Shown piece after piece: positions 1-64,000 of a stretch of 64,000 nucleotides of DNA. The notes under the pieces are model-generated. The model searched no databases, was not told the DNA's origin, and worked only from the letters and a program-made list of their open reading frames with translations. This stretch comes from Synechococcus sp. WH 8101 (GTDB lineage: Bacteria; Cyanobacteriota; Cyanobacteriia; PCC-6307; Cyanobiaceae), in NCBI RefSeq assembly GCF_004209775.1, contig NZ_CP035914.1, positions 1,178,001-1,242,000 on the forward strand. The letters are read 5' to 3'. The first letter of the stretch is position 1; every line of letters begins with the position of its first letter. A program made the position numbers and the translations under genes.

Positions 1-86
1 ACCGAGAAGAGGAGGTGTACGTGGCCGAGTGCCCGGAAGTGGGCACCGTGAGCCAAGGCGACACCGTGGAAGAAGTGCTGCCGTTG
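1..86 (+). pseudogene. HicB-like antitoxin fragment
   Basis: The open frame entering from the left edge reads REEEVYVAECPEVGTVSQGD and then TVEEVLP. This is the typical N-terminal half of a HicB/UPF0150 antitoxin (YVAECPE..SQGDT.EEAL). After that the similarity stops and the frame continues into unrelated sequence, so the helix-turn-helix or ribbon-helix-helix end is missing. No HicA toxin is visible. It is probably a remnant, although the 5' end lies outside the window. Confidence 0.6.
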
Positions 87-456
87 GTGATGCTGCCGCT
101 CTTTGCGGGCCACGCATTGACCCGTTGGGCCCTCCAAGGGTCATACGAGTGGTCATACCAATGGACAGTGCCCAGGAGGCGCGCGCCATTCATCGGTTTG
201 AGTTCAGGCGCAGACGAAGACAGGACTTGCTGCGGTCGCTGGAAGAGCCCCATCCCGACAGCATCACCATCGGCACCCCAGCACTGGGGGCGCTGTACCC
301 AATGCTTGAAACCGGCAGCAGATTCAAGCCCCAGCCGCTTCAGGTGCCTCCGAGCAAACCAGATCGGCAGATTTGCAGGCATCACTGAGGACCTGCAGCA
401 GCACTCGAGGTGACTCCTTGAGCAGCTCCACCCAGTGGCTCAGATAGGCGGCGTGA

Positions 457-690
457 TGCCTTGGCCTCAGCGAAGCCGCACCAGTAGGGCAGGGCTGAGC
501 CTCGCAGGTGCAGGCCCAGGGTGAGCAGTGCTGGATTGGCGCCGCGGTAGCGGCGGCCTCAGAGCAGATTCACGTGGTGCCCCCCCGAGGCGGCATCCCA
601 CTCGCGCCGCCAGGGGTTGGTGCCGGCCTCCAGCAAGGCGACCATGGAGGCCACCAGCTTCTCCTCAGGTGAGACCTTGGAGGCAGCACT
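457..690 (-). pseudogene. ArdC-like antirestriction protein remnant with in-frame stop
   Basis: Read on the minus strand, the translation has EKLVASMVALLEAGTNPWRR, then HHVNLL, a TGA stop, and in the same frame GRRYRGANPALL followed by LPYWCGFAEAKA. That is the order of conserved segments in the ArdC N-terminal (single-strand DNA-binding, DUF1738) domain of plasmid antirestriction proteins. The stop replaces the small residue expected between NLL and GRRYRG. Sequence beyond FAEAKA no longer matches. It is a decayed gene typical of plasmid- or phage-derived DNA. Confidence 0.6.
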
Positions 691-939
691 CGCTCTGGAG
701 GATCGAGGGGATCGGGAAGGGGAAGCAACAGCCACGGGGGAATAAGCGCAGGACCGCAAGCGCAAGCCCGGCCGCGCACGCTGAGGATTCCTGCGCGACG
801 ACTTTTGGGGTCTTCAGGGAGAAACTGATCCCCCGGCAGGTCAGTGCTCGTCGTATTTCTGAGCCATAGGCTGCTGGGCACAGCAGACAAGAGCCTCTAG
901 CACCATGGTGTCCAGAACCGCTGAGGGAGGAGTGCTGCT

Positions 940-1491
940 GTGGGTTTTCGTTTCCGTCGCTCCGCCCGCTTGGGCGCCCTGCGGTTTCACTTCTCCAAAA
1001 ACGGCCTGAGTTCGATCTCAGTTGGTGGCCGGGGTGCCTCGTTCAATGTGCCGGTGAATCGCCGGAGTGGAGCGCGCAGCACGGTGGGCCTGCCAGGGAC
1101 TGGCCTGAGCTGGAGTGTGGAGCATGAGGCAGACGCTGCCAGGGGCTTGCCCAACAGCCGCCGGCTCAAACCAGGGCAGCTGCAGCTGCTCAAACAGGAA
1201 TGCCTGCAGATCCTGCACCAGGAGCTCTTTTCCCCAGACAACGACGCCCACCGGCTCTGGAGCGAGGGACTGGTGAGCCAGCTGCTGCTCGATCCACGCG
1301 TCAAGGGCCGCACCGCTGGATTGCTGGCGCTGATCGAAACCCCAGAAGCGATGCAGGCCTACATCGAGCGGGGCCGGAGCCAGGACGACGTCAAACGGCG
1401 GGCGCAGCGCTGCCTCCAGGCAGCGGAGCTGGCCGGGCGGTTGCTCAATCCCGGTGGCGAGAAATACCTGAATGAGACAACCGAGAAATGA
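940..1491 (+). CDS. DUF4236-domain protein
   Basis: The 183-residue product starts MGFRFRRSARLGALRFHFSK, then has SSISVGGRGASFNV and TVGLPGTGLSW. These are the hallmarks of the DUF4236 domain, a short N-terminal beta-rich module of unknown function found in many bacteria. The remaining 110 residues are helical and charged and I do not recognise them. The GTG start is chosen because a GGAGG-type ribosome binding site lies about 10 bases upstream and the DUF4236 domain begins right there. Both flanks are non-coding or decayed. Confidence 0.75.
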   Translation: MGFRFRRSARLGALRFHFSKNGLSSISVGGRGASFNVPVNRRSGARSTVGLPGTGLSWSVEHEADAARGLPNSRRLKPGQLQLLKQECLQILHQELFSPDNDAHRLWSEGLVSQLLLDPRVKGRTAGLLALIETPEAMQAYIERGRSQDDVKRRAQRCLQAAELAGRLLNPGGEKYLNETTEK

Positions 1492-1677
1492 GTGGTTGTA
1501 CTGATCGCGGCACCCCGTCAACTGCGGGACGCTCGGGACAGCGGGCTGGGAAGCCTGCATCGGCCGTTGTCATGCCAGGCGGGCTTGAGACCCCCGCCTT
1601 TTCTCTGGCCAAGTGCTGCATCGATCACACCAGCGTCCGCGTTTCCGGCCTAGACAATCCTGAGACGCCTGAGACTC

Positions 1678-1872
1678 ATGCCTGCCTTTGCTGTGGCCTG
1701 CACCCCGCGCGGGTCTTCGATTGAGCGGTTGCAGGCTGGTCGCTACCGGGTCTGCGACACCGACCATCACTGCCGGGAGGTGGAGGACGTCTGGACCGCC
1801 TTTGAGCTGGTGCGGGAACTGGAGCTCGAGGGTGCACCGCTGAGCGACACGAACCTTGCTGAGAACAGCTGA
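1678..1872 (+). CDS. small hypothetical protein, paralogue of the 2.7-2.9 kb gene
   Basis: The product has 64 residues. Its central part (SSIERLQAGRYRVCDTDHHC) is clearly related to the product of the minus-strand gene at 2729-2932: both share RL...YR-V/I-CD...-CR-V...W.A.E....LE.G..L.D. The conserved Cys and His residues suggest metal binding or a structural role, but no function is known to me. Its stop codon overlaps the start of the next gene (TGATG), so the two are probably translated together. Confidence 0.6.
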   Translation: MPAFAVACTPRGSSIERLQAGRYRVCDTDHHCREVEDVWTAFELVRELELEGAPLSDTNLAENS

Positions 1873-2111
1873 TGCCAGACGAGCGCCGCTATCGCCTCAC
1901 CGATGCTGCGATGCAACCCCACCCTTATCTGGATGTTGATTACCCGTCTCTGCAGGAGGCCCTGGATGCGGCACGCCAATGGAGCCGCAACCGGGCCCTG
2001 GACTCCTATCAGGCTTCGATCGGCGTGGAGGTGAGCACCGAGCGGGGGGATTGGCGCACCCTGATGCTGCCGACCGAGATCCAGCAACTGGACTTGATCA
2101 GCAAGGGGTGA
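1872..2111 (+). CDS. hypothetical protein
   Basis: The 79-residue soluble protein begins MPDERRYRLTDAAMQPHPYL, with a conserved-looking stretch LQEALDAARQWSRNRAL and a C-terminal TLMLPTEIQQLDLI. The pattern resembles small picocyanobacterial proteins of unknown function, but I cannot name a family. It overlaps the preceding small gene by one base, so the two form a two-gene unit. Confidence 0.6.
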   Translation: MPDERRYRLTDAAMQPHPYLDVDYPSLQEALDAARQWSRNRALDSYQASIGVEVSTERGDWRTLMLPTEIQQLDLISKG

Positions 2112-2186
2112 AGCGGCAGAAGCGTCGCCGTTCACACACCCATTCTGGTGGGCCTGCGTTGTCATCACGTCAATTGCTGCCTCCCC

Positions 2187-2360
2187 ATGGGCTCCAAGTT
2201 GACGATTACAGGATCGACCCGAGAACGCTCTGCCGTTGATGAGTTGCTGTCGGTCCGCTTCTGGATGAACGGCATGGCTCAAACGGTTCAGGTAGAACGC
2301 TCTCGCGCTCTGCGATGCCGCCGTGACCTGCTGTCCACCGGGGCGGTGCTGCTGAATTGA
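2187..2360 (+). CDS. possible small protein
   Basis: The ORF encodes 57 residues if the ATG at 2187 is used (a GTG at 2148 would add 13). The C-terminal part, QVERSRALRCRRDLLSTGAV, has the composition of a real protein, and the reading frame is compatible with the short genes on either side. I recognise no family. Chance coding is possible. Confidence 0.35.
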   Translation: MGSKLTITGSTRERSAVDELLSVRFWMNGMAQTVQVERSRALRCRRDLLSTGAVLLN

Positions 2361-2432
2361 TTTTGGAAAATTGTCTGTGATTCTGACGATTGTGTCTGTG
2401 GAGTTCACATCCTGCAGTCGATGCCGACTGCC

Positions 2433-2627
2433 ATGTTCACGATCGAGCGGAAGACCTCAGACGGTTGGGTGTCTGTGATTGCGTACAAAACCGAATTGCG
2501 GGCGTTTCTGATGGCCCGCAGTCAATGCTTGAGCACTGGAGAGACCTACCGCGTGTTTGACCACAACGGTGATGTGACCAGCGAGGTCACGTTCGCGGAA
2601 TGCAATCGCCAGTTGGGGGCGCGGTAG
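2433..2627 (+). CDS. small hypothetical protein
   Basis: The product is a 64-residue protein starting MFTIERKTSDGWVSVIAYKT with the segment STGETYRVFDHNGDV. This W..V..YKTELRA......STGE.YRV.D pattern recurs in short picocyanobacterial proteins of unknown role and distantly resembles the minus-strand gene at 25167-25337 (STGKRHRLVDDSGRL). The inner ATG at 2433 is preferred over 2421 because the recognisable fold begins there. Confidence 0.6.
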   Translation: MFTIERKTSDGWVSVIAYKTELRAFLMARSQCLSTGETYRVFDHNGDVTSEVTFAECNRQLGAR

Positions 2628-2728
2628 CGATCGGACCATCGGCGCGGTTTGCCGGAGCCCAAAGATCGAGGTATGTGCATCGATGGCCGATGGCTGAGTT
2701 TTGGATGCTGAGCAGTGCTGCGATGGCG

Positions 2729-2932
2729 TCAATCGAGCAGGAGGTCGCGAATGCTTGGAACGACGATGTCGTCCAGGGCAATGCCCCGTTCCAGATCTTT
2801 GATCACTTCTTGAGCGGCCCAGGTCCCCACAACGGTGCGGCAGTGGTTGTTGCGATCACAAATGCGGTACTGGGTCAGGCGGCTGCGGCTGATCGCAAGA
2901 CCAGGTGTGTGGCTTTTGATGGTCGGGTGCAT
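2729..2932 (-). CDS. small hypothetical protein, paralogue of the 1.7-1.9 kb gene
   Basis: The product has 67 residues. The segment SRLTQYRICDRNNHCRTV followed by W.A.EVIKDLE matches the product of the plus-strand gene at 1678-1872, so the two are diverged copies of one family, now in opposite orientation. The paired Cys residues are retained. Function unknown. Confidence 0.6.
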   Translation of the reverse strand: MHPTIKSHTPGLAISRSRLTQYRICDRNNHCRTVVGTWAAQEVIKDLERGIALDDIVVPSIRDLLLD

Positions 2933-3013
2933 CGCATCTCACGCAACTTGCCAAGATCTAACCGATCAGGTGCTTCCCCACTGTTCTCCATGAGCAGGAG
3001 GACATGACGCTTG

Positions 3014-5044
3014 CTACAGCCTCAGATCGAGAGTGCATCCGCCCCGCACACTTGGCAGTGGTGAGGCGCGATCAATCCGTCCTGCCGCCATCGTCTTGAT
3101 CTGACTGGAGTCACTGGCAAGAAACCCCTCGGATTCCGTCGCTAAGTGCCACACAGCGATCGGAGCGTCGTCGATCTGGGAGCGCAATTCGAGGCAGAGG
3201 GGGAGATCGGTTGGCAGACAGGGATGCAGGCAAGGAAACAGCGCTTCCTCGCGGTAGCGCACAGCCAGAGGTTGCTCCGGATGGGGCCAGGGCAAGGCTC
3301 GTCCCTGCAACACCAGGTGACAGTTTTTTTGCAGGGTCTGATCGGCAGTCACTTCGAAACGCCTCAGGGAACTGTCGACAAAGCGGCTTGTGCTGCCTCC
3401 CTCCACCGGTGTATCGCAAAGCAGAGGCCAGGGTTCGAGGGCCTGACGCACCCAGAGCTGTCCCTGATCCGAGCACCAGTGCAGCAACACGGGGAATCGC
3501 CAGTCCCAGATGGCTCGGAAGGGTTGCTGATCCAGCGTTAATCCGCTGCGCGTCAGATCGGCCAGCACCGTTTCCAGATCACGCCAGAGTTCGCTGGGGA
3601 GCAGGGCGCGGTCATGGAGCGATTCCCCCCAGGGGTGAAAGTCCACGGGCCGCGTATGGGGTTCGAGCAAACGAACAGCCAGGGCTCGGAACAGCAGCGC
3701 CACCGCCGAACTCCAGTGGTGATCCGGCAGCGTTTCAATGGCCCTGAATTCCAACAGGCCCTGGCAACCAGCAGACCAGGCTGGATTCCAGAATTTGTCG
3801 AGACTGATTTCACTGCGATGGGTGTTGCCGCTCCGGTCGGCATGCAGATGGCGCAACGTTTCACCGATCGCTACGCGCTGATCACCGTCCGGCAGGCGCT
3901 CCAGGGTGTGGAGTGCGAGCTGGAGATCGAGCCGGTTGGCACTTCCTTCATCAGGCCTGGGTGATTGGGAGGCCGGACCAACACTGCGCCCATTGAAGAG
4001 ATAGGCGAGCGAGGGGTGGTGTTGCCAGTAGCGCAGAAGGCCGACGAGCCAGGCCGGGCGTGAGAAGAACGGATTGTCGTCCAGGTTTGGTCCGCCAAGC
4101 AGCAAATGGTTGCCACCACCGGTGCTCTCCTGCCTGTTGTTCCGGAACCGCCAACTGCGCAACCCCACATGGGTCGCGGCTTGTTCAAGGCAGTGCATCC
4201 AATCGGCGTAGTCCTGCCAGGTGTGACACACGGGAAGGTTGACTTCCAGAACTCCGGGATCGGCGGTGATGCCAAGCACCTGCCACTGCGTCATTGCATC
4301 CCAGGGCAGAACCCCACTGAGCTCAGGCTCAGACCAGGTCTGGCTGTGTCTGGCGATGGAGCGCAATAACAGCAGCAGTGGTTCCCGCTCCAAGGGCGGC
4401 AGAAAGATCGTCCAGCCCTCCGGATCGCTCTCAAGCGTCAGGACCTGGCGTAAGGCATCGTCTGGGAAATGCTCCAGTGGCAGGCGCAGGCCAGCTGGTC
4501 CTGGGGCCTGAGTGAGTTGGCGCAGCGGTTCTGGCAGCGGCCATGGCACGCCTCTCCAGAGGCCCTGATCACAGCTGAGCGGTACCGCCCAGATCTGACG
4601 ATCCGATTGGAGCGGATCCCTCAGGGGAAGCGGGTGGAGGGGGCAACGCAGATCAGCACCGACGGCGTGGATCAGGTCGAGCAGCTGCTGTTGCGATGGG
4701 ATGGCGTTGCTGGTGTTGCTGGTGTTGCCGTGCTGCGGCCAGTGCACCAGGGGCTGACCATCCAGCCCTGTGATCAGACGCAAGACCCAGCGAGGGTTGA
4801 CTTCGCCGTCGTAGCGCTTTCCAGGGCAATGAATCAGAGAGGATCCAGGCCAGGCGCGTCGTCGTAGTTCGCCAGCGAGAGCACGGGCATAGGTCAGCTT
4901 TGTGGGTCCATCAGCGCTCACATTCCATTCGGCGCCATCGGGATGCAGAGGAACGAGGGTTGGTTCTCCGCCCATGGTGAGCTGGATGCCGGCATCCCGA
5001 AGTCGTTGCTCGACAACGGCGGTGGTTGCAGTGTTGGCAGCCAT
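3014..5044 (-). CDS. DUF2126-domain protein (transglutaminase-associated)
   Basis: The protein has 676 residues from the ATG at 5044, the start that places IQLTMGGEPTLVP near the N-terminus. Segments such as GGGNHLLLGGPNLDDNPFFS, RYWQHHPSLAYLFNG and SQSPRPDE are characteristic of DUF2126, the large C-terminal region of a transglutaminase-like protein family. In many bacteria this region is fused behind a transglutaminase core domain; here it stands alone and no transglutaminase gene is adjacent. No signal peptide is evident. Catalytic function is not established; a role in peptide or amide chemistry is only suggested by the usual partner domain. Confidence 0.8.
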   Translation of the reverse strand: MAANTATTAVVEQRLRDAGIQLTMGGEPTLVPLHPDGAEWNVSADGPTKLTYARALAGELRRRAWPGSSLIHCPGKRYDGEVNPRWVLRLITGLDGQPLVHWPQHGNTSNTSNAIPSQQQLLDLIHAVGADLRCPLHPLPLRDPLQSDRQIWAVPLSCDQGLWRGVPWPLPEPLRQLTQAPGPAGLRLPLEHFPDDALRQVLTLESDPEGWTIFLPPLEREPLLLLLRSIARHSQTWSEPELSGVLPWDAMTQWQVLGITADPGVLEVNLPVCHTWQDYADWMHCLEQAATHVGLRSWRFRNNRQESTGGGNHLLLGGPNLDDNPFFSRPAWLVGLLRYWQHHPSLAYLFNGRSVGPASQSPRPDEGSANRLDLQLALHTLERLPDGDQRVAIGETLRHLHADRSGNTHRSEISLDKFWNPAWSAGCQGLLEFRAIETLPDHHWSSAVALLFRALAVRLLEPHTRPVDFHPWGESLHDRALLPSELWRDLETVLADLTRSGLTLDQQPFRAIWDWRFPVLLHWCSDQGQLWVRQALEPWPLLCDTPVEGGSTSRFVDSSLRRFEVTADQTLQKNCHLVLQGRALPWPHPEQPLAVRYREEALFPCLHPCLPTDLPLCLELRSQIDDAPIAVWHLATESEGFLASDSSQIKTMAAGRIDRASPLPSVRGGCTLDLRL

Positions 5045-5308
5045 CCCTGGTCTCCCGGCCGTGCGGTGTTCCGACCACCTCCAGCTTTCTGAAGCCAGGG
5101 GGTGGTGCAGGTAACGATCCACACCCTTTTCGCCTTTCGTTCTCGCCAGATCCGACTTTCAGTGGAAGGTGACCCGTTCGATGGAACCGGCCAGCACCTC
5201 GGTTTCTGGTTCAGAAGCGTTGGCGCCCGCGTGTTCTCCCCGGTGTCCTGCCGGCATCGGTGGCGGAATCAGGGGGCCATTCCATTGTGAGGATCTGCGG
5301 CCACCAGG

Positions 5309-5554
5309 TCATTCCGCCGCTGCCAGTTCCTGTTGCAGGGAGCGCAACCAGTGCCAGTCCTCGGCGGTCAGCTGAAAGCGATCAAGGCGTGAGACCGTGC
5401 GGCGCAAACGCGCTGGCGTCAGCTGGTGTTCGGCCTTCTCTGCCAACTGGCTGATCAGCACCGGATCGCGACGTTTGATCGCCACCGCCAGGCAGCAGAG
5501 CCAGCGTTGGCCTGGCGTCAGTGGGGTGGGTGAGAAGGGAATGGTTTCTGGCAT
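5309..5554 (-). CDS. hypothetical protein
   Basis: The 81-residue soluble, helical protein (MPETIPFSPTPLTPGQRWLC...) contains a charged helix, LISQLAEKAEHQLTPARLRR. The inner Met at 5554 is used because the PETIPF start has normal composition, while the seven upstream residues look accidental. It sits about 265 bases upstream of the DUF2126 gene on the same strand, a gap in which I see nothing. Family unknown. Confidence 0.55.
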   Translation of the reverse strand: MPETIPFSPTPLTPGQRWLCCLAVAIKRRDPVLISQLAEKAEHQLTPARLRRTVSRLDRFQLTAEDWHWLRSLQQELAAAE

Positions 5555-5727
5555 GGCATCAGGGCAGCACTCCAAGCTATGGAGCAGTGTTCGCGGCTTG
5601 CTCAGGGCTCTTGGGCCTCAGCCGTTGTGCTGTTTTGAACCGTCAGATGTGGCGATCCGCACGCCTGCGGGACGTCAGTGCCGGATGAATTCGATCAGGC
5701 TGATGGCCAGGCGGAGCGATGGTGCCG

Positions 5728-5946
5728 ATGCGTGAGATCACCTTTGAAGTGGAACAGGCCAGGACCAGGCAGCTGACCGGGCGCTCCCGCAACCCACAAC
5801 TGCGGATCGATGCCAGCAGCCTGGAGGAGCTGCAGCATGAGGCCCGCGATGCCCTGATTCAGCACTACGGGCCTGCCCATGTGGGCTACCGGGCCCGGGT
5901 GCGCCGCCGCGTCAAGCTGATGCCGAGTGGCGGGGAGCATCGCTGA
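5728..5946 (+). CDS. hypothetical protein
   Basis: The 72-residue protein starts MREITFEVEQARTRQLTGRS and has the segment LRIDASSLEELQHEARDALI. This layout of an N-terminal strand followed by a helix starting SLEELQ.EA..AL resembles HicB-like or other small alpha/beta proteins, but it lacks the HicB signature. Its 3' end overlaps the convergent small gene at 5912-6112 by about 35 bases. Confidence 0.55.
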   Translation: MREITFEVEQARTRQLTGRSRNPQLRIDASSLEELQHEARDALIQHYGPAHVGYRARVRRRVKLMPSGGEHR

Positions 5947-6112
5947 GCAGGCAGCCCCAGGCGCGGCGCTGGATCGTCACCGGTTGGGAGTTGATTCCTG
6001 TTGCTGTTGCTGTTGTTGACGCCTGAGCTGCGGGGCGCATGACGACCACCTGGCAGAGATCGCCGATGCGGCGGGCATGCAGCAATTCGGGGATGGGAGC
6101 GACGCGTGCCAT
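5912..6112 (-). CDS. small basic protein under a module element
   Basis: The product has 66 residues from the ATG at 6112 (MARVAPIPELLHARRIGDLC, then QVVVMRP). That start is chosen because one of the six repeated CGAAC-N7-CATACSTTG elements ends 21 bases upstream, the same distance seen before other genes of this module. The protein is basic with a low-complexity Ser/Thr/Ala middle part. I do not recognise it. The final 35 bases overlap the convergent plus-strand gene. Confidence 0.5.
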   Translation of the reverse strand: MARVAPIPELLHARRIGDLCQVVVMRPAAQASTTATATGINSQPVTIQRRAWGCLLSDAPRHSASA

Positions 6113-6132
6113 GGAGGGGAAGCAACTGCAGG

Positions 6133-6153
6133 CAACGTATGGGCCATGGTTCG
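6133..6153 (-). promoter_or_regulatory. module element copy 1 (CGAAC-N7-CATACGTTG)
   Basis: On the minus strand this site reads CGAAC, seven variable bases, then CATACGTTG. It lies 21 bases before the start codon of the gene at 5912-6112. Five other copies share the same spacing and orientation. The position suits a promoter or operator core. Confidence 0.6.
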
Positions 6154-6171
6154 GCTGCATCCCCGGTGTTG

Positions 6172-6528
6172 TCAGGGGGTCAGAGTTGTGGCTTGCCTGT
6201 TGCTGGGGCTTGGCTCTGTGAGTTCCAGGGTGAGGCCGTGGGTGGCGGCAGTGGCCTCTAGGGCGCGTATGAAGGCGCGAATGCGTGCTGTCGGTGGCTG
6301 GTGCTCCTGCTTCTTTTCATCAAAGAAGTCCTGCATCGCTTTGATCAGAGCAATGCCGCGCTCGGTCCCGAACTCGTTCCCCCAACAGAAGATCGGGCGT
6401 CCTGTATCAGCAAAGATCGAGACATCGATGGCCTCTCCGTTGCCATCCAGCAACCGCGCCATGAACAGATGCTCGAGCAGCTGTTCATGGTGGTGGTGAG
6501 TGGTTGCGTTGCCTTCTGCGAGGGTCAT
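6172..6528 (-). CDS. hypothetical protein
   Basis: The protein has 118 residues from the ATG at 6528 (MTLAEGNATTHHHHEQLLEH). It has a His-rich start, then a well-formed alpha/beta region, IDVSIFADTGRPIFCWGNEF, followed by GIALIKAMQDFFDEKK, and a basic-acidic C-terminal helix. I recognise no family. The upstream extension to 6669 has poor composition. It is divergent from the gene at 6831. Confidence 0.6.
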   Translation of the reverse strand: MTLAEGNATTHHHHEQLLEHLFMARLLDGNGEAIDVSIFADTGRPIFCWGNEFGTERGIALIKAMQDFFDEKKQEHQPPTARIRAFIRALEATAATHGLTLELTEPSPSNRQATTLTP

Positions 6529-6830
6529 GGCGGCTGCCTCTGGAGAGGAAACGTCTTCTTTCAACGTACAAACCAGTGGCCTGCTGGCAACTCCAGATCT
6601 GGTGGATGGTGCAGGTGCATGACGCCAGAGCTGAGTGAAATTTTGCGGATTTTGCATCAACAGCGACAACAGCTGAATGTCTTCTGGATGTTGTTGCCAT
6701 TTTTCTGCCCTGCTGGCTAGTCAATGGACAGGGCCCGGGATCGCATGGTACTGCCGTTGCAGTTGCGCAGGAGCGCGAATCGGGCCCGGTGTGGTGGTGG
6801 CCTGCCACGTGTTTGTGGAGTGATGATCCC

Positions 6831-7541
6831 ATGAAGAACGGCTATCTCAAGGAAGTGTTTGCGGTGGATCCCGCCAGCCACATCCTGTTTCTCAATTGCT
6901 GGTCTGCTGATCTGGAGCGTCTGCATGGCGGTGATCTGCGCTGGCCCCCGGTGGCGCTGCCGGCGGAGACCTGGACCGGTTTTGAAGAGATCGTGCTCTG
7001 GGAAACCGATCGCAACCGGGTGCTGTTCAAGCTCAATCTCAGGGGTTGGCAGCGCCTCAGGGGTGATCTCAATGCCTGGATTCCGCAGGTGGTGGCGATC
7101 GAGGAATTGCTGGAGCCGATGGAGATTTCTCTGGCCCTGGAGGCTGATGCCAACACGATCGTCAATGGCGACTGCAGCCGGATCAGCTTCCTGCCGATGC
7201 TGGAGCCGCGGGCGATTCCTGAGGAGCTGTTTGATCAACGCGAACGGCTGATCCAACGGGCTGTGCGGGAAGGCAGGCCGCACGATCGGGGCGAGAAGCT
7301 CGGCAGCGATTACTACCAGGAGGTGTTGCGCACCCTGCTGCGGCAGCACGACAGCCTGCGTTGGATGAAAGGCTGGCCCGAAACCTTTGCGGCGATCGTG
7401 GAGGCCCTGACACCGGAGACGACCCCGGCACAATTCCAGGGTGCTGATCTCAGCTATCTGACGGACCTGGGGTTGCAGCGGGGCTCGATCAGCACGGCGG
7501 ATGTGGAGCATTCACGTCACCTACAGATGTCGCTGCGCTGA
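6831..7541 (+). CDS. hypothetical protein
   Basis: The 236-residue soluble acidic protein begins MKNGYLKEVFAVDPASHILF. A long helical C-terminal half (EELFDQRERLIQRAVREGRP, then WMKGWPETFAAIVEALTPE) follows a beta-rich N-terminal half. The ATG at 6831 is preferred over the longer GTG start because the N-terminal segment before it is low in quality and a GGAG lies about 12 bases upstream. It is one of few plus-strand genes in this part of the module. No family recognised. Confidence 0.65.
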   Translation: MKNGYLKEVFAVDPASHILFLNCWSADLERLHGGDLRWPPVALPAETWTGFEEIVLWETDRNRVLFKLNLRGWQRLRGDLNAWIPQVVAIEELLEPMEISLALEADANTIVNGDCSRISFLPMLEPRAIPEELFDQRERLIQRAVREGRPHDRGEKLGSDYYQEVLRTLLRQHDSLRWMKGWPETFAAIVEALTPETTPAQFQGADLSYLTDLGLQRGSISTADVEHSRHLQMSLR

Positions 7542-7571
7542 CAGCAAAGTATTGGCAAAAGGCGAAAGCAT

Positions 7572-7595
7572 GAAAAAACCGGCCCTGGGGCCGGT
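7572..7595 (-). terminator. rho-independent terminator (minus strand)
   Basis: On the minus strand a perfect eight-base-pair stem (ACCGGCCC / GGGCCGGT) with a two-base loop is followed directly by six T residues. It can end transcripts coming from the metallophosphoesterase gene or starting at the element at 7680-7700. Confidence 0.8.
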
Positions 7596-7675
7596 GGTGG
7601 ATTGAGCACCGTTTCTGGTGGTGCCTCCCGCTGTTTCAGGCTCTGGCTCAGGGCACGCGCGACTGTTATCAGCTG
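7572..7675 (-). ncRNA. candidate short non-coding RNA
   Basis: Between the repeated element at 7680-7700 and the strong terminator at 7572-7595 lie about 85 bases with no plausible open frame on the minus strand (the GTG codons run into stops or through the terminator). In the other five cases the same element stands upstream of a protein gene. If the element is a promoter, its product here would be a terminated RNA of about 100 bases. There is no experimental or homology support. Confidence 0.35.
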
Positions 7676-7679
7676 CAGG

Positions 7680-7700
7680 CAACGTATGGACCAGCGTTCG
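7680..7700 (-). promoter_or_regulatory. module element copy 2 (CGAAC-N7-CATACGTTG)
   Basis: This minus-strand copy lies just behind the stop codon of the metallophosphoesterase gene (7725) and ahead of a non-coding stretch with a terminator. CGAAC and CATACGTTG are separated by exactly seven bases, as in the other copies. Confidence 0.6.
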
Positions 7701-7724
7701 CTGTGGGTTGCTGTGGTGTCCGGC

Positions 7725-9086
7725 TCAGATCACCACCACCACCGGTGTGACCGGCCTGCTGGCCTGGTAGGCCTTGGCATGGCTTTTGGCGTTGTAAGCG
7801 CAGAGCTCCTCGATGATCGGATAGCCCTCATAGTCCTCGACATGCTGCAGGTCCACCTTGAGGCCAAAGAGTGAATCGGTGGTGACGATATGGATGTTCT
7901 GGGCGGCTTTGGAGGCCAGCTGCAGGGCGTCCTCGCTGTAGGCATTGGCACCGGCCAGTGAGGCATTGCGGCTGACGTAGTCCCCCACCAGGGAGGCATG
8001 GATGTGACCGGCGAGCACGTGGGTGATGCGCACGCCGAGGGCCGCGGATTTCTGGCCGATCATCGACTGCACTTTCTTCTGGTCGTTGCAGTTCACCTGA
8101 TGGCCATGCACGAGCAGAAAGGTTTCGCGGTGCACCGAGAAGATCGCCTCATTGCCCTGCAGGCGATGGAAACGCAGACCGGGATCGCTGCCGCCGAGGA
8201 TCATCTGGAGGATGTAGAAGATCTGGGCGTCGTAGTTGTCGGTCACCGCCAGATCACTCCAGCCCAGTTCGTCCTTGGCCCGTCCCTCATTGCCGGTGAT
8301 GCCAAAGACATCAAGGAAGAAGTCCTGACGCAGATCGCGGATGAAGTGCTCGAGGATGTGGGCCGCCAGGATGGTGGCGCGGGCCCGGTTTGTGGCCATG
8401 TGCAGCAGTTCATCAAGGCGGCGATCGGAATTGAGGAAATCACCACCGCAGCAGATCACCACCCGTTCCACCCCGAAGGCCTGGCCCTGCAGCCGCACCA
8501 TGCCGGCGAGTTTCTCCAGCCTTCTGGCTGCCACCTCGAAGTCGTAGCGGTTGTCGGGCTGATCGATCAGCTCGTTGAAATGCAGATCACTGAGGTGCAC
8601 CACGATGGCGGCAGCCTCCGGGTTGAGCTTGCCGGTGCGCACGCGGTAATCGGGCAGGTAGTCCTGCAGCAGCGCCAGCTGCTCCACCAGGGCCTGGCCA
8701 TAGGCCTCAAGGGCGTTCTCAATGCGGGCGTGCTGGCGGAAAGCTTTGGTTTCGATCCGGTTCCTGTCGCACTGGGCCTGCTTCTGTTTGGCGAGGCGCA
8801 CATTGGTGCAGAGGAGCTCCTGATCGGCGGCGCGGCGTTTCTCCTCGCTGCTCCAGCCCTCAAGGGGAGCTGACCTCTGCAGGGGCGGCCGGGGCAGGGG
8901 AGCGGCGCCGTAGTGCCTGCGGTAAGCCGCCAGGGTGTTTTTCAGAGCCGAGGCCATGGATTTGTAGCCCTGGCGGACGTTGGGGTGGTGCGCGATGAGC
9001 TCGCTGACTGCAGCGGTTTTGCTGGGATGGCGCCCGGACTGGATCAGGGCATGCAGATGCTCCAGGTGTTGGGCAGAAGCGGTCAT
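7725..9086 (-). CDS. calcineurin-like metallophosphoesterase
   Basis: The protein has 453 residues from the ATG at 9086 (MTASAQHLEHLHALI). The C-terminal two thirds carry the metallophosphoesterase motifs in order: VVHLSDLHF (D.H), CCGGDFLN (GD), GITGNEG (where GNH is usual), LLVHGHQ and LAGHIHASL. These build a two-metal site for phosphoester hydrolysis. The N-terminal 150 residues are helical, suggesting a DNA- or protein-binding part. In phages such proteins are often DNA-processing or end-repair phosphoesterases; the substrate here is unknown. GNE in place of GNH is noteworthy. It is probably driven from the element at 9187-9207. An ATG at 9182 would add 32 poor-quality residues and leave only five bases after the element. 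Confidence 0.8.
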   Translation of the reverse strand: MTASAQHLEHLHALIQSGRHPSKTAAVSELIAHHPNVRQGYKSMASALKNTLAAYRRHYGAAPLPRPPLQRSAPLEGWSSEEKRRAADQELLCTNVRLAKQKQAQCDRNRIETKAFRQHARIENALEAYGQALVEQLALLQDYLPDYRVRTGKLNPEAAAIVVHLSDLHFNELIDQPDNRYDFEVAARRLEKLAGMVRLQGQAFGVERVVICCGGDFLNSDRRLDELLHMATNRARATILAAHILEHFIRDLRQDFFLDVFGITGNEGRAKDELGWSDLAVTDNYDAQIFYILQMILGGSDPGLRFHRLQGNEAIFSVHRETFLLVHGHQVNCNDQKKVQSMIGQKSAALGVRITHVLAGHIHASLVGDYVSRNASLAGANAYSEDALQLASKAAQNIHIVTTDSLFGLKVDLQHVEDYEGYPIIEELCAYNAKSHAKAYQASRPVTPVVVVI

Positions 9087-9186
9087 CGGCAGGGAAGGGA
9101 AAGGGCGGAAGTGACGAGGGGGGGACGAGGTGGTGATGCGGGGGAAGGCCGCGAGCTTTTGACCTGAGGCCTGACGCATCACGAGA

Positions 9187-9207
9187 CAAGGTATGGAGTG
9201 CTGTTCG
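9187..9207 (-). promoter_or_regulatory. module element copy 3 (CGAAC-N7-CATACCTTG)
   Basis: This minus-strand copy has CATACCTTG instead of CATACGTTG. It is directly upstream of the metallophosphoesterase frame, and its CGAAC half belongs to a perfect palindrome at 9202-9217. Confidence 0.6.
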
Positions 9208-9217
9208 TTATCGAACA
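9202..9217. promoter_or_regulatory. 16-bp palindrome TGTTCG-N4-CGAACA
   Basis: TGTTCG and CGAACA flank four bases (TTAT on the plus strand). A palindrome with the same arms occurs at 9839-9854, and a related one with five-base arms at 11473-11486. This symmetry is typical of an operator for a dimeric regulator. It overlaps module element copy 3. Confidence 0.55.
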
Positions 9218-9798
9218 GGAGTTGGTGGGCTGGCCTCTGATGGCTGCTCTGGCCGGGTGTGTTGCTGCAGCTGTTGCTGTTGCCGGTGCCAGCAGCGCTC
9301 CACCGCCCGCTCCAGGGGGCTGAGGCGATCGTCCTCCTGGGCCTCCAGGGGGGAACCGGCAGCGTCCAGGCCGGGCTTGAGTTCCAGCACCGCCAGACTG
9401 CAGGCCTGACGGATGTCGAGCCATTCCGCCAGGGCGATGCCGAGCGTTTGGGCCACCTGTTGATCGCTGGCGCCCCGCTCGCTGTGGCGCCGGCCCCTGA
9501 CCCAGAGCTCGCGCATGCGGTGGGTCAGCCGCAGCAGAAAGGAGGTGTCGCGCACGTGGTGCAGCAACTCTCCTTTGATTGCCGGCACCGCATAACTGGA
9601 GAAACGCCAACCGCGTGTGGGGTCAAAGCGCCGGCAGGCCTTGAGCAGACCGAGGAAGGCTGCCGATTCCAGATCGTCGTACTCCATCCGGGTGCGGCGC
9701 TGAAATCGCCAGGCCTCACGGCGGGCCAGGTTCAGATGGCGGCAGGCCTGATCGGCCTGGGTCTTGCTGAGCTGGAAGCCGAGCGGCCGGACGGACAT
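9208..9798 (-). CDS. sigma-70-like protein lacking region 4
   Basis: The protein has 196 residues from the ATG at 9798. It contains a sigma region 2 pattern: YDDLESAAFLGLLKACRRFD, then RGWRFSSYAVPAIKGELLHHV. A region 3-like part follows (LRLTHRMRELW, DQQVAQTLG), and the C-terminus is Gln/Pro-rich. No region 4 helix-turn-helix is seen, so recognition of a -35 box is not expected. The upstream extension to 9879 is rejected because an element and a palindrome lie inside it. A sigma factor of this shape could read the repeated element before the module genes, which is inference. Confidence 0.75.
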   Translation of the reverse strand: MSVRPLGFQLSKTQADQACRHLNLARREAWRFQRRTRMEYDDLESAAFLGLLKACRRFDPTRGWRFSSYAVPAIKGELLHHVRDTSFLLRLTHRMRELWVRGRRHSERGASDQQVAQTLGIALAEWLDIRQACSLAVLELKPGLDAAGSPLEAQEDDRLSPLERAVERCWHRQQQQLQQHTRPEQPSEASPPTPVR

Positions 9799-9823
9799 GG
9801 GCAGAAAGGAGCGGGGAGTACCA

Positions 9824-9844
9824 CAACGTATGAGCGTCTGTTCG
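9824..9844 (-). promoter_or_regulatory. module element copy 4 (CGAAC-N7-CATACGTTG)
   Basis: This minus-strand copy ends 25 bases before the start codon of the truncated sigma-like gene. Its CGAAC is the right arm of the palindrome at 9839-9854. If functional, the sigma-like gene may control itself. Confidence 0.65.
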
Positions 9845-9854
9845 CAATCGAACA
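9839..9854. promoter_or_regulatory. 16-bp palindrome TGTTCG-N4-CGAACA
   Basis: The arms are identical to those at 9202-9217, with a different four-base centre (CAAT). It overlaps module element copy 4 upstream of the sigma-like gene and is a likely operator. Confidence 0.55.
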
Positions 9855-9909
9855 GGAATAGCGTTCCTGGGTGTGCCATGGCGCCGGTGGTGCGTTTTTC
9901 GCTGTCGCC

Positions 9910-10856
9910 TCAGGCCTGGGAGTGCCACTGGGCCCAGGCGGGCAGCTGCAGGGTCTGGATCTGGGCTGGATAAGCGGGCCACGCGCCGCTGGCCTGAGCA
10001 GCGCAGAAGCGATCGATCGCCAGGGCCCGTTTTTTGTCGCCGTTGGTGAGCATCGCCTCACTGACGCGGTAGAGGCCGATGGCGTGGGGCGGCTGCTTCT
10101 CGATCGCCACAAGCACCACATCCACCGCAAAGGCCGGGAAGGCCTGGGTGGCCAGATGGCGATACCAGCTGGCCTGCAGATCGAGGTGCAGATTGGCGGC
10201 CATGCGGGCGATCTCCTCCGGCGCTGCACTCGTGGTGGTTTTCAGATCGAGGATCGTCAGCTGCTGCTGCTTTTGATCGATCAGCACGCGATCCAGGCGC
10301 CCCTTGAGCTGCAGACCACCTGCGCTTGTGCTGTGGATCACCAGCTCGTTGTGGCGCCGGTACTGGGGCTGCTCGGGGTTGAACCAGGTGCCGGTGAGGG
10401 GATGGCCCAGCAGGCAGGCGGCCATGGCCTCAATGCGCACCAGCTCCTCACGATCGAGGCCGATGCGGGGATCCACTGGGCGACCCTGCGGCCAAAGGCA
10501 GGCCTCCAGTTCAGCCTTGCGCCACTGCTCACCTGTAGGCCGCGGGCAGTAGCGAGGGCCTTGAGCTCGCTGAGGTTTAGGTTCACCTCCAGGTCCTGTC
10601 TGTCTGCATAGCGACTGCAGAAGTCAGCGGGTTCGAGAATGCGGCAGTGGAAGGCCTGGCCAAAGAGCATCGCCCTGGTGGGCTGCAGCGGTTCGGCATC
10701 GGGGCCATAGCGGGCCTGCCAATGGGCGGCTGAACGCAGCAGTTCCCTGGCTTCTGATTGGCTGAGGCCGGGGGCGTTGCGGTAGTCGGCGTCGCTCTGC
10801 TGGTAGGTGATCAGGGCAGAAGTGCCTGGTGCGGCGGTTGCCTGTGGTGATGGCAT
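9910..10856 (-). pseudogene. PD-(D/E)XK exonuclease, frameshifted
   Basis: Two overlapping frames form one protein. The first (from 10856) starts MPSPQATAAPGTSALITYQQ and has SQSEARELLRSAAHW and FGQAFHCRILEP, as in RecE/RecB-type phage exonucleases. The second continues with EQWRKAELEACLWPQGRPVD, then LKGRLDRVL and LTILDLKTT (the D...D-x-K nuclease core) and DLQASWYRHLA. The best join is near 10535, where a one-base change shifts the frame. Such enzymes resect double-stranded ends for recombination. It could be a true mutation, a sequence error or, less likely, programmed frameshifting. Confidence 0.7.
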
Positions 10857-10869
10857 GGCGGAGACCCCC

Positions 10870-11466
10870 TCAGGCGGCAGCGTTGCTGCTGCTGTTGCTG
10901 CCGGTGCGTTGATGGAGGATCAGCTGATCAACGATCGCTGCGGTGACCTGCTCAGCGCCCTGGCCTGCATCGCCCCAGGCTGTTGCATCGGCATAGAGAG
11001 CATCCACGTCGGCGATCAGCAGCGGTGTGGTTTCTGCCGGCGAGGCGATGCCGAGCAGGGTTTCCTGCACCTGCAGCAGCGCCGCATCGCAGGGCAGGGG
11101 GTCAAGCAGTTCATCCACCAGGGCGATCACGGGCTCGACAGTGCCCGCTGCGGTGCCCGTGCTGTTGTTGGTGCCACTGCGGCGGTGCGCCCGCCGAAAC
11201 GGTGTGGCGGCGTTGAGCAGGGCGACGTGGCTGATCTCACCGCGCTCGCGGTTGAGGAAAAGCAACTGATCGATCGTCCGATGCTCGGGGTTGACGTTGA
11301 GTGCCCCCCAGGCCTGGGTGCGTTGCAGACGCTCGATGCCGGCGTCATCAGTGCTGATCAAGAGGGCCGCAGTAGCGATGTCGGGGCAATCGGTGAGCCA
11401 ATCGGCGTCTGCGGGGAGGGAGGTGCTGGCCTGACGAGCGGCCTGGGGGGAACGGGTGCTGGTCAT
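10870..11466 (-). CDS. unknown phage/plasmid-type protein
   Basis: The product has 198 residues, beginning MTSTRSPQAARQASTSLPAD. The middle (LQRTQAWGALNVNPEHRTID) is well formed, and the C-terminal end is Asn/Ser-rich. It lies 13 bases upstream of the exonuclease gene on the same strand, and in phage modules the partner of such an exonuclease is often a single-strand annealing protein; this one is not recognisable as RecT, so that role is only positional. Element copy 5 lies 29 bases before its start. Confidence 0.6.
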   Translation of the reverse strand: MTSTRSPQAARQASTSLPADADWLTDCPDIATAALLISTDDAGIERLQRTQAWGALNVNPEHRTIDQLLFLNRERGEISHVALLNAATPFRRAHRRSGTNNSTGTAAGTVEPVIALVDELLDPLPCDAALLQVQETLLGIASPAETTPLLIADVDALYADATAWGDAGQGAEQVTAAIVDQLILHQRTGSNSSSNAAA

Positions 11467-11472
11467 GTGCTG

Positions 11473-11486
11473 GTTCGAAACCGAAC
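11473..11486. promoter_or_regulatory. inverted repeat GTTCG-N4-CGAAC
   Basis: GTTCG and CGAAC flank AAAC. This is the same half-site type as the two 16-bp palindromes, but here it sits between the start codon (11466) and element copy 5 rather than overlapping it. Confidence 0.45.
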
Positions 11487-11495
11487 AACTGCCAG

Positions 11496-11516
11496 CAACG
11501 TATGGGGCTGCGTTCG
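11496..11516 (-). promoter_or_regulatory. module element copy 5 (CGAAC-N7-CATACGTTG)
   Basis: This minus-strand copy ends 29 bases before the start of the gene at 10870-11466, which is followed by the exonuclease gene; it probably serves both. Confidence 0.65.
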
Positions 11517-11577
11517 CGGAGGTGGCGGAGGTGAATGAGCGGTGCTAGTACATGTGTACGCATTGAGGGCGGTCCGC

Positions 11578-11871
11578 ATGACGAAGGGAAAGACGCAAGC
11601 GCAGGCGGAAGGGCCCGTGCTGGTGCCGGTGAGCGCTGACTGCGAGGGCTGGCCCTACCTGCCACCCGAACTGCTCCGGCCCAGCCGCAGCCGCCAGGTC
11701 TGCATGACCTGCCACTGGTTTCGCCATCACGCTGGCGCGAGCTGCATCACCCTGCTCTGCTGCCAGTTGCATCAGGGCCTGATCGCCCAGGGTGAACACC
11801 TCAGCCGCCGCTGCCACGGCTGGAGCGAAGCGCAGGCGCTGCGGCAGGGCTGGGCACCGGAGGTGGGGTGA
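11578..11871 (+). CDS. Cys-rich hypothetical protein
   Basis: The protein has 97 residues from the ATG at 11578 ([16 protein letters not shown]). The C-terminal half contains [20 protein letters not shown], then CCQLHQGL and RRCHGW. Six Cys and several His residues suggest a zinc-binding fold. It is divergent from the module genes and ends at the junction where glycosylase-derived sequence begins (about 11.88 kb). No family recognised. Confidence 0.6.
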
Positions 11872-11879
11872 GGCGACAC

Positions 11880-12191
11880 CACATTCACGCAGTGGTGAAT
11901 GCCATAGCTCACAACCACATAAAAACGCCCTGGCTCACCGAAGAGCGTTCCGTTGCTGGGGGAGCGGCGGCGATGCCCGTGGCAGGCGGGGTCGTCCTGG
12001 GAATACGCCTCCGTTTCCACAATCACGCCCCACAGCAGCTCACCAGAGGATTGGCGTTTCACCAGCAGGCAACCGATCAGGTCGGGGGCGACCAGCTCGG
12101 CAGGGCGGGCGAAAAAAGCTTGGAGGAGCGCTGGGAAGTCTTGGGTGATGGGCTGGGTGGGTATAGGAGTGGCTTGCAGGTCTTGATTCAT
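11880..12191 (-). pseudogene. 3-methyladenine-DNA glycosylase, 3' truncated
   Basis: From the ATG at 12191 the frame reads [20 protein letters not shown], then [37 protein letters not shown]. This is the N-terminal half of the alkyladenine DNA glycosylase (AAG/MPG) family, with the catalytic Glu of VETEAY and the SYGIHHC.NVV segment. Similarity stops after NVV at about 11.88 kb and unrelated sequence follows, so the enzyme's second half is lost. It is divergent from the first Nif11 precursor gene. Confidence 0.75.
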
Positions 12192-12254
12192 CCTGCTGAC
12201 ATCAAGCTGTGGATGACCCAAAATGGAGGCATCACACCCACTCACAGCGCAGCA

Positions 12255-12494
12255 ATGTCAGAAGAGCAACTCAAAGCCTTCATGGAAGCTGCCAAATCCG
12301 ACGCAGGTCTTCAGGAGAAGCTAAAGGCAGCAAAAGATGGTGATGCCGTCGTAACGATTGCCAAGGCTGCAGGTTTTATTATTTCAGCTGAGGAGTTGAA
12401 GAGGGCTCATTCAGAGGTATCAGAAGAGGAGCTTGATGGTGTGGCTGGTGGTGGTTTAGCTATATTAGGTACACCGTATCTGTTGGATTGTTGA
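12255..12494 (+). CDS. Nif11-type RiPP precursor 1
   Basis: The product has 79 residues: a 66-residue Nif11 leader ([20 protein letters not shown] ... [11 protein letters not shown]) and the core [13 protein letters not shown]. The double-Gly end is where the peptidase domain of a PCAT exporter cuts prochlorosin-like precursors. The core has one Thr and one Cys six residues apart, enough for a single methyllanthionine ring, although nothing shows that the peptide is modified. The ATG at 12255 is fixed by the constant MSEEQL start; the longer open frame is chance. Terminator at 12519-12550. Confidence 0.85.
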
Positions 12495-12518
12495 CGCATC
12501 CTCTACCCTAATACCCCC

Positions 12519-12550
12519 AAAGCCCCTGCAGTCGCAGGGGCTTTTTATTT
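12519..12550 (+). terminator. terminator of precursor 1
   Basis: An AGCCCCTGC / GCAGGGGCT stem with a four-base loop is followed by TTTTTATTT, 25 bases behind the stop codon. All seven precursor genes have a terminator of this AGCCCCT type. Confidence 0.85.
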
Positions 12551-12589
12551 CTTCAATAACCCGCCAGCGCCCATAAATCAGCCTCCAAT

Positions 12590-12799
12590 ACCTGGCACCA
12601 TTGCACTCAACGCAGCCTAACTACAGCCCCATCAAGGCACTCAGTGCATCACAACAAAAACTCAAGGCACACCAAAACCATCCTCAATACTTCTCTCCTA
12701 TTTTCTACCCTTATTCCTTCAACACATTCACCAAATACTTCGCTCCCTATCGCCATCACGGATGCCATTGGCTCGTCTAAATCTCACCGCAATCTGATG
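12590..12799. repeat. long intergenic repeat, copy A
   Basis: About 210 bases behind the terminator of precursor 1 are strongly similar to 13984-14195. Shared landmarks include CCTGGCACCATTGCACTCA, GGCACACCAAAACCATC, CTACCCTTATTCC and TGGCTCG. No convincing gene lies in either copy. It marks a segmental duplication within the array. Confidence 0.75.
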
Positions 12800-12947
12800 C
12801 CACTCGTCAGGGATTTGATTGAGGCGACAATCAAATGCAAAAGGCAGTTGCTGCTGCCCTGACGAGACACGCCTTCTCTTGCTTCTATGAGCACCTCTTG
12901 CCTCCACCAATCGCTTCAGCATCCTTGAGCTCCAAAGCAAGCTGCCG

Positions 12948-13072
12948 ACCACTTGGCGCTTCACCAGCAGGCAGCCGATCAGGGCGGGGGCGACCGCCTG
13001 GGCGGGGCGAAAGAAGAAGGATTGGGGGAGGGCTGAGAAATCTTGGATGGGCGTGGTGGCTATGGGAGTGGC
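12948..13072 (-). pseudogene. second 3-methyladenine-DNA glycosylase fragment
   Basis: The minus-strand translation [20 protein letters not shown], then IGCLLVKRQ and GSLLW, repeats residues of the truncated glycosylase at 11880-12191, but the following VETEAY region is gone. It stands divergent from precursor 2 just as the first fragment stands divergent from precursor 1, so the duplicated unit was glycosylase 5' end plus intergenic region plus precursor gene. Confidence 0.7.
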
Positions 13073-13119
13073 TGATGCGTAGGTCTCAACATCCAGCTGA
13101 CGGCAGCCATGGAATGGAC

Positions 13120-13125
13120 GATAAT
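13120..13125 (+). promoter_or_regulatory. -10 box of precursor 2
   Basis: GATAAT lies 32 bases before the start codon of precursor 2, a normal place for a sigma-70 -10 hexamer. No clear -35 box can be assigned. Confidence 0.45.
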
Positions 13126-13157
13126 GGGGGCTCACCACACCTCGCCCACTCAAAGCG

Positions 13158-13397
13158 ATGTCAGAAGAGCAACTCAAAGCCTTCCTGGAAGCCGTCAAGG
13201 CTGATGCAGGGCTTCAGGAGAAGCTGAAGGCGGCAGGCGATGCGGATGCGGTGGTGGCGATTGCCAAGGCTGCAGGCTTTGTGATTTCTGCTGAGGAGCT
13301 GAAGAAATCTCAGGCAGAGATTTCTGAAGAGGAGCTGGAAGGCGTGGCTGGTGGGACTGCAGTGTGTACTTTTGGTTGTGTAACTACTAATAGGTGA
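13158..13397 (+). CDS. Nif11-type RiPP precursor 2
   Basis: The product has 79 residues: a 66-residue leader ending [11 protein letters not shown], and the core [13 protein letters not shown]. The core has two Cys and four Thr, so two methyllanthionine rings are possible if a LanM-type enzyme acts in trans; a disulfide is an alternative. The leader is nearly identical to those of its neighbours while the core shares nothing with them, the signature of prochlorosin-like families. Glycosylase debris lies upstream, a -10 box at 13120 and a terminator at 13430-13462. Confidence 0.9.
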
Positions 13398-13429
13398 AGA
13401 GGACATTATAAATAAGAAAAATCTTGCTT

Positions 13430-13462
13430 AAGCTCCTGTCTGCGTAGGAGCTTTTTATTTTT
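13430..13462 (+). terminator. terminator of precursor 2
   Basis: An AGCTCCT / AGGAGCT stem is followed by TTTTTATTTTTT. The stem bases differ from the AGCCCCT form of the other copies by a compensated change (C-G to T-A), so pairing is kept. Confidence 0.8.
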
Positions 13463-13588
13463 TCAACTGCCCACGAAGACCCCTCATTCAGCCTCCAATA
13501 CCTGGCACAATTTCCGTCAATCAAGCAACAGTATTACGTCAGCAATGGCGGAGTTCTTTATTGAACAGATAAATGCTGTCCGTTTTGC

Positions 13589-13594
13589 TATGAT
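13589..13594 (+). promoter_or_regulatory. -10 box of precursor 3
   Basis: TATGAT preceded by TTTGC (extended -10-like) lies 23 bases before the start codon of precursor 3. Confidence 0.5.
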
Positions 13595-13617
13595 GTGACT
13601 GTTGAAGCTCAAACCCA

Positions 13618-13860
13618 ATGTCAGAAGAGCAACTCAATGCGTTTCTGGAAGCAGTTAAGTCTGATGCAGGTCTTAAGGAGAAGATGAAGGCGGCTTCCGA
13701 TCCGGATGCTGTAGTGGAGATTGCCAAGGCTGCGGGCTATGCCATTTCTGTTGATGAGTTGAAAAAATCTCAGGCAGAGATTTCGGACGAGGAGCTGGAA
13801 GGCGTGGCTGGGGGAACCGGCACTGGTGTGACGGGGGGCGGCTGTGGTGGGGTTTTTTAG
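13618..13860 (+). CDS. Nif11-type RiPP precursor 3
   Basis: The product has 80 residues: leader MSEEQLNAFLEAVKSDAGLK ... [11 protein letters not shown], and the Gly/Thr-rich core TGTGVTGGGCGGVF with a single Cys and three Thr before it. One ring is possible. The leader is the most diverged of the seven (KEKMKAASDPDAVVEI, SVDEL). Its upstream region (13491-13562) is duplicated before precursor 5. Terminator at 13901-13930. Confidence 0.9.
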   Translation: MSEEQLNAFLEAVKSDAGLKEKMKAASDPDAVVEIAKAAGYAISVDELKKSQAEISDEELEGVAGGTGTGVTGGGCGGVF

Positions 13861-13900
13861 AAAATATCATAGAAAGAAATATCCTGCTACCTAATCCAGT

Positions 13901-13930
13901 CAAGCCCCTGTCTCCACAGGGGCTTTTTAT
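13901..13930 (+). terminator. terminator of precursor 3, with duplicated 3' arm
   Basis: An AAGCCCCTGT / ACAGGGGCTT stem is followed by TTTTATT. Directly behind it comes a second GGGGGCTTTTTATTTT, a partial copy of the terminator's 3' arm and T-run, a trace of slippage or duplication. Confidence 0.85.
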
Positions 13931-13983
13931 TCGGGGGCTTTTTATTTTCTTCATCCACCCTCAACCAGCACCAAACGGCTTCC

Positions 13984-14195
13984 GATGCCTGGCACCATTG
14001 CACTCAGCGCAGCCTGACTACAGACCTAATGAGGCACTGAGCACCAAATCGAAAAATCCAGGGCACACCAAAACCATCTTCAATATTTCTCTCCCTACTT
14101 CTACCCTTATTCCCTCAAAACATTCACCAACAACTTCGCTCTCCATCGCCATCTCTGATTCCGTTGGCTCGCCGAAATCTCACCGCCACCTGATG
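13984..14195. repeat. long intergenic repeat, copy B
   Basis: This is the partner of 12590-12799, strongly similar over about 210 bases and preceding precursor 4. Neither strand holds a convincing open frame. Confidence 0.75.
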
Positions 14196-14343
14196 TAGAC
14201 GCCTACTTAGAGCAGAGGCAGAAGTACATGGGCAGTCGTGGTGGTTCTGAACGTGGTTACTGAGTCATTCTCAACACATCCTGCTGACACCAGGCTGTGA
14301 ATGGGCGACACTGGAAGTCATCACACCTCACCGCGTCAACCCA

Positions 14344-14571
14344 ATGTCAGAAGAGCAACTCAAAGCCTTCCTGGAAGCCGTCAAGGCTGATGCAGGGCTT
14401 CAGGAGAAGCTGAATGCAGCAAAAGATGCTGATGTCGTAGTAGCGATTGCCAAGGCTGCAGGCTTTGTGATTTCTGCTGAGGAGCTGAAGAAAGCTCAGG
14501 TGGCAGAGATTTCCGAAGAAGAGCTTGAAGGCGTGGCTGGTGGTGGCTGGCGTGACTTGGAACTCCTGTGA
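14344..14571 (+). CDS. Nif11-type RiPP precursor 4 (short core)
   Basis: The product has 75 residues. The leader has one extra residue ([19 protein letters not shown]) and the core is only GWRDLELL. With no Cys, Ser or Thr this core cannot form a lanthionine or a disulfide. It may be a decayed copy, end early through a frameshift, or be exported unmodified. The upstream region (CATCCTGCTGACACCAGGCT) matches that of precursor 1. Terminator at 14663-14694. Confidence 0.85.
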   Translation: MSEEQLKAFLEAVKADAGLQEKLNAAKDADVVVAIAKAAGFVISAEELKKAQVAEISEEELEGVAGGGWRDLELL

Positions 14572-14662
14572 GTTTTGCTTTGTGCCTGTGGAAGTATGAA
14601 ATTAGAATAAATTGTATATATATCTAATAGATACTGCTGCAACCCTTTCAGCCTAATCCTAA

Positions 14663-14694
14663 AAAGCCCCTGCGACTGCAGGGGCTTTTTATTT
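14663..14694 (+). terminator. terminator of precursor 4
   Basis: An AAGCCCCTGC / GCAGGGGCTT stem with a four-base loop and TTTTTATTT, about 95 bases behind the stop codon. Confidence 0.85.
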
Positions 14695-14854
14695 CTTCAG
14701 CCACCCTCAACCAGCCCCAAACGGCTTCCGATACCTGGCACAATTTTTTCGTCAATTAAGCAACAGTAGTGCGTCAGCAATGGCGGGGTTTTTTGTTGCC
14801 TGCTGCCAACGTCGTCAACGGTTGCTAAAAACGGGCTGTAGCTCCACACGTTCC

Positions 14855-15139
14855 ATGTCAGAAGAGCAACTCAAAGCCTTCCTAGAAGCCGTCAAGGCGG
14901 ATGCTGGTCTTCAGGAGAAGTTGATGGAGGCAGCTGATGCCGATGCTGTGGTGGAGATTGCTAAGGCTGTAGGCTTTGTGATTTCAGCTGAGGAGTTGAA
15001 GAAGGCTCAGGCAGAACTTTCGGAAGGGGAGCTGGAAGGCGTGGCTGGGGGTGTAGGGCCTTGGGGAACCCAAGCTGTTTGTGGTTTTTATGCTAACGGT
15101 ATTCTTGTTGGCGATGTGACTCCTAAACCCAAAACGTAA
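14855..15139 (+). CDS. Nif11-type RiPP precursor 5 (long core)
   Basis: The product has 94 residues: a 66-residue leader (variants [24 protein letters not shown]) and a 28-residue core, the longest of the array. The core starts VGPWGTQAVCGFYANG and ends DVTPKPKT. One Cys with a Thr four residues before it allows one ring; the Pro/Lys tail looks linear. The ATG at 14855 is set by the constant MSEEQL start. The 65 bases around 14733-14797 repeat the upstream region of precursor 3. Terminator at 15154-15183. Confidence 0.9.
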   Translation: MSEEQLKAFLEAVKADAGLQEKLMEAADADAVVEIAKAVGFVISAEELKKAQAELSEGELEGVAGGVGPWGTQAVCGFYANGILVGDVTPKPKT

Positions 15140-15153
15140 TCCCTAATCCCGTC

Positions 15154-15183
15154 AAGCCCCTGTCGCTACAAGGGGTTTTTATT
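15154..15183 (+). terminator. terminator of precursor 5
   Basis: An AGCCCCT / AGGGGTT stem (one G-T pair) is followed by TTTTTATTT, 15 bases behind the stop codon. Confidence 0.8.
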
Positions 15184-15266
15184 TCTTCAATATCCAACCA
15201 AGACCCTTCATTTAGTCGCCAATTTCTGGCGCCTTCGTCATCAACGCTTCCTGAAGACAGATAAGC

Positions 15267-15272
15267 TATAAT
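15267..15272 (+). promoter_or_regulatory. -10 box of precursor 6
   Basis: A consensus TATAAT inside AGATAAGCTATAATGG, 29 bases before the start codon. The same AGATA-GCTATA-T-GG context precedes precursor 7. Confidence 0.65.
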
Positions 15273-15301
15273 GGAATTTGACACCTCGCCCTCTCAAAGC
15301 C

Positions 15302-15580
15302 ATGTCAGATGAACAACTCAAGGCTTTCCTGAAAGCCGTCAAGGCTGATGCAGGTCTTCAGGAGAAGCTAAAAGCGGCAGGTGATGCCGATGCCGTGGTG
15401 GCGATTGCTAAGACTGCTGGCTTTGGGATTTCTGTTGAAGAGCTGAAGAGAGCTGAGGCAGAGATTTCAGAAGAGGAGTTGGAAGGTGTGGCTGGTGGTG
15501 AATGCAATGAGACCTACAATTACGTTCATCGAGGCGGAAACTTTCTCGCGACCTGGGCCATGAAATCTGTCTGTCATTAG
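15302..15580 (+). CDS. Nif11-type RiPP precursor 6
   Basis: The product has 92 residues: leader [20 protein letters not shown] ... [11 protein letters not shown], and a 26-residue core starting ECNETYNYVHRGG and ending ATWAMKSVCH. A Cys sits at each end, with Thr near the first and Ser-Val before the last, so a large ring, small rings or a disulfide are possible. Its upstream block is shared with precursor 7 and carries a perfect TATAAT. Terminator at 15604-15634. Confidence 0.9.
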   Translation: MSDEQLKAFLKAVKADAGLQEKLKAAGDADAVVAIAKTAGFGISVEELKRAEAEISEEELEGVAGGECNETYNYVHRGGNFLATWAMKSVCH

Positions 15581-15603
15581 AAGACGTGTTATAAAGATGC
15601 CAA

Positions 15604-15634
15604 GAGCCCCTGTAGCGGCAGGGGCGTTTCATTT
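15604..15634 (+). terminator. terminator of precursor 6
   Basis: A GCCCCTG / CAGGGGC stem with a six-base loop is followed by a weaker tail, GTTTCATTT. Termination may be less complete than for the other copies. Confidence 0.7.
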
Positions 15635-15716
15635 CTTCAATAGCCCACAAAGACCCTTCATTCAGCCACCAATACCTGGCACCATTATCATCAACGCAAC
15701 CTGAAGAAAGATAGGC

Positions 15717-15722
15717 TATACT
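15717..15722 (+). promoter_or_regulatory. -10 box of precursor 7
   Basis: TATACT in AGATAGGCTATACTGG, 30 bases before the start codon, in a block copied from or to the upstream region of precursor 6. Confidence 0.6.
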
Positions 15723-15752
15723 GGAGGTTTATCTCCTGGTCCTTTCGAGGTA

Positions 15753-15992
15753 ATGTCAGAAGAGCAACTCAAGGCTTTCCTGAATGCCGTGAAGGCTGAT
15801 GCGGGGCTACAGAAGCAGCTGAAAGCAGCAGGTGATGACGATGCCGTGGTGGCGATTGCCAAGGCTGCGGGCTTTGTCATTTCTGTTGATGAGTTGAGAA
15901 GGGCTCAGGCAGAAGTTTCTGAGGAGGAGCTTGAAGGCGTGGCTGGCGGTTGTAGGTATGTTCCAAAGTGGCTACTTGAGCAGGGATGCTGA
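15753..15992 (+). CDS. Nif11-type RiPP precursor 7
   Basis: The product has 79 residues: leader [20 protein letters not shown] ... [11 protein letters not shown], and the core CRYVPKWLLEQGC. Cys at both ends and no Ser or Thr: the core cannot form lanthionine on its own residues, but end-to-end disulfide cyclisation is plausible. It is the last copy of the array. Terminator at 16006-16038. Confidence 0.9.
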   Translation: MSEEQLKAFLNAVKADAGLQKQLKAAGDDDAVVAIAKAAGFVISVDELRRAQAEVSEEELEGVAGGCRYVPKWLLEQGC

Positions 15993-16005
15993 AGCTTGAG
16001 CATCA

Positions 16006-16038
16006 AAAGTCCGTGCAATCGCAGGGGCTTTTGTTTTT
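16006..16038 (+). terminator. terminator of precursor 7
   Basis: An AAGTCCGTGC / GCAGGGGCTT stem with mismatches, then TTGTTTTT. It is the most decayed terminator of the array. Confidence 0.65.
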
Positions 16039-16106
16039 CAATTCGCCATAGCCGTCAGGTACGATCAGCCAGGAAGGCCTGCACCGGTTCAAGCAGCTCA
16101 GACACC

Positions 16107-16295
16107 TCAGGCTGCGGCGGCTGCTTGTAGTAGGTCTCCATCAGCCAGCCCGCTCAGAAGCCCGTCGAGCGTGCGTTCGGTGTGGCGTGTCAAGCGCTGG
16201 CGATCAATGGGCGTTGCGGTCCCGAGCAGGGGTTTCAACATTGACGCGAGCACGTCATGCACAGCGTTGCCGACCGTCATCGGGATACTGTTCAA
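16107..16295 (-). pseudogene. possible nuclease N-terminal fragment
   Basis: The 62-residue frame contains TVGNAVHDVLASMLKPLLGT and RLTRHTERTLDGLLSGL. A G.AVH..L segment is typical of the first helix of PD-(D/E)XK nucleases of the RecB/Cas4 type, but no catalytic motif follows. It could also be a short unrelated protein. Low certainty. Confidence 0.3.
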
Positions 16296-16924
16296 CCCCT
16301 TGAGCTGCAGGATGCGGCCCTAAGGGATCTCAGGGTCGAATTTTCCGTAGTACTGGTAGAAGTACCAGCGGCGGCAGGCTCTGAATGTCTCAGAGCGAGT
16401 GGTAGACCAGCCCAGCTGCTGTGTGTACGCAAAACTCGGCAGGCTGATCTCAGGCATGGCGTGCCGCGTGGCCTCGGGCTCCGCTCCAGTCTGAAACCAA
16501 GGTCAAATCACTTTCACTCTGCTCCCGCTCAGCCCCAGAGGCAATGCGTGGAATTCCCGATTGCGCAGCGCCACGGGTGGCGCGACTGTATCGATATCCA
16601 CCAAGGAGGCGCCCGGATGGACGACACGCCACCTCGCTACCTGTCAGAAGCACGCTGACTGCCGGCCCCTGTTCCAACAGTCTTTACCCAACCGTGGGCA
16701 GGTCGTTCAGTCGGGCAAGAGGAGAGACCTCAACCGGTGCGCCTGACTGATCGACACTCCGTTTGCACCGTCACAGGTGCCCCAGGAGACCAAAGGAGCC
16801 CACACCTGGAACGTATGGCCCCAGGCGCCAACGCCAGCAGCTTCGCTCAAGACCCAATGCTTCATCGGGATGTGGTTTGCCATGCACCCCCGGGCAGTGC
16901 TCGGGGGTTTTGCTTGGAACCCCG
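16296..16924. other. stretch without a convincing gene
   Basis: About 630 bases in which all frames give short, Arg/Pro-rich translations of poor quality. The only clear signal is a terminator hairpin at 16886-16908. At 16810 a lone CATACGTT occurs on the minus strand, without the CGAAC half of the module element. It probably holds remnants of lost genes. Confidence 0.5.
16886..16908 (+). terminator. hairpin terminator
   Basis: An ACCCCCG / CGGGGGT stem with a short internal mismatch is followed by TTTGC on the plus strand. It lies just beyond the 3' end of the convergent methyltransferase gene and would stop plus-strand transcription. Confidence 0.6.
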
Positions 16925-17701
16925 TTATCGCCTCTCTCCAGGCACTCGGGCCACATACATACCGTAACCAAAAAAGGATTTGTACTTCCTGTATAGATCG
17001 ATTTCTGCCTGTTCGCCAGCCACCACTGCACGCGCATCATCCGACTGGTTGTTTCGCTCGAGGTAGGCCTCAAAGCGATCCTGCATCGGCTTGTAGTAGT
17101 GATCGAGCCAGCAGTTTTCTGGGAGGATAAAATAGGCATCTGGGATGTAACCAAGTCGTTCGAGAACTTCAAACTTCTCAGATGCCAAGCGAATCTCTGG
17201 GTATTCGGATTCCCAGTGTTGGGTGAGTTCCGCGGGTCGCTCGCGCGTCAGCCATGTGATCTCGGAAGCCACGAGATAACCGCCTGGTTTGAGACAGCGC
17301 TTCCAGGCGCCTGCTCCATTCTCAAAGCCGATGTTGTAAATTGCACCCTCCGACCAAATTGCGTCAAGCGATTGGTCTTCGAATGGCAGATCATCAATGC
17401 TGCAGCAGATGGTGTCAATCTGATCGTCGATCCCGCGTTCGCTCGAGCGAGCATTGAGAGCGTCCAGAAAAGGTTGCAAGAAATCAACAGCAAGCACTTT
17501 GGCGTTGAGTTCTTCCGCGAGCACCATCGCTGAGGCGCCGGTGCCGCAGCCAAGATCTGCAATCTGCAGGGCTTTCTCTCGGTTCAGTCCCGTCAGCTGC
17601 AGGGCTTTTTTGGTGCAAGCGTCGCTTCCCGGTCCCTGACGCTCGCTGTCCACATGCAGGTCGATCAATAGGCTGAGATCATCCAAGGTGGCATCAGTCA
17701 C
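16925..17701 (-). CDS. SAM-dependent methyltransferase
   Basis: The product has 258 residues with a GTG start at 17701. Class I methyltransferase motifs are in order: IADLGCGTGASAMVLAE (motif I, SAM binding), VLAVDFLQPFLDAL (acidic residue for the ribose), CSIDDLPFEDQSLDAIWSEG (motifs II/III) and LKPGGYLVASEITW. The last third is an insert-rich substrate region. The UbiE/methyltransferase-11 type acts on small molecules or peptides. It lies 0.9 kb from the RiPP array in opposite orientation, so a role in peptide tailoring is possible but unsupported. Confidence 0.8.
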   Translation of the reverse strand: MTDATLDDLSLLIDLHVDSERQGPGSDACTKKALQLTGLNREKALQIADLGCGTGASAMVLAEELNAKVLAVDFLQPFLDALNARSSERGIDDQIDTICCSIDDLPFEDQSLDAIWSEGAIYNIGFENGAGAWKRCLKPGGYLVASEITWLTRERPAELTQHWESEYPEIRLASEKFEVLERLGYIPDAYFILPENCWLDHYYKPMQDRFEAYLERNNQSDDARAVVAGEQAEIDLYRKYKSFFGYGMYVARVPGERR

Positions 17702-17918
17702 GCTATCTAACTGTAGTGCGATTGCCTTTATGTTCAGTCGTCTTCAACAAGAGAGCTCTACGTTTGGCTCAGGACTGGCCTGCGCTAGCTCAAAAGCGCG
17801 ATACAGCTCCTTACCGGTTTCAACTACCGGTTCGTAAAGGAGGTCTACGGCTCTTGGGAGTCTGATCCCGTTGTCGTCAGGTTTCCTGCAACTGGTGGTC
17901 GCGGAAATGTGATTTCAA

Positions 17919-17955
17919 CAAGCCCCCCTAGGCGCTCCGTCGCACCCAGGGGCTT
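17919..17955 (+). terminator. imperfect hairpin terminator
   Basis: An AAGCCCC...CT / AGGGGCTT stem with a loop of about 18 bases and TTTG, between the SSB gene (3' end) and the methyltransferase 5' side. Its AGCCCC...GGGGCT form is like the array terminators. Confidence 0.5.
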
Positions 17956-17991
17956 TGTGTGATGGTTGGGGCTTGCTCTGCCCTGCTCGGC

Positions 17992-18408
17992 TTAGAACGG
18001 CGCACCGGCGCCAGTGCGGCTCCCCGTGTGGGCTGAGCCTCCGGTCTCAGCCGTAGAGGTAGTGGCTGCCAACGCTTGCCGTTCGCTTTTGCTGTCGAGG
18101 AAGGTGAGGTTGGCCCGGGTCACCTTGAGGCTGCGGCGCTTCTCGCCATTGCTGTTTCGGTACTCCTGCCAGATCGCCTGGCCCTGCACTGCCACGCGGC
18201 TGCCTTTGTGGAGCCGATCGACGCAGTGCTCAGCGGCCTTGCCCCACACCTCCACGTCATAGAACTGCCCCGGTGCGTCCTCTTCTCCCTTGCGGGGCCT
18301 GACGTAGGCGCGATCAGCGACGCAGAAGCAGCAGACCTGGGAGCCGGAGTCAAAGCTTCGCAGGCTTGGCGCCTGAACGAGCATGCCGGCAAGAGCGATG
18401 GAAGCCAT
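17992..18408 (-). CDS. single-stranded DNA-binding protein of the module
   Basis: The product has 138 residues from the ATG at 18408 (MASIALAGMLVQAPSLRSFD). The OB-fold pattern is clear: GQFYDVEVWGKAAEHCVDRL, then HKGSRVAVQGQAIWQEYRNS and KRRSLKVTRANLTFLDS. The C-terminal tail ends GAGAPF: the terminal Pro-Phe is kept but the acidic residues of a usual SSB tip are absent, which may change partner binding. It is the last gene of the minus-strand group with the sigma factor, primase and helicase. Confidence 0.85.
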   Translation of the reverse strand: MASIALAGMLVQAPSLRSFDSGSQVCCFCVADRAYVRPRKGEEDAPGQFYDVEVWGKAAEHCVDRLHKGSRVAVQGQAIWQEYRNSNGEKRRSLKVTRANLTFLDSKSERQALAATTSTAETGGSAHTGSRTGAGAPF

Positions 18409-18451
18409 AGGCAACAAGTGGAATCAGGAGGCGTATTGAGCAGGTGGTCGA

Positions 18452-19342
18452 TCAGACCTCTGACAGGATATGGGTCAAGGAAACATCGGCCCGCTGCAGC
18501 TGGCTCTGGATCCGCTCCATCAGCCGGTGGTACTGGCAGCGGATCGCTGCGCTGGTGACGCCATAAGTCCTGCCCAGTTCCCGGAAGGTGACCGGCACCG
18601 TGTAGAGCTGCCGTTTGCAGACGATCGCCCGTTCCCTGGCGCTGAGACCAAGGCCATCAAACACCGCCTGCAGGACCGTGCCGATCCGCTCGGCGCGCTG
18701 GTCCTGCTGCTCGTCATAGTCCTGATGCGGGTCCGCCAGGAACTGGAGCAACTCCTGGCCTTCCTCTGACTGGACCTGTTGGTTGGCGCTCATGCAGTCG
18801 GTGCTGCGGAACGCCTGCAAGTACTGCCGCACGGTGTCCAGGGGCTTCTGCAGGCTGTTGGCCACCTCCTCCAGGACGATCGGGCCTCCAGTGCCGTTGC
18901 GTGCTGCGGAGCGGGCAGCGAGCTTGCGGGCGGTGTAAGCAACGCTGTGGCAATCGACCGGCACCCGGATCATGCGATGACGATCGCGCAGGAATTCGCC
19001 GATCTCCTTGGCGATCCACTGGGCGGCGTAGGTGGAGAAGCGATAGCCCTTCTGGTGCTGGTATTTGAGGGCGGCGCTGCGCAGGCCGATGCTGCCTTCC
19101 TGGAGGCAATCGGCAGCGAGGGGTCCGCGCAGGCTGATCCAGGAGAAGCGCTTGCGCATCACGGTGACGATCAGGCGCAGGTTGGCGCGGATCACCCGAT
19201 CGAGAGCCCGCTGCCCAGCGCGTTTGGACGCTTTGCCGCTGCTGCTGCTCTGGATGGTGCGGCTGAGGATGATCAGCTCCTCGTCGGTGAGACGCGGTTC
19301 GCGTCCAGCGGCCTGGAGCCAGCAGGTGACGGTGTCAAGCAT
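18452..19342 (-). CDS. sigma-70 family sigma factor
   Basis: The product has 296 residues from the ATG at 19342 (MLDTVTCWLQAAGREPRLTD). It has a region 1.2-like start, region 2 (LDRVIRANLRLIVTVMRKRF, LQEGSIGLRSAALKYQHQKG, YRFSTYAAQWIAKEI), region 3 (PIVLEEVANSLQKPL) and region 4 (LSARERAIVCKRQL, FRELGRTYGVTSAAIRCQYH). It is a complete group 2/3 type factor of cyanobacterial style. Its start overlaps the preceding small gene by eight bases. It probably directs transcription of module genes; the target promoters are unknown. Confidence 0.85.
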   Translation of the reverse strand: MLDTVTCWLQAAGREPRLTDEELIILSRTIQSSSSGKASKRAGQRALDRVIRANLRLIVTVMRKRFSWISLRGPLAADCLQEGSIGLRSAALKYQHQKGYRFSTYAAQWIAKEIGEFLRDRHRMIRVPVDCHSVAYTARKLAARSAARNGTGGPIVLEEVANSLQKPLDTVRQYLQAFRSTDCMSANQQVQSEEGQELLQFLADPHQDYDEQQDQRAERIGTVLQAVFDGLGLSARERAIVCKRQLYTVPVTFRELGRTYGVTSAAIRCQYHRLMERIQSQLQRADVSLTHILSEV

Positions 19343-19685
19343 GGATCTGGCCTCCGCAGCTGGTGTGGGTTGATTGGTTGGTCTGTTGGGCGGTTGTCGT
19401 TGCGGCTTTGGCCTCGTTGTTGAGAGCTGCGCGGATCTGCTCGGCGATGCGCCGCCGCAGGCAGGCATGGTCCAGGCGATGGGCCTCAGGGCGCTGCTGC
19501 CCGGCCTGCGGGCCTGAGGCTTGCCGCTGTGGCTGCCGTTGCTGCTCGCGGTGCTGGAGCAGGGCCAGCTGGATGTCATCGCAGCGGGGCAGGGCGGGAT
19601 TGATGCGCATGCCCTTGCTGTTGATGCGGATGGCGCTGTTGCCGCAGACGCGCCGGCCCTGATGGTCCGATTGGATGCGCTGCAT
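19335..19685 (-). CDS. small basic protein preceding the sigma factor
   Basis: The product has 116 residues from the ATG at 19685 (MQRIQSDHQGRRVCGNSAIR), chosen for the AGGAGG ribosome binding site about 10 bases upstream. The N-terminal 40 residues look folded; the rest is Gln/Arg-rich. Eight-base overlap with the sigma gene implies translational coupling, so it could be a sigma regulator (anti-sigma or chaperone). I recognise no family. Confidence 0.55.
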   Translation of the reverse strand: MQRIQSDHQGRRVCGNSAIRINSKGMRINPALPRCDDIQLALLQHREQQRQPQRQASGPQAGQQRPEAHRLDHACLRRRIAEQIRAALNNEAKAATTTAQQTNQSTHTSCGGQIHA

Positions 19686-19786
19686 GATTGAGACCTCCTG
19701 GTGATGCGAACTGGAACAGGCGTGACCACAAGCTGGCCTCGTTGCGCTGAGGCTGTCAACGTCCATACGAAAGCTTCATGGTTTGC

Positions 19787-21478
19787 TTATGAATCAGAAG
19801 TCGAACAGGGTGCGGTGGTTTGGGCCTCTGCTCCCTCCGGTTCAGGTCCGCGCTTGAGCAGCTGCAGGGCGCCTTCCAGTTCCCCCAGCGGATTGGCCCG
19901 GATCACCCGCAGCACCTCCTCAGGTGGCCTGCAGAGCGCAGCGATCGCCTCGGCCAGGGCGCGGCGGTTCTGGCCGATCAGGGGCTGAATCAGGCCCATC
20001 AGCAGCCCGCGCAGGCCTGTGCCGCCACCACCCATCGCCTCGACGGTCTCGATCACCTGCTGGATCTCCGCCAGCAGCGGTTCGCGGTAGCGGATCGCTT
20101 GCAGGGCGGCCCGTTGGCTGGGGTCGTGGATGTAAAGGCGCAGGGCGCGTCGCTCGGCCCAGCGCTGGTGATCAATGCCGCCACGGCTTGAGCCGGTGAG
20201 ACGCGATCCCGCTGGGTTGTCGCTCCGGTTGGCTTCGGCTGTTGCCGGCAGGCCTGCCAGTTGTCGCGAGGTGGCAGGTGCTGGAGCGGGCGGGATCGCC
20301 TCCAGGCCGGTGCTGTTGAGATCGCTGCTCAGCAGGGCGCTGGCGCGGCGCAGCACGTAGGCGCGCAGGCCACCGGCGGGCAGCTGCTTGAGCAGCGCCT
20401 GGAGCTCCTGCTCGCAGCGCTGGATCGTGGCTGGATCGCCCAGATCGAGCCCCGCACTGGCGCGGGTGAGGCGGTGGTCGATCCAGCTGATCGCGCGGTC
20501 CAGCAGCGCCTGGAACTGATCGGCCAGTTCGGCGGGATCCTGCCCCGCCGGCAGGCTGAGGATGCGCAGATCCAGCCCGCTGCTGAGCACCTGGGGTTGG
20601 AGGGCCGCAATGGCGCGATCGGCGGCACTGGCGCCAGCGGCATCGCCGTCAAAACAGAGCAGCAGCTGCTCGATGCGGCAGTGCTGCTGCAACAGCTGGA
20701 GCATCGAGGCTGTGAGGTTGGAGCCCGACACCGCCAGCACGTTGCTGAGTCCCGTCTGGGCGAGGCGGATCACATCGAACTGTCCCTCCACCAGCACCGC
20801 CTGCCTGCTGCGGTTGATCGCCTCGCGGGCGCGATCGAGGCCAAAGAGCAGCTGGGATTTCTGGTAAAGCAGGTCATTGCGGGAATTGCGGTACTTGGGT
20901 GCTCCCCCCGGCTGGTCGTTCTGGTGGTTGAGCAAGCGACCGGAGAAGGCGACGGTGCGGCCCTGGGGATCGTTGAGCGGCACCATCACCCGCTCACCGT
21001 TCCAGCCCAGCTGCCAGTCCCGAATCGTCTGTGGCGTCAGACCACGCCCCTGCAGGTAGGCCAGGGCAGCGGCGCCCTCGCTGCGCCAGAGCCGTTCGGC
21101 AAAGGTCTGGCGCTGGGTTTGCCTGAGGGCATACAGCCGTTTGCGTTCGGCCCTCTCCTGCTGCAGGCGATCCCGGTCTGCCGCATCGATCGGCTCAGCT
21201 GTGATGCCGAGGCGCTCGGCGAGTTGGAGCACCGCCTCCTGGAAGCTCAGCCCCTGCTGCTCCATCCACCAGCCGATCGCGTCGGTGCCGCGGGCGCAGA
21301 CATGGCAGTAGGCGAGGTTCTTGCTGGGGTTGAGGCTGAGGCTGGGCCGGCGGTCCTCATGCCAGGGGCAGCGGGTGAGGAACTCACCGCCCACCCGCCT
21401 GAGGCTGGCGGGCTCAAAGAGATCGACGATCTGCAGCCGTTGCCTGACCTGCTCGATCACCGTTGGATGCAGCCGCAT
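19787..21478 (-). CDS. DnaG-type primase
   Basis: The product has 563 residues from the ATG at 21478, which overlaps the helicase stop codon (TGATG). The N-terminal zinc finger is FLTRCPWHEDRRPSLSLNP ... AYCHVCARG (the C-x2-H...C-x2-C pattern of the CHC2 family). Middle: WQLGWNGERVMVPLNDPQGR and VAFSGR. TOPRIM domain: AVLVEGQFDVIRL (catalytic Glu) and LLLCFDGDAAGASA (D.D). It makes RNA primers for the lagging strand. The C-terminal 200 residues are diverged and probably bind the adjacent helicase. This is an element-borne copy, shorter and more diverged than a typical cyanobacterial DnaG. Confidence 0.9.
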   Translation of the reverse strand: MRLHPTVIEQVRQRLQIVDLFEPASLRRVGGEFLTRCPWHEDRRPSLSLNPSKNLAYCHVCARGTDAIGWWMEQQGLSFQEAVLQLAERLGITAEPIDAADRDRLQQERAERKRLYALRQTQRQTFAERLWRSEGAAALAYLQGRGLTPQTIRDWQLGWNGERVMVPLNDPQGRTVAFSGRLLNHQNDQPGGAPKYRNSRNDLLYQKSQLLFGLDRAREAINRSRQAVLVEGQFDVIRLAQTGLSNVLAVSGSNLTASMLQLLQQHCRIEQLLLCFDGDAAGASAADRAIAALQPQVLSSGLDLRILSLPAGQDPAELADQFQALLDRAISWIDHRLTRASAGLDLGDPATIQRCEQELQALLKQLPAGGLRAYVLRRASALLSSDLNSTGLEAIPPAPAPATSRQLAGLPATAEANRSDNPAGSRLTGSSRGGIDHQRWAERRALRLYIHDPSQRAALQAIRYREPLLAEIQQVIETVEAMGGGGTGLRGLLMGLIQPLIGQNRRALAEAIAALCRPPEEVLRVIRANPLGELEGALQLLKRGPEPEGAEAQTTAPCSTSDS

Positions 21479-23109
21479 CAGCAATGGGCCTCGCTGGTGA
21501 TGGCGTTGTATTCGCGGTTCACCTGCAGGATCGAGGTCTTGCAGTGGATGAAGTCATCGCCGACGCGCTGACCATTGCGGCACTTGGCGTGGGTGAGCTG
21601 CAGCACCCCCGGATTGAAGCTTTCGCTGTTGCGCTCGAACTCCAGCAGCCAGACGGCGGTAGCGAGCTGGGCGATCGCATCGGTGCCGTTGATGTGATCC
21701 AGCCTGGGTGCATCGCTGAGGCAGGCGTCGCGGTTGAGTTGGGCCATCAGGAACAGATCCAGCTGGCAGGCCTTGGCGGCCTGGTAGAGCAGCAGGATGC
21801 GGGCCTCCATCTCCTGGCTGCGGTTGATGTAGCCCTTGCTGGGCCTGAGGGCATGGAAGTGATCGATGAACACCGCTGAGAGCCCGGGGTTGCGGGCCTT
21901 GGCGGCATGCATCGCATCGATCATGTCCTCCGCGGTGGCATGGAAGAGGGCCTTGGAGTGGAAATCACCGATGACGCCGGCGTCCCGCTCCTGTTGCCAT
22001 TGGCTGAGCATCGCCTCAAAGCCGCTGGCCACCTCCCGGCGCCGGCCCCGGCCCTCGAGGATCCAGGCGCGGCAGGCGAGATGGTCGCGGCGGTAGGCGT
22101 AATGGCTGAGGGCGCGGGCGGTGATCTCGCGACTGCTGAGTTCACTGGAGAGAAAGAGCACCCCGGCGCCATGGAGGGCCAGGCCCATGGCAGCCGCCAT
22201 GCCGACGGTGGTTTTGCCGACACCGGTGCGGGCGCCGATGACGTTGAGCTTGCCGGTGTCGCTCGGTTGGACACCGCCCTGCAGGTCCATGTCGAGGGCG
22301 GCGATGCCGGTGGAGATCGCCGAGCAGCGCTCCTGGGTCATCGCCTCCAGCAGGGTCTCGCGCTCGCTGGAGAAGCACTCCAGTTCGATGCTCTGGCCCA
22401 GGCGCCCGGCGACCAGGGCCCTGGCGTTCTCGATCGCGTTGAGCATGGTCTGGGCGACCTGCTCGATGCAGCGATCGCGGCGCAGGGCCAGCTCCAGCTC
22501 AGAGCCGGCGGCCTTGAGGAGGGTGCGGGCACGCGTGGACTGGAGCAGCTCGATCGCGATCTGCAGATCATTGGCGATCAGGCCTGAGGCATCGCGCGCC
22601 AGCGCGGTGATGTCAGCGCTGATCTGCTGCAGAGAGCCCTTGATCTGACCACGCTCGAGCCGCAGGCGGGTGGATTCGATCAGGGTGTGGCCATTGAGCG
22701 TGCGCAGATCGCGCTGGCCCTGGAAGATCGCCTCGATTTCACTGGAGAGCTGCTGGTGCAGAGGCAGCGACCAGAGGCTGTCTGGGACGCTCTGATCGGG
22801 CCTGAGGCCGAGTGCAGCGCGAAAGCGTGCCCAGATCGGGCTGTTGTCCTGCTCGCCGTGGAGCGCAAAGCCGAGGATGAGGCGCTCCTGTTCCAGGCTG
22901 CACTCGCCGCTGCTGGCGTTGCTGGGGTCGTCCTTGGGGGCGGAGTTGCTGGGGTCGAGGTTGCTGAGCAGCGCGTCGTCGGCGGCGGGTTCCGCCTCAG
23001 CCGCGAGCTGGAGCTGCCCGTCCTGGATCACGACCGTGCCAGCGGCAAGGGCGGCATCGACCGCACCGAGCACCTGCTCGGGAAGGCTGGTGGCGGTGAG
23101 TGTGTCCAT
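21478..23109 (-). CDS. DnaB-type replicative helicase
   Basis: The product has 543 residues. The N-terminal domain (EQERLILGFALHGEQ, then RQLSSEIEAIF-like helices) matches DnaB N-terminal region style. The RecA-fold C-terminal domain has Walker A GARTGVGKTTVGMA, LFLSSELSSREITARAL, Walker B AVFIDHFHALRP and LFLMAQLNRDA (sensor). It unwinds the fork and loads the primase. No intein is visible. It overlaps the upstream replication protein and the downstream primase by one to three bases, so these three form one operon driven from the element at 24177-24197. Confidence 0.9.
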   Translation of the reverse strand: MDTLTATSLPEQVLGAVDAALAAGTVVIQDGQLQLAAEAEPAADDALLSNLDPSNSAPKDDPSNASSGECSLEQERLILGFALHGEQDNSPIWARFRAALGLRPDQSVPDSLWSLPLHQQLSSEIEAIFQGQRDLRTLNGHTLIESTRLRLERGQIKGSLQQISADITALARDASGLIANDLQIAIELLQSTRARTLLKAAGSELELALRRDRCIEQVAQTMLNAIENARALVAGRLGQSIELECFSSERETLLEAMTQERCSAISTGIAALDMDLQGGVQPSDTGKLNVIGARTGVGKTTVGMAAAMGLALHGAGVLFLSSELSSREITARALSHYAYRRDHLACRAWILEGRGRRREVASGFEAMLSQWQQERDAGVIGDFHSKALFHATAEDMIDAMHAAKARNPGLSAVFIDHFHALRPSKGYINRSQEMEARILLLYQAAKACQLDLFLMAQLNRDACLSDAPRLDHINGTDAIAQLATAVWLLEFERNSESFNPGVLQLTHAKCRNGQRVGDDFIHCKTSILQVNREYNAITSEAHC

Positions 23110-24155
23110 CAGGCCTGCACCCCGCTGGCTGCGTAGAAGCGACGGGCGTCCTCACGGGCGGCCAGGCGTTCGGCCTTGCTGGGGAAGCCATGCCGGGGCC
23201 TGAGGTCACCGGTGAGCGGTTCCGGCGGGAAGAAGTCCGGGTGCTGGGGACCGGCGAAGGCCGGGATGCTGTTGATCGCTGCAGCCAGACGACTGGCATG
23301 GGTGCTGGTGGGGTTGGTCTTGCTGGAGGGTTCCGGGGCTTCTTCTGCCAGGGCATGGAAGTGGCCCTTGGGGGTCAGGCCGGTGCCGATCAGCTGCTCG
23401 AAGGCGATCGCCTTGCCGCTCCACCAGCGGTTGGCCTTGGCGCCGGCCATCACCTCGGGGAGGAGGGCGAGCACCTGGCGAAGGCCGCCGAGGGCACGGA
23501 TCGAGCGCTGCCGGGAGGGGGAGAGGTGCTTGAGCGGCCGCCAGGCATCGGGCTTGAGGCGGTTCCAGGAGTCGATCAGCTGCTGCTGCAGATCGGCCGT
23601 GTCCGGTTCCGGTGCCGGATCAGCTGGCGGGTCAGGTGGCGGATCAGCTGCGCTTGCGGCAGCGGTTGGCTTGGATGGCTCCTCCCCCCTGCTGCTGGTG
23701 GTGACGGGAGAGGGGCTGCTCTTTTCTTCTTCTCTGTTTGGCTGTTGTTTTTGTTTTATATGTGCACCAGGAGAGGGGTCAATATCGACCCCTGAGCGGG
23801 TTGGGTTGCGCTCCCGGAGCGGGGTTGGAGCGCGATCCCTTTGCGGGGTGAGGACGGAAGGGGAGTCCTCCCGCGGCGGGATGCCCTTGAGGAGGATCTC
23901 GGTGCCCTTGCCCTCGATCGTGCGCAATTCGATCCAGCCGAGCCGGGCGAGATTGGCGAGCTGGCGATCGATCGTCTTGATGTTGGTGCAGCGATCGAGG
24001 GCGAGCTGGCGTTTGCTGGTGGAGAGCTGCACCCGGGCCCCGGCTTTGTAGGCCAGGGCGCCATAGAGATCCAGCAGCAGCAAGGCGCCTGGATAGTTGG
24101 TATCGGCGAGCTGACAGACGTGAGCGAGCTGGGAGTTGGAGAAGTTGATCAGCAT
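23109..24155 (-). CDS. winged-helix replication initiator-like protein
   Basis: The product has 348 residues from the ATG at 24155 (MLINFSNSQLAHVCQLADTN). The N-terminal 110 residues look like a winged helix: ALLLLDLYGALAYKAGARVQ, TSKRQLALDRCTNIKTIDRQ, LANLARLGWIELRTIEGKGT. A long Pro/Ser-rich linker follows, then a helical C-terminal part (WNRLKPDAWRPLKHLSPSRQ, AIAFEQLIGTG). Its place ahead of helicase and primase suggests an origin-binding initiator or helicase loader. Phage and plasmid initiators have this layout; no specific family is assigned. Confidence 0.65.
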   Translation of the reverse strand: MLINFSNSQLAHVCQLADTNYPGALLLLDLYGALAYKAGARVQLSTSKRQLALDRCTNIKTIDRQLANLARLGWIELRTIEGKGTEILLKGIPPREDSPSVLTPQRDRAPTPLRERNPTRSGVDIDPSPGAHIKQKQQPNREEEKSSPSPVTTSSRGEEPSKPTAAASAADPPPDPPADPAPEPDTADLQQQLIDSWNRLKPDAWRPLKHLSPSRQRSIRALGGLRQVLALLPEVMAGAKANRWWSGKAIAFEQLIGTGLTPKGHFHALAEEAPEPSSKTNPTSTHASRLAAAINSIPAFAGPQHPDFFPPEPLTGDLRPRHGFPSKAERLAAREDARRFYAASGVQA

Positions 24156-24176
24156 GGCTCTTGATGCGGACTCGCA

Positions 24177-24197
24177 CAAGGTATGGGGGAGCGTTCC
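24177..24197 (-). promoter_or_regulatory. module element copy 6 (GGAAC-N7-CATACCTTG)
   Basis: This copy lies 21 bases before the start codon of the replication operon. Its first half is GGAAC rather than CGAAC and its second is CATACCTTG, with the seven-base spacing kept. It is the most diverged copy. Confidence 0.6.
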
Positions 24198-24390
24198 ATG
24201 CCCGGGGACCCCTGAGGCGGGCCGATGCCCGCGAAAGCCGTGTTGTGGCCTGGATTCAGGCCTGAGCTGTCAGGTCATGTGGCGCCCCTGCACGCCGGCA
24301 CACCAGCTGTAGTGTCTTGATCCGTGCAGGTACCTGTTGACATTCGAATCGTGACGGAGCCATGCTGATCCAAGAGAGGGCTCCGTAGTG

Positions 24391-25131
24391 ATGACGATTC
24401 CTGTGCTCAGCCGCGATGGCGTCCTTGCCGACAACGAAGCGCGGCGGGAGGACGGCAAGCAGCACATGTCGGCGGTGATGATCTATTGGATCGCGCGCAA
24501 CCGCTGGTCCCATCCGATTCTCGAGGAGCTGGCCACCTGGGCCCTGAACGAGGAAGGGGCGCTGCACACCAGTCAGATCTCCCACATCCGCAATGGCCGG
24601 ATGCGCATGCTCGGCGTCAAGACCGTGGATGCGCTCGGTGCGATCAACCTGGGTCTGTGGATCGTACGCTATGGCGAGCCGGAGCAACTGGAGCAGCTGG
24701 GCTGCGCGCCGCTCACCCCCCGGATCGAGGAGCTGCTGGAGGGGGCTGAACCGCTGATCGACCCCCGCACCGAGCAACCCCTGACCCAGGGCGGTTTTCT
24801 GGAGCTGTATCTGGGCTATGTGCACCTGCCCGGTGTGATCGGCGGCAGTGGCGGCAGCACCGACATGGCCCAGGTGGCGGCGAACCTCGGCCCCTACATC
24901 GAGACGGTGATCCGCAACGCCAGGGTGGATTTCGTTGAGGCACGCCAGGCGTTCACCAAAGCGCTGGCGGATGAGGCCAAGGCCAAGCTGGTGGTGGCAG
25001 CAGCAGCGGGCCTGGAAGTGCTCAGCGCCGAGGAACTCACCACCAACGTGCAGGGCATCTGCGCGGGTCTGGAGCGCATCGATGGGCGGGCACGAACACC
25101 GGAAGAGCTGGTGCAGGAGCTGCAGGGCTGA
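24391..25131 (+). CDS. predicted DNA-binding protein, divergent from the replication operon
   Basis: The product has 246 residues (a GTG three bases upstream is the alternative start). The N-terminal third contains a helix-turn-helix-like stretch: ELATWALNEEGALHTSQISH, then IRNGRMRMLGVKTVDALGAI. The rest is helical (LVVAAAAGLEVLSAEELTTN). The position divergent from the replication operon, with the repeated element between, is that of a repressor or copy-control gene. No family recognised; the regulatory role is inferred from position. Confidence 0.6.
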   Translation: MTIPVLSRDGVLADNEARREDGKQHMSAVMIYWIARNRWSHPILEELATWALNEEGALHTSQISHIRNGRMRMLGVKTVDALGAINLGLWIVRYGEPEQLEQLGCAPLTPRIEELLEGAEPLIDPRTEQPLTQGGFLELYLGYVHLPGVIGGSGGSTDMAQVAANLGPYIETVIRNARVDFVEARQAFTKALADEAKAKLVVAAAAGLEVLSAEELTTNVQGICAGLERIDGRARTPEELVQELQG

Positions 25132-25166
25132 AGCTCTGCATCAGCCGGGAGGGTTGCAATGCAGGC

Positions 25167-25337
25167 TCAGCTGTCGAGCAGCTCCAGCAACCGACCGGAG
25201 TCATCCACAAGGCGGTGCCGCTTGCCGGTGGATTCAGCCCGTCGCATGGCGACGCGATAGGCGTCGGTCTGGTTCTGCTTGCTTTGAAGGTGATGCCAGC
25301 GGCCGTGCTGGTCCTGCCATTCGATGTTGACGCTCAC
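25167..25337 (-). CDS. small hypothetical protein
   Basis: The product has 56 residues with a GTG start at 25337 (VSVNIEWQDQHGRWHHLQSK). The C-terminal half, YRVAMRRAESTGKRHRLVDD, then SGRLLELLDS, matches a recurrent picocyanobacterial small-protein pattern (A..RA..TGKRHR.VD..GRLLD) and resembles the gene at 2433-2627. Function unknown. Its 5' part overlaps the 3' part of the Nif11-domain frame at 25234-25860. Confidence 0.65.
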   Translation of the reverse strand: MSVNIEWQDQHGRWHHLQSKQNQTDAYRVAMRRAESTGKRHRLVDDSGRLLELLDS

Positions 25338-25860
25338 AAGGGGCGGTGCGGCAGGGTGGGTTGAAAAACTCTATGCGCCACGCGTCACCGCGGCCATGCC
25401 AAGGGAAATAGCAGGCTAGTAAATGCCTGGAGTTCTTGAACAGCTCCTCTGTAGATAGTGTCAAGCCGTACGACTGCGCGATCTCAGTGAAATGCTCCGG
25501 TGATGTGCATGATCTGATTCTCTCTTGCAACGTCAGGTTGCAAGCGGAGCGGTCAATAAACTCCACAAAATCTTCTGAAACAATTCTGCCGAGATCGGCC
25601 ACCAGCGTGAGGCTAACAGCTGCATCGCGGGAGACAATACTCAGCATTGATGATGCAGGAACTGCAAACAGTCGGGGCTTCTCCAGTCGCGATCGCCCGA
25701 TACCCTCAGCCTGCATTCGCGGTTGCATCATTGCCATGGAGCTGATCAGGTCAAGCGATGTGAACACCACGATGACTGAGGCCCACGCGCTCAACCGTGC
25801 TCCCAGCAGGCGTGAGAAGCCCGGCAGTTCATCTTTGAAGAAATTTCTGTGGGTTCGCAA
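25234..25860 (-). CDS. Nif11-domain protein
   Basis: The frame has 208 residues; the recognisable part is DFVEFIDRSACNLTLQERIR, then SCTSPEHFTEIAQSYGLTLS and TEELFKNSRHLL, a Nif11 domain of the same fold as the RiPP leaders. There is no GVAGG cleavage motif. Residues before about 70 and after FFNPP look unlike coding sequence, and the last third overlaps another small gene in a different frame, so the true gene is probably shorter or has lost its stop. Nif11-domain proteins without cores are common in cyanobacteria and of unclear role. Confidence 0.5.
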   Translation of the reverse strand: MRTHRNFFKDELPGFSRLLGARLSAWASVIVVFTSLDLISSMAMMQPRMQAEGIGRSRLEKPRLFAVPASSMLSIVSRDAAVSLTLVADLGRIVSEDFVEFIDRSACNLTLQERIRSCTSPEHFTEIAQSYGLTLSTEELFKNSRHLLACYFPWHGRGDAWRIEFFNPPCRTAPCERQHRMAGPARPLASPSKQAEPDRRLSRRHATG

Positions 25861-26002
25861 GACACTCTCACCCCCTAGAGAAAGCCCTTCCAGGCAATGG
25901 ACAGACGAGGACCTTGTAACTGGCGCTCGAAGGAGCAGGCAGAAGGGACCTTCAGCAAATCTGAGGCTTGCGCACGCGTAGCCAGGTGGCTACAGTGGTT
26001 GG

Positions 26003-26305
26003 GTGGTTGAAGTTCGGCAAACAGAGCGCTTTGCGCAATGGCTGGGGGATCTACGTGATCTCAGGGCCCGAGCGCGCGTTCAGGCCAGGATTGAGCGTCT
26101 TATTGGCGGCAATCCGGGTGACGTCAAACCCATTGGTTCTGGTGTCTCAGAGTTGAGAATCAACTACGGCCCTGGTTACAGGGTCTACTTCCAGCAAAAA
26201 GGCTCCACGTTGATCATCCTCTTGGCTGGTGGCGATAAGTCATCACAATCAAGAGACATCGAGGAAGCTCTCTTGCTGGCTCGTCAGATCACGGAGAACC
26301 GTTGA
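26003..26305 (+). CDS. RelE/HigB-type toxin (addiction module killer)
   Basis: The product has 100 residues with a GTG start. FAQWLGDLRDLRARARVQAR, then IERLIGGNPGDVKPIGSGVS, ELRINYGPGYRVYF and LIILLAGGDKSSQSRDIEEA is the classic pattern of the putative addiction-module killer protein family (RelE superfamily, Gp49-like). Such toxins are ribosome-dependent mRNA nucleases. The stop overlaps the antitoxin start (TGATG), the toxin-first order usual for this family. Confidence 0.9.
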   Translation: MVEVRQTERFAQWLGDLRDLRARARVQARIERLIGGNPGDVKPIGSGVSELRINYGPGYRVYFQQKGSTLIILLAGGDKSSQSRDIEEALLLARQITENR

Positions 26306-26613
26306 TGAAGATCAAGACTCTGCCCTACGACGTCGCTGAGACACTTAGAACACCTGACGAAATGGCGGCCTATCTCGAGGCATGCATCGAGGATGCCGAT
26401 GGCGATGCTGCCTTCATTGCCAAGGCTCTTGGCGATATCGCTCGTGCTCAGGGGATGACGCAGATCGCTCGCCAGACAGGACTCTCTCGCGAAAGCCTGT
26501 ACAAAGCGCTGTCTGGTGATCGCAGCCCTAGTTTTGACACTGTTCTCAAAGTGATCTCCGCGCTCGGATTAAAACTGAGTGCCGGAGTTCAGGAGAAGGC
26601 TGAGGTCGTTTGA
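26305..26613 (+). CDS. HigA-like antitoxin
   Basis: The product has 102 residues (MKIKTLPYDVAETLRTPDEM). The N-terminal AAYLEACIEDADGDAAFIAK and the helix-turn-helix MTQIARQTGLSRESLYKALS, then GDRSPSFDTVLKVISALGLK, identify the antidote partner of the Gp49-like toxin. It would neutralise the toxin and repress the shared promoter. It is coupled to the toxin gene by a one-base overlap. Confidence 0.9.
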   Translation: MKIKTLPYDVAETLRTPDEMAAYLEACIEDADGDAAFIAKALGDIARAQGMTQIARQTGLSRESLYKALSGDRSPSFDTVLKVISALGLKLSAGVQEKAEVV

Positions 26614-26672
26614 GTGCAAATGACCAAGCAAGAGTCAAGTGACTGGGAGTACTAAAGAACAGGAAAAATTCC

Positions 26673-27458
26673 GTGAATAGAGCATCGAAATCACTGAGTC
26701 AGTCCGTCTTGCGCCGCCTTACCAATGACGCCGTCACTACGTTTCTTGGCGAGGCGACACGCTATGAGGCGGCCGCCTGCCCCGGCCTTCAGTTGGCCTT
26801 GAGCAACGAACCGGTTGCCGATATGAACATGCTCGTTGTTGGGGCCGGCGCTGACCAAAATCGCTTCCGGGACATGGTGGATTCGTGCCTGGATCGACAG
26901 CTTCCGTTTCTCGCCATCATCTTCCCAGAAGCTGACAAGGCTCTCAACGACATCGCAGCCGATCTGGGACTGGTCTATGCGGTGGATTTTCCGATCATGG
27001 TGCGTGATGATGTGCCAATCGAGCCATCCGGTAACCCCGACGTTGAAGTTGTTTGCGCGTCCGGCGCCGAGGATGCGGAGGCAAGCGCAGATGTGCTGGT
27101 TTCAGCCTATGGCATGCCAAAAGACAGCGTACTTCGAGCGCAGCCTGCGTCCTTGTTCGATTCGACGGGCATCGATGTCTACGTCGCTCGCACCAATGGT
27201 GACCCCGTAGGCAGCGTTACATTGACCTATCACGGCGATACCTGCGGCATCTGGGCGATGGGGACGGACGCATCGCGTCAACGGTGCGGAATTGGTCTAA
27301 GGCTCCTGTCGACAGCGATGGCGCAGGCACGCAATAACCAGATCCGCCGCTTTTTCCTCGGAGCATCGCCCGCTGGTTACCGCCTTTACGAGAAGCTCGG
27401 ATTCGAGACTGTCTGCACAGCCAACGTTTGGGTGTCCGGTGAAACTCACCAGGCCTAA
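26673..27458 (+). CDS. GNAT-family acetyltransferase
   Basis: The product has 261 residues with a GTG start (GTGAAT). The C-terminal half has the GNAT fold: VYVARTNGDPVGSVTLTYHG, IWAMGTDASRQRCGIGLRLL (the acetyl-CoA loop, normally Q-x2-G-x-G/A; here RQRCGIG) and FLGASPAGYRLYEKLGFETV. The N-terminal half lacks a recognisable motif. The substrate is unknown. It lies 60 bases behind the toxin-antitoxin pair and may belong to the same accessory cargo. Confidence 0.8.
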   Translation: MNRASKSLSQSVLRRLTNDAVTTFLGEATRYEAAACPGLQLALSNEPVADMNMLVVGAGADQNRFRDMVDSCLDRQLPFLAIIFPEADKALNDIAADLGLVYAVDFPIMVRDDVPIEPSGNPDVEVVCASGAEDAEASADVLVSAYGMPKDSVLRAQPASLFDSTGIDVYVARTNGDPVGSVTLTYHGDTCGIWAMGTDASRQRCGIGLRLLSTAMAQARNNQIRRFFLGASPAGYRLYEKLGFETVCTANVWVSGETHQA

Positions 27459-27677
27459 TATGTCAGTTATCGGGAAACCCAAGAGGCGCAGTCGGGCTGG
27501 GTCTCCTGCGCGCTCTGCCCCCGCTCACCTCAAACGTAAGCCTCTAAAGTCGGCCACTAATTATCAGCATTCTGCACAAATCTTCAATACGAATCATGCA
27601 GCTTGCATTCGCTTGCGCGTCATTATTCTGGCGCTCATTGGCGTCTGAGGCTTCGCATTCAGGCCCCTGGATGCTGA

Positions 27678-27932
27678 TTAGCGGAATTCAGTGATCGCTT
27701 TCCACCCCGCCTTGACGCCAATATCCGGCACGCCTGATTCTTTGTTGATTTTCTCCATCCATTTGGTTTTCACCATCCTGTGACCCTTGAGCACCTGACG
27801 CATCCCTGCAGGCGCCTGGGCGGCCGCACACGAGGATCCTCCATCCAGGCAAGGGCTGCGATGGGCGCTCTCAGCTTGGATGCTGCAGGCTCCGAGCAGG
27901 AGCATCAACGGCAGAGCCGTGCCTGGCCTCAT
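27678..27932 (-). CDS. small lipoprotein
   Basis: The product has 84 residues. The start MRPGTALPLMLLLGACSIQA has a signal peptide with lipobox LLGAC, so the mature protein would be lipid-anchored at Cys16. The rest contains GMRQVLKGHRMVKTKWMEKI and ends KAITEFR. No known domain. Its start overlaps the stop of the gene upstream (27929) by four bases. Confidence 0.65.
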   Translation of the reverse strand: MRPGTALPLMLLLGACSIQAESAHRSPCLDGGSSCAAAQAPAGMRQVLKGHRMVKTKWMEKINKESGVPDIGVKAGWKAITEFR

Positions 27933-28111
27933 CGCCTCTGCTGATCCTGCTCCCAGATCCGCTCGAGGGTCTGCCGGGCCGCGTCCGTGTCGGTTTGATC
28001 GGAACTGGCGATCTCCCGTTGCCGCCAGGCGCTGGTGAGACGCCAGAACTTGATGCCTGCAGAGAGCGCCACCAGCGCCCAGGGCAGCAGCAACCAGAGG
28101 GGGTTGGCCAT
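27929..28111 (-). CDS. small membrane protein, copy 1 of a duplicated gene
   Basis: The product has 60 residues from the ATG at 28111 (MANPLWLLLPWALVALSAGI). One membrane helix is followed by FWRLTSAWRQREIASSDQTD and a soluble helix, RQTLERIWEQDQQRR. It is nearly identical to the product at 40962-41144, 13 kb away. The start overlaps the upstream stop (TGATG) in a three-gene unit with 28111-28395 and the lipoprotein. Confidence 0.75.
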   Translation of the reverse strand: MANPLWLLLPWALVALSAGIKFWRLTSAWRQREIASSDQTDTDAARQTLERIWEQDQQRR

Positions 28112-28395
28112 CACGATGCTTGTTGCGCCCTCCGGCAGCGCTTGGTCTGCTGATGCTGGCGGAAGGCCCATTGGTTGCCTTTGACCGCCATGCCGCAGTG
28201 CTCGCAGATCGTCACAGGCGTCTGTTTGTGCCAGTGGGGGCTGCGTTCACCCACCAGCTCGCGCCGGGCGGGATCGATGCCTCTGCCCTGCTGGTAGCGG
28301 GTCAGCGCCGGTGCGGTGGTGACGAACCCCGTGTCCAGACAACGGAACAGCAGGGACTGCCCCCGCAGGTTCTGGGTGTTGAAGGTCGTGGTCAT
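28111..28395 (-). CDS. small zinc-finger-like protein
   Basis: The product has 94 residues. The C-terminal part TICEHCGMAVKGNQWAFRQH, then QQTKRC, has a C-x2-C...H...C arrangement like a short zinc finger. The N-terminal part (MTTTFNTQNLRGQSLLFRCL) is basic. It is probably nucleic-acid binding. It is translationally coupled to the small membrane protein. Family not recognised. Confidence 0.6.
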   Translation of the reverse strand: MTTTFNTQNLRGQSLLFRCLDTGFVTTAPALTRYQQGRGIDPARRELVGERSPHWHKQTPVTICEHCGMAVKGNQWAFRQHQQTKRCRRAQQAS

Positions 28396-28689
28396 CCGGA
28401 TCGCCGTTGCCGCTACCCATAGTGCCTGTAGAACAGCCCTGCCGCTACTGGTGCTGACTTGTTGGTAGGCCTGTCGAGGCTGCTTGGGGCTTGCTAGAGG
28501 TTAATTCTGAACTGCATATTGAAAGGGTTTTGTCAAGACCCATGGGGCCCTCGCTTGACGGCGTCGAATCGGCGTGACAGGGAAGTCGGTGCCTGAGAGC
28601 TCTTGTTCCTGGCTACTCTGGTAGTACGACTCTGGTCATGCCTGGTGCTTGTCCTGTGGTAGCAGAGGTTCTGAGCGATTTGCATCGCT

Positions 28690-28734
28690 CTCATAACCCG
28701 AAGGTCGGGAGTTCAAATCTCCCCCCCGCCACCA
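28690..28734 (+). other. 3' fragment of initiator tRNA-Met, probable attachment site
   Basis: The 45 bases begin in the anticodon loop (CTCATAACCCGAAGGTC), then the T arm GGGAG-TTCAAAT-CTCCC, acceptor strand CCCCGCC and ACCA. This is the 3' part of an initiator tRNA-Met. The bases before it do not pair to give an anticodon stem, D arm or acceptor strand, so no tRNA can form. Such 3' tRNA fragments are left at the far end of elements that integrate into tRNA genes. The orientation means the intact gene and the element lie to the left. Confidence 0.75.
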
Positions 28735-28738
28735 CTTG

Positions 28739-28775
28739 AAAGCCCCCGGGAGGTCCACCTTCCGGGGGCTTTTTG
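28739..28775 (+). terminator. terminator behind the tRNA fragment
   Basis: An AGCCCCCGG / CCGGGGGCT stem is followed by TTTTT, five bases behind the tRNA 3' end. It is probably the original terminator of the tRNA gene, left on the chromosomal side of the attachment site. Confidence 0.8.
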
Positions 28776-28986
28776 CTGATCGCCAGGAGCGCGCCTTTGC
28801 GGTGCTGGGGGGACTGCTGACCACGGTGATGGCCTGGCGATCAAGCTGGAGGCGCTGGATGGCCCGAGTGCTGCCAACAGGGCGCAGCAGTTCCGATCCG
28901 CTGGTGCATCGGCATGGGGCAGAGCTGAGGACGTGATCGATCCGGACTGCTGAACCCATAACCCTGTGGCAGCCACATCAGCTGTC

Positions 28987-29199
28987 ATGGATCAGGTTCT
29001 GCGCATCGTCTTCTGCAACGGTCAGGTGTCGGAACGACGTGGCGATGACGATCAGGTGGCGGCCCTGTTTGCTGCTGATGCCGGAGGCTTGATCGATTAC
29101 GTGATCGCCCTGGATCTGATCAGCGGCGCCTGCGCTTTTTTCACCGACGCCACCGACCACCGCTTTGACGCCGAGATCGTCCTGAAGCTTGAGTTCTGA
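28987..29199 (+). CDS. hypothetical protein
   Basis: The product has 70 residues from the ATG at 28987 (MDQVLRIVFCNGQVSERRGD). It is a beta-rich acidic protein with ALDLISGACAFFTDATDHRF. The inner ATG is favoured because the first residues of the longer frame look accidental. No family recognised. Confidence 0.55.
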   Translation: MDQVLRIVFCNGQVSERRGDDDQVAALFAADAGGLIDYVIALDLISGACAFFTDATDHRFDAEIVLKLEF

Positions 29200-29214
29200 C
29201 GGGGATTGTGCCGA

Positions 29215-29535
29215 CTAGAACATCGACATTGCTTTTATTTTACTAATTTTCTTATCGCTCAAACCCTGAAGGTCTTCTGTGGAGATCAAATTGCGTTTGA
29301 CCATATCGGCCAGAACGAACAATATTTTGGCTTCATCAAATTCTGATCTGCCCTCATGGTCAAACCTCTCTGTGCTGAGAAAGTCGTGGAACTCCCAAAT
29401 GGATTCCGCTGAACTGAGGGTATTCACCTGCTGTTGCAGCGTAATGATAAGGACCTCAATCGATTTCTGGTTGCCTCGCTCGAAGGCATGGCGAGCAATG
29501 ACTATTTCATCTTGTGACCAGTCAGTTGCCGACAT
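29215..29535 (-). CDS. frp: fluorescence recovery protein
   Basis: The product has 106 residues. SAESIWEFHDFLSTERFDHE, then FDEAKILFVLADMVKRNLIS and SDKKISKIKAM match the fluorescence recovery protein family (W.LHDFLS..R...D...Y..R, K..KI). FRP binds the C-terminal domain of active orange carotenoid protein, detaches it from phycobilisomes and speeds its return to the dark form. It lies 33 bases behind the ketolase gene and is the last gene of the OCP operon. Confidence 0.9.
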   Translation of the reverse strand: MSATDWSQDEIVIARHAFERGNQKSIEVLIITLQQQVNTLSSAESIWEFHDFLSTERFDHEGRSEFDEAKILFVLADMVKRNLISTEDLQGLSDKKISKIKAMSMF

Positions 29536-29568
29536 GAGAATGGAAGAGTGATGAACAGATGGTTGAAC

Positions 29569-30312
29569 TTAAACTGCTTTGTTGGCGAGATTAAGTTTAG
29601 GAAGCTCGAACCAGGGAGCGGAAGGAGACTCGTGATGTTCGCGATGATAGCCAAAGTGATAACAGGCCGCGAATGAGACGATCGGATTGAGGGATAGGCT
29701 TCTCGGTGTTGCGTTTAAAGATGCATGATTGCTGTGTCGATGTGGCAACCAAGTGCCAACAATGAACAGTTGGAGAGAGCTCAAGACAAGTGGAAGCACG
29801 CAAAAGGTAAGCACATTGACAATTGGGGACGTGTTGACCATGCTGGCAAGCCAATAAATCGTCAACCAACCAATCGTCAACTTCATCAGTTGCGAGGAGT
29901 GGATATAATTCCCAATAAAATGGGCGTACCAGTTCATGATGTTGGTGTCGTTGTCCCTGTCTGGAGAGAAATCGGGATCGTTCTCTGTTTCCGGAAATTG
30001 GTGATGAAGGTTGTGATTACGCTCACACAAATCAAAATCAAGACCGGCGTAAAGAAACAGCATGAGGCTTCCGATCCATCGATTGGCCTCAGGCTTTCCA
30101 GCTAGCAGGCTGTTGTGCATCGAATCGTGCGCAACAATGAACAGACCCGTATGCAAAAAGGCCTTAATTGCTACAAGGACAGCAATTAGAATCGGGTGAC
30201 AAGATCCCAAGTCAAGCTCGAGACCTACGGCAAGTGACCAAATCCAAGCGCCTAAAATGATGGCCGCAATGCTAAGCCCTTTGTAATTATCGACTAACGA
30301 TTCACTTGCCAC
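29569..30312 (-). CDS. crtW: beta-carotene ketolase CrtW
   Basis: The product has 247 residues with a GTG start at 30312 that overlaps the OCP stop by 11 bases. The membrane di-iron His boxes are present: IVAHDSMHNSLLAG, ERNHNLHHQFPETENDPDFS, GTWLPHRHS and HFGYHREHHESPSAPWFELP. CrtW adds the 4-keto group to beta-carotene, giving echinenone and canthaxanthin, precursors of the ketocarotenoid bound by OCP. Its place between OCP and FRP fits supply of that pigment. Confidence 0.95.
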   Translation of the reverse strand: MASESLVDNYKGLSIAAIILGAWIWSLAVGLELDLGSCHPILIAVLVAIKAFLHTGLFIVAHDSMHNSLLAGKPEANRWIGSLMLFLYAGLDFDLCERNHNLHHQFPETENDPDFSPDRDNDTNIMNWYAHFIGNYIHSSQLMKLTIGWLTIYWLASMVNTSPIVNVLTFCVLPLVLSSLQLFIVGTWLPHRHSNHASLNATPRSLSLNPIVSFAACYHFGYHREHHESPSAPWFELPKLNLANKAV

Positions 30313-31273
30313 TCAGCTTATCTGCGCCTAGCTTGAGAAGCTCATCTGGAGATGCCAAAAGATCAATCGCGACGAAATAAATTTTATTGTTTTCGTCGAG
30401 CAGAAAACGCCAGGCAACATTCATGCCGACTTCACGGCCAAACCAGGGTGTCTCGACTTTTCCAGTCACTTTAATTTGATTGAAGCCTCCCTCTGTAGGC
30501 TCACCAAAGCCGCCGCGAGGAATCAATTTGAGGTTTTGGCAATCCCGCCTGAAAAATTTCAGAATAGCATCACGACCGATAATTGGTCTTTGGAATGGTG
30601 GTTGCAGGGCGCCATCTTCAAGAAAAAGCTCAATAAGTTGATCAAAATCATTTGCATTGAGCAGTTGCATGTAGCTCAAAACCGTTTGGTTGAACACCCC
30701 GGGAATCGTAATGATTTCACGTTCGTCTGCAGGTGTTGGAATGACAATCGGTTCAGAAACGATTTTGTCGTCATCGATATTTGGATCGAAACCCATGTCG
30801 ACAACGAAATTGCGCAGCAATGTAATCTGCTGGCCTTGTTCAACTTTTTTGACAGCTTCCAATACGGAGGAAGCGTTAGCGGAGAGTTTGTATCCTTGGG
30901 GAATAGGGGCAACTTTTCCTTGTCGCATGAGCTCGCCGAGCTCATACCAGAATCCGAGTTTCACATTGACTGACCAATAGGCATAGCGGTTTGAAATCGG
31001 GCTGTTGATCTTGGAGGCAAGATCACACATGGCTTTTGTTTGTTCGTCAAAAGTCATCGCCTCGATCTCGTCGAGCGTTGGTTTCGCCAGTGCCATCCTT
31101 GCGGCTCCAGGTGCCGCCACCGTGATAGTTCGGCCCATTTCCAGATAGGCAAACCAGATGAGAGCGAGTTGATCTTCTGCGCTGAGGAGCTTGTATCGGG
31201 CTGTGATGGCGGGAACCGCGTCAGCCGTTCGCGTCTCAGGAAAAATTTGCCGTGCTTTTTCAAGCGTGAACAT
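30302..31273 (-). CDS. ocp: orange carotenoid protein
   Basis: The product has 323 residues from the ATG at 31273 (MFTLEKARQIFPETRTADAV), close to the usual 317-320. The helical N-terminal domain (LSAEDQLALIWFAYLEMG, VNVKLGFWYELGELM) and the C-terminal NTF2 domain (VLSYMQLLNANDFDQLIELF, VGMNVAWRFLLDENNKIYFV) are complete. The carotenoid-contact residues correspond to Tyr43, Trp109, Tyr201 and Trp289. Arg154, of the interdomain salt bridge, is present; the partner position appears as Asp244 rather than Glu. It is the blue-light sensor for phycobilisome quenching and a singlet-oxygen quencher. First gene of an OCP-CrtW-FRP operon. Confidence 0.95.
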   Translation of the reverse strand: MFTLEKARQIFPETRTADAVPAITARYKLLSAEDQLALIWFAYLEMGRTITVAAPGAARMALAKPTLDEIEAMTFDEQTKAMCDLASKINSPISNRYAYWSVNVKLGFWYELGELMRQGKVAPIPQGYKLSANASSVLEAVKKVEQGQQITLLRNFVVDMGFDPNIDDDKIVSEPIVIPTPADEREIITIPGVFNQTVLSYMQLLNANDFDQLIELFLEDGALQPPFQRPIIGRDAILKFFRRDCQNLKLIPRGGFGEPTEGGFNQIKVTGKVETPWFGREVGMNVAWRFLLDENNKIYFVAIDLLASPDELLKLGADKLSGK

Positions 31274-31600
31274 ATGGAGCCGCCAACTGGTTGAACTGTA
31301 ACACTTTATTTCTTGCTCTGGCCTGTTTGGGCGTTTTTGCCACGGCATCCATGCTGCATTTGTTAAGCGTTGCGCCGCAGGCGTTCTTGAATTCTTCCTT
31401 CGCTCGCAGCGCTTTTGTTGCGAGTGCAGTTCGATCCAGCCCCTGGCTTTGGTAACGGCGCGAACGCCACGGTGGTTGACGCCGGGTCTAAGAAGGGGAT
31501 GTAGCAACAGCTACCAAGCGTTCACTCCACCACTTGCGTGGAGCGCAGTTCGATCCAGGCCAAGGAACGGGGACCTGGACTTGCTCCGAGGAACTGAATC
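31274..31600. other. upstream region of the OCP operon
   Basis: The 327 bases between the divergent OCP and DUF4278 genes hold no convincing open frame. AT-rich sequence directly upstream of OCP (around 31300-31320) is a possible promoter site, but I cannot assign boxes. Confidence 0.4.
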
Positions 31601-31768
31601 ATGACCCTGACCTATCGCGGCCAGACCGTCCAGCAGCGCCACGCTGCCGTGACGATGACCAAGCCTGCCCTGACCTACCGGGGCCAGGCCGTGGCCGAAC
31701 GCAAAGGCGCAGCAACAACGGCAGTTCACCCTGCCCTGACCTACCGCGGCACGACCTACCGCAAGTGA
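31601..31768 (+). CDS. DUF4278 small repeat protein
   Basis: The product has 55 residues made of three LTYRG repeats: MTLTYRGQTVQQRH, KPALTYRGQAVAER and HPALTYRGTTYRK. This Y-R-G repeat is the mark of DUF4278, small cyanobacterial proteins of unknown function. A terminator follows at 31807-31832. Confidence 0.8.
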   Translation: MTLTYRGQTVQQRHAAVTMTKPALTYRGQAVAERKGAATTAVHPALTYRGTTYRK

Positions 31769-31806
31769 GCGGCGCTCAGGCGCGTTGCCGCCTGAGTCAA
31801 CTGCTG

Positions 31807-31832
31807 AGCCCCGCCTGGAGCGGGGCTTTTTT
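31807..31832 (+). terminator. terminator of the DUF4278 gene
   Basis: A perfect AGCCCCGC / GCGGGGCT stem with a five-base loop is followed by TTTTT. Confidence 0.85.
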
Positions 31833-31990
31833 GATGGCAACGGCTGATTGCAGTGCACCAACGCACCAATGCACTGAGGTGCTGAGCAAGACAAGATGCA
31901 AGTGGGAGCGATGCCGATTCGCCGTTTTGCAAGCGACACCAGCGGAGAATCAATTGGTTAGTTTCTCTGGCGTCAAATGCCAACGACGTC

Positions 31991-32143
31991 ATGAAGTTAG
32001 ATCCGAACCAATTGCCCCGCCGCGTTGAGATTGACGTGCCTGAGCGGGTCATGGAGTGGGTGCGCCAGAAAGCTGCGGAGACGGGCCGCGATCCAGATGA
32101 GCTGCTGCTGGAGCTTCTGGATCGGGGACTGCAGCAGGAATAG
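31991..32143 (+). CDS. small ribbon-helix-helix-like protein
   Basis: The product has 50 residues: MKLDPNQLPRRVEIDVPERV, then MEWVRQKAAETGRDPDELLL. A beta strand (RRVEIDVPERV) followed by two helices is the ribbon-helix-helix layout, so DNA binding is likely. No toxin partner is adjacent. Confidence 0.55.
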   Translation: MKLDPNQLPRRVEIDVPERVMEWVRQKAAETGRDPDELLLELLDRGLQQE

Positions 32144-32185
32144 AACTGAGAGGCCCACAGGGCCTCGGTCGATTGACGGATGTCT

Positions 32186-32386
32186 TCAGCCAAAGGCCGC
32201 GCGTTCGAGCATGTAGGCGGCAAGGTTGCTCATGGAGCGTCCCTCCTGGGTGCTGCGCTTGGCGATCTGTTCGTAGACGTGCAAAGGAATGGTGATGGTG
32301 ATCCTCTGGGGAGCCCGAGCGATCAACAGGGGAGCGACGAAGTGAGACCTTGCCACTGAAGGGAAAGAAATTGGGCTTGGCGACAC
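32186..32386 (-). CDS. CopG-like ribbon-helix-helix protein
   Basis: The product has up to 66 residues; the recognisable part is QRITITIPLHVYEQIAKRST, then QEGRSMSNLAAYMLERAA, a strand-helix-helix CopG/Arc fold. The first 25 residues are of doubtful coding quality, so the true start may be inside. A transcriptional regulator is likely, target unknown. Confidence 0.6.
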   Translation of the reverse strand: MSPSPISFPSVARSHFVAPLLIARAPQRITITIPLHVYEQIAKRSTQEGRSMSNLAAYMLERAAFG

Positions 32387-32609
32387 TGAAGGCCAGCCAC
32401 CCCCTTGGTCAATATCATGAAGAAACTCTTAAAATATGCATAAAGCGCATGATTGCGTTGGTTGCTGTGTTGCTGCAGTCGATGTGGAGATCTACTAGTT
32501 CGATGCGAACGTTTGATCTTCTGCAGAGTGCAGCAGATTTTCTGCAGTAGCAGAAAAGGAAAACCCAGCCACCTGCGCATTGGCAGCCAGCCGGGTGAGG
32601 CCCTGCGGC

Positions 32610-32831
32610 TCAGAGCACCGAGATGGTGACGCCGAGTGTGCCCTGCAGCTTGCGGGCGATGGCATGGGCTCGCTCAGCTGGAATCAGGCGCTTTGTTTTG
32701 ACGGGTTTGCCGCGCTTGCCGAGCCACTGCAGCTCATAGGGGCTGGTGCCGCCTTTGGGGACACCTGGCGCGTAGCGATGAATGCAGAGGAAACGGATCG
32801 GACAGGAGAGAGGTTGAACAGCGCAGGCCAT
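32610..32831 (-). CDS. small hypothetical protein
   Basis: The product has 73 residues from the ATG at 32831. The C-terminal region GKPVKTKRLIPAERAHAIAR, then KLQGTLGVTISVL is well formed; the N-terminal 18 residues (MACAVQPLSC...) are Cys-rich and the start is uncertain. No family recognised. Confidence 0.5.
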   Translation of the reverse strand: MACAVQPLSCPIRFLCIHRYAPGVPKGGTSPYELQWLGKRGKPVKTKRLIPAERAHAIARKLQGTLGVTISVL

Positions 32832-33021
32832 GGAGCGGAAGTGCGAGGGACCCCACCGGTGAGGCACGGCCGCGCAACCCTCAGGCAAGGACACCCCGCA
32901 GGGGTGCATGGCTCGATCCTTGCCGGGTGAGTAGGCCCGTGGCTGGATGGGGTAAGACCTCGCGCTGCTTTGTGGGTGGCAGTGTTCAGCCAGACGCGGT
33001 TGGCTGGTCGGACCCGTGAAT

Positions 33022-33180
33022 TCAGAAGTGGGTTCGCTGGGCCTCGGCGCTGTTGCCCCAGAGCTTGCGTTTGGCGGCCTCGGCATCGGCGATGAACAGC
33101 CGTGCTTCTGCGCGGTTGGTGCAGGTGCGTGCCCGTTCTTCCAGTTGCATCAACTGCACCAGTTGCTGGGTTGTGGTCAT
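33022..33180 (-). CDS. small hypothetical protein
   Basis: The product has 52 residues from the ATG at 33180, supported by an AGGAGG ribosome binding site. It is helical: MTTTQQLVQLMQLEERARTC, then AEARLFIADAEAAKRKLWG. Function unknown. Confidence 0.6.
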   Translation of the reverse strand: MTTTQQLVQLMQLEERARTCTNRAEARLFIADAEAAKRKLWGNSAEAQRTHF

Positions 33181-33269
33181 GACCACCTCCTGGCGTTCCT
33201 GCATCAAGGTTAACCCTGGGTTAACCCATTGGTGCACGTTGGCGCGGAGGCTGATTGGGATGGAGCTGA

Positions 33270-33722
33270 TCAGGCGGCGTTGTGCTCCTTTTCGGTGCCA
33301 TGGAAGGGGAAGGGAGCCGGTGCAATGGCGCTCTGCCGGCGCTGGGCGCGGAGACGGCCGTATTGCTGTTGCAGCAGCTCAATCACCAGCGTCGGGTGGC
33401 GATGGATGAGCTCGAGAAAGGAAGACCGATCCAGGCGCAGCAGCTGCACGGGCGTGAGCGCCCTGGCCGCCAGTTGATGGCGCTGATGCCGTGAGGCGAG
33501 ATCGGGATAGGAGAAGAGATCGCCGCTGCGGCAGCGAGAGGCTGAGGCGATGTTCGGGCCATCAAGTGACACCAGGCCGCGCTCGACGGCAAAGATGGCG
33601 CGGACCGGATCGCCTTGCTGCACGATCAGGCTGCCGGTGGGTAGGAACCAGCGATCGGCACCGCTCTGTTCTGCGATCAGCTCAAGGGGTGTGGGCAGGG
33701 TGCGCTGGCTGAGAATCTCCAT
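33270..33722 (-). CDS. cyclic-nucleotide-binding domain protein without HTH
   Basis: The product has 150 residues from the ATG at 33722 (MEILSQRTLPTPLELIAEQS). The beta-roll pattern of a Crp/cNMP domain is visible: LPTGSLIVQQGDPVRAIFAV, then ERGLVSLDGPN, GDLFSYPDL and LLRLDRSSFLELIHRHP. No DNA-binding domain follows: the chain ends with a short basic tail. It could be a sensor that works with a partner, or a truncated Crp-type regulator. Confidence 0.7.
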   Translation of the reverse strand: MEILSQRTLPTPLELIAEQSGADRWFLPTGSLIVQQGDPVRAIFAVERGLVSLDGPNIASASRCRSGDLFSYPDLASRHQRHQLAARALTPVQLLRLDRSSFLELIHRHPTLVIELLQQQYGRLRAQRRQSAIAPAPFPFHGTEKEHNAA

Positions 33723-33792
33723 CGCCAACGTCAGGGACTTGATGGAGTTGTAGGCACAGCAGCGCAGCGGCGCCAGAGCCCGCTGTTGCCAG

Positions 33793-34137
33793 TCAGGGCT
33801 CGCTGTCGTTGATCTCCCTGAGCAGCTCCTCAAGCAGCTCGCGTTCTTCTGGTGTGGGTTGATTGCGTAGGGGTTCAGCCATGTGGAGATCATCGATCAG
33901 GCCGTAGAAGCGCACATCGAACCAGAGCAGGAACAACTCGAGTGTGAGCGGTTGGGGCCAGAAGCTCGGGTCCTCACACCAGCAGCGCAGCTCCTCCTGA
34001 AAGATCGGCTGGTAATGCTCCCGCAGGCGCTCCTCTGGGGGGCGGTCCTGATCCTGGATGGGGATCAGATAAAGCGAGGGTTCGAGATCATCGATCAAGG
34101 GCGCTTCTGGTTCCATTTCATGGGCCCAGGCCCGCAT
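33793..34137 (-). CDS. conserved acidic hypothetical protein
   Basis: The product has 114 residues from the ATG at 34137 (an inner ATG at 34116 is equally likely). It contains EEELRCWCEDP-like sequence (FQEELRCWCEDPSFWPQPL), then TLELFLLWFDVRFYGLIDDL and a Glu-rich C-terminal helix. It looks like a picocyanobacterial protein of unknown function. Confidence 0.6.
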   Translation of the reverse strand: MRAWAHEMEPEAPLIDDLEPSLYLIPIQDQDRPPEERLREHYQPIFQEELRCWCEDPSFWPQPLTLELFLLWFDVRFYGLIDDLHMAEPLRNQPTPEERELLEELLREINDSEP

Positions 34138-34295
34138 GGGTGAACGGGCGCGGACGCCGATGGCGCAACGATTCACCACTCCCATGCGCCCGTAGCTGAA
34201 CCGCGCCTGTCGGTGTCCCAGCGAACCCCCTGCGCTCAACCGTAGAAACGGCCATGGCGCCCGTCAGCTGATGAGGCGACCTGCGGGTGGACCGA

Positions 34296-34493
34296 TCAGC
34301 CCTGCAGCAAGCGATGGGGGCAGCAGGTGGTGTCGAGCGTGGCGATCACGGCACTGTTGTCGGGATGAAGGATCCGGTAGTGCCGTCCGTCGGAACAGCA
34401 ACGGGTCTGGGCTTCCTGATGGGCCCAGTATTCGCTGCTGCAACGCCCTTGCTCTCGCCAACCATCGGGATGGAGAACCTGAATGACAACCAT
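34296..34493 (-). CDS. small Cys-rich hypothetical protein
   Basis: The product has 65 residues: MVVIQVLHPDGWREQGRCSS, EYWAHQEAQTRCCSDGRHYR and ILHPDNSAVIATLDTTCCPH. Five Cys are spaced in two groups. Translation quality is good in this frame. No family recognised. Confidence 0.5.
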   Translation of the reverse strand: MVVIQVLHPDGWREQGRCSSEYWAHQEAQTRCCSDGRHYRILHPDNSAVIATLDTTCCPHRLLQG

Positions 34494-34654
34494 GAGGTCA
34501 GTGTTGGTCGCTTCCTCTCAGTGAAGAACGAGAGCCGGGGAATGGTATGGGATCTGCAGATCGGCTTTGGGATCAAGGCGATTGGCAGTTGATTTGGTCG
34601 TGGTTGTCACCGGTTGATGTGTGCATGTGCGGATCAGAAACTTCGTTCCCTGGT

Positions 34655-35395
34655 TCATTGCAAAGGGTGGCTCCATTGATCGAGCAGGTTGGAGAAGAGT
34701 CTGCGGGCCTGCAGTTCGATCTGGGGGTGCAGCCGGGACCAGTCCTGAAGCAATTGCTCCGGACCATCGGCTCCCATCGCAGCGATGACGTAGTCCCGAT
34801 CCTCTTGGATCCACTGCTCCAGATTTGGACCACTCACTTCGAGATGGCATTGCAGAGCGAACGCATGCTGTGCGATGCGAAAGACCTGCTCGCGGCAGTG
34901 CAAGGAGGAGGCCAGCAATGTCGCTGAGGCGGGGAGGCGAATGCGATCGCCATGCCAGTGCAAGACGGTTTCGCTCGGATTCATGCCCCTGAGCACGGGT
35001 TCCTGCTCCGCGTTCCTGAGCCAATGAATGGCGCCGTAGCCAACTTCTTTCAAGGGCATGGGTGGTTCACCTACCCGCAGAGGTTCCACCGAGCCGCCAG
35101 CGGCGATGGCGAGGAGCTGGGCACCAAGGCAGATGCCCAGAATCGGTTGTTGCTTCTGGTGTCTGCATCGGATCCACTCGAGCTCCTGTTGCAGCCAGGG
35201 CAGGGGATCGGAGGTGCTCATCGGGCCACCGAGCACCAGGGCGATACTGCCGTGCGTTTCGGTGTGATCGGGTAGGCGATCGCCGCGATCGGTGCGAAAG
35301 ACCTCAATAGCCAGGCCACGCTCCAGTGCCAGATCTGCGATGAGATCCGGCCCCTCACAGGCAAGGTGTTGGAGCACCAGCAATCGATCGGCCAT
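34655..35395 (-). CDS. class I glutamine amidotransferase-like protein
   Basis: The product has 246 residues from the ATG at 35395 (MADRLLVLQHLACEGPDLIA). ALVLGGPMSTSD, then PILGICLGAQLLAIAAGGSV (nucleophile Cys in GICLG) and FALQCHLEVSG (catalytic His and Glu) form the GATase triad. The family (GMP-synthase-like stand-alone amidotransferases) removes the gamma-amide or gamma-glutamyl group of small molecules; the substrate is unknown. No synthase partner is adjacent. Confidence 0.85.
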   Translation of the reverse strand: MADRLLVLQHLACEGPDLIADLALERGLAIEVFRTDRGDRLPDHTETHGSIALVLGGPMSTSDPLPWLQQELEWIRCRHQKQQPILGICLGAQLLAIAAGGSVEPLRVGEPPMPLKEVGYGAIHWLRNAEQEPVLRGMNPSETVLHWHGDRIRLPASATLLASSLHCREQVFRIAQHAFALQCHLEVSGPNLEQWIQEDRDYVIAAMGADGPEQLLQDWSRLHPQIELQARRLFSNLLDQWSHPLQ

Positions 35396-35773
35396 CAGGG
35401 AAACGCCGAGGCCATGACTCAGCAGAATTCGGCAGGACGATGTCACTGTCGGATGAGCCGACCAGGCTTGTTTGTTGTGGTTGCTGCAGACCATGCCCGA
35501 ATGGCTGGCGACGATGGATACCCAATCAGTTGGATGCCCATCGATGGAATTCGCCCTGCTCGCCGGCGTTGTTACGGCCGCTGTGTCGTTCTGCGCGCTC
35601 TGGGATCAAAAGGTTTCGCGCTGAATTCCGGGGCACACTCGGCTGCCTACACTTGTGTAGAAGGAATGAGTTGATGGCATGGTCGCCAATCGCCATCGTC
35701 CCCATGGCCATACCCAAAGGGGTATAGAGCTGATGTTTTCCCGTTACCTGTCCTCAGAAGTGAGCCAGGGTTG
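35396..35773. other. intergenic region with a metal-operator-like inverted repeat
   Basis: No convincing gene in about 375 bases. The notable signal is ATACCC-AAAG-GGGTAT at 35710-35725, about 50 bases before the cytochrome gene. Confidence 0.5.
35710..35725. promoter_or_regulatory. ATACCC-N4-GGGTAT inverted repeat
   Basis: A perfect six-base inverted repeat around AAAG. Operators of CsoR/RcnR-family metal regulators contain G/C tracts inside such T-A-C/G-T-A ends, so a metal-responsive site is conceivable. The next genes are a cytochrome and a His-rich transporter. No CsoR-type gene is seen in the window. Confidence 0.35.
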
Positions 35774-36295
35774 ATGGGCCGGGCGACTCCCTATCAGCCG
35801 TCCCTGCTGCGTTTGCTCCATGGCGTGACGGCGTTGCTTGTGCCTCTGGCCTGGCTGAGTGGGTTGGTGGTGTTGATCAATCACGACGGTCGATGGGTGC
35901 AGCTGCCAGCTGTTCCTGGTGATTGGATTGATGTGCATGGAACGATCGGTGTGGTGCTGTGGCCCGTGGCGCTGCTGTTTGCGCTCTATGCCTTCACAGC
36001 TGGCCGGGCCCGACTGCGCCACCCGGCCAATGCTGCGGTGTTGATCGGGCTGCTGCTGGCGATTGGCAGCGGCAAATTGATGGACGAGGACTGGTTGCGC
36101 AGCGGTGAATTGGAGCATTGGCCTTATCGCCTGCATTGCCTGGCCTGGTTGATTATCAGTGGGGCTGTGATCTGGCACGTCGTCGATGTGGTGCGACGTG
36201 GCGGTTTGCGCTTGGCAGGTTCCATGGTGAAGTTGACTGTGCGCGACTCAGATCGTCCGCGCCACTGGCCTAAGCAGCTGTTGCAACGGCGTTAA
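35774..36295 (+). CDS. cytochrome b561-like membrane protein
   Basis: The product has 173 residues (MGRATPYQPSLLRLLHGVTA). Four membrane helices carry His residues at expected places: LLRLLHGVTALLVPLAWLSG, WIDVHGTIGVVLWPVALLF, a third helix around AVLIGLLLAIGSG, and RLHCLAWLIISGAVIWHVVD. This fits the prokaryotic cytochrome b561 / Ni-hydrogenase b-type family that binds two haems and moves electrons across the membrane. Redox partner unknown. Confidence 0.7.
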   Translation: MGRATPYQPSLLRLLHGVTALLVPLAWLSGLVVLINHDGRWVQLPAVPGDWIDVHGTIGVVLWPVALLFALYAFTAGRARLRHPANAAVLIGLLLAIGSGKLMDEDWLRSGELEHWPYRLHCLAWLIISGAVIWHVVDVVRRGGLRLAGSMVKLTVRDSDRPRHWPKQLLQRR

Positions 36296-36306
36296 AGCCT
36301 GTTGAG

Positions 36307-37413
36307 TCAGTGTTGATGACGATGGTGAGCATCGCTCACGTGAGGATGTTCATGCTCCTGTTCATCATGAACATGATCGTGGGCGTGCCAAAACGGTTCC
36401 TGATTTGCGTTCTCAGGTAACCATTCAAGTGGATGGTCGTGGTTGTGATGCAGGCTGCCGGCTTGGGGGTCATGACGGTGGCGATGGTTATGTCGTTGCA
36501 GCGCATGCCGGTGACTGTGGGTATGTTCCTCGCCAAGAAGAACCAACATGCCGATGAGCATCAAGAGTGATGCCAGCGTGATGGCAACCGTCAGCTGCAC
36601 TTGCAACACAATGACCGAAAACAATGCGCCGATAAAAGGAGCCGCAGCAAACAGCACCGCCTCTCTGGCCGCTCCCAGATTGCGTAGGGCTACCAGATCC
36701 AGCCAGATCGAGAGGCCATAACCAAGAGCACCGATCAGCAGCAAGAAGGCCATTGCCGCAGGCGATGGGAACCGTTCATGCATGGCGAAGGCGAGGCCAA
36801 GCATTGGCACGGTCGCACCAAGGGATTTGATCGCTGCGATCTGGAGTGGATTGCGCAGAGAGAGTCGTTGGCTGATGGTGTTGTCGATGCCCCAGGCCAG
36901 CGTGGCCAGGGTGATCCAGGCGCCGCCTTGCCAGGTGCTGCCATCCAGTGAACCCTCCGAGAGGATCAAGGCTCCGGAGATGGTCAGAGCTGCGGCGATA
37001 ACACCACGAGAGCCGATGTGTTCGCGACCAATGAGCACCGCAATCAAGAGCGTGAATACGGTTTCCAGATTGAGCATGAGTGAGCTGGATGCGGGCGACA
37101 GCAGCGTCAGTCCGTTCACCAGGGCCAATGGACCGACCACACCGCCAAGAAGGGTCAGCATCACCAGCCCACCCCAGTCGCCCCTTTGCACAGGAGTTTC
37201 TTGGGATTGCCTTGCCTTGAGCAGCTGCAGAGGACAGAGCATCAGTGCTGCTCCGCCATAGAGCAGGCCCGCGAGGGTTAAGGGAGAGCCTGTGGTGGTG
37301 AGGGTGCTGATCAATGGAGCACTGCACCCGAAGAGCACAGCAGCACTGAGACCAGCCCATTGACCTCGCGATCGTGAGGTCATTTCTGAGTTGAGACGAG
37401 ATGTCTGGGGCAT
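36307..37413 (-). CDS. EamA-family transporter with His-rich tail
   Basis: The product has about 368 residues; the start at 37413 is provisional (37383 is possible). Ten membrane segments of the drug/metabolite transporter type are seen: WAGLSAAVLFGCSAPLISTL, SSLMLNLETVFTLLIAVLIG, ALGYGLSIWLDLVALRNLGA. The C-terminal 75 residues are extremely His-rich (HSHRHALQRHNHRHRHD and further HDH repeats), a likely Ni/Co/Zn-binding tail. Metal transport or metal-regulated export is inferred from the tail. It is divergent from the glutaredoxin-MauE gene. Confidence 0.85.
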   Translation of the reverse strand: MPQTSRLNSEMTSRSRGQWAGLSAAVLFGCSAPLISTLTTTGSPLTLAGLLYGGAALMLCPLQLLKARQSQETPVQRGDWGGLVMLTLLGGVVGPLALVNGLTLLSPASSSLMLNLETVFTLLIAVLIGREHIGSRGVIAAALTISGALILSEGSLDGSTWQGGAWITLATLAWGIDNTISQRLSLRNPLQIAAIKSLGATVPMLGLAFAMHERFPSPAAMAFLLLIGALGYGLSIWLDLVALRNLGAAREAVLFAAAPFIGALFSVIVLQVQLTVAITLASLLMLIGMLVLLGEEHTHSHRHALQRHNHRHRHDPQAGSLHHNHDHPLEWLPENANQEPFWHAHDHVHDEQEHEHPHVSDAHHRHQH

Positions 37414-37481
37414 CACATGGGGTTCGCCAGGGATGCGAGCTCCACCAGACTGATCAAGTTCCTTCAGATGATCAAGGGCTG

Positions 37482-38216
37482 ATGACACAGGTTTCTCCTG
37501 AGACCCGTTCAGCGCTGCGGGATGTTCAGCTCTATCGGATGGACACCCCGGAGCATGCCTGCCCCTGGGGCCTGAAGGCGGTGGCCCTGCTGCAGAGCCA
37601 GGGGATTGCGTTTGAGGATCATCCGCTGCGGAGCGCAGACGAGGTGGAGGCGTTCAAACGTTCCCACGGCGTCAGCACCACGCCCCAGGTGTTCAGCGGC
37701 CCTGAGCGGATCGGTGGCTACAGCGAACTGGCCACACGGCTGGGGGTGAAGGCGGAGGGACCGGAGGTGTCGTACACACCAGTGATCGCGGTGTTTGTCA
37801 GCGCGGCCTTGATGGCCCTTGCCCTTGGCGCGGGCGTGCGGGGCTTCATGGGCCTGGCGATCAGTCTGCTTGCGATGCTCAAGCTGATGGATGTGCCGGC
37901 CTTTGCCGCCAGCTTTCAGAAATACGACCTGCTCAGCCAACGCTGGCGGGCCTGGAGCCGCCTTTATCCAGGGGTGGAGTTACTGGTGGGTCTGGGCATG
38001 CTCATGCAACCGGCCTCTGGTCTGGATGGCCTGGTGGGCGCTGTGGCGGTGTTGTTGGGCGGGATGGGGATGCTGTCGGTGGGCAAGGCGGTGTTCATTG
38101 ATCACCTCGCCCTCAACTGCGCCTGCGTGGGCGGCAACACGCGCACACCGCTTGGCGTGGTGAGTTTTGCCGAGAACCTGATCATGACCTTGATGGGTGC
38201 GGCGATGCTGCGGTGA
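37482..38216 (+). CDS. glutaredoxin-MauE fusion protein
   Basis: The product has 244 residues from the ATG at 37482. Residues 1-85 form a glutaredoxin domain (VQLYRMDTPEHACPWGLKAV with a single-Cys CPWG site; GVSTTPQVFSGPERIGGYSE). The rest is a four-helix MauE-type membrane domain (ELLVGLGMLMQPASGLDGLV, AVFIDHLALNCACVGGNTRT). MauE proteins work in periplasmic disulfide and methylamine-dehydrogenase maturation; the fusion suggests thiol transfer across or at the membrane. Confidence 0.8.
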   Translation: MTQVSPETRSALRDVQLYRMDTPEHACPWGLKAVALLQSQGIAFEDHPLRSADEVEAFKRSHGVSTTPQVFSGPERIGGYSELATRLGVKAEGPEVSYTPVIAVFVSAALMALALGAGVRGFMGLAISLLAMLKLMDVPAFAASFQKYDLLSQRWRAWSRLYPGVELLVGLGMLMQPASGLDGLVGAVAVLLGGMGMLSVGKAVFIDHLALNCACVGGNTRTPLGVVSFAENLIMTLMGAAMLR

Positions 38217-38347
38217 AGACATTGACTTGATGATGGGCAGATTCATCAGCGGTGTCGAATCGCAGCGCATTTGCTTCGTCAGTCACTATCGCCATGCGAG
38301 CCCTTTAAGTTAGTTGGCTGAATGATTACATTCTTTCGCCTTTGTGC

Positions 38348-39094
38348 ATGGCCACCACTGTCGGCTCAAGCATTCAACATGATGTTCCACTTAAAATATC
38401 GCGAGTTCTGCTAACGGTTGCTGATGTGTCGGCGAACTGTCGCTATTCAGAACGAATACCTCGACAGAACCGGCTTTTGATCGTCAGCAACCACCGTAGC
38501 CCGTTTGATGCGCCTCTGCTGATGAGAGCGATCGGTTGCCCGGTGAGATTTGCTTGTCATCACTACATGAGTCAAGTGCCACTTCTGCGCCAGATCACGC
38601 TCCTTATGGGCGCATTCCCACTTGAATCTGGACATAGTTGTCAGTCATCCTTCTTTCGCACGTCAACCAATCTTTTGTTGTCCAATCAGTTGGTGGGTGT
38701 GTTTCCAGAAGGAGCGGATCCGATGGTGAACGTCAATCCGCCCCATCACCTCAGCACGTTTCATCGAGGGTTTGCACACCTCGCCCTGAAGGCTCCGGTG
38801 GACGACCTGGCGATTCTTCCAGTGGCCATCTTTTCAAGGCAGGAAAAGCTGGCAAAGATTGCACCGCTCGCATTGTTTCGTCGTTTCGATCCATCGGAAG
38901 CACTTTTCCAAAATGAAGGTTGGCATGCTGCGGTTATTTATCGCCATGTTGACATTGCTTTTGGCAGGCCTCTGATGATTGATAGGGAAGTGAAATCCCG
39001 TTATCGAGGTTGTCACGGAGCTTCTATTGTGAGGGAGATCACTGAGGCTTGTCGGGGTCAGATTGCTGATTTTCTAACTCGCAAAAACTGTTAA
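38348..39094 (+). CDS. PlsC-type acyltransferase
   Basis: The product has 248 residues from the ATG at 38348. RLLIVSNHRSPFDAPLLMRA holds the catalytic H-x4-D motif; LVGVFPEGADP is the second acyltransferase block. Members transfer acyl groups from acyl-CoA/ACP to lysolipids or alcohols. Only 11 bases separate it from the following hydrolase gene. In plant phytyl ester synthases (PES) such an acyltransferase is fused to an alpha/beta hydrolase, and cyanobacterial Slr2103 is a related acyltransferase; this pair may make phytyl, diacylglycerol or carotenoid esters (inference). Confidence 0.75.
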   Translation: MATTVGSSIQHDVPLKISRVLLTVADVSANCRYSERIPRQNRLLIVSNHRSPFDAPLLMRAIGCPVRFACHHYMSQVPLLRQITLLMGAFPLESGHSCQSSFFRTSTNLLLSNQLVGVFPEGADPMVNVNPPHHLSTFHRGFAHLALKAPVDDLAILPVAIFSRQEKLAKIAPLALFRRFDPSEALFQNEGWHAAVIYRHVDIAFGRPLMIDREVKSRYRGCHGASIVREITEACRGQIADFLTRKNC

Positions 39095-39105
39095 TTTCTG
39101 AGTTT

Positions 39106-39882
39106 ATGGCCAGCAATTCAAATTATTTGCGGTTGACTAATTTGACGCAAGCGACATCATCTCGGCCATTGTTTGTGTTTTTGCCGGGTATGGATGGCAC
39201 TTGCTTTTCCTCGCAATCACAAGCTGTTGGCCTTGGTTCTAGTTTTGATGTCCGAGGTCTTTTTATTCCCCCGTGCGATCGCTCGGGATGGAGCGAGCTG
39301 ACCGAAGAGGTAGCCACACTGATTCGATTGGAGCAATCTCTACATCCCGGGCAAGCCACCATAATTTGTGGTGAATCGTTTGGAGGTTGTCTTGCCCTAA
39401 GTCTGGTGTCGCGATTTCCAGATCTCTGTAATCAGCTGATTTTGGTCAATCCTGCTTCTTCAGCCAGTCAACAGCCATGGATTAGTTCTTTCGCTTTTCT
39501 GGCTGAGCTGTTGCCAGCGACGTTCTACAAACTTTCGACTTTCAGTCTCCTTGATCTATTGATTGCATCCCACAGGGTTCGCAAGCCGATGAGGCAGAAA
39601 TTGTTGTCTGTCATGCAGGCTGTTGGCCCTCAAAATGCCGCCTGGAGGTTGTCATTGCTGAGCAAGTTTGATGTCGACGACTTTGTCATTGATCGTCCGC
39701 CGCAATCCATTTTGATTCTGGCTTCCGGCGCTGATCGTCTTCTCCCTTCCAAGCGCGAAGCGTCGCGATTGTCACAACGTTTTCCGAGGGCAACAACCGT
39801 GTTGCTCCCTGAGAGCGGACATGCCTGTCTGCTGGAGGATGAGATCGATTTGTCTGCCATCCTCAAGGGTCTTGATCGATGA
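39106..39882 (+). CDS. alpha/beta hydrolase paired with the acyltransferase
   Basis: The product has 258 residues. RPLFVFLPGMDGTCFSS (oxyanion region), ATIICGESFGGCLALSLVSR (nucleophile elbow G-E-S-F-G-G), SILILASGADRLLPS (acid) and LLPESGHACLLED (His) form the hydrolase triad. GESFGG and LPG.DGTG-like motifs are those of the esterase half of plant phytyl ester synthases. It is co-transcribed with the acyltransferase. Likely role: moving an acyl chain between a galactolipid and an alcohol acceptor; substrate unproven. Confidence 0.75.
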   Translation: MASNSNYLRLTNLTQATSSRPLFVFLPGMDGTCFSSQSQAVGLGSSFDVRGLFIPPCDRSGWSELTEEVATLIRLEQSLHPGQATIICGESFGGCLALSLVSRFPDLCNQLILVNPASSASQQPWISSFAFLAELLPATFYKLSTFSLLDLLIASHRVRKPMRQKLLSVMQAVGPQNAAWRLSLLSKFDVDDFVIDRPPQSILILASGADRLLPSKREASRLSQRFPRATTVLLPESGHACLLEDEIDLSAILKGLDR

Positions 39883-39971
39883 TCTGACCGAGACTCGATC
39901 GTTCAGATCACCCACTCCTATGGAACGCAATCAATCTGAATCAGCATGGTGATCAATCGATCGAAGAGGTA

Positions 39972-40475
39972 TCAAGCAACTCCTGATAGCTCTGACTCCG
40001 TCTTGGTGTTCGCTGCCAAGGATGCTTCCAGTCGAGACTGCTGGGCTTCGAGGTCGGGCGCAAAACGACGCAGGATTAACTCATCAAGAGCAAATCGGCC
40101 AGGACCTGAGGCTAGCAATGACGCTGAAGCTGCAAAATAAAGACCAAGCAGCTCCAATAGGTAGATGTTGAAGCCGTTGATGGCGATTGCGTGATAAATG
40201 GCAACGCTGATTGTTCCCAAAATCGCAAGTGCTCCGAATCGGGTCAACAATCCGAGAATGAGAAGCCAGCTCCCGACGATTTCGGAAAAGGCAGCGATGT
40301 AAGAGAGTACAATGGGGAATGGCAGATGCAAGGGGCGGACGAAAGCGTCAGCAAAATTCTCGATATTCGCGAGCTTTTCATAGCCGTGATGGATCAAGAG
40401 CATTCCTGTGACCACCCTCAGCACAAGGAGCCCAAGGTCAAGAAGGAATGGCTTTGAAAGAATGATGCGAAGCAT
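39972..40475 (-). CDS. DoxX-family membrane protein
   Basis: The product has 167 residues. LLVLRVVTGMLLIHHGYEKL, SYIAAFSEIVGSWLLILGLL and the four-helix layout are those of the DoxX family (RxxxGxxxxxHGxxKL). DoxX proteins are linked to thiol/oxidative-stress membrane complexes. The tail of 35 residues is soluble. It converges with the hydrolase gene. Confidence 0.85.
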   Translation of the reverse strand: MLRIILSKPFLLDLGLLVLRVVTGMLLIHHGYEKLANIENFADAFVRPLHLPFPIVLSYIAAFSEIVGSWLLILGLLTRFGALAILGTISVAIYHAIAINGFNIYLLELLGLYFAASASLLASGPGRFALDELILRRFAPDLEAQQSRLEASLAANTKTESELSGVA

Positions 40476-40669
40476 GAAAAGACTCTTGCGCTTTACAAAA
40501 CTTAAAGGCAGTGTGGTCGTGGTCGCGAGCTACGCCGCGATGGCAATGCGAATTGAGCAGAACTACCTAGCCCGATAAGGATCCGATGACGTCTCTGGGC
40601 GTATCCGCCGAAACTTGCCCGAATTCGCTTCTGGCGGCAGCGTGGATTCACCTCTGGGGTTGCCCCCGC

Positions 40670-40942
40670 ATGAGCTGGCAAGAGTTCGATCCCCTGGTGG
40701 ACGATGCCGAGAGCGATCGGGAGCTCCGCTGGCTGTTGCGTCACCACCGCAGCGCAGAAGACCAGGTTCTGGCGGTCAGCAAGCTCGGTTTCCGGGTGCT
40801 CTGGCCGAATGAAAGCTCCCGGGTGTGCATCTCCGATTCCAGCCGCACGGACGCCGAGCTGCAGGTGGAGCTGGACTTGCGCCACTCCCACCCCCGCGCG
40901 CTTGATCTGGTGGTGGAGCGAATCGAGGTGGTGCGCCGCTGA
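40670..40942 (+). CDS. hypothetical protein with a truncated copy 2.3 kb away
   Basis: The product has 90 residues from the ATG at 40670 (MSWQEFDPLVDDAESDRELR). It has a helical N-terminus, then LAVSKLGFRVLWPNESSRVC and ELQVELDLRHSHPRALDLVV. The first 25 residues recur in a stopped copy at 42972-43052. No known function. It is followed by the small membrane protein gene at 40962. Confidence 0.6.
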   Translation: MSWQEFDPLVDDAESDRELRWLLRHHRSAEDQVLAVSKLGFRVLWPNESSRVCISDSSRTDAELQVELDLRHSHPRALDLVVERIEVVRR

Positions 40943-40961
40943 GGGCGCAACAAGAAACGTG

Positions 40962-41144
40962 ATGGTCAATCCCGTCTGGTTACTGCTGCCCTGGGCACTG
41001 GTGGCGCTCTCAGCCGGGGTGAAGATCTGGCGTCTCACCAGTCCCTGGCGACAGCGGGGGATGGCCAGCTCTGATCAAACCGACATGAACGCGGCCCGGC
41101 AGACCCTCGAGCGGATCTGGGAGCAGGATCAGCAGAGGAGATGA
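40962..41144 (+). CDS. small membrane protein, copy 2 of a duplicated gene
   Basis: The product has 60 residues (MVNPVWLLLPWALVALSAGV), nearly identical to the product at 27929-28111: one membrane helix, the KIWRLTSPWRQR segment and a C-terminal helix, RQTLERIWEQDQQRR. The two copies sit beside different neighbours, one at the edge of the integrated element and one in the chromosome, so one is probably a recent copy. Confidence 0.75.
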   Translation: MVNPVWLLLPWALVALSAGVKIWRLTSPWRQRGMASSDQTDMNAARQTLERIWEQDQQRR

Positions 41145-41206
41145 AGGCATGCATTCCCTGCTCTGGGCAAATCGTTGGGGACCTGCTCCGCCTTTGGCCA
41201 GCAACC

Positions 41207-41245
41207 GATTGACGAGCAGCAGTTCATTGCTGCTCGTAATCAATC
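41207..41245. repeat. long hairpin
   Basis: GATTGA-CGAGCAGCA and TGCTGCTCG-TAATCAATC form a near-perfect stem of about 15 pairs around a six-base loop. Without a T-run it is not a standard terminator; it may still end or stabilise the transcript of the small membrane protein gene just upstream. Confidence 0.6.
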
Positions 41246-41312
41246 ACACTCGCGGATCTCTGATCGGTGTCCACCAAGCCGGGGGAAGCCCACCCTCATC
41301 CGTCAGCCGTGA

Positions 41313-41486
41313 TTACTTGCAGCTAAAGCGTGCGTTTTCAATGGGATGGGACCCATTGGGAACGTCAAGAACGCACTCAAGACGGTTGCCGACCGGGTAA
41401 TGACTTGACGAGCCAGCGAGGTAAAAGGCGAGTGATGCGACGGCAGATACAGTAAGTAGCGCAACGAGGAAAGCTGAGAGATGCAT
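41313..41486 (-). CDS. small secreted or membrane-anchored protein
   Basis: The product has 57 residues: MHLSAFLVALLTVSAVASLA (signal or anchor helix), then SHYPVGNRLECVLDVPNGSH and ENARFSCK. Two Cys in the short exported part may form a disulfide. It lies 28 bases behind the gene at 41515-41757, which is also exported; the two may form a unit. No family recognised. Confidence 0.5.
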   Translation of the reverse strand: MHLSAFLVALLTVSAVASLAFYLAGSSSHYPVGNRLECVLDVPNGSHPIENARFSCK

Positions 41487-41514
41487 GGTCGTATTCGTGA
41501 GAAGTGTGTGGTGA

Positions 41515-41757
41515 TCAGCGATAGGTGGGGGTGATCCGGATGTGATCTACCCATTCGCAGTCCATATGGGCCGATATGGCTTCCGTATAGATCTGCTGGG
41601 TTTGGTTGCCGACTTGGATGAACCCTGCGTGTTGCGCTGATTGAGCAGGCACTGGTGTGCACTGGCGGGTTTGGATGTGAGTCATGGTCTGTGCCTGCGC
41701 AGGTACAGCAAAGGTCAGGGTGGTGAGGAGAGGAAGGAAGAATGTGCTGAGGTTCAT
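41515..41757 (-). CDS. small exported protein
   Basis: The product has 80 residues. MNLSTFFLPLLTTLTFAVPA and QAQT form a signal peptide with an A-Q-A cleavage site; the mature part (TMTHIQTRQCTPVPAQSAQH, then GNQTQQIYTEAISAHMDCEW) has two Cys and is Gln/Thr-rich. It is periplasmic or outer surface. Function unknown. Confidence 0.6.
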   Translation of the reverse strand: MNLSTFFLPLLTTLTFAVPAQAQTMTHIQTRQCTPVPAQSAQHAGFIQVGNQTQQIYTEAISAHMDCEWVDHIRITPTYR

Positions 41758-42059
41758 GAGTCAGGGAATGCGTGCAGGGTTCCCCCTTGATGCATTCATC
41801 GTCGGCCGTGGCTATGACGTTCTCCATCACCTATCAAGGGGATTTGTTTGCAGATATCCACTCCCCCACATGGGGGATGTAAAGCTCTGGCTATGCGCTT
41901 TGAGCCTGCAATCTGGTGCACTGGCAGAATGTCAGTCTTCAGGTCAAGAGAAGTCAGCAACGTGCTCGCTTGCAGGCACGAGCTATGGCCAGGCGCCTGA
42001 GCCCCGGACTCCCTGTCGCATTGGTGGCGCTTGAAGACCCTGATGGGCAGACTGAGTCG

Positions 42060-42758
42060 ATGGACCTCACCCCCAATATCCCAGTCTTGATCTCTGGACT
42101 GCCCCAGGTGGCCGACCTGATGCAGGGCAGCAGCACCTTGGCCTGTATTGGGAGTCGTGCCTTGCTGTCCCTTTTTGTTTGCGCTGCGCCTTTCCCTGAA
42201 AGTATTGTTGGGGCAGTCACCACAGAAGGAGAGGCTCTCTCCCTGTTAGAGCAACACAAGCCTGCCTTCCTTTTTGTGACCGAATCGCTGGAGAAAGGCA
42301 ACGGCTTATCGCTAGTACATCGCGCTCACCAGCTGCAACCAGAGCTGCGCACGCTGCTGATCTTGTCGAGCGATCGCCATGAGCGCCTACAGCAAGCAAT
42401 TGACTACGGCTGCAATGGAGTCGTGGTTGAAAACCGGCTCGCAGAGGGTTCCATGGTTCATGCCATCCGTGCCGTCGTGGGCGGCGGCATCTACTTCGAT
42501 AGAGTTGCCGTTGGGGCACTGAGATCAAGTGGCCGGGGAGAAATATCTGAACCCGTCGAGCCTTTGAGTCAACGGGAATTGGAAATCTTGCAGCTCGTTC
42601 TTCAGGGCTACACCAATAGAGAGATGGCCGACGTCCTAACCGTGTCAGCTGAGACAGTGAAAACTCATATGAGCCATATTCTTTCAAAGTTGCAGGCTAA
42701 AGATAGAACCCATGCCGCTGTCATTGGACTGCGCCGTGGACTGGTGAGCTGGGTTTAA
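42060..42758 (+). CDS. LuxR/NarL-type response regulator
   Basis: The product has 232 residues from the ATG at 42060 (MDLTPNIPVLISGLPQVADL). The N-terminal receiver-like domain is degenerate: the phosphorylation-site region reads HKPAFLFVTESLEKGNGLSL with no Asp in the usual place. The C-terminal LuxR helix-turn-helix is typical: VEPLSQRELEILQLVLQGYT, NREMADVLTVSAETVKTHMS, HILSKLQAKDRTHAAVIG. It probably acts without phosphorylation. No histidine kinase is adjacent. Confidence 0.85.
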   Translation: MDLTPNIPVLISGLPQVADLMQGSSTLACIGSRALLSLFVCAAPFPESIVGAVTTEGEALSLLEQHKPAFLFVTESLEKGNGLSLVHRAHQLQPELRTLLILSSDRHERLQQAIDYGCNGVVVENRLAEGSMVHAIRAVVGGGIYFDRVAVGALRSSGRGEISEPVEPLSQRELEILQLVLQGYTNREMADVLTVSAETVKTHMSHILSKLQAKDRTHAAVIGLRRGLVSWV

Positions 42759-42777
42759 GCGGAAGCATGATGCGCCA

Positions 42778-42972
42778 TCAGAACCTCTGGGTGATTGTGG
42801 GATCCATCGACAACCAACTGACGATGATGCTCACCAGGTTATCCGCGGTGCTGAAATGTTGATTTTTAATGGCAGCCTGAGCAGTCCCCTTTGAGGCTTC
42901 TACCTTCATGCGCGCGATGCAGGCTCTGATGCGCTTGCTGATGCGTGTGATGCTTTCTGTCTCTGCTGCCAT
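42778..42972 (-). CDS. possible small protein
   Basis: The frame has 64 residues, MAAETESITRISKRIRACIA, then RMKVEASKGTAQAAIKNQHF. Composition is acceptable but there is no other support, and its 5' end touches the duplicated fragment at 42972. Weak call. Confidence 0.3.
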   Translation of the reverse strand: MAAETESITRISKRIRACIARMKVEASKGTAQAAIKNQHFSTADNLVSIIVSWLSMDPTITQRF

Positions 42973-43052
42973 GGCAAGAGTTCGAACGCCTGGTGAATGA
43001 TGTCGAGAGCGATCGTGAGCTCCGCTGGATGTTGCGCTACTGCCTCAGTTAG
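42972..43052 (+). pseudogene. truncated duplicate of the 40670 gene
   Basis: The frame WQEFERLVNDVESDRELRWM, then LRYCLS and a stop, repeats residues 3-27 of the gene at 40670-40942 with a few changes and then ends. There is no start codon in frame with it nearby. It is a remnant of a second copy. Confidence 0.7.
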
Positions 43053-43930
43053 CGGTGACCGGTTGGAGCGTGTTCGACGCCCGATGATCGCAACTCTCGA
43101 TGGTCCTTGAGCCAGGCACTGACGCATTGCACGCAGGCTTCCGTCGATTCGTAAGGCAATACATTGCGGCCCGGGATGGTCTCGATCGCCGCAGCAGGCA
43201 GCTTCTGCCGATAAGTGGCGAGGCGTTGATCCACGTCGTCCCAGTTGCGTGAGCGGCCGATGCCAGTTGCTGAGCGGCCGAACACTACCAGCAATGGAAG
43301 GCTCAGCTGAGTGAGTTGGGGTTCCCAGTCACGCCGCCAGAACCCCGCCAGAAACGAATACACGGCCCATCGGGTCTCCATGGCGCGGGATCCCTGCCTG
43401 AGGGTTTCCAGCCACTCCTCATCCACCGCGTCGGCATCGGCAAACAGGTTCTTTTTGGAGAACGACTGCAGAAAACTGCGTCGCCTCGCGTAGCGATAGA
43501 AGATGTTGCCGATGGGGCCTTGGAACAACCAGCGCCAGAGCCGCTGGGAGCGTTCAATCGGGAAGGGTTCTTGCAGCACTCGCCAGCCCGGCGGACTGAT
43601 GGCCACCAGGCCGCTCACCGATTCCGGGGCCTGCTGCATCAGGGCCAGGGCGATGGGCAGAGAGCTGCCCTGGGTGACGAGCACCACTGGACCTGCGTTG
43701 CGCTGCTTGAGCAGAGTGACCAGTGGTTGCGCCCAGTCGTTAGGTGAGAGCGGTGCCGTGGAGTAGGGCGCGTTGCCGCATCCGATCAGATCGGGAGCCA
43801 GCAGTTCAGTGTTAGGACTTTTTCTGTGCCAGCGCTGAATAAAGCGATCCCAGAACCGTGAGGAGAGCCCCACTCCGATCGGATGGATCAGCAGGAGCGT
43901 GGGTTCCTTCTGGTGATCGGCCGATGTCAT
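43049..43930 (-). CDS. alpha/beta hydrolase
   Basis: The product has 293 residues. LLLIHPIGVGLSSRFWDRFI, LLAPDLIGCGNAP, PVVLVTQGSSLPIALALMQQ (nucleophile Ser in TQGSSLP, where G-x-S-x-G is usual), LLVVFGRSATGIGR and TIPGRNVLPYESTEACVQCV are the hydrolase landmarks. The nucleophile elbow lacks the last Gly and the usual catalytic His region reads GRNVLPYE, so the activity may differ from an esterase. The H-P-I-G-V-G start is typical of a cyanobacterial hydrolase group. Confidence 0.75.
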   Translation of the reverse strand: MTSADHQKEPTLLLIHPIGVGLSSRFWDRFIQRWHRKSPNTELLAPDLIGCGNAPYSTAPLSPNDWAQPLVTLLKQRNAGPVVLVTQGSSLPIALALMQQAPESVSGLVAISPPGWRVLQEPFPIERSQRLWRWLFQGPIGNIFYRYARRRSFLQSFSKKNLFADADAVDEEWLETLRQGSRAMETRWAVYSFLAGFWRRDWEPQLTQLSLPLLVVFGRSATGIGRSRNWDDVDQRLATYRQKLPAAAIETIPGRNVLPYESTEACVQCVSAWLKDHRELRSSGVEHAPTGHR

Positions 43931-44172
43931 GCAGCTGTGGGTTCCGGGGTGTCCTGGTCTGGGAAGTGAACGACCAAAAGGGGTTCGTCGGTGAGATCAC
44001 CGTTGGCGTTGAGCAGTTCCGGGTGGGTGGTGCGCAAGCCAGTGCGGTCTGTTGTCCGAGAGTGCTGGTGACCTCTCGCTGCTCCGGTCTGACCTGCCAT
44101 CAAGCGGAAGGCCTGCAACAGAAGCACCAGACAACAGGAGCCATAGAGGAGGGGGAACAGGCTGGTCAACAT
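43927..44172 (-). CDS. DUF2973-like small membrane protein
   Basis: The product has 81 residues: one N-terminal membrane helix (LFPLLYGSCCLVLLLQAFRL), then a soluble tail with THPELLNANGDLTDEPLLVV and HFPDQD. The helix plus HPE.LD..G.....LL.V pattern is what I remember of DUF2973. Its 3' end overlaps the hydrolase start by four bases, and it follows two other tiny membrane genes on the same strand. Confidence 0.6.
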   Translation of the reverse strand: MLTSLFPLLYGSCCLVLLLQAFRLMAGQTGAARGHQHSRTTDRTGLRTTHPELLNANGDLTDEPLLVVHFPDQDTPEPTAA

Positions 44173-44175
44173 GGA

Positions 44176-44307
44176 TCAGCCCTTTTGCTTGAGCGAGGGA
44201 AGGTCGGTTGGTTGGGCCAGAACGTAGGTGACGGCAGCCGTGATCACCACCGAAAAGACAACCATGCCCAGAATGAAAGGAGTGTAATCCGTCACGAGAT
44301 CAAGCAT
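44176..44307 (-). CDS. tiny membrane protein
   Basis: The product has 43 residues from the ATG at 44307 (MLDLVTDYTPFILGMVVFSV). A single helix, FILGMVVFSVVITAAVTYVL, makes up most of it. It lies three bases upstream of the DUF2973-like gene. Function unknown. Confidence 0.5.
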   Translation of the reverse strand: MLDLVTDYTPFILGMVVFSVVITAAVTYVLAQPTDLPSLKQKG

Positions 44308-44378
44308 CTGCAATAAATCGTAACGCTTTGCGAGGGCTGCTGCGTTGGTGCGGCCGGGCATTGGCCAGATCCTGCGAT

Positions 44379-44618
44379 TCAGGCTCCACCGTGTGGATCG
44401 CTTTCAGGTGCGGGCTTGGTCATGATTTGGTAGAGCCTGTAGCCACCCCAGCTCCAGACTATTGACCAAAGCACAAAGGTGATGGCGGTACCAAGTTGGC
44501 CAGATTCCAGAGAATAAAGGCCAGCATGGATCAAGCCGGCATCAATCAAAGAACCACCGATTCCCCACCCGAGCACCCAACTGAACAGAAAACCAATGGC
44601 TTGCAGATTTCCGGTCAT
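44379..44618 (-). CDS. small membrane protein
   Basis: The product has 79 residues with two membrane segments, IGFLFSWVLGWGIGGSLIDA and LGTAITFVLWSIVWSWGGYR, and a short acidic tail. Its start overlaps the stop of the superoxide dismutase gene by four bases, so it is co-translated with it. Function unknown. Confidence 0.6.
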   Translation of the reverse strand: MTGNLQAIGFLFSWVLGWGIGGSLIDAGLIHAGLYSLESGQLGTAITFVLWSIVWSWGGYRLYQIMTKPAPESDPHGGA

Positions 44619-45304
44619 GCGAGTGCCTGGTTGTAGCGACGGTTCACCTCAGTCCAGTTCACCAGATCCCACCAAGAACTGATGTAGTCGACCCTGCGAT
44701 TTTGGTACTTGAGGTAGTAAGCATGCTCCCAGACATCGAGGCCGAGCAGCGGCGTACCGTTCTCGATCCCAGGTAGGTCCATCAAGGGATTGTCTTGGTT
44801 GGCCGTGCTGGTGATCGCCAGGCTTCCGTCGTCGGTGCAGATCAGCCAGGCCCAGCCAGAACCGAATCGGCTGGCGGCAGCTTGCGAGAATTGCATTTTC
44901 ATCGCGTCCAGCGACCCAAAGCTCGAGGTGATTGCTGCTAACAGGTCGTCTGATGGCGTGCCGCCCTCACCAGGTGGTGCCATCACTGCCCAGAATTGGC
45001 TGTGATTCCAATGGCCACCGCCGTTGTTCCGCACTGCGAGCGGAAAGTGGGACATCTGACCCTGGAGTGTCTCGAGATCCAAGGATTGCAAGGCAGGGTT
45101 GGCTCTGATCTGGCCATTCAGATTGCTCACATAGGCGGCGTGATGGCGATCGTGATGGAGCGTCATGGTGTCTGCATCGATCGCCGGCTCCAGGGCTTCC
45201 ACTGGATAGGGCAATGGGGGAAGGCTGAATTGGGCCCAGGCCGGTGCTGCAACGGCAACCAACGCCAGAAGTGTTAGGCAGCACGTGCGAATCAGGCGCA
45301 ACAT
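44615..45304 (-). CDS. exported Fe/Mn superoxide dismutase
   Basis: The product has 229 residues. Residues 1-25 (MLRLIRTCCLTLLALVAVAA, PAWAQ) are a signal peptide with an AWA cleavage site. The enzyme follows: MTLHHDRHHAAYVSNLN, NNGGGHWNHSQFWAVM, FGSGWAWLICTDD and LLGLDVWEHAYYLKYQNRR, with all metal ligands (His, His, Asp, His). NNGGGHWNH is typical of the Mn or cambialistic group. An exported form would protect periplasm or thylakoid lumen from superoxide. Confidence 0.9.
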   Translation of the reverse strand: MLRLIRTCCLTLLALVAVAAPAWAQFSLPPLPYPVEALEPAIDADTMTLHHDRHHAAYVSNLNGQIRANPALQSLDLETLQGQMSHFPLAVRNNGGGHWNHSQFWAVMAPPGEGGTPSDDLLAAITSSFGSLDAMKMQFSQAAASRFGSGWAWLICTDDGSLAITSTANQDNPLMDLPGIENGTPLLGLDVWEHAYYLKYQNRRVDYISSWWDLVNWTEVNRRYNQALA

Positions 45305-45435
45305 GAACGGGCAAGCGCAAGTGGCTCCAGCCTGACGGATACCTCGGCTTGGCCGCTGTGGCCCATTCGTGCCGATGCTTGAACTTTCCTCCGTGGGCTG
45401 ACATGTAGAACGGGCTCTGGCGCTGTTGTTGAGCG

Positions 45436-47094
45436 GTGGATCTGCGGCCCTGGGAGGCGATCGTGGTGGGCTCCGGCGCCACCGGTGGTGTGGCCGCCCT
45501 CACCCTGGCCGAGGCCGGTGTGCGGGTGTTGGTGATTGAGGCGGGGCGCTCGCTATCTGCGCGCGATGCCCTGGGCTTTGAACCGCTCAACAGCCTGCGC
45601 CGCTTCAGCGCCCTCAGCAGCGGACGACAGCAACGCCAGGCTCAGCATCCCGGCTACTGGAAGCACAACCCCCAGCTGTTCATCGACGAACAGGAGCACC
45701 CCTACAGCCATCCGGCCGAGCGTCCGTTTCTCTGGACCCGGGCCGATCAGGTGGGTGGCCGCAGCCTCACCTGGGGTGGTATCACGCTGCGGCTCTCAGA
45801 CGCCGATTTTCAGGCGGCCGAACGGGATGGCGTTGGCAGCAGCTGGCCGATTCGCCACGCCGATCTCGATCCGCACTACACCGCCCTGGAGCAACGGCTC
45901 GGCGTATATGGGCAGCGGGATGGCTATGGCCAGGTTCCCGATGGCTGGGCCCAGCAGGCCTTGCCCTCCACCCTCGAGGAACAGCGCTTTGCTGCCGCCG
46001 TGCGTGAGCAGCACGGCTACCCCTGGATGCCCTCCCGTGGCTTCGCGGCCCATCCAGCCCAAGCCAGGAAGCGTTGGCCCAGCTCCAGCAGCCCCGGAAG
46101 CACCCTGCAGGCCGCTCTGGCGACAGGGCGTGTGCAGCTCCTCAGTGAGCACCGCGTCGAGCGTTTCGAGCTCAACCGCCATCACGACCGCGCCGAAGCG
46201 GTGATTGCGATCGATCGGGCCACAGGCCAGCGGCAGCGACTGGCGGCCCAGCAGATCGTGCTTTGCGCCTCCACGATCCAGACCCTGCGTCTGCTGTTGC
46301 AGTCAGAGGAACAGGCGGCTGAGGGTCGCGGCTTCATCGATCCCTCCGGACGACTCGGCGTGGCCCTGATGGATCACGTGTCGACCTGCCGCTTCTTTGC
46401 CATGCCGGCAGCAACGCCCGCCGATCCAAGTGCTCCCGCCACGACCCCGGCGGAGCTTTCCGGCGCCGGCAGCTTTTTTCTTCCTTTCGGTCATGCGCTG
46501 CCCGACACCAGCGCCGCCCGGCCCCTGCGGGGCTATGGCCTCTGGGGCGGCATCAATCGTTTCGATCCGCCCGCCTGGCTTAAACGGCAGCCCGAGTGCC
46601 GGCTCGGGTTCCTGATCGGCCACGGTGAGGTGCTTCCGGATCCGGCCAATCGGGTCAGCCTTGAGGGGCCCCTCGATCGCTGGGGCAGCCCCACCGTGCA
46701 CATCGACTGCCGCTGGCGCCGCAATGAAGAGGTGATGACCCGGCACATGGAGCAGACGATCGCCGCTGCGATCGCTGCAGCCGGCGGCACGATGTTGCCC
46801 CTGGTTGATCTGGTCAAGGCCCCTCTCATCGAACCGCTGCTGCGGCAGGCGGTCGCTTTGACCGATGGGGCTGCCCCCCCCGGCTACTACATCCATGAGG
46901 TGGGCGGGGCGGCGATGGCGGCCAACGAAAGCGAGGGTGTCGTGGACCCCTGGAATCGGCTCTGGCGTTGCCCCAATGTGCTGGTGGTGGATGGCGCCTG
47001 CTGGCCCAGCTCCGCCTGGCAGAGCCCCACACTCACGATGATGGCGATCACACGCCGGGCCTGTCTGGCGGCGCTCAGGCCTGGGAGCGACTGA
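45436..47094 (+). CDS. GMC-family FAD oxidoreductase
   Basis: The product has 552 residues with a GTG start. N-terminal FAD-binding: WEAIVVGSGATGGVAALTLA, then VRVLVIEAG; RSLTWGGITLRLSD; IVLCASTIQTLRLLLQSE. C-terminal GMC part: GYYIHEVGGAAMAANESEGV (active-site His in the IHE.GG block), NVLVVDGACWPSSAWQSPTL. The family oxidises alcohols such as sugars, choline or fatty alcohols; the substrate here is unknown. The start is supported by FAD motif distance. Confidence 0.9.
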   Translation: MDLRPWEAIVVGSGATGGVAALTLAEAGVRVLVIEAGRSLSARDALGFEPLNSLRRFSALSSGRQQRQAQHPGYWKHNPQLFIDEQEHPYSHPAERPFLWTRADQVGGRSLTWGGITLRLSDADFQAAERDGVGSSWPIRHADLDPHYTALEQRLGVYGQRDGYGQVPDGWAQQALPSTLEEQRFAAAVREQHGYPWMPSRGFAAHPAQARKRWPSSSSPGSTLQAALATGRVQLLSEHRVERFELNRHHDRAEAVIAIDRATGQRQRLAAQQIVLCASTIQTLRLLLQSEEQAAEGRGFIDPSGRLGVALMDHVSTCRFFAMPAATPADPSAPATTPAELSGAGSFFLPFGHALPDTSAARPLRGYGLWGGINRFDPPAWLKRQPECRLGFLIGHGEVLPDPANRVSLEGPLDRWGSPTVHIDCRWRRNEEVMTRHMEQTIAAAIAAAGGTMLPLVDLVKAPLIEPLLRQAVALTDGAAPPGYYIHEVGGAAMAANESEGVVDPWNRLWRCPNVLVVDGACWPSSAWQSPTLTMMAITRRACLAALRPGSD

Positions 47095-47332
47095 ACAGGT
47101 CGTCGAGGTAGCGCTCCGTCACGGCGCGATCACTGCAACCGTTCTGGAACAGAAAATGGGCCAGGGCGGAACTCATCAGCCGGTATTGATCCCAGTGGGG
47201 GTGGTCGCCGATGAACTCCTTCATGCCGCGATAGAGCACCTCAGGGATTTCCGCTTCCATACTCACGTAGGTGGGTGCGTTCTCGGCCGCAGCCGATCCA
47301 TCCACACAGCGTTCCAGATGATTCCGATCCAT
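47075..47332 (-). CDS. DUF2811 protein
   Basis: The product has 85 residues. VSMEAEIPEVLYRGMKEFIG, DHPHWDQYRLMSSALAHFLF and QNGCSDRAVTERYLDDLF match DUF2811, short helical cyanobacterial proteins of unknown function that look ribbon-helix-helix-like. It converges with the GMC gene with a 20-base overlap. Confidence 0.75.
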   Translation of the reverse strand: MDRNHLERCVDGSAAAENAPTYVSMEAEIPEVLYRGMKEFIGDHPHWDQYRLMSSALAHFLFQNGCSDRAVTERYLDDLFSRSQA

Positions 47333-47727
47333 TGAGCGCCTCTGGCGTCAGCACGACATGACCCCAGTAGGAAGCCACAGAACGGTGCGGGGCGTCAAAA
47401 GCTGACGCAATCGATCAACATCCCACGATCTCAGGCGAGACTCAAGCACCACATTGGGGCTCCTTGGCCGTCGAGTGGTCCGCAACACGTTGGCTAAGTC
47501 GGTTCAGGGCGATGTCAAGCCGAAGTGAATACCGATCCTGCATTTCACAGCCGCAGCACCGCTGAAGCGATGTCAACCCCCGACCTGGGGAAAACGCTGC
47601 ACAGGCTGTGGAAACCCGGCGCAAAACCGTTGGCCCCGCGAACCGATAAGCCCTGCTAATGGGAGCGAGTCTCGCGAGACCAGGTCGGGAATGAGAAGTA
47701 TGAGGGGGTGGGAATCACCGGTTTCTT
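47333..47727. other. intergenic stretch without a gene
   Basis: About 395 bases between the DUF2811 start and the CbiX stop. I see no convincing open frame on either strand and no clear terminator. Confidence 0.5.
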
Positions 47728-48816
47728 TCAGCTTTCTGTCGCGTTCCTGTTACCGGCGGCGTTGGTGGGTCCAAGCGTGCTCGGCCCGAGGGGATGGGCC
47801 GCGTGGGGATAGGGATGGTGGCCATGGCTGTGCTCGTGTGCATGGCTGTGGCCACCCAGGGGGATCGGGATGCCATCGGGCTGGCAGGCGCCGGTGCATT
47901 CGCGCTCGCACAGGTCGCAGCCCTCCGTGAGGCCCTCCACGTGATGGTGATGGCTGGCCTGGGCCAGGCCCACCTCCGCCTCGAAGCCCAGCACCTGCGC
48001 TCGGTATTTGCACAACGAGCAGTTCATCACCGCCTCGCCGCCCAGCACCTCCTCCAGTCGCTCCAGGAAGGTGTCGAGCACCAGGGGGTGATCGCCGAGA
48101 TAGGGCGCCGAGAGGAACTCGATCTCGGGGTGATCGGCGGCCACCTTGTCGGTGTGCATTCGGATCCGGCTCACCAGCACGCCGGAGAAGAGGAAGTAAG
48201 GGAACACCACGATGCGGCGGAAGCCCAGGCGCACCAAATGACGCAGGCCCGGTTCCACCAGCGGGAAGGTGACGCCGGAATACACGGTTTCACCCCAGCC
48301 GAAGCCGAACCCCTCCACCAACATCCGCGTGACCTTGGCCACATTCGAGTTGGCATCAGGATCGGAGGAGCCGCGCCCCACCACCACCAGCAGCGTTTCC
48401 GCCAGGGGCACAGCCGGCGCCGCCTCCAGGGTCTCCCGAATCCGGGCGCCGGCGGCGGCGATCATCAGCCGGTCCACTCCCAGCTCCCGTCCGTAGTCGA
48501 TCGGCAGGTTCCACTCGGCGCTGTAGGTGTTCAACACCGAGGGGATGTCGTTTTTGGCATGGCCCGCAGCGAAGAGCATCGCCGGCACGGCGAGAACCCG
48601 CTGCACGCCTTGTTCCCGTAAGCGATCGAGGGCATCGCGCAGGATCGGTCGGGCGAATTCGAGGTAGCCGTGTTCCACCGGAATCCCCGACAGCTTCGGG
48701 CGCAAGCCTTCGGCCAGCTGGGCGAATTCCTCAACAGCCAGTTTGTTGCGGCTGCCGTGGCCGCAGATCAAGACCCCATAGCCCTTGGCCTTCAGTTCCG
48801 ATAACGATGGGATCAC
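47728..48816 (-). CDS. cbiX: sirohydrochlorin cobaltochelatase with metal-binding tail
   Basis: The product has 362 residues. It holds two chelatase repeats: GVLICGHGSRNKLAVEEFAQ with LAVPAMLFAAGHAKNDIP, and LLVVVGRGSSDPDANSNVAK with FPYFLFSGVLVSRI. The GHGSR and H(A)-AKNDI His residues bind the metal. After residue 270 come MNCSLCKYR, EGCDLCERECTGAC and an HSHAHEHSHGHH stretch, a Cys/His tail able to hold cobalt or an Fe-S cluster. It inserts Co (or Fe) into sirohydrochlorin for cobalamin or siroheme. Confidence 0.9.
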   Translation of the reverse strand: MIPSLSELKAKGYGVLICGHGSRNKLAVEEFAQLAEGLRPKLSGIPVEHGYLEFARPILRDALDRLREQGVQRVLAVPAMLFAAGHAKNDIPSVLNTYSAEWNLPIDYGRELGVDRLMIAAAGARIRETLEAAPAVPLAETLLVVVGRGSSDPDANSNVAKVTRMLVEGFGFGWGETVYSGVTFPLVEPGLRHLVRLGFRRIVVFPYFLFSGVLVSRIRMHTDKVAADHPEIEFLSAPYLGDHPLVLDTFLERLEEVLGGEAVMNCSLCKYRAQVLGFEAEVGLAQASHHHHVEGLTEGCDLCERECTGACQPDGIPIPLGGHSHAHEHSHGHHPYPHAAHPLGPSTLGPTNAAGNRNATES

Positions 48817-48857
48817 AACGGGAAAGTTCCTGATCTGACCCTATCGCCATAACGCCA

Positions 48858-50084
48858 TTGCCAGAACTTGAGCCCCGTCCCGGTGATCTTTCCAGTTGCT
48901 TACGCGACTGGAGCGGGCCGACCCCTTTGCTGGTGCGCAGCGGCGGCACCTCGAGCCGTTCCCGTGATCCAGTTCTGTGGAGCCTCGATCTGCGGACCCA
49001 CTGCCGCGAGCTGCAGCTCAGTGATGACGGCCACAGGGTGCGCGTCGGCGCTGGCGTGACGATGGCGGAGCTGCAACGGCATCTGGCCCCAGCGGGACGC
49101 AGTATTCCCACCGGCCTTTCCGGCCTGCCGGGAGCGGGCTATCTGCTTACTGGAGGCATCAGTCCACTCAGCCGCAGTCAGGGTCTGGCGATTGATCGGA
49201 TCCTCGCTTTGGAGGGGGTGTGGGGCGATGGGGAGCCGTTGGTGCTCACGGCAGAGCAAAGCACCAGCGCTGATGGCCATGCCTCAGACGCCTGGCGGGG
49301 TCTGCTCGGGGCGGCGCCGTTTCTGGCGGTGGTGAGCGCCATCGAGCTGCGAACCACACCACGCCAGCCCCTCCAGATCGCCCGTGCCCTGGTGTCGCCC
49401 GATCAGCTGGCTGAGTGGATTCAGCGGGCGGAGACCTGGCCGGATGGCCTCAGTTTGCAGTGGTTCTGGTCGGAACGGATCGAAATCCTGCTGGTGGCGA
49501 TCGAGGTGGATGCCCCGTCGGTTCAGGCCTGGGCCGCGTGTCAACCGCAGCTCGCGCGCCTCCCCGGCGCCGTGGTGGAGCGGATCGATGGGCTGGAGGC
49601 CTTGCCGCCGTTCGGGGCGTTGGCCCGTTGCCCACTCCAGAGAGCGCCAGTGGCTCAGGAAGTGCTCGGTCTGCTGGCGCCCGCCTGGGGGGCGGCCACC
49701 CCGGCCCTGATCCAGGTGGCACGGCAAGCGATGGCGCAACGGCCGGATCCCGGTTGTGCCCTGGCAAGCCAGCAGCTGGGGGGCGCGACCGCCCGGGTGC
49801 CTGCCACCGCGACTTCCTTTGTGCATCGTCAGGCGATCTGGAAACCCTGGATCACCGCCGCCTGGCCCGCTGCCGATCCAGCGGCGCGGCAGCGCAGCCT
49901 GGCTTGGCTGCTGCAGCTGCGGGATCAGCTTCGGCCCCACTGCCCCGGAGTGCACCTCGCCCAGCTCCATGACCATCTGCCCTGGCATGGCTGGGAGCTG
50001 AAGGCCGCCTTCGGCGACTGGCTTCCCGGTTTGCGACGCCTGAAAGCGCAGCACGATCGCCACCGACTCCTGCCAGGGTTGTGA
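48858..50084 (+). CDS. FAD-linked oxidoreductase
   Basis: The product has 408 residues from a TTG at 48858 (the true start could be slightly inside). [54 protein letters not shown] and [20 protein letters not shown] form the PCMH-type FAD-binding domain of the FAD_binding_4 family. The C-terminal half is diverged. The last four bases overlap the reading frame of the SulP gene. Substrate unknown; the family includes sugar and glycolate oxidases. Confidence 0.75.
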
Positions 50085-50101
50085 GATACGGTCGCCGCCA
50101 G

Positions 50102-51670
50102 ATGCGGCGGCACTCCATGCGGCAGTGGTTCAGCAATCCAGGCCCGGAACTGCTCTCCGGCCTGGTCGTCGCCTTCGCCATGATCCCGGAAGCGATCGCC
50201 TTCTCCGGCATCGCCGGTGTGGATCCCCAGGTGGGCCTGTTCGGTGCCTTCTGCCTCTCGCTCACCATTGCCGTGGTGGGGGGACGCACGGCGATGATCA
50301 CCTCGGCGACCGGCTCTACTGCCCTGCTGATGACAGGCCTGGTGGCGGCAGGCAATGCCCGCGGTGAGGGGTTGGGGCTGAGTTATTTGTTGGTGGCCGG
50401 CCTGCTCACCGGCGTGTTTCAGATCCTCTGGGGCTATCTGCGCCTGGCGTATCAGATGCGCTTTGTGCCCCAAGGGGTGCTCAGCGGCTTCGTGAATGCT
50501 CTGGCCCTGCTGATCTTCCAGGCCCAGCTTCCCCAGCTCGGCCTCAATCTCCATTACGGCGAGGCTCAGGCGGCGGATCACGCCTCAACCCTGTTGCCCC
50601 ACGGCAGCCAGATCCCGATTGTGTGGCTGCTGGTGATTCTCGGCCTGGTGATCATTTATGGCCTGCCTCGGCTCACCCGGCTCGTGCCCTCCCAGCTGGT
50701 GGCGATCGTGGTGCTCACCGCCTTGAGCATCGGCTTCCGCCTCGACATCCCCTCCGTGCAGAGCCTCGGCCAGCTGCCCAGCGGCCTGCCCAGCTTTCAG
50801 CTTCCCTTCGGTGCCCTCAGTGATGGACGGGTTCCCCTCAATCTGGAGACGTTCGGTCTGGTGTTACCGACGGCCCTGGCGATTTCCCTGGTGGGGTTGA
50901 TGGAAACCTTCCTCACCCAGGACATCCTGGATGAACGCACCGACAGCAATTCCAACAAAAACGTGGAAGCGCGTGGTCAGGGCATCGCCAACATCGTGTC
51001 GTCGCTGTTCGGTGGGATGGCCGGCTGCGCCTTGGTGGGTCAGTCGGTGATGAACATCGAGAACGGTGGGCGCGGGCGCCTCTCCACTCTGGTCTCAGGT
51101 CTCAGCCTGATGGCGATGATCCTGTTGGCACGCCCCTGGTTGGAGCAGATCCCCATGGCGGCACTGGTGGCCGTGATGATCAGCATCGCCGTGAGCACCG
51201 CCGACCTCAACGGATTGCGTCAACTGGCGCGCATCCCCAAAAGCGACACCTCCGTGATGCTGATGACGTTTGCCGTCACCATGCTCACCACGCCGCACAA
51301 TCTGGCCCTCGGGGTGCTGGCCGGTGTGGCCCTGGCGGCCATCCTCTTCAGCCGCAAGGTGGCGAAGGTGATCCGCGTGGATGTGGAAGACCTCGGTCCG
51401 GACGAGCGTCGTTATGTGGTGAGCGGTCAGCTGTTCTTCGTGAGCAAGGTGTATTTCCTCCAGGGATTTGATGTGCACACCCATCCCGCCCGAATCACGA
51501 TCGATCTCTCCGCAGCCCACATCTGGGACCAGACCGGCGTCGGCGCTTTGAATCAATTGATTCGCAAGCTCGAGCTCGGTGGTTCCACCGTCACGGTGGA
51601 GGGGATGAACGCAGAGAGCCTCAACCTGTTCGAGCGGATCGGCAGCCAGGCCCAGGGGGCCCACGGCTGA
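50102..51670 (+). CDS. SulP-family anion transporter (BicA-like)
   Basis: The product has about 522 residues (starts at 50081, 50102 or 50117 are possible). [40 protein letters not shown] and [14 protein letters not shown] are the SulP signature; a membrane part of about 12 helices is followed by a cytosolic STAS domain ([20 protein letters not shown]). In cyanobacteria SulP proteins include the Na-dependent bicarbonate carrier BicA, so bicarbonate uptake is the best guess, sulfate the alternative. Confidence 0.85.
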
Positions 51671-51686
51671 CTCCGCGCCAGCTGCA

Positions 51687-51809
51687 TCAGCGCTTCTGCG
51701 GCGGTTCGGGGGTGTCGGAGGGCTTGAGGAGAACGGCCACCGTTCCCGCCACGATCACCAGAATCAGCAGGCCACCGCCCAGCAGGGGAAGGGTGAGATC
51801 GGCATCCAT
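51687..51809 (-). CDS. tiny membrane protein
   Basis: The product has 40 residues: MDADLTLPLLGGGLLILVIV, then AGTVAVLLKPSDTPEPPQKR. One membrane helix with a short Pro-rich tail. It resembles one-helix proteins of picocyanobacteria. It converges with the SulP gene. Confidence 0.5.
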   Translation of the reverse strand: MDADLTLPLLGGGLLILVIVAGTVAVLLKPSDTPEPPQKR

Positions 51810-51850
51810 GGCGGTGCGGCAACGATCCTCATGCTGACGCCCGATCCGGA

Positions 51851-52177
51851 TCAGCGGGACTGCTGCATCAGCGCCAGGCAGCTGAGCAGGTCTTTGCGCA
51901 TGCCCTTGAGACGCTTGCGGATCTGTTCATCCTTCGGTTTGGCCTGCACGTAGCGCTCGGTCACATCCACGCCGATGCTGAGCACCAGACAGAGGGTTTC
52001 CACATCGCCGCTCTGGGCAGCCCGCTGCCCGGCGCCATCACGAATCACCTGCAACAGCGCCATCTTGTTGTTGTAAAGCTGGCGATCGGTGGCTTCCCAG
52101 GCGCGCACCTCGATCGGTGTGCCAAGGCTGAGGGCCATCCCCACCAGTCCTGCGGTCCAGGGCCAGTTCTGCGTCAC
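51851..52177 (-). CDS. exported helical hypothetical protein
   Basis: The product has 108 residues with a GTG start at 52177; NWPWTAGLVGMALSLGTPIE looks like a signal peptide. The mature part is helical: WEATDRQLYNNKMALLQVIR, VETLCLVLSIGVDVTERYVQ, MRKDLLSCLALMQQSR. The longer frame to 52345 has poor sequence. No family recognised. Confidence 0.55.
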   Translation of the reverse strand: MTQNWPWTAGLVGMALSLGTPIEVRAWEATDRQLYNNKMALLQVIRDGAGQRAAQSGDVETLCLVLSIGVDVTERYVQAKPKDEQIRKRLKGMRKDLLSCLALMQQSR

Positions 52178-52260
52178 GATCCGCCCCGACACGATTGCGC
52201 GGAACTTAGGGAGCTTGGCGCCGTTCTGCCATCCTCTCCTCAGCGAGGAGGTTGGAAGCC

Positions 52261-53310
52261 ATGGCCAAGCGTCGCCCCATGGCCCTGCTGCTGGGTCTGG
52301 CGCTGCTCGCGGGCTGCGCCACCCTCGGTGAGGGCGGCGCCTCACGGCTCGATCTGATCCGACAGCGCGGCAGCCTGCGCTGTGGCGTCAGCGGCAAGAT
52401 TCCTGGCTTCAGCTTCCTGCAGACCGACGGCAGCTATTCCGGTCTTGATGTGGATCTCTGCAAGGCGTTTGCGGCAGCCTTTGTGCCCGGAACCGGCGCT
52501 GTTGACTATCGCCCGCTGACGGCACCGGAGCGGTTCACGGCCCTGCGCACCGGGGAGATCGATCTGCTCTCGCGCAATACCACCATGAACCTCAGCCGGG
52601 ATGCGGCGGGCGGCAATGGCCTCAGCTTCGCCCCCGTGGTCTTTCACGATGGCCAGGGTTTGATGGTGACATCAGGCAGCGGCATCAACCGGCTGGAGGA
52701 TCTCCAGGGGAAGAGCATCTGCGTGGGCTCTGGCACGACCACCGAGCAGAACCTCAACGATGCGTTTGAAGCCAGGGGCATCGCCTACACACCGATCAAA
52801 TACCAAGACCTGAACCAGGTGGTGGCCGGCTACCTGCAGGGTCGTTGTCAGGCGATGACCTCCGATCGCTCCCAGCTCGCAGCGGCCCGGTCCGGATTCG
52901 CCGATCAGGGCAACCACCGGATCCTTGAGGAGGTTCTGAGCAAGGAGCCCCTGGCTCCCGCCTCAGTGGGCGGCGATCAGCGCCTGGCCGATGCGATGCG
53001 CTGGGTGGTGTACGCCCTGATCACCGCCGAGGAGCTGGGCATCACCCAGGCCAATGTGCAGGAGCGCTATACCGAAGCGCAGCGGCGCCCGGAACTCACC
53101 CGGCTGCGGCGGTTCTTCGGGCTCGATGCTGGCCTGGGCGAGAAGCTCGGTCTGCGCGACGACTTTGTGGTGCAGGTGATCCAGGCCACCGGCAACTACG
53201 GCGAGATCTATGCCCGCAACCTCGGACCTGACAGCCAGGTGCCGATCTCCCGTGGCCTCAATCGTCTCGGGAGCGATGGCGGTGTGATGGTCGCCCCTCC
53301 CTTCCAATGA
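52261..53310 (+). CDS. amino-acid ABC transporter, substrate-binding lipoprotein
   Basis: The product has 349 residues from the ATG at 52261 (MAKRRPMALLLGLALLAGCA): lipobox LLAGC, so anchored at the outer face of the membrane. GSLRCGVSGKIPGFSFLQTD, SGLDVDLCKAFAAAFVPGTG and LLSRNTTMNLSRD are those of the general/polar amino-acid binding proteins (AapJ/BztA type). First gene of a five-gene operon; its stop overlaps the permease start (ATGA). Confidence 0.9.
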   Translation: MAKRRPMALLLGLALLAGCATLGEGGASRLDLIRQRGSLRCGVSGKIPGFSFLQTDGSYSGLDVDLCKAFAAAFVPGTGAVDYRPLTAPERFTALRTGEIDLLSRNTTMNLSRDAAGGNGLSFAPVVFHDGQGLMVTSGSGINRLEDLQGKSICVGSGTTTEQNLNDAFEARGIAYTPIKYQDLNQVVAGYLQGRCQAMTSDRSQLAAARSGFADQGNHRILEEVLSKEPLAPASVGGDQRLADAMRWVVYALITAEELGITQANVQERYTEAQRRPELTRLRRFFGLDAGLGEKLGLRDDFVVQVIQATGNYGEIYARNLGPDSQVPISRGLNRLGSDGGVMVAPPFQ

Positions 53311-54224
53311 GCGCTCCCATGCCTGGGCGACGTCGCTGGTGGCTTCAGGCCCTGGTCGTTCTGGCGGCCCTCACCCTGCTGGGGCTGCTGGTGAACAACC
53401 TCACGGTGAATCTGATCCGCACCGGCCTTGGCCTCAGTTTTCATTGGTTATCGCGGCCGGCGGGTTTTGCCCTGGCTGAGCATCCTCTGCCCTACGCCCC
53501 ATCCGACAGCTACGCCTGGGCTCTGCTGATGGGGTGGCTCAACAGCCTCAAGGTGATCGTGGCCGGTCTGATCCTGGCCACTCTCCTCGGGGTGAGCGCT
53601 GGGGCTGCCCGCCGCAGTGCCAATGCCCTGCTGCGCTGGTTGGCGGCGCTCTATGTGGGCCTGATCCGCCAGATCCCCCTGCTGCTGCAGTTGTTGTTCT
53701 GGTATTTCGTCGCCTTTCTCGGTCTGCCCCCCGCCTCGGAACCCCTCAGCCCGCTGCCAGCGCTGCTTCGCCTCTCCAACCAGGGCATCGAGCTGCTCGG
53801 CGTGCCAATGAGTGTGGAGTTCAGTGCGGTGTTGGTGGGCTTGTCGGTGTTCAGCGGGGCGGCGATCGCCGAGGTGGTGCGGGGCGGTCTTGATGCGGTG
53901 CCCAGGGGGCAGTGGGAGGCCTTCCGCAGCCTCGGGTTGCCGGAAGGGTTGGGCCTGCGTCGCGTGATCCTGCCCCAGGCCCTGCCGGCGATCCTGCCCG
54001 GACTGAGCAGCCAATATCTCAATCTCGCCAAGAACAGCACCCTGGCGATTGCAGTCGGTTACGCCGATCTCTACGCCGTCAGCGATACCACCATCACCCA
54101 GACAGGCCGGGCGATCGAGGGATTCCTGCTGCTGTTGCTCAGCTTTCTTCTGCTCAACCTGCTGATCAATGGCGGCATGCAACTGCTCAACCGGGTGGTC
54201 GTGAGCGGACGGCACCACCCCTAA
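53307..54224 (+). CDS. amino-acid ABC transporter permease 1
   Basis: The product has 305 residues with five or six membrane segments; the permease loop is VVRGGLDAVPRGQWEAFRSL, GLPEGLGLRRVILPQALPAI (the EAA motif contacting the ATPase). Like AapQ/BztB/NatG it pairs with a second, unequal permease two genes downstream. ATGA overlap with the binding protein gene. Confidence 0.9.
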   Translation: MSAPMPGRRRWWLQALVVLAALTLLGLLVNNLTVNLIRTGLGLSFHWLSRPAGFALAEHPLPYAPSDSYAWALLMGWLNSLKVIVAGLILATLLGVSAGAARRSANALLRWLAALYVGLIRQIPLLLQLLFWYFVAFLGLPPASEPLSPLPALLRLSNQGIELLGVPMSVEFSAVLVGLSVFSGAAIAEVVRGGLDAVPRGQWEAFRSLGLPEGLGLRRVILPQALPAILPGLSSQYLNLAKNSTLAIAVGYADLYAVSDTTITQTGRAIEGFLLLLLSFLLLNLLINGGMQLLNRVVVSGRHHP

Positions 54225-54251
54225 GCTGCGGCCGTTCTTTCCAGAAAGGTC

Positions 54252-54755
54252 ATGGGATCCCGTCGGATCGCTGCCGTGCTGCTGATCGTTGCCGCGATCG
54301 CCGCCATCCTGCTCCCCTTTGCGTCCGGAACGCTGCTCACCATCGGCTTGGGCGGTATCGCCTTCGCGGCCGGCATCGGTCAGTTCCTGCGTCTCGGTGG
54401 AGAAACCGGCCTGCAGGCCCGCCTCTTCCGCGTGCTCACCGGCCTGCTCTACTGCGGCGCCGCCATCTGGGTGTTGATCGATCCGATCGACAGTGAAATC
54501 AGCCTCACCCTGTTTGTGGGCGTGTTGCTGCTGGTGGAAGGGGTGATGGAACTGGCGGTTGGAGCCACCGCAGCGGTTCCTGCCGCTGGCCTGGCGGTGC
54601 TCGATGGTGTCGTCACGGCGATTCTCGGACTGCTGCTGGTGCTCGAGTGGCCCACCGACAGCCTCTGGGCCCTGGGCACCCTCTTCGGTGTGGGTCTGTT
54701 CCTCTCCGCCCTCAATCTGTTCCAGTCCCCCACCCCCAGCGGCGGCGCCAGCTGA
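54252..54755 (+). CDS. HdeD/DUF308-like membrane protein
   Basis: The product has 167 residues with six hydrophobic helices in three pairs (RIAAVLLIVAAIAAILLPFA, LLTIGLGGIAFAAGIGQFL, GLAVLDGVVTAILGLLLVLE), the DUF308/HdeD repeat layout known from acid-stress proteins. It is inserted between the two permease genes of the ABC operon and overlaps the second by one base (TGATG). Relation to transport unknown. Confidence 0.75.
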   Translation: MGSRRIAAVLLIVAAIAAILLPFASGTLLTIGLGGIAFAAGIGQFLRLGGETGLQARLFRVLTGLLYCGAAIWVLIDPIDSEISLTLFVGVLLLVEGVMELAVGATAAVPAAGLAVLDGVVTAILGLLLVLEWPTDSLWALGTLFGVGLFLSALNLFQSPTPSGGAS

Positions 54756-55788
54756 TGGGGCGTTGGCGCCATTTCCGGCGCCATCTGCGCCGCCATCCCC
54801 TGGATTCGGTCCTGTCCCTGGCGATCCTGCTCTTGATCGCCTGGGCCCTCTGGGCCACCGGCCAGTGGGTGGTGCAGGTGGCCGATTGGCGGGTGGTGGG
54901 CGCCAACCTGCCGCTCTACGCCAGTGGCAGTTATCCCGCTGAGCAGCGCTGGCGCCCCCTGCTCTGGCTGGGCCTCATCCTGTTGCTCACCCTGGTCACC
55001 CTGCTGGCGCCCTGGCCCGCATCGGGTCAACGCTCCGGCCCCTTCCGGCTGGCCCTCCCCTGGTTGTGGCTTCTGATGCTCCCCCTGGGGTTGGCGGTGC
55101 TCGGCGGTGGTGCGGGCACGGGGCTCAGTGCCGTCTCGTCCCGGGCCTGGGGTGGGCTGGTGCTCACCCTCTTGCTCACGGGCGCCAGTGCACTGCTCGC
55201 CCTGCCATTGGGCGTGATGCTCGCCCTTGGCCGCAGCAGCGACCTGCCGGTGCTCCGTCATGGCTGTCGTCTGTATGTCGATCTGATGCGGGCCGTGCCG
55301 CTGATCGCCGTGTTGTTCTTCGGCCAGCTGCTCATCCCCCTGTTTCTGCCCGTGCAGCTCGAATTGAATCGGCTGTTGCGCGCGGTGCTGGCCTTTGCCC
55401 TGTTCGCCTCGGCCTACGTGGCCGAAGATGTGCGCGGCGGGCTGCAGTCGATTCCCGCCACGCAAAGGGAGGCGGCGGCGGCTCTCGGCCTCAACACTTG
55501 GCAGAGCCTGCAGCTGGTGGTGTTGCCCCAGGCGCTCCAGATCGCGATTCCCGCCCTCACCAATCAGGCGGTCGGCTTGCTGCAGAACACCAGCCTGATG
55601 GCCCTGCTCGGCCTGGTGGAATTGCTGGGCATCAGCCGCAGCTTGCTCGCCAACCCCGCCTTCATCGGCCGGCACCTGGAGGTGTATGTGTGGCTGGCGG
55701 CGCTTTATTGGCTGCTTTGCACGGCGATGGCCCTGTTGGCCCGTCGCCTCGAGCGCTCCGTCCAGCCGATCCCCCGCGCCCCAGGCCG

Positions 55789-55792
<4 letters not shown>
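54755..55792 (+). CDS. amino-acid ABC transporter permease 2
   Basis: The product has 345 residues from the ATG at 54755 (MGRWRHFRRHLRRHPLDSVL). DVRGGLQSIPATQREAAAAL, GLNTWQSLQLVVLPQALQIA is the EAA loop; RAVPLIAVLFFGQLLIPLFL is a conserved helix. Long N-terminal part as in AapM/BztC/NatH. Overlaps its neighbours on both sides. Confidence 0.9.
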
Positions 55793-56556
<764 letters not shown>

Positions 56557-56557
56557 C

Positions 56558-56758
56558 TCAGACCGCCTGGAGCCGTTGCAGGGCCCGCTCCGCCGCCATC
56601 AGCTCCCGCTCGGTGTGCAGCCAGCTCTCATTGCCCTGGGGCAGCCGGTCCACCTGGTCGGCCAGGCGCAGCAGCAACTGGTCTCGGCGCCCCCGCAGGC
56701 TCTCCACCAGCGAGAGCCAGTGCCTGGAGAGGGAGCAGGTCGGTCCGGCGGCAACCAT
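56558..56758 (-). CDS. small helical hypothetical protein
   Basis: The product has 66 residues from the ATG at 56758 (MVAAGPTCSLSRHWLSLVES). Helical and charged (RLADQVDRLPQGNESWLHTE, LMAAERALQRL). It sits in the gap between the ABC operon and the divergent permease gene. Unknown function. Confidence 0.55.
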   Translation of the reverse strand: MVAAGPTCSLSRHWLSLVESLRGRRDQLLLRLADQVDRLPQGNESWLHTERELMAAERALQRLQAV

Positions 56759-56827
56759 GCAGACAATCTGTAGACAGTTGCCACTCTGGCACAGCTTTGG
56801 TTTTGATTTGCTCCTGGCGCTGACGCC

Positions 56828-57760
56828 ATGCTCCGCCTCCTGCTCGAACTGCTGCCCTGCCTCAGCCTCGGCGTTCTGATCGGACGCCAGCGGCCGGGAT
56901 GGATCCGGCCCCTCTCCGTGCCCTTGGTGCGCTATGGCGTGCCGATCAGCCTGATGGGCCTGTTGCTGCGCGCCGGTCTGAGCTGGTCCCTGCTTGGCTA
57001 TGCGGCTGTGGCGGTGGTGGTCATCGCGGTGATGCTCACCCTCAGCCATCAGATGGATCCCCTGCGTCGCTGGATCGGTCGGCCGGCACTGGAGCTGGGC
57101 ACCTGCGTGGGGAACACGGCCTATTTCGGCATTCCCGTCGCTCTGGCCCTGCTGCCGGCGGAGGCCCTCAAGGTGAGCATCGGCTACGACTTCGGCGCCA
57201 CCCTGCTCGCCTGGGCCCTGGGGCCGTTCTGGCTGGCGCGTGGATGCTCCGTGCCTGGAGAGCATCAACTCCGGGCCCTTTGGCGGCATGTGTGTGAAAG
57301 CCCCGCCAGTCGTGGCTTGCTCGGCGCCCTGCTCGTGCACTGGACCCCCTGGCAGCAGGCGGTGTCCGATTGGCTTTGGTGGCCGGCCCGGGTGGTGATC
57401 GTGTTGGCCCTCGTGGTGGTGGGGATGCGCCTTGGCGCGATCGATCCCGCTCAGGCGTCGGCCCCAGGCCCCCAGGGCAGCCGCTGGGCCCTGCAGGGCA
57501 CCGTGATCGCCAAATTGCTGATTTTTCCAGCCCTGGTGTTGCTTCTCACTGGTCCGTTGCCCCTTGCCACCGCCGCCCGCGATGCCCTGGTGCTGCAGGC
57601 GGCGGCGCCTACGGCGATTTCCGTGCTCCTGATGGCGGAGACGCAACAGCGGGATCACCACGCCGCTGCACTGGTGGTGTTGCGCAGCACGGCGCTGGCC
57701 CTGGTCACCGTGCCGCTCTGGTGGTGGGTCTTGCAGAAGGGGTTGCCGTGGCAGGGTTGA
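56828..57760 (+). CDS. AEC-family permease
   Basis: The product has 310 residues with about ten membrane helices. LLELLPCLSLGVLIGRQRPG, LVRYGVPISLMGLLLRAGLS, LGTCVGNTAYFGIPVALALL (the GN.-FGIP motif) and LVLQAAAPTAISVLLMAETQ mark the auxin-efflux/malonate-permease (AEC) family. It transports small organic anions; the substrate is not predictable. Confidence 0.85.
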   Translation: MLRLLLELLPCLSLGVLIGRQRPGWIRPLSVPLVRYGVPISLMGLLLRAGLSWSLLGYAAVAVVVIAVMLTLSHQMDPLRRWIGRPALELGTCVGNTAYFGIPVALALLPAEALKVSIGYDFGATLLAWALGPFWLARGCSVPGEHQLRALWRHVCESPASRGLLGALLVHWTPWQQAVSDWLWWPARVVIVLALVVVGMRLGAIDPAQASAPGPQGSRWALQGTVIAKLLIFPALVLLLTGPLPLATAARDALVLQAAAPTAISVLLMAETQQRDHHAAALVVLRSTALALVTVPLWWWVLQKGLPWQG

Positions 57761-58331
57761 GGCCTGCAGGCGGGAGGAAGACGCGGAAGGTGAGATTGAT
57801 GCGTGCTTTGGTCACCTTTTTGCGCACGGGCACGGCGTGCAGCCAGGCCTGTTGACAGCCCGGTGCCATCACGAGCAGATCACCATCGCCAAGCTCAAGG
57901 TCGTGCCGTTCCCGGGTCTGCCGGTGACGGAACTGAAAGGTGCGGCTGGCACCGAGCGACAGGGAGGCAATCGCCTGATCGGCGGCGATCTCCGGCTCGT
58001 CGTCGGCATGCCATCCCATGCGGTCGTTTCCATGCCGATAGAGATTGAGCAGACAGCCGTTGAATGGCGTGTTGGCTGCCTCCCTGACCCGCTCGAGCAG
58101 GGGCCGGAACCAGTCGGGCCAACCGTCGCCGCGATGGACAACGCCGCTGTAGCGGTAGGCGAGCCCCTGATCAGCCAGATAGAGGGTGAGACGGGGCACC
58201 GGATGCTCCCGCCCGTAGACCCGCACCACCGGTTGTTGCCACAGCAGCCGCTCCGAGAGAAGGGTCTGCCAGTGCCGACAGTCGGGTTCCGGCAACCAGC
58301 TGTCATGCCAGTGCCAGGGACGCGTCATCAT
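57705..58331 (-). CDS. AlkB-like 2-oxoglutarate/Fe(II) dioxygenase
   Basis: The product has 208 residues from the ATG at 58331 (MMTRPWHWHDSWLPEPDCRH). PFNGCLLNLYRHGNDRMGWH, then ADDEPEI gives the H-x-D iron ligands, SLGASRTFQFRHR, and ARINLTFRVF gives the 2-oxoglutarate Arg pair. The last iron His is in AWLHAVPV. It repairs alkylated DNA bases oxidatively. It overlaps the 3' end of the AEC gene and is divergent from the kinase fusion gene. Confidence 0.85.
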   Translation of the reverse strand: MMTRPWHWHDSWLPEPDCRHWQTLLSERLLWQQPVVRVYGREHPVPRLTLYLADQGLAYRYSGVVHRGDGWPDWFRPLLERVREAANTPFNGCLLNLYRHGNDRMGWHADDEPEIAADQAIASLSLGASRTFQFRHRQTRERHDLELGDGDLLVMAPGCQQAWLHAVPVRKKVTKARINLTFRVFLPPAGLNPATATPSARPTTRAAR

Positions 58332-58359
58332 GCGGCAATGGATCCAGCGGACCTTGCCC

Positions 58360-59943
58360 ATGGTGGCTGACTCCTCCGATGGTCTGCCGCCCCTGATTGC
58401 GGCGCTGCTCCGGCCTGAGGCCTACCCCCATCCGGTGGAGACGGTGCAGCTGGTGGAGACCCATATCTCCTGGGTGCTGCTCACCGGCACCTGGGCCTAC
58501 AAAATCAAAAAGCCGATCGATCTCGGCTTTGTGCAGGCCGGCTCCCTCAGCCAGCGCCAGCACTTCTGCCGCGAGGAGCTGCGCTTGAATCGCCGGCTTG
58601 CTCCCGATCTCTACTGCGGTGTGGTGTCTGTGCTCGGCCCTACGGAGCGGGCTCGGATCTCCCTGGACGAGGGGGCGGATGGGCTGATCGAACCGGCGGT
58701 GAGGATGCGTCAGTTTCCCGCCCGATCCCTGCTCAGTCGCTGCCTTGCCGCTGGGGTGCCCCGCAGCAGTTTTGAGCAGCTGGCCGAGGATCTGGCCCGC
58801 TTTCATCGCCAGGCCGATGCGGCACCGGCCGGTGGCCGCTTCGGCAACGTCGAGGCGGTGGTGGAACCGGTTGAGACCAACCTGCGGGTACTGGAGGAAG
58901 AGGTGAGCCCAGCCGCCAGCCGCCACCTCCTGGCCAGGCATCGCGCCTGGGTGGCCTGTGAGGCCAGCCGCCTCGGCTCCCGGTTCCGGCAACGGCTGCG
59001 CGATGGTGCCATCCGGGAATGCCACGGCGATTTGCACTGCGGCAACGTGCATCGCCGCGACGACGGCAGCCTGGAGGTGTTTGATGCCATCGATTTCAAC
59101 CCAGGCCTGCGTTGGATTGATCCGATCAGTGAGATGGCCTTTCTGGCCATGGATCTGCAGGTGCTCGATGAGCCAGCGGCGGCAGCGTGTCTGCTCAATC
59201 GCTGGTTGGAGTGCAGCGGCGACTACGCCGGGATGGACCTGTGGCGTTGGTATTCGGCCTATCGGGCGATGGTGCGCGCCAAGGTGTCAGCGCTGCGCCA
59301 GCGCCAGGCCCCGAATCCAGCCAACCTGGAGGAACTGGAGCGCTACCTCGCCCGCGCTGCCGCCATGGAGTCAGCGCCCGGGGGTGGGCTGGTGTTGATG
59401 CATGGGCTCAGTGGCAGTGGCAAGTCTTTTTGCAGTGAGCAGCTCGTGGCCTCCCTGCCGGCCCTTCGTCTGCGCTCGGATCTGGAGCGGGCCCGTGCCT
59501 TCGGTCGTCTGCCGGGGCAGGCGGGCTGGCGCCGCGATGCCGATCCTTACAGCCCGGAGGTGAATGCCTGGCTGTTCGGTCAGCATCTGCCTGCTTTGAC
59601 GCAGCGGCTGCTGAGCAGCGGCTTCCACGTGATCGTGGATGCCACCTTCCTGCGCCAACGGGAACGGCAGCAGATGTTGAGCCTGGCTTCGCGCTTGCAA
59701 CGTCCCGCCTGGATCGTTGCCTGCCACTGCAGCGACACCACTGCCGCCCAGCGGCTCATCCATCGTCAGCAGCAGGGGCGGGATCCCTCCGAAGCCGACC
59801 TGGCGATTCGTCAGCGGCAGCAGCGATGGCTGGAGCCCCTGGTGGACAGCGAACGGAGTCGCTGTCTGCCGTTCCATGAAGATGATGACCCGGAGGCCTT
59901 GGCGGTGCAGTTGCGGCAACGCTTGTCTGCTGACGTCGCGTAA
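58360..59943 (+). CDS. aminoglycoside phosphotransferase-like / P-loop kinase fusion
   Basis: The product has 527 residues (an upstream ATG at 58330 is possible). The N-terminal 330 residues are an APH-type kinase: YKIKKPIDLGFVQAGSLSQR, ECHGDLHCGNVHRR (H-G-D-L-H-x-x-N catalytic loop), FDAIDFNPGLRWIDPISEMA. The C-terminal 180 residues are a P-loop kinase: LVLMHGLSGSGKSFCSEQLV, ALRLRSDLERARAFG. This fusion (COG2187+COG0645) is known in bacteria; the substrate is unknown. Confidence 0.85.
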   Translation: MVADSSDGLPPLIAALLRPEAYPHPVETVQLVETHISWVLLTGTWAYKIKKPIDLGFVQAGSLSQRQHFCREELRLNRRLAPDLYCGVVSVLGPTERARISLDEGADGLIEPAVRMRQFPARSLLSRCLAAGVPRSSFEQLAEDLARFHRQADAAPAGGRFGNVEAVVEPVETNLRVLEEEVSPAASRHLLARHRAWVACEASRLGSRFRQRLRDGAIRECHGDLHCGNVHRRDDGSLEVFDAIDFNPGLRWIDPISEMAFLAMDLQVLDEPAAAACLLNRWLECSGDYAGMDLWRWYSAYRAMVRAKVSALRQRQAPNPANLEELERYLARAAAMESAPGGGLVLMHGLSGSGKSFCSEQLVASLPALRLRSDLERARAFGRLPGQAGWRRDADPYSPEVNAWLFGQHLPALTQRLLSSGFHVIVDATFLRQRERQQMLSLASRLQRPAWIVACHCSDTTAAQRLIHRQQQGRDPSEADLAIRQRQQRWLEPLVDSERSRCLPFHEDDDPEALAVQLRQRLSADVA

Positions 59944-59996
59944 CAACGGATGACATCGCCTCGGGCCTGATCGGTCCACCCCCATAGATTTCCGCT

Positions 59997-60491
59997 ATGG
60001 CAGCGCGCATCACCAAAGACGAGTTTCTGGCCCGGGCGCAGCAGCGCTTCGGTGATCGCTTTGATTACTCCGCCATTCATTACCGCAGCTATAAGAGCCC
60101 GATCAAGATCATTTGCCGCAAACATCCCGTGCAGCCGATATCAATCACGCCGGAAAAACATCTGCAAACCACTGGCGGTTGTCGCCATTGCCTACGGGAG
60201 AAACGCGTGGAGTCGCTCGAGCGGGAGTTGAATCGCCAGTCGCCGGAGCGGCAGCTCGAGAGGCCGATCAGCCAGGTGCAGCGTCTGGCCCTGTTGGCTC
60301 TGCTTCTCGGTGCGGCCCTTCCGGTTCAGGCCGGCAGCATCACCGCCGAATCGGTGTGGAGTGAAGACGATGCCACGCAGCGCGCCGAGGTGCAGGTGCC
60401 CAAAAACAGCACCATCACCGACACCCAATGTGAGACCATTCAGGTGAGAAACAGCGACCGTTATCGCTGCACGGTATTTTTCAAGCCGTAA
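59997..60491 (+). CDS. zinc-finger-like N-terminus fused to an exported domain
   Basis: The product has 164 residues. Residues 1-70 (KDEFLARAQQRFGDRFDYSA, then KSPIKIICRKHPVQPISITP, GGCRHCLREK) resemble the DUF723-type treble-clef zinc finger of phage and homing-endonuclease DNA-binding proteins: C-x-K-H ... C-x2-C. Residues 98-120 are a membrane or signal helix (RLALLALLLGAALPVQAGSI) and a short beta-rich part follows (TDTQCETIQVRNSDRYRCTV). A DNA-binding module ahead of an export signal is odd; two genes may have fused. Confidence 0.6.
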   Translation: MAARITKDEFLARAQQRFGDRFDYSAIHYRSYKSPIKIICRKHPVQPISITPEKHLQTTGGCRHCLREKRVESLERELNRQSPERQLERPISQVQRLALLALLLGAALPVQAGSITAESVWSEDDATQRAEVQVPKNSTITDTQCETIQVRNSDRYRCTVFFKP

Positions 60492-60497
60492 ATCACA

Positions 60498-61391
60498 TTA
60501 TTCCTTCAGGCTGACGCGTTGATAGCAGAACCAGACCCACTGCTGAAATAGCAGATTGCGGTGGGAGCGCCACAGGGTGCGGGGTTGGTCGGCGTCGAAA
60601 TTTTCCGGAGGGGGCACATCGCCGCGGGCGCGATCCCGTTCCATTTCGCCAAGGATGCGGGAGGTGTTGTATTCCGGGTGACCCAGATGCATCAGTTGGC
60701 GCTGATCGGTGGTCTCGAAAATCGTGTACCCCACCTGCTCGCCATGGGCGAGCAGGCGCAGGCGACCCTGGCGCTGGGCTGCTTCCATCGCTGCATCGCG
60801 CAGACCGGCATGGCGACTCTGCGGGCAGACAAAGCGGTCGTCCTGGGTGCCCATCAGGGCGTGACCCGGCACCAGACTGCGCATCGGATACACCCCGAAT
60901 AATTTGCGCTCGAACGGCACCTTGTCGACTCCTGCCAGATAGGCCAAGGCGAAACCGGCCCAGCAAAGGCCCAGGGTGCTAGCGCACACTCGCCGTGCCT
61001 CCTCGATCAACTCCACCAGTTCCGGCCAGTAGTTCACCTGCTCATAAGGCAGATGTTCAACCGGGGCGCCGGTGATGATCAATCCATCCAGGGGAGCGTG
61101 AGCCGTCGCTTCGTCCCAACTCACATACAGCTGGTCGAGATGATCGTGATCCCAGGTTTTGTAGCTGTGACTCTGCAGGCGAATCCAGATCGGCTCGATC
61201 TGCAATGGCGATAGCCCGAGTGGATGGAGCAAATTGAACTCATATTGCTTCCCCAATGGCATGATGTTGAGGATGCCGATGCGCAGCGGTCGTATGTCCT
61301 GGCGTTCCGCCAGCGCCGGTTCAATCCAGGAAATGCCGTTGCGTTCAACCGAGGCGATCTTGTGGTAATTGCGCGGCAGAATCAGAGCCAT
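60498..61391 (-). CDS. metA: homoserine O-succinyl/acetyltransferase
   Basis: The product has 297 residues. LRIGILNIMPLGKQYEFNLL, GLIITGAPVEHLPYEQVNYW, STLGLCWAGFALAYLAGVDK (active-site Cys in LCWAG) and LMHLGHPEYNTSRILGEM (His of the triad) identify MetA. It activates homoserine for methionine synthesis by acylation; with the sulfhydrylase next door the product is probably O-acetylhomoserine. It lies 24 bases behind metY on the same strand. Confidence 0.95.
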   Translation of the reverse strand: MALILPRNYHKIASVERNGISWIEPALAERQDIRPLRIGILNIMPLGKQYEFNLLHPLGLSPLQIEPIWIRLQSHSYKTWDHDHLDQLYVSWDEATAHAPLDGLIITGAPVEHLPYEQVNYWPELVELIEEARRVCASTLGLCWAGFALAYLAGVDKVPFERKLFGVYPMRSLVPGHALMGTQDDRFVCPQSRHAGLRDAAMEAAQRQGRLRLLAHGEQVGYTIFETTDQRQLMHLGHPEYNTSRILGEMERDRARGDVPPPENFDADQPRTLWRSHRNLLFQQWVWFCYQRVSLKE

Positions 61392-61415
61392 GGCGTCCGA
61401 TTGTGAGGTCGCAGA

Positions 61416-63493
<2,078 letters not shown>

Positions 63494-63531
63494 TCAAAGG
63501 CAGCGTAGGCGGTGGCCTCAGGCCCACCTGG

Positions 63532-64000
63532 TCAGGACGCCGGTGGACTGCTGGCGGGTTGCCGTTGGAGATAGGCGCCAACCCCGATCGGCTCGCTCTG
63601 GGCGTAGCCCACCGGCAACCAGAGATCCCCCGCCGCTGAAGCGAAATGAATTTCCCAGTGATAGAGGCCGCGATAGGCCGCCGGGTTGTCCTTGAGCAGG
63701 GCGGCGTAGCGGAGCACGGCGTCGCCGTAATGGTCGCTGTTGTTGTAACCCCAGAGCCCGCGGCGGATGTCCTTCAGCCCACCCCGTCGCACCAGATAGC
63801 GGGCAGCGGCGTGGATCGCATCCCAGGGATTGCGAATGTCGCCTCCCTTGCCGATGCCTGGCTCCGCCCAGGTGCTGGGCAGAAACTGCATCGGGCCCTG
63901 GGCATTGGCCACCGACACCCCATCGATGCGTCCCATGCCGGTTTCCACCAGGTTCACAGCCGCCAACACCTCCCAGTCGATGCCGGTCTGGGCAGCGGCG
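63532..64000 (-). CDS. lytic transglycosylase, 5' end outside the window
   Basis: The frame is open to the right edge and codes for the last 155 residues: AAAQTGIDWEVLAAVNLVET (with the catalytic Glu in LVETGMG), ANAQGPMQFLPSTWAEPGIG, DIRNPWDAIHAAARYLVRRG, RRGLWGYNNSDHYGDAVLRY. This is the SLT/MltB-type goose-lysozyme fold that cleaves peptidoglycan. The signal peptide and start lie beyond 64,000. Confidence 0.85.
   Translation of the reverse strand, partial: AAAQTGIDWEVLAAVNLVETGMGRIDGVSVANAQGPMQFLPSTWAEPGIGKGGDIRNPWDAIHAAARYLVRRGGLKDIRRGLWGYNNSDHYGDAVLRYAALLKDNPAAYRGLYHWEIHFASAAGDLWLPVGYAQSEPIGVGAYLQRQPASSPPAS

Follow-up and report, generated by a model that had tools for sequence, protein, structure and literature searches.

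The array at 12255-15992 of the window (the whole stretch of 64,000 nucleotides that was analysed) consists of seven ProcA/SyncA-type precursor genes. We estimate at about 0.9 the probability that these genes are served by a distant LanM and exporter and have spread as cassettes, one group of which lies in a decayed P-SS2-like module. The array belongs to a known system, that of the prochlorosins/synechococsins, in which precursors are usually scattered, and it is ordinary as a system. Its position inside a decayed P-SS2-like module, together with the birthmark left by a 3-methyladenine DNA glycosylase (MPG) gene, seems to be unpublished, and these traces of copying are less ordinary than the system itself. 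Our literature searches found no published account linking prochlorosins with MPG or with a prophage. Neither the phage-module setting nor the MPG fragments figure in the sequence-only reading.

Precursor genes and their predicted distant maturation system

The seven open reading frames, all on the + strand, are confirmed at the coordinates given by the sequence-only reading:

12255..12494, +, ProcA-type precursor 1; core of 13 residues; TIGR03798 80.8 bits, Nif11
13158..13397, +, ProcA-type precursor 2; core of 13 residues; TIGR03798 84.3 bits
13618..13860, +, ProcA-type precursor 3; core TGTGVTGGGCGGVF, 14 residues; TIGR03798 84.7 bits
14344..14571, +, ProcA-type precursor 4; core GWRDLELL, 8 residues, possibly in a shifted frame; TIGR03798 82.2 bits
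14855..15139, +, ProcA-type precursor 5; core VGPWGTQAVCGFYANGILVGDVTPKPKT, 28 residues; TIGR03798 80.1 bits
15302..15580, +, ProcA-type precursor 6; core ECNETYNYVHRGGNFLATWAMKSVCH, 26 residues; TIGR03798 match
15753..15992, +, ProcA-type precursor 7; core CRYVPKWLLEQGC, 13 residues, without Ser/Thr; TIGR03798 82.7 bits

All seven proteins pass both TIGR03798 (Nif11-like leader RiPP precursor; 79.5-84.7 bits, cut-off 32.3) and PF07862 (Nif11; 58.6-68.9 bits, cut-off 23.8). The leaders have 66 residues (67 in gene 4) with 35 columns invariant among them, and every one ends in GVAGG, which bears out the claim of a constant Nif11 leader. Median leader dN/dS in the genome is 0.20 (197 usable of 210 pairs among the 21 leaders with exactly 66 codons), indicating conservation beyond chance. 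The claim that the cores share nothing also holds, since mean core identity over the 325 pairs formed by the genome's 26 precursors is 0.322, compared with 0.321 after shuffling. Cores exceed the shuffled 99th percentile in 3 of these pairs and leader DNA in all 325.

The genome encodes a single ProcM-like LanM (C1:1671023-1674208; 1062 aa) with a CCG motif, approximately 480 kb from the array. It contains the domains DUF4135 (6.9e-101) and LANC_like (1.9e-34), and C919, H920 and C965-C966-G967 are invariant across 16 aligned LanMs. Two genes away lies the exporter, a 733-aa protein with a C39 domain (6.4e-29) and an ABC domain, followed by an HlyD-like gene (21.4 bits, below the cut-off of 22.2) and a TolC-like gene (OEP 3.1e-49); a second ABC transporter is found in the same neighbourhood. 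The only LanC-like match of the genome and its three C39 matches all lie outside the window. The statement that the 64 kb hold no LanM or peptidase-exporter is thus literally true, and the proposed genome-wide search for the two gives a positive answer, with the C39 peptidase-exporter adjacent to the LanM. The presence of one ProcM-like LanM supports the prochlorosin reading of one enzyme acting on many substrates. The hint that the missing nearby maturase is remarkable does not stand, because scattered precursors and one promiscuous enzyme are described as the norm for the prochlorosin family (PMC10783134).

Of the 26 ProcA-type leaders in this genome, 7 belong to the window, 17 surround the LanM at 1656-1685 kb and 2 are single. 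LanM is found in 25 of 350 genomes of the family. At a threshold of E<=1e-12, ProcA-type leaders occur in 24 of these 25 (median 14) and in 7 of 19 genomes of the genus that lack LanM, with at most 4 each; the exception is G072, whose LanM (41% identity) is not accompanied by any ProcA-type leader at this threshold. By analogy with the family, the LanM would recognise the conserved leader, dehydrate Ser and Thr residues of the core and close (methyl)lanthionine rings with core Cys residues. The C39 peptidase-exporter would then cut after GG and export the core through an envelope channel formed by the HlyD-like and TolC-like proteins.

Both Cys and Ser/Thr are present in 22 of the 26 cores of the genome and in 5 of the 7 in the window; window cores 4 and 7 fail. 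As they stand, 4 of the 26 could not form a lanthionine ring, three for want of Cys and one for want of Ser/Thr. The remarks of the sequence-only reading on core chemistry (two possible methyllanthionine rings in core 2, only terminal Cys in core 7, nothing to cyclise by thioether in core 4) are correct at the level of sequence, but the cores of the genome as a whole mostly carry both kinds of residue. Judged by its composition, core 7 cannot become a lanthionine since it contains neither Ser nor Thr. With the frame moved on by one base, core 4 becomes AGVTWNSCEFCFVPVEV, with 17 residues including two Cys, one Ser and one Thr. This frame is suggestive only; because of it, core 4 may be a shifted or decayed core, and the idea of a designed linear peptide or a new chemistry is weakened. 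No relative sharing the core was found. In the same list of frames, a few other alternative core frames also contain several Cys.

Core 7, having no Ser/Thr, could hint that a maturase other than LanM (YcaO or another) acts on the Nif11 leaders, and a YcaO-containing syncA cluster has been published for Synechococcus KORDI-100 (PMC10783134). However, YcaO cyclodehydratase, a feature of YcaO/LAP Nif11 clusters, has 0 matches in the genome, and a LanM with a ProcM-like motif is present. We therefore reject a YcaO maturase and consider any maturase other than LanM very improbable.

A decayed P-SS2-like module around the array

The following genes and features lie around the array:

9910..10856, -, exonuclease VIII-like gene, split over two overlapping frames; P-SS2 gp123 counterpart
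10870..11466, -, P-SS2 gp122 counterpart; 32% over 59 aa, E 1.9e-6
11578..11871, +, gene X, a small ORF without Pfam match; protein 93% identical to that of the ORF upstream of the lone precursor at C1:1035079
16925..17701, -, SAM methyltransferase; 78% identical homologue in a second phage-like module
17992..18417, -, single-strand binding protein (SSB); PF00436 4e-21; no tblastn match to P-SS2 at E 0.01
18452..19759, -, phage-type sigma factor; P-SS2 gp113, 29%
19787..21484, -, phage-type DNA primase; P-SS2 gp109, 43%
21478..23109, -, DnaB-like helicase; P-SS2 gp108, 54%
23109..24179, -, P-SS2 gp107 counterpart; 28% over 79 aa, E 1.4e-8
24388..25131, +, P-SS2 gp103 counterpart; 48%
28690..28732, no strand, attachment-site-like stretch; P-SS2 90823-90866, 97.7% over 44 columns

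Eight window genes (nine ORFs) match P-SS2 60000-107530, and seven are in P-SS2 order, the exception being a sigma factor at 9208. As in the P-SS2 replication module, gp103, gp107, helicase, primase, sigma factor, (SSB) and, beyond the array, gp122 and exonuclease VIII follow one another. In contrast to P-SS2, the exonuclease VIII gene is broken, and the methyltransferase, gene X and seven host-type precursors stand between SSB and the gp122 counterpart. A tblastx comparison of P-SS2 20000-107530 with the window and its flanks gave no integrase match, and the same P-SS2 interval gave one short virion-side match in the window (gp060-like, 5339-5521) and a lysozyme-like gp098 match at C1:1029 kb. 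From this gene content, the module appears to be a decayed P-SS2-like prophage that is not complete.

The stretch at 28690-28732 stands at the end predicted from P-SS2 gene order, beyond the gp103 counterpart. Its P-SS2 match overlaps the putative attachment site of the phage, which has been placed at 90,836-90,888 (PMC2784084). The stretch resembles the 3' half of tRNA-Met; it is mostly tRNA-Met sequence, and only one copy is seen in the stretches compared. Neither the window nor any of the five 19-kb stretches L226-L230 contains a complete tRNA gene. Mapping of the island ends against G181 aligned the left flank alone.

Among the 31 genomes of the genus, 27 match the primase, and phage-type copies occur in this genome only, which has a second one at C1:992266 (50% identical); we take the matches at 36-39% in the 26 others for host DnaG. 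Searches with short peptide patterns confirmed no relative of the phage primase, either in public genomes or in viral contigs, and gene X was not found in phages. P-SS2-like relic prophages in Synechococcus RS9917 are similarly described as decayed gene sets in marine Synechococcus genomic islands, by tRNA-Met or tRNA-Ser (PMC2784084). They differ in that other P-SS2-like genes and many transposases are described for them, and the part of that account dealing with them makes no mention of lanthipeptide genes.

The location of the array between the SSB gene and the gp122 counterpart, and the attachment-site-like stretch at the expected end, would agree with delivery of the precursors by a P-SS2-like phage as cargo (morons); the host on which P-SS2 was isolated, Prochlorococcus MIT9313, produces prochlorosins. 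However, precursor 2 is unmatched in 50,697 phage records and no relative was confirmed in viral contigs (two short peptide patterns only), and on these grounds we reject phage cargo as quite improbable. Furthermore, no ProcA-type leader occurs in the sister module (C1 981-994 kb), the GC content of the array is 0.504 as against 0.646 and 0.664 in the phage module, MPG sequence is present in the cassette flanks, and the cassettes have matches in the LanM cluster. We favour instead a history in which one group of cassettes came to lie inside the decayed prophage module in Synechococcus sp. WH 8101.

Cassettes, a twin and MPG fragments

The flanks of the precursors contain the following features:

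11874..12131, -, truncated 5' part of an MPG gene, divergent to precursor 1; PF02245 1.5e-26
12196..12224, +, promoter-like site of precursor 1, CTGACA-17-CAAAAT
12519..12544, +, terminator of precursor 1
12929..13036, -, shorter MPG 5' fragment, divergent to precursor 2; tblastn 1.2e-10; gap 121 bp
13097..13125, +, promoter-like site of precursor 2, CTGACG-17-GATAAT
13430..13453, +, terminator of precursor 2
13902..13925, +, terminator of precursor 3
14660..14691, +, terminator of precursor 4
15171..15704, +, unit with gene 6; 96% identical over 535 columns to C1:1661496-1660962 of the same genome
15606..15625, +, terminator of precursor 6

A generic promoter scan gave no excess over shuffles (3 found, 2.6 expected), and no Rfam element reaches its gathering score in window positions 1-30000. 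The gene 6 protein is encoded a second time, identically, in the LanM cluster (C1:1661086-1661364, -). Identity between the twins sets in within the T-run that follows the preceding terminator and tapers off in the 3' repeat. The flanks are not uniformly conserved, since fixed 120-bp upstream and 150-bp downstream regions exceed shuffled controls in only 41 and 61 of 325 pairs, respectively. Each gene forms its own cassette of upstream region, leader, core and, usually, terminator and 3' repeat. Such cassettes appear to have spread as whole copied units, probably through recombination in conserved flanks, with the core replaced or scrambled as the copies spread.

Going by the title of a bioRxiv manuscript by Laurenceau et al., lanthipeptide genes are reportedly associated with a TnpA-REP mobile element. 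The tie between procA genes and a mobile element is a shared feature, but no Y1 transposase match exists in this genome, and a TnpA-REP transposase is rejected as the mover.

The seven genes could also be leftover copies silently decaying in a dead prophage, unexpressed and unmodified, while those near the LanM do the work. The split exonuclease VIII gene of the surrounding module, the unfitness of cores 4 and 7 for lanthionine and the distance to the LanM are all compatible with such decay. Nevertheless, every leader is intact from start to GG, leader dN/dS is low throughout the genome, most window cores keep Cys plus Ser/Thr, the gene 6 protein has its twin in the LanM cluster and the terminators persist; we consider silent decay unlikely.

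The longer MPG fragment shares 85% amino acid identity with the intact MPG of the genome and is separated by a gap of 123 bp from the start of precursor 1; the shorter one is absent from the Pfam matches. Next to each of the six MPG fragments of the genome runs a divergent procA, at a distance of 81-95 bp from the beginning of the MPG query. In the loci examined, 21 of the 28 fragments that were judged have a divergent procA within 250 bp and 7 do not; of the 38 intact MPGs, 9 do and 29, the genome's own among them, do not. These counts make the MPG-procA pair look like an old source locus for cassette copying. Over 380 columns covering MPG and the spacer, the region upstream of gene 1 shows 87% identity with an intact MPG-procA pair in G246. 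Several cassettes probably descend from a divergent MPG-procA pair; they still keep the cut-off MPG 5' end.

The patchy occurrence of procA at intact MPGs is also what insertion would give if the MPG upstream spacer were a hotspot for procA and not the source of the copies. A hotspot leaves unexplained the MPG 5' fragments that stand beside procA elsewhere with much the same spacing, and the fragments whose best match is the MPG of their own genome (here the three longest of six and no others; in G246 both of those tested). We find it rather unlikely. Opinion is evenly balanced on the larger proposal that the divergent MPG-procA pair is the ancestral source of marine picocyanobacterial prochlorosin genes, from which repeated parallel copying-out tears off pieces of MPG, with prophage relics as landing sites.

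Significance for the prochlorosin family

As in prochlorosins and synechococsins (ProcA/SyncA, with the class II synthetase ProcM/SyncM), Nif11 leaders with a terminal GG precede hypervariable cores, the genome has numerous precursors, often at a great distance from its one CCG-type LanM, and C39 exporter, HlyD-like and TolC-like genes stand beside that LanM. The system differs in genomic setting: 7 of 26 precursors lie in a phage-derived module and several cassettes have MPG 5' fragments beside them.

Prochlorosins are a leading case of natural combinatorial peptide biosynthesis. The array supplies seven candidate substrates for the ProcM-like enzyme. The twin cassette shows where a copied unit begins and ends. 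With the MPG stubs, copy events can be put in order, since the stubs provide an orientation and intact MPG serves as an outgroup; together, twin and stubs make copying versus core replacement testable from existing genomes. If the MPG-procA pair is indeed the source locus, the stubs would be birthmarks from which one could trace how a combinatorial peptide family spread, in what order, and how its cores were replaced.

Precursors, synthetase and exporter

All seven ORFs proposed from sequence alone were recovered at window 12255–15992 of Synechococcus sp. WH 8101, whose genome is a single contig (C1) of 2,630,292 bases with the window at C1:1178001–1242000, and each of the seven scores well above the cut-off of the Nif11-like leader family. 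Their leaders comprise 66–67 residues with a C-terminal GVAGG. Among the 21 leaders that are exactly 66 codons long, median dN/dS is 0.20 (197 of 210 pairs usable); the leaders are thus under constraint. The cores are unrelated, as the sequence-only reading had stated: mean pairwise identity is 0.322 versus 0.321 for shuffled cores (325 pairs, the genome's 26 precursors).

Both Cys and Ser/Thr are present in 22 of the 26 cores. Three have no Cys (gene 4 of the array and two near the lanthipeptide synthetase) and one, that of gene 7, has no Ser/Thr. The gene 7 core therefore cannot give a lanthionine product; it may form a disulfide or stay an unmodified peptide. Read one base later, gene 4 encodes AGVTWNSCEFCFVPVEV, a plausible core, so its frame may have shifted. 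Precursors at 1656668–1656943 and 1661544–1661810 of the chromosome have clearly related cores (RIYGIDVD-VGR-ASGP); in one of the pair the cleavage site is missing its second Gly and there is no Cys, possibly a step of core decay.

The lack of a maturase near the array, which had been noted as surprising, is an effect of the window edge, since one ProcM-like lanthipeptide synthetase (LanM; 1062 residues, DUF4135 and LANC_like domains) is encoded elsewhere in the genome. Its cysteine ligands and CCG motif are invariant among 16 aligned LanMs, CCG being described as characteristic of the ProcM-like group (PMC10783134). Adjoining LanM are an ABC transporter, a C39 peptidase-exporter, a HlyD-like protein (21.4 bits, slightly below its cut-off, 22.2) and a channel protein of the outer membrane; two more C39 genes lie elsewhere, and YcaO has no match in the genome. 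The genome holds 38 Nif11-leader matches (32 over cut-off), 26 of them ProcA-type: 7 in the window, 17 around LanM and 2 single. Precursors of this family are reported to be sometimes scattered and modified by one promiscuous enzyme (PMC10783134), and the WH 8101 system adds one more member to the prochlorosin family.

LanM is present in 25 of 350 genomes of the bacterial family. With a leader model built from WH 8101's own 26 leaders (E ≤ 1e-12), ProcA-type leaders were found in 24 of these 25 (median 14); of the 19 genomes in the genus that lack LanM, 7 have such leaders, never more than 4 each. Two relatives, G289 and G271, have at least 140 and at least 96 leaders, and G289 has two LanMs. 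G169, which the tool groups into the genus of WH 8101, shares a LanM stretch of 3150 identical bases with Synechococcus sp. UW105; WH 8101 thus belongs to the picocyanobacteria of the marine Synechococcus group.

The LanM-transporter operon (L036 23–10578; G246:C1:409833–420403) is 88–89% identical between WH 8101 and a relative, G246, whereas their intact 3-methyladenine-DNA-glycosylase genes (MPG) are 80% identical, which hints at a possible transfer of the operon between lineages. The alphaproteobacterium Roseovarius lutimaris carries a ProcM-like LanM (L189 10001–13165; L192) with one Nif11-type ORF nearby. It falls into one group with the LanMs of G071 and G029 (Prochlorococcus sp. MIT 0701), with 100/99 support. 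The gene was probably acquired horizontally from picocyanobacteria.

The precursor cassette

Aligned upstream regions of many precursors show a TGAC box and, 17 bases on, an AT-rich box ahead of the ATG. An NTGAC hexamer with a partner box ending 29–33 nt before the start was counted in 13 of 26 genes; a generic scan for promoters found 3 in the array, no excess over the 2.6 expected. Terminator-like sites number 15 in the array, more than the 5.2 expected (sd 2.2); GC-rich ones follow genes 1, 2, 3, 4 and 6, and a repeat around CCAATACCTGGCACCATT comes after many of the terminators. Only 41 of 325 pairs for a fixed upstream 120 bp, and 61 of 325 for a fixed downstream 150 bp, exceed the shuffled 99th percentile; the flanks are therefore a family with variants and are not constant.

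The protein of gene 6 is encoded a second time, 468 kb away, by a twin within the LanM cluster. The match (535 columns, 96%) starts in the T-run after the terminator of the preceding, unrelated gene and fades in the 3′ repeat, and so delimits one copied unit.

Upstream of two precursor loci lies gene X, a small ORF with no Pfam match, whose copies (window 11578–11871 and C1:1034729–1035013) are 93% identical to each other. At one locus an MPG stub stands between gene X and the precursor; no stub was found at the other.

MPG fragments upstream of precursors

The one intact MPG of WH 8101, at C1:400895, has no precursor gene (procA) beside it. Truncated 5′ copies number five by Pfam (genome-wide) and six by tblastn (loci examined); all six of the latter are divergent and upstream of a ProcA gene, with 81–95 bp between that gene and the point where the MPG query begins. 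Two lie in the window.

MPG fragments in the window
11874–12131, MPG fragment
12929–13036, MPG fragment

The three longest fragments match the genome's own MPG best (89.5–92.7% DNA identity), the three short ones match that of G181 or G141, and both tested G246 fragments match G246's MPG. At window gene 1, MPG plus the spacer to the leader start is 87% identical to an intact MPG–procA pair in G246.

Of 44 genomes, 11 of the 25 with LanM and 1 of the 19 without have at least two MPG matches. In the loci examined, a divergent procA no more than 250 bp away accompanies 9 of 38 intact MPGs (G239, G246, G253, G169, G029, G075, G271, G231 and G289), G029 being identified as MIT 0701 by its identical LanM; G239 and G075 have no LanM. 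The same arrangement is found for 21 of 28 judged fragments, a count that leaves out seven rows at contig ends and sets aside three that are second pieces or have their 5′ end missing.

Nine fragments from WH 8101 and G246 show, by eye, about six junctions with differing break points. One is common to window gene 1 and C1:1685 kb, perhaps also to a fragment in G246, and another to window gene 2 and G246. The simplest reading is that MPG was truncated several times, in some cases before the two strains split; a few junctions may have been rearranged later.

The phage module around the array

The array is flanked by minus-strand genes: those for helicase, primase, sigma factor and SSB (the last recognized by Pfam only) on one side and, on the other, a gp122-like gene and a disrupted one for exonuclease VIII. 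Their order matches cyanophage P-SS2 (primase, 43% over 96%), and the gap between SSB and the gp122 counterpart holds the array together with gene X and a methyltransferase. GC content is 0.504 in the array versus 0.646 and 0.664 in the module. Compared with P-SS2 20000–107530, the window has no integrase match and, from the virion side, only a short gp060-like match. A second P-SS2-like module (C1:981189–993924) has a methyltransferase homologue, 78% identical to that of the window, and no ProcA-type leader. Among 31 genomes of the genus, phage-type primases occur in WH 8101 only; decayed P-SS2-like gene sets are reported from islands of Synechococcus RS9917 (PMC2784084). The module explains the neighbourhood of the precursor genes, not their origin.

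Beyond the gp103 counterpart, window 28690–28732 matches P-SS2 90823–90866 (97.7% over 44 columns), overlapping the phage's putative attachment site, given as 90,836–90,888 (53 bp, of which 36 bp match tRNA-Met; PMC2784084). Since gp103 of P-SS2 lies just past that site, this stretch lies where one end of such a prophage would be expected, and may mark such an end. The match is largely tRNA sequence (a partial tRNA-Met-like stretch), the window holds no complete tRNA and no second copy was seen in the loci examined. Further along, at 29572–31507, a fatty-acid-desaturase-family gene adjoins an orange carotenoid protein gene.

Neither the MPG birthmarks nor the phage landing site was found described in the open-licence literature searched; they offer a means of working out the sequence in which cassettes were copied.
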